DNA from: Candidatus Aerophobetes bacterium Ae_b3b
GTDB lineage: Bacteria; Aerophobota; Aerophobia; Aerophobales; AE-B3A
Reading direction: 5' to 3'
DNA: 19,487 nt
Assembly: GCA_005223085.1 (NCBI GenBank)
Contig: NJBP01000043.1
Span: forward strand, 1-19,487
Shown here piece by piece: positions 1-19,487 of the stretch. Position numbers and translations under genes: made by a program. Each line of letters opens with the position of its first letter. Positions within the stretch are counted from its first letter, which is position 1. The notes beneath the pieces were generated by a model, which ran no database searches, was not told the DNA's origin, and worked only from the letters and a program-made list of their open reading frames with translations.

Positions 1-370
1 CCATCTGCCAGGTATGTACCTGCTAGATATACCAGAATAGAGGCTCTTCCCTTCATGGAGTATCGGGGAAAAAAGGAACTAGCCCCACCCTCCATCCAGA
101 TCCCTAGGGGCAAAAAGGTTTATTATCATCCGCTTTCTTTTCCCGGTTTAGAAAGAAAAGTCATAGAAGGAGCCCCCTTAGCTCCTTTAAAGCCGAGAAA
201 GAAAATCAGTCCCGTTGCTCTTGTTCTCCCTGAGCTTGTCTCACCATCTGCCAGGTATGTACCTGCTAGATATACCAGAATAGAGGCTCTTCCCTTCATG
301 GAGTATCGGGGAAAAAAGGAACTAGCCCCACCCTCCATCCAGATCCCTAGGGGCAAAAAGGTTTATTATC
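1..370. repeat. Perfect 127-bp direct repeat (1-127 and 244-370), period 243 bp, in frame
   Basis: Bases 1-127 are identical to 244-370; copies diverge at base 128 (a) versus 371 (c). The period of 243 bp equals 81 codons, so the duplication keeps the reading frame. The segment between the copies (128-243) occurs once. The left edge cannot be defined because the first copy starts at base 1 of the window. Confidence 0.97.
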
Positions 371-1680
371 CCAGTTTAAGGAAAGAGTCACCTCTTCCCT
401 ACCTTAATCTTTCTGTGTCTTTGGCTCCCCATGACAGCTTCTCATACCAACTAGATTATGGAAGACAAAAGGAAAGATTTACCGGCTATCTCAGTGCAGG
501 GAGCGTTTTCACTCCGCATTGGGTGGAATACGAGCCAGAAGAGCTTTATTTAGGAAAACACGAAGAAACTATCGCCTCGGAGCTCATCTGGGGTTCTCTG
601 ACAGATAGAACGCTGGTACTTAATTTAGAGAGAGAGGTGAAAAAGATCGATCTTCCCAATGAGCAGGAAAGAAATAAGAACGAAATTGAAATAGGAGCAA
701 ACCGCAGGCAAGAGTGGAAAACGAGCATTTTTACCATTGACGGCTGGGCCAACAGGTCAGTGGTAAAGGATCCAGAAGTTGACCAGGAAGATATAGCTCT
801 GGGAACCGGATTGAAGCTGCGACTAAAGAAGATCCCTTTAGATATTGGAGTTAGTGTGGATCATAGTTCCTTCAGCGAGAAAACTCAGACTTACCTTTGG
901 CTAGAGGATGATGCTATTACTTTTAAACGAATAAAGGAGCTAACTCTCAGTTTAGGAGGAGGAATGAAGGCAATAACAGGATCAGGCTCTCAATTTTTGC
1001 CCTCTCTTAAGCTAACTTACCAGATAAATCCTAGGTTTCAGCTAGGCGTAGGCGGAAAAGGGCATTTTTACCTTGCTCGATTTTCGGATTTATATTTTCT
1101 CCAGGATTATGTAGAAATAAATGAGGATCTTGATCCAGTGAAGATCTGGGACTATGAAATTAAGCTGGAGTATAAACTCTCCTCTCTGGCAAACCTTTCC
1201 CTGGTGGGATTTTACAAAGAGGGCGAAGATACTATCTGGAATTGGAACGCTATCAGTTCCCTGGCCAGACCGGAAATTCGTGAGATGAATGTTTCGGGGG
1301 GACGTCTAAATTTTTTACTTCACTTCGGTGAGACATTTGAACAGGGGGTCTCTTACACCTTTCAAAAGGCAAAAAATGCCCAAGATGAGACTATGGTAAT
1401 TCCCCACTACCCCCAGAATGAGGGAGATCTTTGGCTCATAGGGAGAAGAAACGGCTGGGCAGTTGAGCTAGGAGCAAAATACATAGGCAAAAGATACTAC
1501 GAGGAAACAAGCGAGGAGAAGCTTGATAGCGGCTGGATAGAAAGATTCAAAATCTCCAGAGAGATAGGCAAAGCCATAGAGTTGTTTGCTCAGTTGGAAT
1601 TAAATGATTATGACCTCTGGAAGAATTATCCCCTGGACAGGGAAAAAATCTCCCTCGGACTTAAAGCCAAACTTTATTGA
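1..1680 (+). CDS. Outer-membrane beta-barrel protein, TonB-receptor-like, 5' end outside the window
   Basis: The reading frame is open from base 1, so the first ATG in this frame (position 55) is internal and the true start and any signal peptide lie upstream. The first ~125 residues are rich in Pro, Arg and Lys and hold an 81-residue tandem repeat; the unit contains MEYRGKKELAPPSIQIPRG twice. From about residue 135 the protein shows alternating polar/hydrophobic strands rich in Tyr, Trp and Gly (for example YQLDYGRQKERFTGYLSAGS and FQLGVGGKGHFYLARFSDLY), and it ends in an amphipathic strand with a terminal aromatic residue (GLKAKLY), the usual signature recognised by the barrel-assembly machinery. 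The second half resembles TonB-dependent receptor barrels (LSLVGFYKEGEDTIW). No plug domain is visible because the 5' end is missing, so substrate and TonB dependence are unknown. It converges on the DUF3108 gene with a 29-bp gap. Confidence 0.7.
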   Translation, partial: PSARYVPARYTRIEALPFMEYRGKKELAPPSIQIPRGKKVYYHPLSFPGLERKVIEGAPLAPLKPRKKISPVALVLPELVSPSARYVPARYTRIEALPFMEYRGKKELAPPSIQIPRGKKVYYPSLRKESPLPYLNLSVSLAPHDSFSYQLDYGRQKERFTGYLSAGSVFTPHWVEYEPEELYLGKHEETIASELIWGSLTDRTLVLNLEREVKKIDLPNEQERNKNEIEIGANRRQEWKTSIFTIDGWANRSVVKDPEVDQEDIALGTGLKLRLKKIPLDIGVSVDHSSFSEKTQTYLWLEDDAITFKRIKELTLSLGGGMKAITGSGSQFLPSLKLTYQINPRFQLGVGGKGHFYLARFSDLYFLQDYVEINEDLDPVKIWDYEIKLEYKLSSLANLSLVGFYKEGEDTIWNWNAISSLARPEIREMNVSGGRLNFLLHFGETFEQGVSYTFQKAKNAQDETMVIPHYPQNEGDLWLIGRRNGWAVELGAKYIGKRYYEETSEEKLDSGWIERFKISREIGKAIELFAQLELNDYDLWKNYPLDREKISLGLKAKLY

Positions 1681-1709
1681 CCCGGCAAATAGCCTGCTAA
1701 TCAACTTCT

Positions 1710-2450
1710 TTAGTCAGCCGCTTCTACATTAGTTAGAGAAGCAGTTAAAGTTCCTATAGATGTGGGTGCTTGAAACTTCACCGGAAGGTGTCTCCCATCA
1801 TCAGAAATCCATAGTTTCACCTGCGTTTTATCCGAGGCCACTTCTTCCGAACATAAGAAAGCTGAATAATTTCCGCTGTAGGTTGTCACTTCTTCCTTCT
1901 TAAGTACTTTTATCTCCACCTTTCTTAGATTACGGCCTTCAATCAAAGAAAGTGAAAAAGATTTTCCCACCCGTAAATCCTGAGCTCTAAGCCAGTAGAT
2001 TAAGGAAACTGTATCCATAGCTGGAAGTGAAAACTCTCTCTTAAATTCTCCCTTCCAATCCTTAATCAAAGCTATTCCCTGAGTCTGATCTAGCTCAACT
2101 TCCCGATCTTTGATACGGCTTCCCTCCTCAGAGTGAATTGTTACCCGCAGTGGATAGAGGGTCTTTACATCCACAAAACTTTCTATTTGACGATCAAAAT
2201 GCCAAAACAGAGAAATAGGGTTAGTCGTCCTCACCCTTGAAAAAAGATAGTAGGTAAGAGAACCGTTTATCTTCACCGTATCTTTTATTTCCAGGGTTTG
2301 CTCTCCCGCGGGAAGACCAAATAATTTCACCCTATAGGTCAGTTTCTCTCCCGGTTCAAAGGGCTGAGTCTTTTCCCCTCTACCAGGAGTAACCAGAAGA
2401 AGAAAAAAATAAAAAATCAGACCAATTCTTGCTAGACTTCTCCCCTTCAT
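1710..2450 (-). CDS. Exported DUF3108 domain protein
   Basis: A protein of about 246 residues. After the signal peptide (MKGRSLARIGLIFYFFLLLV, positive n-region then hydrophobic core) it contains FEPGEKLTYRVKLFGLPAGE, the opening strand pattern of DUF3108 proteins, periplasmic beta-rich proteins of unknown role in diderm bacteria. The rest is beta-strand-rich (YYLFSRVRTTNPISLFWHFD, LYPLRVTIHSEEGSRIKDRE). I chose the ATG at 2450 over the longer frame opening at 2516: the longer frame would add 22 residues before the signal peptide, overlaps the -10 box at 2507-2512, and the 2450 start has AGGGACGAG just upstream. Monocistronic with its own promoter; convergent with the beta-barrel gene. The family has no firm biochemical function, so the role is left open. 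Confidence 0.75.
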   Translation of the reverse strand: MKGRSLARIGLIFYFFLLLVTPGRGEKTQPFEPGEKLTYRVKLFGLPAGEQTLEIKDTVKINGSLTYYLFSRVRTTNPISLFWHFDRQIESFVDVKTLYPLRVTIHSEEGSRIKDREVELDQTQGIALIKDWKGEFKREFSLPAMDTVSLIYWLRAQDLRVGKSFSLSLIEGRNLRKVEIKVLKKEEVTTYSGNYSAFLCSEEVASDKTQVKLWISDDGRHLPVKFQAPTSIGTLTASLTNVEAAD

Positions 2451-2506
2451 CTCGTCCCTTTGGTGGCAGATAAATCCTACCACGCAAGTATCCGTGAATA
2501 GTGATA

Positions 2507-2534
2507 AATATAGCATATGAAGTCAGGTTGTCAA
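2507..2534 (-). promoter_or_regulatory. Sigma-70-type promoter of the DUF3108 gene
   Basis: On the minus strand TTGACA (2534-2529), a 16-bp spacer and TATATT (2512-2507). Predicted start near 2500 gives a ~50-nt leader to the ATG at 2450. Confidence 0.75.
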
Positions 2535-2595
2535 GATCTTATTCCGAGTTAAAGCTCAAAGAGGATCTTTGGGGAAACAAGAATTCATTACTAAA

Positions 2596-2623
2596 TTGAC
2601 ATACTTTTACAGTCTATTATGAT
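2596..2623 (+). promoter_or_regulatory. Sigma-70-type promoter of the COG4091-ADH unit
   Basis: TTGACA at 2596-2601, 16-bp spacer, TATGAT at 2618-2623; the ATG at 2683 follows with GGGGAGAGG as ribosome binding site at 2671-2679. A short inverted repeat AGCC/GGCT lies just after the -10 (about 2624-2636) and could be an operator, but it is weak. Confidence 0.75.
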
Positions 2624-2682
2624 AGCCTATCAGGCTGCCAGACTGAAAGCAAAGAAAGTCAAAAATAAAAGGGGAGAGGTCA

Positions 2683-3990
2683 ATGCTGAATTTACCTGAG
2701 AAATTAGCTAAATTAGAGAAAAAAGATGAGATCATCAAGGTGGGAATTGTTGGAGTAGGGCAGATGGGAGCAGGAGTAGCAACTGTCATCTCTCGGATGA
2801 AGGGAATGGATGTTTTAGCTCTTGCCGATATTATTAAGGAAAAGGCTATAAACGTTTTTGAAGAGATAGGGGTTTTGCGGAAAAATATTTTTTGCTCATC
2901 AGATGATCCGGATGAGTGTAGCAGAGCACTGGAGAAAGGGATGCGGGTAGCAACCAATAAAGCTCAGGTTATTCCTCTCCTTCCTTCTCTAAATGCTATA
3001 GTTGAGGCTACTGGCATACCCCGGGTGGGTGCAGAAGTTGCTTTTAAGGCCATAAAGAACAAAAAAAACATCATAATGATGAATATAGAAACCGATGTTA
3101 CAGTTGGTTGCATTCTTGCCGAACTCGCTAAAAATGCAGGTGTAGTCTATTCGGTAGGAGCAGGAGATGAACCAGGTGCCATCAAAGAACTTTATGATTT
3201 TGCTAAATCCCTAGGGTTTAAAATAGTAGCAGCAGGAAAAGGTAAAAACAACCCTCTTGATAAAGAAGCAACACCGGAGAACCTGAAAGACATCGCCTTA
3301 AAAAAAGGGGTGAACCCTAAGATGCTGACCGAATTTGTTGATGGTAGTAAAACTATGATCGAGATGACCGCTGTTGCCAATGCTACAGGTCTTGTTCCTG
3401 ATGTAAGGGGGATGCATGGCCCAAGATGTGAGTTAAGTGAACTTACCTCTATTTTTTCCTTAAAAGAAAAAGGAGGAATTCTCAATCAGGAGGAGGTGGT
3501 TGATTATGCTCTTGGCAGGATAGCACCTGGAGTTTTTGTAGTTGTAACTATGGAGAACAAACGTTTGAGAAAAGATCTTGAATACCTTAGGATGGGCAAG
3601 GGTCCTAACTACCTTCTCTATCGCCCCTATCATCTTGCCAGTATAGAGGTTCCTCTTTCTGTAGCAAGAGCGGTTATTTACCAAGAACCAACTTTAGTAT
3701 CTTCAGGAAAACCTGTTGCAGAGGCAATTACTGTTGCCAAGAGGGATTTAAGAGTAGGAGAGAGGATAGATGGTATTGGAAAATTTGATATCTATGGTTC
3801 CATTGAAAAGGCATCTGTTGCCCACAAAGAAAATCTTTTACCCTTGGGTCTGGCAGAGGGAGCAGTGCTAAAAACCAATGTAAAAAAAGGTGGTTACATT
3901 ACTTGGCACCAGATAGAGCTTGAAAAAAGAAGTGTCTTGTTGAGCTTAAGGAGACTGCAAGATAAGCTCTTTTCCCCGAAGGAGAATTAA
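2683..3990 (+). CDS. COG4091-type NAD(P)-dependent oxidoreductase with C-terminal SAF domain (DRL-like)
   Basis: 435 residues. An N-terminal Rossmann fold carries VGIVGVGQMGAG (glycine motif GVGQMG at residues 24-29), followed by NAIVEATGIPRVG near residue 105 and a middle catalytic region with ATGLVPDVRGMHGPR. The C-terminal ~100 residues (VAEAITVAKRDLRVGERIDG onward) look like a SAF domain. This order matches COG4091, annotated as predicted homoserine dehydrogenase-like. From established knowledge, the Brucella DXP-reductoisomerase-like enzyme DRL belongs to this kind of protein, so a reductase or isomeroreductase acting on a sugar or polyol phosphate is possible. It is not a biosynthetic homoserine dehydrogenase by architecture or context. 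It is followed after 25 bp by a zinc alcohol dehydrogenase and lies in a sugar-kinase/aldolase neighbourhood. Substrate is unknown; NAD(P) use is confident. Confidence 0.8.
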   Translation: MLNLPEKLAKLEKKDEIIKVGIVGVGQMGAGVATVISRMKGMDVLALADIIKEKAINVFEEIGVLRKNIFCSSDDPDECSRALEKGMRVATNKAQVIPLLPSLNAIVEATGIPRVGAEVAFKAIKNKKNIIMMNIETDVTVGCILAELAKNAGVVYSVGAGDEPGAIKELYDFAKSLGFKIVAAGKGKNNPLDKEATPENLKDIALKKGVNPKMLTEFVDGSKTMIEMTAVANATGLVPDVRGMHGPRCELSELTSIFSLKEKGGILNQEEVVDYALGRIAPGVFVVVTMENKRLRKDLEYLRMGKGPNYLLYRPYHLASIEVPLSVARAVIYQEPTLVSSGKPVAEAITVAKRDLRVGERIDGIGKFDIYGSIEKASVAHKENLLPLGLAEGAVLKTNVKKGGYITWHQIELEKRSVLLSLRRLQDKLFSPKEN

Positions 3991-4015
3991 AATAATCAAG
4001 TAGGGGGAGAGTTAT

Positions 4016-5149
4016 ATGAGGGGATATGTTCTCGTAAAAGGAGAACTGAAGCTTGACAGAACTATAGAATTGGCTATGGTAAAAGACGCACTCATAAAGG
4101 AGCCGTCAATGAAAGCTGCCATTTTAAAGGCAATTGAGGATTTAGAAATTAAGAAAGTCCCCACTCCCCATCCTTCACCAGAGGAAATACTTATCAGGGT
4201 TAGAGCCTGCAGCATATGTGGAACCGATATAAAGGTTTACCATCATGGACACAAGCATATGAGATTTCCTAGGGTTACCGGGCACGAACTCGCAGGAGAA
4301 ATTGTGGAATTAGGCCGTAAAGTTAATGGCTACAAAATCGGAGAAAGGGTAGCCGTAGCTCCGGCTATTCCCTGTGGCAGATGTTTTTACTGTAGAAGAG
4401 GTATGCAGAGTATGTGCCTCAATCTTTCTGCCATAGGCTATCACTATGATGGAGGTTTTGCCGAATTTATGCTGATTCCCGAGGATGCTGTCCATAATGG
4501 ATGTGTGAATCCCATTCCATCAAACCTTTCCCTTGAAGAAGCAGCCCTAGCCGAACCTTTAGCCTGTGCTATAAATGGGCAGGAGCTCTCCAGGATCAGC
4601 CTGGGTGACACAGTAGTGGTGGTAGGAGGAGGTCCCCTGGGATGCATTCATGTGCAATTGGCCAGGGCAAAAGGAGCAGGCAAAATTATCCTTATAGAAC
4701 TTTCCCCGCAAAGAATTGAGTTCATTAAAAAGTTCACTCAACCCGATGTGATAATCAACCCTTCTCTGGAGGATAGCATAAAAGGGGTGTTAGAAGAAAC
4801 TGAGGGAAGAGGTGCTGATAAAATAATTGTTGCCTGTCCCAGTGGGAGAGCACAGGAAGATTCACTGCAAATGGTGTCTCCCCGTGGTATAGTCAACTTC
4901 TTTGGAGGGCTACCACTGGATGAGCCCTTTATAAAGTTTAATTCCAATCTTGTCCATTACCGGGAATTTTATGTAGTAGGAACCCACGGCTCGGCTCCTT
5001 ACCATAACCAGCTCGCTCTATCCCTGCTTTCTCAGGGGAAAGTAAAGCTCAAAGAACTTATCAGTCATCGCTTACCTCTGGAAAAACTGGAAGAAGGCCT
5101 CCATCTTGCCGAAACTCAGAAAGGAATGAAGATACTTATCACATCTTAA
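4016..5149 (+). CDS. Zinc-dependent medium-chain alcohol/polyol dehydrogenase
   Basis: 377 residues from the ATG at 4016. Catalytic zinc residues Cys68 (SICGTD), His90 and Glu91 (TGHE) are present; the structural zinc lobe has four cysteines, 120, 123, 126 and 134 (CGRCFYCRRGMQSMC). The NAD-binding fold has VVVVGGGPLGCIHVQLARAKGAG around residues 200-222. This is the sorbitol/threonine dehydrogenase branch, oxidising a secondary alcohol of a polyol or sugar. Two starts are plausible. ATG 4016 is preceded by GGGGGAGAG and sits 25 bp after the upstream gene. ATG 4109 is preceded by AAAGGAG with a 6-nt gap and gives the usual family N-terminus MKAAILKAIEDLEIKKV. The 31-residue extension is unusual for the family. 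Co-transcribed with the COG4091 gene; its 3' end overlaps the convergent aldolase gene by 11 bp. Confidence 0.88.
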   Translation: MRGYVLVKGELKLDRTIELAMVKDALIKEPSMKAAILKAIEDLEIKKVPTPHPSPEEILIRVRACSICGTDIKVYHHGHKHMRFPRVTGHELAGEIVELGRKVNGYKIGERVAVAPAIPCGRCFYCRRGMQSMCLNLSAIGYHYDGGFAEFMLIPEDAVHNGCVNPIPSNLSLEEAALAEPLACAINGQELSRISLGDTVVVVGGGPLGCIHVQLARAKGAGKIILIELSPQRIEFIKKFTQPDVIINPSLEDSIKGVLEETEGRGADKIIVACPSGRAQEDSLQMVSPRGIVNFFGGLPLDEPFIKFNSNLVHYREFYVVGTHGSAPYHNQLALSLLSQGKVKLKELISHRLPLEKLEEGLHLAETQKGMKILITS

Positions 5150-6035
5150 CCTTCCCCGCAGAACCATAAGCTTCTAATTTTGTCTTTATCGTTTCTTTAA
5201 TAGATGAACAGGCCTTTTTCAAAATATCCCTCTCACTAGTTGAATCTATTAACTCCTGAGGATTAATTCTGTCAAGGTCTTTCTGAGTCAAATTTTTACG
5301 CAGCTCTTCTAAAAAGACTTTCTTTAAAATAGTCCCCACGTTAAATTTATGCACTCCTTTATTGATAACCTTCTTGATCAGTTTGTCGGGAAAGCCTGTT
5401 CCTCCATGCATTACTAAAGGTACGTTCACTAATTTATCAATTTTTTCCAGCCGATGCCAATCTACAGAAAATTCCTTATGGATCAACATATGAACATTTC
5501 CCACAGAAATAGCTAAAGCATTTACCCCGGTTTGGTGGACGAAACAGGTAGCAGCCTCAGGATCGGTCAAAAAATCTCTATTTATCCTTTCCTTCTGGGA
5601 AGGGATCCTACCTACTTGTCCCTCTACATCTATCCCTAGCTTAGTTGCCTGCTTCACAATTTCCTTGGCAGATTCGATATTATCTTCTAAAGCAAGACCA
5701 CTTCCATCAAACATCACGCAATTAAAGCCTAGTCTCATTGCCCTTTTAATTAATTCTGGATCGGAAACTTCATTTAAAATAAAGGCAGTGGGAACTGTTG
5801 AATTTTTAACCAGCTCTTTACCTATGGCGGCGAAGCCGGTAAGTTTTACCTCATCCCAACCTGAATCCTGAACAAAAGTTCTCCCCCCAAATCCTATTAT
5901 TACGGGAGACCAAGCCTCCTCGGCTGCCCTCAGAGATGCCTCAAGAGAGCCATAATCCCAGCTCTCAAAGTAACCCACGGCGTAGCCTCTCTTCTCTGCC
6001 TCCTTCAAAATTTGGCTCATTGGCATGAGTGGCAA
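5139..6035 (-). CDS. Class II (ketose-bisphosphate) aldolase-like protein with altered metal-site residues
   Basis: 298 residues, normal length for GatY/FbaA-type class II aldolases. The TIM-barrel pattern is clear: MPLMPMSQILKEAEKRGYAV at the start, GFNCVMFDGSGLALEDNI in the middle, TGVNALAISVGNVH and VPLVMHGGTGFPD near the end. His182 and His210 match two of the zinc histidines. The third metal site is changed: where the family has HLDH, this protein has ILNEV, so the catalytic Asp and first zinc His become Asn88 and Glu89, and the family's VEAELG reads VEGQVG (Gln140). Start is TTG at 6035: it has AAGGAG six bases upstream and yields the family's typical MPL..M beginning, whereas the ATG at 6026 would lie 15 nt from that site. 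The start is 13 bp after the kinase stop, so the two are one unit. Aldol cleavage is expected from the family but not assured. Confidence 0.8.
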   Translation of the reverse strand: MPLMPMSQILKEAEKRGYAVGYFESWDYGSLEASLRAAEEAWSPVIIGFGGRTFVQDSGWDEVKLTGFAAIGKELVKNSTVPTAFILNEVSDPELIKRAMRLGFNCVMFDGSGLALEDNIESAKEIVKQATKLGIDVEGQVGRIPSQKERINRDFLTDPEAATCFVHQTGVNALAISVGNVHMLIHKEFSVDWHRLEKIDKLVNVPLVMHGGTGFPDKLIKKVINKGVHKFNVGTILKKVFLEELRKNLTQKDLDRINPQELIDSTSERDILKKACSSIKETIKTKLEAYGSAGKVKM

Positions 6036-6048
6036 ATTATTCTCCTTT

Positions 6049-7026
6049 TCAAAGAGAACATCGTTTTACTTCCAATTCAATCTCATTATTTTTTATAAAC
6101 TGCTCTGCCTCAGATCTAGTGAACACCCCAGTTGTAGTTCCCACCTCCCTCACGGCAGATGCCCCCATAGCGCTGGCCAGCTTCAACGTCTCCTCAAGTT
6201 CCCAGCCATTTATAACACCGAAGATAAAACCAGCGGAAAAGGCATCTCCTCCTCCAGAGGGATCTACCACTTCAACTTCATACGTAGAGGCTCGAGCCAT
6301 CTTATCTTTGGTTCTCACAAACGAACCTTCTTTTCCCATGGTGATAACTACTGTCATCTCGTAGTTATGCCTGAGCATCTCTTCAGCTTGTTCTCGGGGC
6401 CCAACCCGACCGGTGATTAACCTGGCTTCGTCGGAATTGGGAAGAAAAAAGTCGGTGAACTTAAGTGCCCTTTTGCACTTGTTTATCCACCTAACCTCTG
6501 TATGAGGAATCACCACATCTAGTACAGTAATTAAACCATGTAGTTTAGCAAATTTCAAAAGTTTAGTTAAAGAATCTTCCTCCAGTTCAGGAAGAACCCC
6601 ATATCCGCCTACATAGAGAACCTTTCCTTGACTAAGATAGTTAAAATCGATATCGTCGATATTAAAATTAGCATTGGCGCCTAGAGTATGGATAAATCTT
6701 CTATCTTCTGAATGAGTAAGGATAATCATGGTCTTAGAGGTTCCGAGTTTATGAGACACAGCAATTTTTGAGATATCCACTCCTTCTTTCCTTAGGTCCT
6801 CCTTAAGAAAATCGCCGAAATGGTCATGGCCCACTTTTCCCAGTACCCCAGTCCTTGATCCCAGTCTGGCTAAGCTCACAGCCGCGTTGTGAGCATGTCC
6901 ACCCCCGGAGAGGGAAATCTCATCGGTAGATATTAGCTCGCCAGGCTCAGGTACCTTATCAATAGGGCTGCAAAGAATATCCACTACCAGGATACCCAGA
7001 CACACCACCTCTATCTTCTCACTCAT
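6049..7026 (-). CDS. PfkB-family carbohydrate kinase
   Basis: 325 residues, usual size for the ribokinase/PfkB family of ATP-dependent sugar kinases. The N-terminal substrate lobe has GGGHAHNAAVSLARLGSRTG (residues 41-60; family pattern GG-x-x-N-x-A), followed by GKVGHDHFGDFL. The C-terminal PfkB signature is VVDPSGGGDAFSAGFIFG (residues 253-270), where Asp261 is the catalytic base; GGGD replaces the more common GAGD. ATG at 7026 has GGAGGA nine bases upstream. It precedes the aldolase in the same operon, which suggests the product (a sugar phosphate or bisphosphate) is the aldolase substrate. Fructokinase, 1-phosphofructokinase, tagatose-6-phosphate kinase or a deoxy-sugar-acid kinase cannot be told apart by reading. 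Confidence 0.87.
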   Translation of the reverse strand: MSEKIEVVCLGILVVDILCSPIDKVPEPGELISTDEISLSGGGHAHNAAVSLARLGSRTGVLGKVGHDHFGDFLKEDLRKEGVDISKIAVSHKLGTSKTMIILTHSEDRRFIHTLGANANFNIDDIDFNYLSQGKVLYVGGYGVLPELEEDSLTKLLKFAKLHGLITVLDVVIPHTEVRWINKCKRALKFTDFFLPNSDEARLITGRVGPREQAEEMLRHNYEMTVVITMGKEGSFVRTKDKMARASTYEVEVVDPSGGGDAFSAGFIFGVINGWELEETLKLASAMGASAVREVGTTTGVFTRSEAEQFIKNNEIELEVKRCSL

Positions 7027-7156
7027 TTTTTAATCTTCCTCCAGAGTCCATTTTTCTACCTTTCCTGATCTGTGCTAACTTTCCTGCTGATTTTGACAAT
7101 CTTTCCCAAGGCCTTAGTATATTTTTTTCGCAATCTGGTAGCTCTGTCTACCCTTT

Positions 7157-7185
7157 TTTATATCACAGGCCTGCAGTACTGTCAA
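7157..7185 (-). promoter_or_regulatory. Sigma-70-type promoter of the kinase-aldolase unit
   Basis: On the minus strand TTGACA (7185-7180), 17-bp spacer, TATAAA (7162-7157). The spacer holds two adjacent 8-bp palindromes, CAGGCCTG (7166-7173) and CAGTACTG (7174-7181), placed where a repressor could block the polymerase. Confidence 0.75.
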
Positions 7186-7214
7186 AGAATCCAAAACACC
7201 AAAATCCCCATTTG

Positions 7215-7272
7215 AGGTAGCCGCAACCTTTAGGTTGCGCTATTTTACGCAGGCTAAAGCCTGCGGCTACCT
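7215..7272. repeat. Nested palindromic element (REP/MITE-like, two hairpins inside an outer inverted repeat)
   Basis: The outer inverted repeat AGGTAGCCGCA (7215-7225) / TGCGGCTACCT (7262-7272) is 11 bp and perfect. Inside are two hairpins, CGCAACC-TTTA-GGTTGCG (7222-7239) and CGCAGGC-TAAA-GCCTGCG (7248-7265), separated by CTATTTTA. The two halves are near reverse complements of each other. No second copy was found in this window. It resembles dispersed repetitive extragenic palindromes; it could also act as a bidirectional terminator or insulator between the divergent promoters. Confidence 0.85.
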
Positions 7273-7311
7273 ACCAATTTTTTCGTGCAAAAGTTAGCTA
7301 TCCTCAAATGT

Positions 7312-7339
7312 TTGCTATGGCAGTTGATTTTGATATAAT
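7312..7339 (+). promoter_or_regulatory. Promoter of the FGGY kinase gene
   Basis: TATAAT at 7334-7339 is a perfect -10; TTGCTA at 7312-7317 with a 16-bp spacer is a weaker -35. The ATG at 7370 follows with only a weak ribosome binding site (AGGG). Confidence 0.6.
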
Positions 7340-7361
7340 CTAAAGTATAAAACTACTTTAG
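7340..7361. promoter_or_regulatory. Candidate operator over the FGGY transcription start
   Basis: Perfect 8-bp inverted repeat CTAAAGTA (7340-7347) / TACTTTAG (7354-7361) with a 6-bp centre, starting directly after the -10 box. Position and symmetry fit a repressor site; as RNA it would also form a small leader hairpin. Confidence 0.5.
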
Positions 7362-7369
7362 GGTCAAAA

Positions 7370-8884
7370 ATGTCTTTCATTTTGGGAATAGATCTGGGGA
7401 CCTCCAGCGTGAAGGCTCTTTTAGTACGCGAAGGAGGAGAGATTATTGCCAGCTCATCCGAGGAATATCCCACTTATTCTCCTCATCCTACCTGGGCCGA
7501 ACAGGACCCAGAGGAATGGTGGGAATCTACTATTAGAGCGGTAAGAAAAGCCGTTCATCAATCCCATATAAAACCTTCCCAAATAAAAGCAGTGGGACTC
7601 TCGGGACAAACTCACGGGACAGTATTGGTAGGGAAAAATCTTCTTCCTTTGAGAAAGGCCATCATCTGGATGGATCAAAGAAGCATTGCTCAGACCCGAT
7701 GGCTTCAACAGAGAATAGGAAAAAGATTATCGCGAATAACCGGCCTTCCCATAGCCACAGGCTTTATGGCTCCTTCACTTCTCTGGATCAGGGAAAATGA
7801 ACCTGGCATCTGGAAAAAAACTTACCAATTTCTTCTTGCCAAGGATTATATAAGACTGAAACTAACGGGAAATTTAGCTAGTGATGTCACCGATGCCGGG
7901 GGAACACTTCTTTTGGATACCGGGAAGAGAAAGTGGTCGCCAGAGATACTCCAGAAACTAGAGATTCCTGCCAGCTTCGCTCCTCCTCTTTACGAATCCT
8001 GCCAGGTCACCGGGAAGATCACCAAAAACGCGGCCAAAGAGATCCCTCTCAAAGAAGGCACCTCCGTGAGTGCTGGAGGAGCAGATCAGATAATGGGAGC
8101 GGTAGGCAATGGTATAGTTGAACCCGGAAGGGTAGCCTGCAGTATTGGAACGGGAGGATTGGTGGTAACCCCCATGGATCATCCTCAAGTAGCTCCTGAT
8201 AAAGGACTACATACTATCCCCCATGCTATACCCGGAAAATGGATTCTCATGGGAGCGATTCTCTCTGGAGGATCCAGCTTGAGCTGGTTTTATAAGCAAG
8301 TGATTTTAGGAAGGGGAAAAACTCTTAAAAGTGAAGATTCTTATCAATCTCTATTCCGAGAAGTTTCACCTACCCCTGCTGCCTCGAAAGGTCTAATATT
8401 TCTTCCTTATCTTAAGGGTGAGCGGACCCCTTATCTTGATCCTCAAGCAAGGGGAGCATTTGTAGGCCTCAGCCTTCAACATGGCAGGAGAGATTTAACT
8501 CGAGCTATAATGGAAGGAGTTGTTTTTGCTTTGAGGCAATCGTTAGAGAAATTCAAAGAGTTAGGAATTGAAATATCCAATGTCACCACCTGGGGAGGAG
8601 GAGCAAAAAATAAACTCTGGCGGCAGATTCAGGCCGATATATTCAACCTACCCATCCTCATTTCTCCCACCCAGGAAGGATCTGCCTATGGTGCCGCCAT
8701 AACAGCGGCGGTAAGCATAGGAATCTATCCCACTATAAAAGAAGCTTGCCAAGAATGGATTAGAATAAAAGAGAAAATTCTACCCAACCCAAAAAATGTG
8801 GAAGTATATAACAAAGCCTATCTGATTTACCGGGGTCTATACTCTAAACTAAAAGATGACTTTCATGGTCTTTCTGAATTATAA
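7370..8884 (+). CDS. xylB: FGGY-family carbohydrate kinase, xylulokinase-like
   Basis: 504 residues, close to the usual 480-510 for xylulokinases. N-terminal phosphate-binding motif is GIDLGTSSVKALLV (residues 6-19). PHPTWAEQDPEEWW, GQTHG (79-83; GQMHG in typical xylulokinase), WMDQRS, KDYIRLKLTG and SDVTDAGGTLLLD follow the xylulokinase pattern closely; Asp239 in SAGGADQIMGAVG is the expected catalytic base. C-terminal ATPase-half motifs GLIFLPYLKGERTPYLDPQARGAF and TWGGGAKNKLWRQIQADIF are intact. It phosphorylates a ketose such as D-xylulose, or a related polyol or deoxyketose; the Met-to-Thr change in GQMHG touches the sugar pocket and keeps the substrate uncertain. It is monocistronic under its own promoter, divergent from the kinase-aldolase unit and convergent with the Gfo/Idh gene. 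Confidence 0.82.
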   Translation: MSFILGIDLGTSSVKALLVREGGEIIASSSEEYPTYSPHPTWAEQDPEEWWESTIRAVRKAVHQSHIKPSQIKAVGLSGQTHGTVLVGKNLLPLRKAIIWMDQRSIAQTRWLQQRIGKRLSRITGLPIATGFMAPSLLWIRENEPGIWKKTYQFLLAKDYIRLKLTGNLASDVTDAGGTLLLDTGKRKWSPEILQKLEIPASFAPPLYESCQVTGKITKNAAKEIPLKEGTSVSAGGADQIMGAVGNGIVEPGRVACSIGTGGLVVTPMDHPQVAPDKGLHTIPHAIPGKWILMGAILSGGSSLSWFYKQVILGRGKTLKSEDSYQSLFREVSPTPAASKGLIFLPYLKGERTPYLDPQARGAFVGLSLQHGRRDLTRAIMEGVVFALRQSLEKFKELGIEISNVTTWGGGAKNKLWRQIQADIFNLPILISPTQEGSAYGAAITAAVSIGIYPTIKEACQEWIRIKEKILPNPKNVEVYNKAYLIYRGLYSKLKDDFHGLSEL

Positions 8885-8930
8885 ATGTCTTAAACTTAAT
8901 TTTATCTTCTTGATATAAAAAGGATATAAA

Positions 8931-10109
8931 TCATTTTTTCTTCGCTTCTACATCAATCCATCTTTCCTCTTTGACTGACTTTTCCACTGCCTCCAGAACT
9001 CTCTGACATTCAACTCCATCGGCAAAATTGGGTGTGGGCATCCTATCTTCATGCAAGGCTTTCATAAAATCATAGACCAGGTGAACAAAGGTATCTCCCC
9101 ACCCGATGATGTGTCCTGGTGGCCACCAGGCTTCTATATAAGGATGAGTAGCTTCGCTAACCTGAATTCTTCTAAACCCCTGCATCCCATCCGGGTCCTC
9201 ACAGGAATAGAACCAGAGCTCATTCATATTCTCAAGCTCAAATAATAGGCTCCCCTTACTCCCATTTATCTCAAGTCTCAAGCCATTCCGCCGGCCATTG
9301 GCAAATCTGGTTGCTTCAAAACAGCCCAAAGCTCCGCTTTTAAATCTGGCTAGAAAAAGAGTAGCATCGTCCACCGTGACTTCTCCCAGTTTCCCTCTTC
9401 TTGATTCTGCAGTAAGGCCGGTGGTAAGCTCCTCGCTCACTTCAAGCTCTGGCCTCTTCTTAATAAATGTCTCCTGCATCCCGACGACTTTAGCAAAATC
9501 TCCCGCCAGATACCGGGCTAAATCTATTATATGGGAATTTAAATCACCATGAGCCCCTGCTCCCGCTTCTTCTTTTTTAAATCGCCAGACCAGAGGAAAC
9601 TCCGGATCAGTGACCCAATCCTGCAGGTACTGAGCCCGGAAATGATAGATTTTCCCCAGGTGTCCTTCTCCAATCAGTTTTTTAGCCAGACCGACAGCGG
9701 GAACTTTTCTATAATTAAAGCAAACCATATGTTTTACCCCGGCTTGCCTCGCTGCCTCCAGCATCTCCTCAGCCTCAGCCAAACTTACTGCTAGCGGCTT
9801 CTCGCAGAGGATATGTTTTCCAGCTTTAGCCGCAGCTACGGCAATTTCCCTATGAGTTGAATTGGGAGTATTGATATCAACCAGACCAATATCTTGGCGC
9901 TGGACAAGTTTTTCCCAGGATGTTTCGTAAGCTTCCCAGTCAAACTTTCGGGCAGCTTCGGAAACAGCAGTCTCTGTTCGGCCACAGATCACCTTCATTA
10001 CCGGCACGGTCTCGGTTTCAAAGAACATAGCCACATCTCGGTAAGCATGTGAATGAGCTTTGCCCATAAACTTATAACCCACCATCCCCACATTGATCTT
10101 TTTTGCCAT
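8931..10109 (-). CDS. Gfo/Idh/MocA-family sugar or inositol dehydrogenase
   Basis: 392 residues. Rossmann fold at the N-terminus (INVGMVGYKFMGKAHSHAYR, dinucleotide loop GYKFMG at residues 11-16), then NTPNSTHREIAVAAAKAGKH and the family hallmark CEKPLAV with Lys104. Downstream, GDLNSHIIDLARYLAGD supplies the Asp and His usually used in catalysis. The C-terminal domain is the beta-sheet half with ATRFANGRRNGLRLEINGSKGSL. Members oxidise a hydroxyl of a sugar, sugar acid or cyclitol with NAD(P). ATG 10109 has a strong GGAGGAG four bases upstream. It has its own promoter, so it need not follow the MttB operon, although no terminator is visible between them. The substrate cannot be read from sequence. 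Confidence 0.88.
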   Translation of the reverse strand: MAKKINVGMVGYKFMGKAHSHAYRDVAMFFETETVPVMKVICGRTETAVSEAARKFDWEAYETSWEKLVQRQDIGLVDINTPNSTHREIAVAAAKAGKHILCEKPLAVSLAEAEEMLEAARQAGVKHMVCFNYRKVPAVGLAKKLIGEGHLGKIYHFRAQYLQDWVTDPEFPLVWRFKKEEAGAGAHGDLNSHIIDLARYLAGDFAKVVGMQETFIKKRPELEVSEELTTGLTAESRRGKLGEVTVDDATLFLARFKSGALGCFEATRFANGRRNGLRLEINGSKGSLLFELENMNELWFYSCEDPDGMQGFRRIQVSEATHPYIEAWWPPGHIIGWGDTFVHLVYDFMKALHEDRMPTPNFADGVECQRVLEAVEKSVKEERWIDVEAKKK

Positions 10110-10161
10110 AAAACTCCTCCTTTTTATCCAACTATTTTATCAATGATAGTTCATCTCAATT

Positions 10162-10189
10162 ATTGTAGCAAATGGAATCTTAGTGTAAA
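10162..10189 (-). promoter_or_regulatory. Sigma-70-type promoter of the Gfo/Idh gene
   Basis: On the minus strand TTTACA (10189-10184), 16-bp spacer, TACAAT (10167-10162), about 53 bp upstream of the ATG at 10109. Confidence 0.65.
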
Positions 10190-10229
10190 GTGAAAGTATT
10201 AGGTGAGGTGAGGTCTTTAATAGGATATT

Positions 10230-11669
10230 TTACCCGGGCAGGCTTTTTTCCTCAAACTCTCTTATAATCTCCCTGAGTCTTGAGCGCACTTTTTCGGTGA
10301 GATTTTTTGGTTGGTGATGGGTAAGTATTTTCTTTGAGATCTCACGGGCTTTTTCTACAACATCTTTCCCGCCATCTTCGATCCATTTCTCATAGACAGA
10401 ACGATTGGATAGCTTCGGCTGCCAATGTTCGCTGCTTCTTAGGTATTTCAAGGTATGTGGCTCCTCTAAGAAGTTCCCCTTGGGTCCTACTCTCTTGATC
10501 ACCTCAAGGGCAATTGTCTGGGGTGAGATCTCAATCCCCTCGACAAGGCGATAAACTATCCCTGCCATCTCATTGTCGAGTACCAGTTGTTCAAAACTTA
10601 CTGTTAAGCCAGTAGCAATCATTCCTGCATTTACCACCAAATTGACTCCTGAAGTAAAAGCACTGTGGAGGGTAAGGAATTTCTCCCAGGCATTTTGCTC
10701 ATCCAGACAATGTGAATCAGAATCAGGACCAATGGTATGAGAGGGGATATGATAGAATCTTGCTAGCTGCGCCCCGGCTATGCGCATGAGAGCTGTCTCA
10801 GGACCTCCGATGACCACATTTGCCTGCCTCATATCAAAAGTAGTCCAGGCGCTTCCATAGACAACAGGGGTTCCTTTTCTCACTAACTGGCTGATTACAA
10901 TGCCGGAAAGCAGCTCCGCATTATGCACTGTCAATACCCCGGCTAAGGTTATGGGTGCCGTAACCCCAGCATAAGGCTGAGGAAGGAAAACAAGGGGAAC
11001 TCCGGCTCTCGCTGCTTCAACCACGGCATCAGCAGCACCCCCTTCCCAGCTTAGAGGACTGGTAGAAGAAAGCTGACAGGTCAAGATAGGAGTTTCTGAG
11101 AAACTTCCATCTCCGACAACTGCTCGGGCCATCCCAATTATAGCCCGGGTAACCTCACAGCTCTCAGGAGAGAAATAGAGATGTTTTTCAGTGTTGTTAA
11201 AGACTGCCTCAACTGCATGAAGTAAAGATGCTTTTGGCACAACATCCTGTGGCATAGCCTGAGCGCTCACCACATGAATATTCTCAAGAGCATCGGCAAG
11301 TCTGGCAAAACGGGCCACATCCTTTTTGGTGGCGGCTCGACGGGTGAGCGTGTTTGAATCAAGTACATATATGGCATTATGACCACTGGCCAAGTGGCTT
11401 TCATTATCTCCCAGAGTCAAAGCCGGATTTTTATTCCTGTCATAGAGGACAATTTCCGAAGGAAGACAATCGAGAGTAATTTCAATCAAATCTTTAGGGA
11501 TTCTCACCCGTTTTCTCTCAAGATCAACTTTGGCCCCAGCCTCTTTTAATAACTCGACAACTTTCTTGCTGTGGATCGCCATTCCTGTCTCTGAGAGAAG
11601 CTTTAAAGAAGCCTGGTGAATCCTTGACAAATCATCTTCAGAAAGAATCTTATACCTATTGAGTCTCAC
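10230..11669 (-). CDS. MttB-like (COG5598) trimethylamine methyltransferase family protein, non-pyrrolysine type
   Basis: About 479 residues from the chosen GTG. It matches the MttB superfamily end to end: KILSEDDLSRIHQASLKLL, VPLVFLPQPYAGVTAPITLAGV, ANVVIGGPETALMRIAGAQLARFY and VNAGMIATGLTVSFEQLVLDNEMAG. Archaeal MttB has an in-frame amber (pyrrolysine) codon near residue 334; here the equivalent stretch reads SDSHCLDEQNAWEK with no stop, so this is a non-pyrrolysine homologue. Characterised relatives such as MtgB demethylate quaternary amines (glycine betaine and similar), passing the methyl group to a corrinoid protein. Start: the frame opens at TTG 11684, but GTG 11669 is preceded by AAGGAG with a 6-nt gap and gives MRLNRYKILSEDDL, so I prefer it. 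It is the last gene of the Pot-like transporter operon (25 bp after the permease stop), which implies its substrate is the imported one. Confidence 0.88.
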   Translation of the reverse strand: MRLNRYKILSEDDLSRIHQASLKLLSETGMAIHSKKVVELLKEAGAKVDLERKRVRIPKDLIEITLDCLPSEIVLYDRNKNPALTLGDNESHLASGHNAIYVLDSNTLTRRAATKKDVARFARLADALENIHVVSAQAMPQDVVPKASLLHAVEAVFNNTEKHLYFSPESCEVTRAIIGMARAVVGDGSFSETPILTCQLSSTSPLSWEGGAADAVVEAARAGVPLVFLPQPYAGVTAPITLAGVLTVHNAELLSGIVISQLVRKGTPVVYGSAWTTFDMRQANVVIGGPETALMRIAGAQLARFYHIPSHTIGPDSDSHCLDEQNAWEKFLTLHSAFTSGVNLVVNAGMIATGLTVSFEQLVLDNEMAGIVYRLVEGIEISPQTIALEVIKRVGPKGNFLEEPHTLKYLRSSEHWQPKLSNRSVYEKWIEDGGKDVVEKAREISKKILTHHQPKNLTEKVRSRLREIIREFEEKSLPG

Positions 11670-11694
11670 TCTTTGCTCCTTCAATCATTCGACT

Positions 11695-12486
11695 TTATAG
11701 TTCCTCTCGGACGGCCGTAAATTTAGCCATTAAAACTATTAAAACCATAGCAAAAGTTAGCACCACGGTCGAAATAGCGAACACCTGCGGGGACAGACCA
11801 AAACGCATCATGCCGTAGATAAACACGGGAAGAGTTGTCCAGGTACCAGTCAAAAAATAGGTAATGATAATCTCATCAAAAGACATAGTAAATGCGAGGA
11901 GTGCCCCCCCGATTATGGCAGTTCGTATCATAGGAAGCGTCACATACCAAAAGATTTTGACCGGAGTCGCTCCAAGATCTTTTGCCGCATACTCAAATGA
12001 TCTTGGCAGTCTTTGGAGTCTGCTGGCTACTTGAAACATTATCACTGGTGTAGTAAAGCATACGTGTCCCATTAAAATCGAAAACATGGACAATTCAAAA
12101 CCCAGGTTCATAAACAGTATCAGTAAAGCTATACCCAAAATAATTCCTGGTAGAATCAGAGGTAACTGGGAAAGGCTCCTGAAAAGCTGCTTTCCTGGAA
12201 AATTCGCTCTTACTAAAAAAAAGGCGCCACTCGTCCCAACAACGACGGCAATGCTCACTGCCGTAAGACTCACCTGTAATGAATGTATAAGTGCCGCGAT
12301 TAGAGCTTCATCGTTAAACAATTTAATATACCACCTGGTAGTAAAACCAGAAAACCCAACAATAGATTTTGTAGGACTAAAAGAAAAAACTATTACCACC
12401 GCTAAGGGTAAGTAAAGAAAAGAATAAGCTAAGACAGCATAAATCCCCAGGGGCGATAATTTAAATTTTCTTCTCTCTTTTTTCAT
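11695..12486 (-). CDS. ABC transporter permease, spermidine/putrescine (PotC) type
   Basis: 263 residues with six hydrophobic segments, beginning LSPLGIYAVLAYSFLYLPLAVVIVFSF. The coupling (EAA) loop FEYAAKDLGATPVKIFWYVTLP, which contacts the ATPase, is clear around residues 165-185. Length and the opening LPLAVVIVFSFSPTKS...GFTTRWYIKLF are typical of the second permease (PotC/YdcV-like) of polyamine-type importers. Located in the inner membrane. It follows the PotB-like permease after 36 bp and precedes the MttB homologue. The ribosome binding site (AGAAAG) is weak, so translational coupling within the operon is likely. Substrate is inferred only from the neighbours. Confidence 0.9.
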   Translation of the reverse strand: MKKERRKFKLSPLGIYAVLAYSFLYLPLAVVIVFSFSPTKSIVGFSGFTTRWYIKLFNDEALIAALIHSLQVSLTAVSIAVVVGTSGAFFLVRANFPGKQLFRSLSQLPLILPGIILGIALLILFMNLGFELSMFSILMGHVCFTTPVIMFQVASRLQRLPRSFEYAAKDLGATPVKIFWYVTLPMIRTAIIGGALLAFTMSFDEIIITYFLTGTWTTLPVFIYGMMRFGLSPQVFAISTVVLTFAMVLIVLMAKFTAVREEL

Positions 12487-12522
12487 CTTTCTGCGCTTGT
12501 ATTTCTCTATATTTCTTTTAAG

Positions 12523-13425
12523 TTATTCGTATAACATCCCCTCTCGTGAGCCAAATTTCTGGGTTATGGCCAAAATCACTGCCGCAATAGAAAACAAAAT
12601 AAAGCCTAAAGCAGCACCTAATGGCCAATTGAAGGCAAAGCCAAATTGCGACCAGATAATATTTCCGAGCATCATTCCTCCAGTTCCACCCAATTGCATA
12701 GGGATAATGTAATCACCGAGAGAAATTATAAATGCCAGCATAAATCCTGTAAGTAGACCGGGAATACAAAGGGGTAATATTACGTTTATAAAAGTGTGAA
12801 ACTCATTGGCTCCGAGATCCCTGGCGGCATCAATTAAATTTACAGGAATCTTTTCCAGAGCAGTGTATAAGGGAATGAATACGAAGGGAATAGAAATATA
12901 AGTTAAAGTGATGGCTACGGCGAACTGATTATATAATAAAAATGATAGAGGCTCTTTTATTAAGCCAAGTGCCATTAAAGTCGAATTAATCAAACCCTTG
13001 TTGCCCAGTATTGCCCTCCAGGCAATTATCCTCACCAGGTAACTTATCCATAAAGGGGCTATTATCAACATAAAAAGTAAATGTCTTCCCTTTCTTATCT
13101 TTCTCGAAATATAGTAAGCTAAGGGGTAGCTGGCGAAAATGGCCAGAGTCGATGCAATCAAAGCTATCCTAAAGCTTCTTAAAAGTATCTTGACATACGA
13201 TGGCTTCTTCAAAATCTCCAAATAGTTGGAAAGAGTTAAAATATTTGAGATATCATATCCTACCTTCTGTCTGAAACTCATAATTAGCATCAAAATTACT
13301 GGAGTAATTATTATTATGAGAAGCCAGAAAATAATAGGAATTCCCATTATGTAAGAACGGGGTTTATCGAACACTCCTCTCTTTTTCCCCCTCTTATTAT
13401 TTGGTAATTCTTTCATCGATTTCAC
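12523..13425 (-). CDS. ABC transporter permease, spermidine/putrescine (PotB) type
   Basis: About 300 residues, inner-membrane permease with a basic N-terminal tail (NNKRGKKRG), first membrane span IPIIFWLLIIIITPVILMLI, further spans, and the EAA loop DAARDLGANEFHTFINVILPL. It pairs with the PotC-like permease to form the heterodimeric channel. Three in-frame starts lie close together: TTG 13431, GTG 13425 and ATG 13416. The AAAGGG site ends 8 nt before the GTG, so I placed the start there; the choice changes only 2-5 residues. It starts about 12 bp after the ATPase stop, within the same operon. Confidence 0.9.
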   Translation of the reverse strand: MKSMKELPNNKRGKKRGVFDKPRSYIMGIPIIFWLLIIIITPVILMLIMSFRQKVGYDISNILTLSNYLEILKKPSYVKILLRSFRIALIASTLAIFASYPLAYYISRKIRKGRHLLFMLIIAPLWISYLVRIIAWRAILGNKGLINSTLMALGLIKEPLSFLLYNQFAVAITLTYISIPFVFIPLYTALEKIPVNLIDAARDLGANEFHTFINVILPLCIPGLLTGFMLAFIISLGDYIIPMQLGGTGGMMLGNIIWSQFGFAFNWPLGAALGFILFSIAAVILAITQKFGSREGMLYE

Positions 13426-13437
13426 CGACAAAACCCT

Positions 13438-14556
13438 TTATTCATATTGAATCATATCCTTCTTCATACTAATGGGAAAAACCTGAACATCTTCCGGGTT
13501 CCACCCTATTTTTACCCTATTACCCACTTTTTGAGACTTATCCCAAACTTTGTAATCGACAAGCGAACGCACCTCGCACTTGTCGAATTTGGCTGTAACT
13601 TCAAAATTATTCCCTTTGAATACAATTCTGCTTATCTCTGCTTCAATGACATTTTTTAGGGACTGTAGGGGGTTTACATGAACTTTCTCGGGACGGATAC
13701 TTACCAGTACACCATCATTCAACGAAATCTTTTGATCGTTATTCTTGCAGAGGATGTTTTTGTTTGAGACCGACACTTCTACAGTGTCTGAAGACGGTAT
13801 TGACGCAACTAGTCCTTCCAAAAAATTCATCTCTCCTATGAATGAAGCTACAAAAGCGGTCGCGGGATTATTATAAATCTCATCCGGAGTACCGATTTGG
13901 TGGATTAGCCCTTGAGACATCACGGCTATTCGGTCGCTCATGGTAATCGCTTCTGTCTGGTCATGGGTAACATATATAAAGGTAATATTTAGGTTTCTCT
14001 GAATATCTTTCAAAACTTTTTGCATGGATACTCTAAGCTTAAAGTCAAGAGCACCTAACGGTTCATCCAATAAGAGAACTCTTGGCTCATTAACCAGTGC
14101 CCGAGCCGAGGCCACCCTCTGTCTTTGTCCACCAGAAACCTGACTGGAATATCTTTTCTCGAAACCTTCCAAATTGACCAGCTTTAGCACTTTTTTAATC
14201 CTTGGATCAGCTTCTTTTTTGGAAATTTTCCGCATTTTTAAGGGAAAGTAGACATTATCGTAAACGCTCATATGGGGAAATATAGCATAATCTTGAAAAA
14301 CAGTATTCACATTGCGGCGATGAGCGGGAACATTAGTAACATCCCCTCCTTCTAAGAAAACCTTGCCTTCGTCCGGTTCTTCAAGCCCAGCGATTATTCT
14401 CAGAGTAGTAGTTTTTCCACAGCCGGAAGGTCCTAATAGTGAAAAAAATTCACCCGCTTTTATTTTAATATTGCAATTATTAACAGCTATAGTATCTTTA
14501 TATATCTTGGTAACTTCTACTAATTCGACCTGCCATTTAGATTCTTTATCTTTCAT
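13438..14556 (-). CDS. potA: ABC transporter ATP-binding protein, spermidine/putrescine (PotA) type
   Basis: 372 residues. Walker A GPSGCGKTT (residues 42-50), Q-loop within NTVFQDYAIFPHMSVYDNV, ABC signature VSGGQRQRVASARAL, Walker B VLLLDEPLGALD and the switch histidine in YVTHDQTEA are all intact. The C-terminal ~120 residues (from about 245) form the TOBE-type regulatory domain of PotA/UgpC/MalK-class ATPases, with VSIRPEKVHV typical of PotA. It energises import through the two downstream permeases. The binding-protein gene lies 103 bp upstream, separated by a strong hairpin (14605-14640). The ribosome binding site is weak. Polyamine-type family assignment is firm; the actual solute is not known. 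Confidence 0.9.
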   Translation of the reverse strand: MKDKESKWQVELVEVTKIYKDTIAVNNCNIKIKAGEFFSLLGPSGCGKTTTLRIIAGLEEPDEGKVFLEGGDVTNVPAHRRNVNTVFQDYAIFPHMSVYDNVYFPLKMRKISKKEADPRIKKVLKLVNLEGFEKRYSSQVSGGQRQRVASARALVNEPRVLLLDEPLGALDFKLRVSMQKVLKDIQRNLNITFIYVTHDQTEAITMSDRIAVMSQGLIHQIGTPDEIYNNPATAFVASFIGEMNFLEGLVASIPSSDTVEVSVSNKNILCKNNDQKISLNDGVLVSIRPEKVHVNPLQSLKNVIEAEISRIVFKGNNFEVTAKFDKCEVRSLVDYKVWDKSQKVGNRVKIGWNPEDVQVFPISMKKDMIQYE

Positions 14557-14604
14557 TTGATCCGTCTTTCCCTAGATTTATTTGGATGTAACCGAATATC
14601 AATA

Positions 14605-14640
14605 TCCTCTGGTCCTGACAGATACATCAGGACCAGAGGA
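14605..14640 (-). promoter_or_regulatory. Intercistronic RNA hairpin between binding-protein and ATPase genes
   Basis: Perfect 14-bp inverted repeat, TCCTCTGGTCCTGA (14605-14618) and TCAGGACCAGAGGA (14627-14640), with an 8-nt loop. It sits 19 nt after the binding-protein stop codon and 48 nt before the ATPase ATG. In the transcribed direction it is followed by TATTGATATTCGG rather than a U-run, so it is more likely a partial terminator or 3'-end stabiliser than a full intrinsic terminator. Confidence 0.8.
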
Positions 14641-14659
14641 AAACTAACTCACCCTCTAC

Positions 14660-15787
14660 CTAAAATCCTAATTTTGCCTTAATTTCGAGCCAGGTATTCA
14701 CTCTCCTCTCAGGATCCTCTTCAGTAACCATTATATAAAGAGGAACAGGAAATTCATCGATTGACATAGTGTACCACCAGGTTCTCTCCTTAACTGCATC
14801 GGTATAACCACCACCTCCAGCAGGATTAATAATACCAAAGCCAACTTTCTCAGCCAGTAAGGTTTGTCCTGCATCACCTATCATGTAATCGATGTATTTG
14901 AGAGCCAGATCGAGAGATTTCCCTTTAGTCGGTTTGGTAATTACCCATCCGTCGATCCAGCAGATGGTGCCTTCAGTTGGTAGGTAGTGAGTGAACTTAT
15001 CTCCCACTCCCTCCTCCACCAATGCATTGGCCTCAATAGCGTTATTGCCGGTTATGGAAATATAGGCATCCTCTCCGGTAAGGATCGCTTTTTCTGAATC
15101 AAATCCGAGGGTAAACTGTCTGCAGTTTTTGGCCCATAGGCTAAGTTCAGTAATCATAGCCTCATAGTCAGCCTCACTCAGGTTAAATGGATGGGTAATA
15201 CCGGCAGCAATCGCTGACATGCTGGTGACATTGGTAGACTCATCAAACATGGTCACCATATCCTTGAACTGAGGCGCCTTCATCACCCTGTAAGAAAGAA
15301 CTTGACGGCCTCCACCTATATCGGTCAGATATGGCTTAAGCCTGTCACCCACGACAGCCGTATTGACGATAAAGTCTTGATCTCCCCAGCAGATGGGAAC
15401 ATGGAACTTCTTACCGGGTTCAACCTCGGCATAGGGATGGTCACGGAAATATTTTCCTATTTTGGGGTAATTTTTTAATCTAGACACATCTATGGGTTGA
15501 ATCAGACCGGCATCGTAATACATCTGAACCCTACCTGAGTCATTAGATATTATATTGTACAGGCCTGGTGCAGCTTTGGTCTTGGTGAAATGCTCCTCCA
15601 CCGTCCCAGCATAGGTTATTTTGACCTCGCAATCATACTTTTCTTCGAAAGGCTTTACCCAGCTATCGTCCGCATATCCAAAAAAGCAAAGAATACTCAG
15701 CGTACCGCCTTCCTTCGCTGCCATGGCTGGGATGGAAAATAACACAACCAGACATAGGGACAACAACAAAACTGACAATTTTTTCAT
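14660..15787 (-). CDS. Periplasmic solute-binding protein, spermidine/putrescine (PotD) type
   Basis: 375 residues. A Sec signal peptide MKKLSVLLLSLCLVVLFSIP ends in AMA at residues 21-23, with cleavage expected before Ala24; there is no lipobox cysteine, which fits a soluble periplasmic protein. The mature protein opens GGTLSILCFFGYADDSWVKPFEEKY and includes YNIISNDSGRVQMYYDAGLI and ICWIDGWVITKPTKGKSLDLALKYIDYMI, the pattern of PotD-like extracellular binding proteins (SBP_bac type). A strong site AAAGGAGAGG precedes the ATG. First gene of the transporter block, 203 bp downstream of the DegT gene. With MttB at the operon end, a quaternary or methylated amine is a more likely ligand than a polyamine (inference). 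Confidence 0.88.
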   Translation of the reverse strand: MKKLSVLLLSLCLVVLFSIPAMAAKEGGTLSILCFFGYADDSWVKPFEEKYDCEVKITYAGTVEEHFTKTKAAPGLYNIISNDSGRVQMYYDAGLIQPIDVSRLKNYPKIGKYFRDHPYAEVEPGKKFHVPICWGDQDFIVNTAVVGDRLKPYLTDIGGGRQVLSYRVMKAPQFKDMVTMFDESTNVTSMSAIAAGITHPFNLSEADYEAMITELSLWAKNCRQFTLGFDSEKAILTGEDAYISITGNNAIEANALVEEGVGDKFTHYLPTEGTICWIDGWVITKPTKGKSLDLALKYIDYMIGDAGQTLLAEKVGFGIINPAGGGGYTDAVKERTWWYTMSIDEFPVPLYIMVTEEDPERRVNTWLEIKAKLGF

Positions 15788-15990
15788 TGTCCTCTCCTTT
15801 TCTTTTTTAAAATTTGGGTTAAACTAAAAAGTCTATGTAAAGCCTGCTCTCGGAAAGAAGCTATTTGTCTGACTCATCCCTCCTTTCTTTGCCAGAATTT
15901 TCTTTCCAGATTCAGGCGTCATTTGAGTACTTGGCTTGTAGGGTTAACTCCAAAAAACGTATCTTTCTTCTTCCGTATAAAATATTTGAT

Positions 15991-17319
15991 CTAAGCTATT
16001 TCTGCCCTACCAGTTATAGGCTTTTTCTCGACAGATGTCGTCTTAACGGTAACAACCTCATCGATATTGTCAAAGACCCTGTGAAATGCTTCTATATAGT
16101 GTTTCATAAGCTCCAGGGGCTGAGGAAAAATGGGGTAAGGTTCAGAGCAAATCACCAGAGAGTCAGCTAACAGCTTCAAGGTTTCTGGATAATCGTTTGG
16201 ATCATAGCTTATCTTTTCTGCATATTTACAGCTCCAGGGACAACCCTTGCCATAGCCTTCCTTAAGCCTAAAGAGAGTTTGACCAAGAATAGGGACAGTT
16301 TGCCAGAGGACAGTATCTACCCCCTCTGCCTGAAGAGTCTTCATTACCAAATCTCTGAAATTATCCGGCTCCATATCTAAATCCAACTCGTCTGGACTTA
16401 GTCTGATTCTGTATTTATGATAGATATGGGTCCTGTCGGGAGGGACAAAGGGAGGAGTGACCCCCTTAATCTCTGCTAGATGCCCGGATAAATACTCAGC
16501 GTTTCTCTTCCCATTGGCATTGTATTCATCTAACCTTTTAAGTTGACTTCTAGCAAAAGCAGCCGGCATCTCCTGAGTCCTATAATTCCATCCCATGGTG
16601 TAAGCATTGTATTTTCTTCCTTCCTCGGGCTTAAGGAACTCTCCAAACATCCTCACCATGTTGGCTTTACCCCTGTATTCTTCATTATTAGTAACAAAAA
16701 GGCCACCTTCTCCTCCCGGCATATTCTTGGTAGAGTTTAAGCTAAAGGCCGCCATATCACTGAAATTACCAGTCTTTTTACCATGATACAGTGTTCCATG
16801 AGACTGAGCAGCATCCTCTATCACAACGAGATGATGCTTTTTGGCAATCTCATTTATCTCGTCCATATCTGCCGGCAGGCCATGAATATGAACAGGCATA
16901 ATAGCCTTTGTCCTGGAGTTAATCTTTTCTTCTATTCTTTTTGGATCAATATTGAAGGTCTTAGGATCGATATCCACAAAGATCGGTATGGCGTTATGAT
17001 GCAGGACCGCCACCGCTGAAGCTAAAAATGAAAAGGCTGAGGTAATAACCTCATCTCCAGGCCCAAGACCTGCTGCGGCTACTGCCATATGAAGAGCTGC
17101 CGTTCCACTATTTACAGCTATACAGTATTTTGTCCCAACATATCTGGCAAAGTCTTCCTGAAGGCCCACCACCTCCGGGGCATAGGGACCCCAGAGGATA
17201 CCCCTATTCAAAACTCCCATCACGGCGTTTTTATCCTCCTCAGTTATTACTGGCCAGCCTACCTTTAATTCCTCAGGTACTGTCCTTTTCCCTCCGGCAA
17301 TGGCTAAATCTCCCTTCAT
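15991..17319 (-). CDS. DegT/DnrJ/EryC1/StrS-family PLP aminotransferase
   Basis: 442 residues from the ATG at 17319. Motifs (numbered from the longer TTG form): NSGTAALHM (72-80), PGDEVITSAFSFLASAVAVL (89-108), VVIEDAAQSHG (167-177) holding the Asp that pairs with the pyridoxal nitrogen, and FSLNSTKNMPGGEGG with the Schiff-base Lys200. C-terminal RTQEMPAAFARSQLKRLDEY is typical. The opening LAIAGGKRTVPEELKVGWPVITEEDK and length above 430 recall the scyllo-inosose/keto-sugar aminotransferase branch, but that subassignment is uncertain. The frame opens at TTG 17325; the AGGAGG site lies 8 nt from ATG 17319, which I chose. It is 21 bp after the ROK stop, so ROK and DegT form one operon, suggesting an amino-sugar or aminocyclitol link. 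Confidence 0.87.
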   Translation of the reverse strand: MKGDLAIAGGKRTVPEELKVGWPVITEEDKNAVMGVLNRGILWGPYAPEVVGLQEDFARYVGTKYCIAVNSGTAALHMAVAAAGLGPGDEVITSAFSFLASAVAVLHHNAIPIFVDIDPKTFNIDPKRIEEKINSRTKAIMPVHIHGLPADMDEINEIAKKHHLVVIEDAAQSHGTLYHGKKTGNFSDMAAFSLNSTKNMPGGEGGLFVTNNEEYRGKANMVRMFGEFLKPEEGRKYNAYTMGWNYRTQEMPAAFARSQLKRLDEYNANGKRNAEYLSGHLAEIKGVTPPFVPPDRTHIYHKYRIRLSPDELDLDMEPDNFRDLVMKTLQAEGVDTVLWQTVPILGQTLFRLKEGYGKGCPWSCKYAEKISYDPNDYPETLKLLADSLVICSEPYPIFPQPLELMKHYIEAFHRVFDNIDEVVTVKTTSVEKKPITGRAEIA

Positions 17320-17340
17320 CACCAATACCTCCTCCCTAGT

Positions 17341-18600
17341 TCAGAATGGTATACTCTTTCTACCTACGTAACTTACCCCGGCAGTAAAGATATTTTTGAG
17401 AACAAGAATTGCTGCTCCCAGAACTCCAGCATCGTCACCCAGGATAGAAATTTTTACATCTACTTTCTCAGAGGCCACTTGTAAAGCTCGTGCTTTTACG
17501 ACCCGTTTTACTGGATCCAGCAGGAGCCTCCCTGCTTTGGATACTCCTGCCCCGATAATAACTAAGTCAGGATTAAAAAGATTGATCGCGTTGGCAACAC
17601 CGATACCTAAATATTCGCCTGTCTTCTCCATGATGTTGAAGGCGAGCTTGTCACCTCTTTTGGCGGCTGCCACAACGATCTCCGAGGTAATTTTATTGAG
17701 ATCCCCTTCTACTAATTCCTCAATAAGAGACACTACTCCCTGCTCCAGAGCTTCTCTTGTCCGTCTAGCAATGGCAGGGCCGGATACCAGCGTTTCCAGA
17801 CAACCAAAATTCCCACAGTTGCAGCGGGGACCGTTCTCATCTACTGTCATATGGCCTAATTCTCCCGCTGTCCCTCCACTTCCTCGATATAGCTCACCAT
17901 GAATGAAAACCCCGGAGCCGACGCCTATTCCCACATTGACGAAAATGAAATTCTCTACATTCTTAGCCAGTCCACACCAAGACTCAGCCAGAGTCATGGC
18001 TCTGGCACTATCATCTATGACTGCCTCGATTCCCAATTCCTGTCCTATTATTTTTTTTAGAGGGATATTTTTCCACCCCTCAACATTTGGCCAAAAAAGA
18101 CATACCCCCTCGCGATGATCAACTATCCCGGAAAGTCCTATACCGATTCCTTTAATTTTATCTGTCTTGACTTTTGATTTTTCAATGACCTCAAGAATAG
18201 TATTCATCGTCCTCCCAAGAGTAGCTTTCTTACCTTCACTAGCATTTGTCGCCTTCACTATTTTGGTAACTATCTTTGCCTCCAAGTCTACCACAGCTGC
18301 TCTGAGCTTAGCTGCGCCTATGTCAACTCCAATAGCGAAAAGGGCATCTGGCACCAGTCTCAACAAAATAGGAGGACGCCCGCCTTTTGAGGCACCAAAT
18401 TCATCCTCCTTTAAAAAACCGGCCCTTATTAAATCTCGAACCAAGGGGGTCACCCTCGGCCCACTTAAATTAGTAAATTTGGCAATATCAGCTCTTCCTA
18501 TTGGACCAAACCTTCTAACTGTGTCCAATATAAGAGCGTAATTATCATTACTACCTAGCTTGTTCCCACCGATGTTAGCATTAATAGTCTTTTCGTCCAT
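17341..18600 (-). CDS. ROK-family transcriptional repressor (NagC/XylR type)
   Basis: 419 residues, typical of ROK regulators, longer than ROK kinases. An N-terminal winged helix-turn-helix (about residues 20-80: NYALILDTVRRFGPIGRADI, then LVRDLIRAGFLKEDEFGASKGGRPP) precedes the ROK sugar-binding half. The zinc motif is complete: His250 with Cys260, Cys262 and Cys267 (RCNCGNFGCLE), and AGELGH is conserved. The ATP-binding loop reads VDIGAAKLRAAV, lacking the usual Thr, and the kinase NDAN motif reads DDSA, consistent with a sensor rather than an active kinase. Members bind a sugar or sugar phosphate and then release DNA. It heads the ROK-DegT operon and has a strong promoter flanked by an inverted repeat, which fits autoregulation. 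Confidence 0.9.
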   Translation of the reverse strand: MDEKTINANIGGNKLGSNDNYALILDTVRRFGPIGRADIAKFTNLSGPRVTPLVRDLIRAGFLKEDEFGASKGGRPPILLRLVPDALFAIGVDIGAAKLRAAVVDLEAKIVTKIVKATNASEGKKATLGRTMNTILEVIEKSKVKTDKIKGIGIGLSGIVDHREGVCLFWPNVEGWKNIPLKKIIGQELGIEAVIDDSARAMTLAESWCGLAKNVENFIFVNVGIGVGSGVFIHGELYRGSGGTAGELGHMTVDENGPRCNCGNFGCLETLVSGPAIARRTREALEQGVVSLIEELVEGDLNKITSEIVVAAAKRGDKLAFNIMEKTGEYLGIGVANAINLFNPDLVIIGAGVSKAGRLLLDPVKRVVKARALQVASEKVDVKISILGDDAGVLGAAILVLKNIFTAGVSYVGRKSIPF

Positions 18601-18656
18601 TCAATAGCTCGAACTTTATTCAAAATGTTAAAGAAGTTATCTCTTTTTCTACTAAT

Positions 18657-18684
18657 ATAATAACAAATAATTTAATTTTGTCAA
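18657..18684 (-). promoter_or_regulatory. Sigma-70-type promoter of the ROK-DegT operon
   Basis: On the minus strand TTGACA (18684-18679), 16-bp AT-rich spacer, TATTAT (18662-18657); the ATG at 18600 is about 57 bp downstream. Confidence 0.75.
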
Positions 18685-18686
18685 GG

Positions 18687-18709
18687 CTTTCTTCATAAGT
18701 TTAAGAAAG
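18687..18709. promoter_or_regulatory. Inverted repeat beside the ROK promoter, candidate operator
   Basis: CTTTCTT (18687-18693) and AAGAAAG (18703-18709), 7-bp arms with a 9-bp centre, directly upstream of the -35 box. The length of 23 bp suits a dimeric regulator, possibly the ROK protein itself. Being A/T-rich, it may be chance. Confidence 0.35.
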
Positions 18710-18838
18710 TTAGTAAGCTTCATTATGGCTAAAATTTAGGAAAGTGCCGGAAGAGATGTATTAAAAGAAAAATCAAGTTTTTGTTCTATAAAACCTGGAA
18801 AATGAAGCCACTCATACCATCTCACTTCATAGTTCTGC

Positions 18839-18866
18839 TTGACATTCCGTTCTCTAAACCTATAAT
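18839..18866 (+). promoter_or_regulatory. Consensus sigma-70 promoter of the MNT gene
   Basis: TTGACA at 18839-18844, 16-bp spacer, TATAAT at 18861-18866, both hexamers perfect. Leader of about 65 nt to the ATG at 18938. Confidence 0.8.
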
Positions 18867-18937
18867 TAGACTAGGATTTTCAAAAAGTCCGAAAATAAAA
18901 TGTCCCAAAGTCAGCCGCCCAAAATGGAAACAATAAA

Positions 18938-19273
18938 ATGAAAACTGCAGCCAGAGAAAAAATACTCCAGAAAGAACTGGAAAGAATAGTAAAGATATTA
19001 ACACAAAAATACCGTGCTCAGAAAATAATCCTTTTTGGTTCCTTAGCTGAAGAACAGCCAGGAAACTGGAGCGACTTAGACATTTTAGTAATCAAAAAAA
19101 CTCACCGCAGGCTAATTGACCGCATAGGAGAAGTTATCAGCCTTTGTAAACCAAAAATAGCTACTGATTTTATTGTCTATAACCCTGAGGAATTTAGAGA
19201 ACTTTGCCAAACCGAACCCTTTGTACAAAAAGAGATCGTTGAGAAAGGAAAAATCTTATATGAAAGGGAATAA
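18938..19273 (+). CDS. Minimal nucleotidyltransferase (MNT) domain protein
   Basis: 111 residues. The nucleotidyltransferase signature is complete: ILFGSLAEEQPGNWSDLDILVI gives Gly34-Ser35 and Asp46/Asp48, with a third acidic residue Asp77 in IATDFIVYN. A basic helix precedes it (REKILQKELERIVKIL). Such small proteins are often antitoxins that transfer AMP onto a partner HEPN toxin, encoded next to them. Here the downstream gene is on the opposite strand (PurL-like) and no HEPN frame is visible on either side, so this copy appears solitary. The ribosome binding site is weak (GGAAA about 8 nt before the ATG), in contrast to a perfect promoter. Function as an orphan antitoxin or an independent transferase is open. 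Confidence 0.82.
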   Translation: MKTAAREKILQKELERIVKILTQKYRAQKIILFGSLAEEQPGNWSDLDILVIKKTHRRLIDRIGEVISLCKPKIATDFIVYNPEEFRELCQTEPFVQKEIVEKGKILYERE

Positions 19274-19290
19274 AGAGCGCTAAAGCTCTT
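19273..19290 (-). terminator. Short hairpin between MNT and PurL-like gene ends
   Basis: AAGAGC (19273-19278) and GCTCTT (19285-19290) with a 6-nt loop, overlapping both gene ends. On the minus strand it is followed by TATTCCCTTTC, a poor U-run, so terminator function is weakly supported. Confidence 0.3.
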
Positions 19291-19487
19291 ATGCCTGGAT
19301 ATGGCGGGACAGTTCTCTTCTCCATAGCTTCTCTAATTCATCTAGGCCGATATCTATGATTTTTTTTTCATTTCTGCAAATGATGAGTTTATCTCCCTCT
19401 ATTTTTCCTAACTTAGCAAGGGGAGCCTTATTTTTATGAGCTAGATCCCGTATCTGGTTAAAATCTTCAGGACGGCAGGAGACCACA
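19289..19487 (-). CDS. purL: PurL-like C-terminal fragment (phosphoribosylformylglycinamidine synthase), 5' end outside the window
   Basis: Only the last 65 residues are inside the window; the frame runs off the right edge, so the apparent GTG at 19486 is internal. VVSCRPEDFNQIRDLAHKNK, then LAKLGKIEGDKLII and the ending IDIGLDELEKLWRREL match the C-terminal AIR-synthase-type domain of PurL (pattern V-S-x-x-P-E-D...IG-x-V-x-G-D-x-L-x-I...L-x-E-L-x-x-x-W). PurL performs the glutamine-dependent amidation step of de novo purine synthesis in the cytoplasm. Other AIR-synthase-fold proteins (PurM, SelD, HypE) are less good matches at this end. It converges on the MNT gene. Confidence 0.72.
   Translation of the reverse strand, partial: VVSCRPEDFNQIRDLAHKNKAPLAKLGKIEGDKLIICRNEKKIIDIGLDELEKLWRRELSRHIQA

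Follow-up and report, generated by a model that had tools for sequence, protein, structure and literature searches.

Introduction

Characterised non-pyrrolysine members of the MttB superfamily take a single methyl group off a quaternary amine; the product is a tertiary amine and not a substrate for an aminotransferase. Pairs of a DegT aminotransferase and a Gfo/Idh dehydrogenase, as in NtdA/NtdC and the scyllo-inosose aminotransferase modules, normally make amino sugars or aminocyclitols. The nearest known relatives of the locus studied here include MtgB of Desulfitobacterium hafniense (2qne/9yce), whose glycine-betaine contacts Y94, N199, R309 and H345 were predicted by docking (PMC6855144), and the MtpB, MtcB, MtyB and MthB systems of Eubacterium limosum, in which it is normal for the corrinoid machinery to be encoded apart from the MttB gene (PMC8604678). 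Two further points of reference are the pyrrolysine-dependent trimethylamine (TMA) methyltransferase MttB of Methanosarcina and the PotABCD spermidine/putrescine importer.

Here, we analyzed a stretch of 19,487 nucleotides from Candidatus Aerophobetes bacterium Ae_b3b (contig NJBP01000043.1; hereafter the window), where an MttB gene lies within a run of importer and sugar-enzyme genes. Our favoured reading, held tentatively and with slightly more doubt than assurance, is that this operon imports and catabolises an N-methylated, positively charged solute, most likely with a sugar- or cyclitol-like skeleton.

Results

Organization of the locus

PotD, PotA, PotB, PotC and MttB are encoded by five intact ORFs on the minus strand (Table 1), separated in this order by 103, 6, 36 and 10 bp. 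The initial annotation, which described a Pot-type importer operon ending in MttB, was correct as to these five genes and their coordinates, but the same-strand run continues on both sides, from 18600 to 8931, and includes the ROK and DegT genes upstream and the Gfo/Idh gene downstream that had been missed. The ROK and DegT genes are 15 bp apart; the gaps of 203 bp between DegT and PotD and of 120 bp between MttB and Gfo/Idh permit separate transcription, which counts against our favoured reading. The ROK gene is likely the first of the operon, and a promoter-like TTGACA-16-TATTAT sequence precedes it (18684-18657), such sites being no commoner here than in shuffled sequences. The hairpin between potD and potA, for which folding of the RNA from 14560 to 14660 gave −35.7 kcal/mol (z −3.67), is probably an attenuator or stabiliser.

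Table 1. Features of the locus, listed in the direction of transcription.
Feature	Coordinates	Strand	Evidence
ROK-family transcriptional regulator (NagC/Mlc-like)	17341..18600	-	PF00480 241 bits; best models NagC/Mlc
DegT/DnrJ/EryC1 PLP sugar aminotransferase	15991..17325	-	PF01041 317 bits
PotD-like solute-binding protein	14660..15787	-	SBP_bac_8; 4eqb PotD best by sequence and fold
Hairpin between potD and potA	14605..14640	-	long perfect stem (16 pairs)
PotA-like ABC ATPase	13438..14556	-	TIGR01187 383 bits, above the cut-off of 356
PotB-like permease	12523..13431	-	PF00528; best NCBIfam match PotB
PotC-like permease	11695..12486	-	PF00528; best NCBIfam match PotC
Non-pyrrolysine MttB superfamily methyltransferase	10230..11684	-	PF06253 359 bits, cut-off 25
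Gfo/Idh/MocA dehydrogenase, levoglucosan-dehydrogenase-like (LgdA-like)	8931..10109	-	PF01408 and C-terminal domains
PfkB-type sugar kinase	6049..7026	-	family by reading the sequence
Class II aldolase	5139..6035	-	PF01116 224 bits

The nearest solved structure to DegT, whose sequence shows the NSTKN lysine motif, is 8gyh (333 bits), followed by 8y96 and 7b0d (glutamine--scyllo-inositol transaminase). The Gfo/Idh protein scored 427 bits against NF052479 (cut-off 650), and its nearest solved structures are 4h3v and 6a3f, the latter of which we take to be LgdA. The PfkB-type kinase and the class II aldolase are possible downstream steps: in a genome of the same genus (G003) the PfkB gene abuts the Gfo/Idh gene with a 4-bp overlap, and in the Spirochaetota genome G035 a 45% identical homologue of the aldolase comes after PotC-PotD and an isomerase.

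The Pot-type importer

With PotABCD the importer shares its gene set, a PotA that passes the subfamily model, the PotD fold and the W-x-D motif of PotD, which is kept as ICWID / IFWMD; the nearest solved proteins to the binding protein are PotD/PotF. It differs in that PotB, PotC and PotD score far under the equivalog cut-offs (195 bits vs 348, 205 vs 326 and 45 vs 582, respectively), in its binding-site residues and in its linkage to MttB. The binding protein is about 20% identical to polyamine-binding proteins, and Asn stands at the position equivalent to Glu171 of PotD, a spermidine contact. The importer is of Pot type, with polyamine transport putative. Orthologues of PotD with 56-62% identity were found in three Spirochaetota MAGs; identity to Spirochaetota orthologues is 60-68% for PotA, 63-66% for PotB and 60-69% for PotC.

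MttB belongs to a separate clade with a different pocket

The MttB protein is a member of the PF06253 family (COG5598), covering profile positions 27-493 of 500. Its predicted structure (pLDDT 93) matched Methanosarcina MttB and MtgB with TM scores of 0.93 and 0.92, and all the top structural matches were of the MttB family. Despite its fold and a score of 474 bits against TIGR02369, it is not a pyrrolysine TMA methyltransferase as defined by that equivalog: the score lies under the cut-off of 525, the gene (start TTG, stop TAA) has no in-frame TAG, and Cys326 (TGT), within SDSHCLD (residues 322-328), occupies the pyrrolysine position. The TIGR02369 score was dropped as a sign of TMA use; MtgB itself scores 400 bits. 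Cys326 was also rejected as a substrate signature, and the earlier suggestion that SDSHCLD points to a specific substrate did not hold, as the nearest relatives carry C, T, I, S or A there.

In a comparison of 42 sequences from many phyla, with a tree that left out E. limosum MtpB, MtcB, MtyB and MthB, MttB fell in an apparently uncharacterised clade with support of 100/100 and grouped with L076_7983 and G009 at 98/86. This clade was found in the candidate phylum of the window as well as in Spirochaetota, Planctomycetota, Lentisphaerota, Hydrogenedentota, Kiritimatiellota, Armatimonadota, Bacillota and others. MtgB, although also a non-pyrrolysine member of the superfamily with the same fold, lies in another clade and is 32% identical, and all four of its predicted betaine contacts are replaced in the window protein (H102, S206, H316 and N352) by residues that are near-invariant within the clade. 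These four positions lie outside the six search peptides of the genome scan; the motifs DEQNAWEK and WTTFDMRQ, in contrast, were set aside as clade evidence because the relatives had been chosen by exact match to them. By clade and predicted contacts the protein does not group with MtgB, and the different pocket makes betaine use less likely, the contacts being themselves predictions. The view that these enzymes act on betaines and other quaternary amines stands for the characterised non-pyrrolysine MttBs, and is weakened for betaine at this locus.

Corrinoid partners are encoded elsewhere in the genome

Profile searches for corrinoid, RACo, pterin-binding and URO-D proteins gave no match on the contig of the window, in agreement with the earlier observation that neither a corrinoid protein nor a corrinoid-to-folate methyltransferase is present. 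The expectation that this machinery is encoded elsewhere was borne out when the genome was searched, one protein family at a time, for MttC-like proteins, RamA-like activators and corrinoid methyltransferases, all of which were found. Two MttC-like corrinoid proteins, C67 (211 aa) and C10 (218 aa), rule out a genome that lacks corrinoid genes. Both are homologous to the named models and score under their cut-offs: C67 reached 204.6 bits against TIGR02370 (cut-off 215) and 227 bits against the MtgC model (cut-off 370), and C10 181 and 189 bits, respectively. Three RACo activators are also present, and two methyl-THF:corrinoid methyltransferases, Pter_C15 and Pter_C25, pass NF005719 with 318 and 293 bits (cut-off 259). 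CODH/ACS is encoded as well, and contig 69 carries genes of AcsE-like and CFeSP-like proteins. As in the MtgB and E. limosum MtpB, MtcB, MtyB and MthB systems, a corrinoid protein, RACo and a corrinoid:THF methyltransferase accompany MttB in the genome and are encoded apart from it; unlike in those systems, MttB is linked to DegT and Gfo/Idh, and the importer is of the Pot type instead of the OpuD or EamA types.

The gene neighbourhood is conserved in relatives

The association of importer and methyltransferase proposed in the initial annotation was supported, as orthologous MttB and PotD genes adjoin in two Spirochaetota MAGs. In one (G042, locus L169), the same strand carries DegT-MttB (50%)-PotD (60%)-PotA-PotB-PotC-cupin-Gfo/Idh, which matches the gene set of the window; in the other (G096), DegT-MttB (47%)-PotD (60%)-PotA (68%) runs to the contig end. 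The cluster of G035 comprises two DegTs, Gfo/Idh, MttB (50%), a corrinoid protein (54% identical to C10), a C10-type MttB and PotABC. MttB (47-50% identity) and PotABCD (56-69%) are thus orthologous to a Spirochaetota module. Only 3 of 296 Spirochaetota genomes carry the PotD orthologue, and all three also carry a window-type MttB.

Of 20 genomes with this MttB clade, 12 have a DegT gene in its neighbourhood, where 1.0 would be expected by chance (P = 1.4e-11), and in 17 of 17 cases the two genes share a strand; none of 13 loci of other MttB clades had DegT (p = 0.005). Gene ends overlap by 4 bp between MttB and DegT at L044, L047 and L059, and between MttB and Gfo/Idh at L050 and L057. The DegTs linked to MttB in several phyla fall into a single clade (100/100). 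The tree places the window DegT outside it, and the window Gfo/Idh is 28% identical to L076_Gfo of Spirochaetota, so that the two enzymes are, judged by sequence, analogues and not orthologues of those of the relatives. Other neighbours in relatives are often sugar enzymes (hydroxypyruvate-isomerase-like TIM barrels, fucose/arabinose-isomerase-like proteins), and SSF symporters also occur; Gfo/Idh, TIM-barrel and URO-D genes occur widely in such genomes, so that finding them is weak evidence by itself, and their numbers were kept out of the statistics.

Discussion

In the following scheme we infer the direction, the substrate and every enzymatic step, setting out from the gene content and order, the clade, the genomic partners and the conserved coupling described above. 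PotDABC would take up the N-methylated solute, and MttB probably carries out a B12-dependent demethylation of the imported molecule, with a corrinoid protein, C10 or C67 in type, as the methyl acceptor that RACo would hold reduced. Tetrahydrofolate would then receive the methyl group by way of an MtqA-like protein, encoded on contig 15 or 25, and supply it to the Wood-Ljungdahl pathway (contig 69). DegT would interconvert amine and ketone on the residual amine skeleton by transamination, and Gfo/Idh would oxidise or reduce that skeleton at a ring carbon; PfkB and the aldolase perhaps then follow, and ROK would sense a sugar-like ligand. The aminotransferase step would need further demethylation, because a tertiary amine is the product of the characterised MttBs. 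The presence of DegT and Gfo/Idh favours a sugar-like amine over an ordinary betaine. The locus resembles the NtdA/NtdC and scyllo-inosose modules in pairing a DegT aminotransferase with a sugar-dehydrogenase-like Gfo/Idh protein; it adds an importer and a corrinoid methyltransferase, and so is probably catabolic.

Ordinary quaternary-amine methylotrophy, in which Pot would import betaine, choline or a related amine for demethylation by MttB next to unrelated DegT and Gfo/Idh genes, would fit the non-pyrrolysine MttBs characterised so far, all of which use quaternary amines as substrates, often with partners elsewhere (PMC8604678, PMC12155760). The corrinoid proteins of the genome score best against MtgC/MtbC-type models, and the lack of orthology of the window DegT and Gfo/Idh points the same way. 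We nevertheless regard this as unlikely, given a coupling of the clade to DegT far above chance and with 4-bp overlaps, the clade-specific replacement of the predicted betaine contacts, and the same-strand DegT-MttB-Pot-Gfo/Idh arrangement in a second phylum. An N-methylated or quaternary polyamine-like amine, imported much as PotD takes spermidine and then demethylated by MttB, agrees with PotD being the closest solved protein to the binding protein in both fold and sequence, with the retained W-x-D motif, and with the pair of class-III aminotransferases that follows MttB in G009, polyamine transaminases being members of that class. This seems improbable in view of the low identity to polyamine-binding proteins, the Asn at the Glu171 position, the mostly sugar- and cyclitol-directed activities of the DegT and Gfo/Idh families, and the sugar-type (SBP_bac_1) importer of G009 itself.

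The usual biosynthetic role of DegT and Gfo/Idh pairs could suggest the reverse, with Gfo/Idh and then DegT making an amine that MttB methylates while Pot recycles an N-methylated amino sugar. This is very improbable. A Pot system that includes a binding protein works as an importer, and the MttB enzymes known so far donate methyl groups to the corrinoid instead of accepting them from it. Genes for uptake are present in relatives, and methyl acceptors linked to CODH/ACS are encoded in the genome. That MttB merely adjoins the Pot operon by chance is nearly refuted; in G003, where Gfo/Idh and PfkB are kept, MttB has lost all but its final 88 residues, which also speaks against our favoured reading, and no Pot genes stand at this site, but MttB and PotD adjoin in two genomes of another phylum at 47-62% identity, and every Spirochaetota genome with the PotD orthologue has MttB as well.

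Beyond this operon, a separate and widespread MttB subfamily may act on sugar-like amines, removing methyl groups from N-methylated amino sugars or aminocyclitols as one step of a pathway that also employs a sugar aminotransferase and a sugar dehydrogenase, a proposal that we put forward with somewhat more doubt than assurance. Such a substrate class and pathway are not known for corrinoid methyltransferases, and a literature search, mostly without subscription journals, found no paper on MttB with DegT, with inositol and an aminotransferase, or with an amino sugar; a wider search gave only papers on other subjects. Tree, pocket residues and gene neighbourhood together delimit one unassigned MttB clade, for which the prediction is methylated sugar-like amines and not betaines. 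If true, the anaerobic one-carbon metabolism of sediments and digesters would gain a further class of methyl donors, and uncultured phyla a route for supplying the Wood-Ljungdahl pathway with methyl groups.

Operon organization

Five intact, collinear minus-strand genes were identified, and the names given to the Pot importer genes and to MttB in the initial annotation agreed with the profile searches. From PotD to MttB the genes are separated by 103, 6, 36 and 10 bp, with a strong hairpin inside the 103-bp PotD-PotA gap; a hairpin between the binding-protein gene and the remaining importer genes is a common arrangement. The genes and collinear order of the operon originally placed at 10230-15787 held, but its boundaries were too narrow, leaving out the ROK, DegT and Gfo/Idh genes. 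Elsewhere in the window, a 541-aa ORF (55-1680) has two identical copies of a 24-residue segment (MEYRGKKELAPPSIQIPRGKKVYY) close to its start, a possible local duplication.

Genes of the operon and its flanks
Gene	Position	Strand	Basis
ROK regulator	upstream of DegT, 15 bp to next gene	minus	
DegT aminotransferase	upstream, ends 203 bp ahead of PotD	minus	
PotD	15787-14660	minus	profile match
PotA	14556-13438	minus	profile match
PotB	13431-12523	minus	profile match
PotC	12486-11695	minus	profile match
MttB	11684-10230	minus	profile match
Gfo/Idh dehydrogenase	downstream, 120 bp past MttB	minus	

MttB clade and predicted pocket

By profile and fold, the window protein belongs to the MttB superfamily (predicted structure with pLDDT 93.3; TM 0.93 to MttB and 0.92 to the glycine betaine methyltransferase MtgB). 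A 72-protein MttB tree placed it with one Spirochaetota protein and two from one genome of the same order (support 98/86). This group is nested in a clade of 41 members (100/100) to which neither MtgB nor pyrrolysine MttB belongs, nor the other MttB type of the window's genome, encoded on contig 10. At the positions of Y94, N199, R309 and H345, the glycine betaine contacts of MtgB according to a docking prediction (PMC6855144), the window protein has H102, S206, H316 and N352. Among 42 aligned clade members these residues are conserved (41/41, 41/41, 41/42 and 40/42, respectively), and they are rare in MttBs outside the clade. Retrieval of the relatives was not biased towards these residues, since the four positions fall outside all six peptides used to fetch the sequences. 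The pyrrolysine column is mostly A within the clade and C, T, I or S in the nearest relatives; because it varies, the Cys of the window protein is little informative, and the residues there (SDSHCLD) do not bear out the specific substrate initially read from them. The enzyme is not a pyrrolysine trimethylamine methyltransferase, nor does it have the features of MtgB.

A same-genus genome (G003) retains Gfo/Idh and PfkB (about 91% identity) but only an 88-residue MttB remnant, so the cassette is dispensable. These last 88 residues (G003 contig 28, 1-4189) lie beside two TIM-barrel genes, directly ahead of Gfo/Idh and PfkB; the plus-strand xylulokinase of the window (7370-8884) is missing between those genes. 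The related genome G009 carries, downstream of its intact MttB of the window's type, an internally deleted second copy (contig 83, L112:12786-13736) followed by two class-III aminotransferases.

Linkage with sugar-type enzymes

DegT was found within about 8 kb of MttB in 12 of the 20 genomes carrying the clade, against 1.0 expected from a density of 319 DegT genes per 99 Mb (P = 1.4e-11). All 17 neighbouring DegTs lie on the MttB strand, and MttB overlaps by 4 bases with DegT in three loci and with Gfo/Idh in two. None of 13 loci with other types of MttB from the phylum of the window had DegT nearby (p = 0.005, comparing different genomes). A single clade (100/100), free of unlinked DegTs, unites the linked DegTs of eight phyla (Planctomycetota, Lentisphaerota, Hydrogenedentota, Kiritimatiellota, Verrucomicrobiota, Armatimonadota, Spirochaetota and Bacillota). 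Further genes recurring near MttB encode a hydroxypyruvate-isomerase-like TIM barrel, an SSF symporter and URO-D proteins. A literature search, weak because most subscription journals were outside its coverage, found no paper linking MttB with DegT or amino sugars.

The same gene set occurs in Spirochaetota. G042 encodes DegT-MttB-PotD-PotA-PotB-PotC-cupin-Gfo/Idh on a single strand in one stretch, and G096 encodes DegT-MttB-PotD-PotA up to a contig end. A large cluster of G035 comprises MttB, PotABC, a contig-10-type MttB and a corrinoid protein that shares 54% identity with that of contig 10 in the window's genome. The G035 PotD is located apart, beside N-filled gaps; since the PotC start found there is the same as in the cluster, both loci may belong together. 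PotA-D are 56-69% and MttB 47-50% identical to the window proteins. Only these 3 of 296 Spirochaetota genomes have a PotD ortholog, and all three have MttB. A very large G035 cluster (contig 1, 3494000-3526000) contains several MttBs from different clades, a creatinase-like M24 protein, a class-III aminotransferase, an isochorismatase, URO-D proteins and two importers.

A shared origin of the complete set is unsupported, because the window DegT falls outside the linked clade in the tree and the window Gfo/Idh shares only 28% identity with the Spirochaetota one. In the window, enzymes of these kinds were recruited from other branches, which supports a common chemistry instead.

Corrinoid partners and other MttBs in the genome

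The expectation that corrinoid partners are encoded outside the window was confirmed in the 2.04-Mb assembly (86 contigs, 88.6% complete), of which the window is contig 35. It has two small MttC/MtgC-like corrinoid proteins (contigs 67 and 10) and three RACo activators, while contigs 15 and 25 encode homologues of methyl-THF:corrinoid methyltransferase that score above the NF005719 cut-off. Contig 69 reads from sequence as encoding CODH/ACS and corrinoid iron-sulphur protein (CFeSP) subunits, and also encodes an AcsE-like protein passing NF005719; contig 25 has cobalamin-salvage-like genes, likewise read from sequence. As corrinoid methyl-transfer genes are present, the refuting condition set in the initial annotation, their absence from the genome, does not hold. 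Scattered genes for MttB, corrinoid protein and second methyltransferase are normal in Eubacterium limosum (PMC8604678).

The URO-D family, relatives of corrinoid methyltransferases, has 21 matches above cut-off in this genome, unusually many for 2 Mb (contigs 10, 11, 15, 28, 33, 36, 40, 41, 56, 57, 62, 65 and 85). On contig 10, a cluster at 343-14799 is another MttB in a carbohydrate setting, with a corrinoid protein, URO-D, a sugar-type ABC importer, two xylose-isomerase-like TIM barrels, a RuBisCO-like protein, two transketolase/E1-type proteins, a histone-deacetylase-like hydrolase and an FGGY kinase. In the second MttB gene of this genome (contig 10, 1480-2901, minus strand), an 88-bp stretch near the end repeats the middle of the gene at 98.9% identity but in another frame and has three stops, the result of either misassembly or gene disruption; relatives have tandem pairs of this MttB type. 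Contig 33 (1-2562) opens inside a third MttB gene, of which it has the C-terminal end, followed by an epimerase-like gene and a URO-D gene whose product is 51% identical to the URO-D following the G009 MttB.

Proposed function

The best reading is that the operon handles a cationic, N-methylated solute with a putative sugar- or cyclitol-like skeleton. The Pot importer would take up this solute, MttB would pass a methyl group to a corrinoid protein and from there to tetrahydrofolate, and the leftover amine would be processed by DegT and Gfo/Idh. Known non-pyrrolysine MttBs remove one methyl from a quaternary amine, leaving a tertiary amine, and a tertiary amine cannot be transaminated directly. 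The chemistry is therefore the weak point of this reading, as DegT could not directly transaminate the product of a single demethylation; either further demethylation, or DegT acting at another position or in the other direction, would be a way round. The window MttB and its relatives are best filed as a distinct subfamily of MttB that has a gene neighbourhood of its own.
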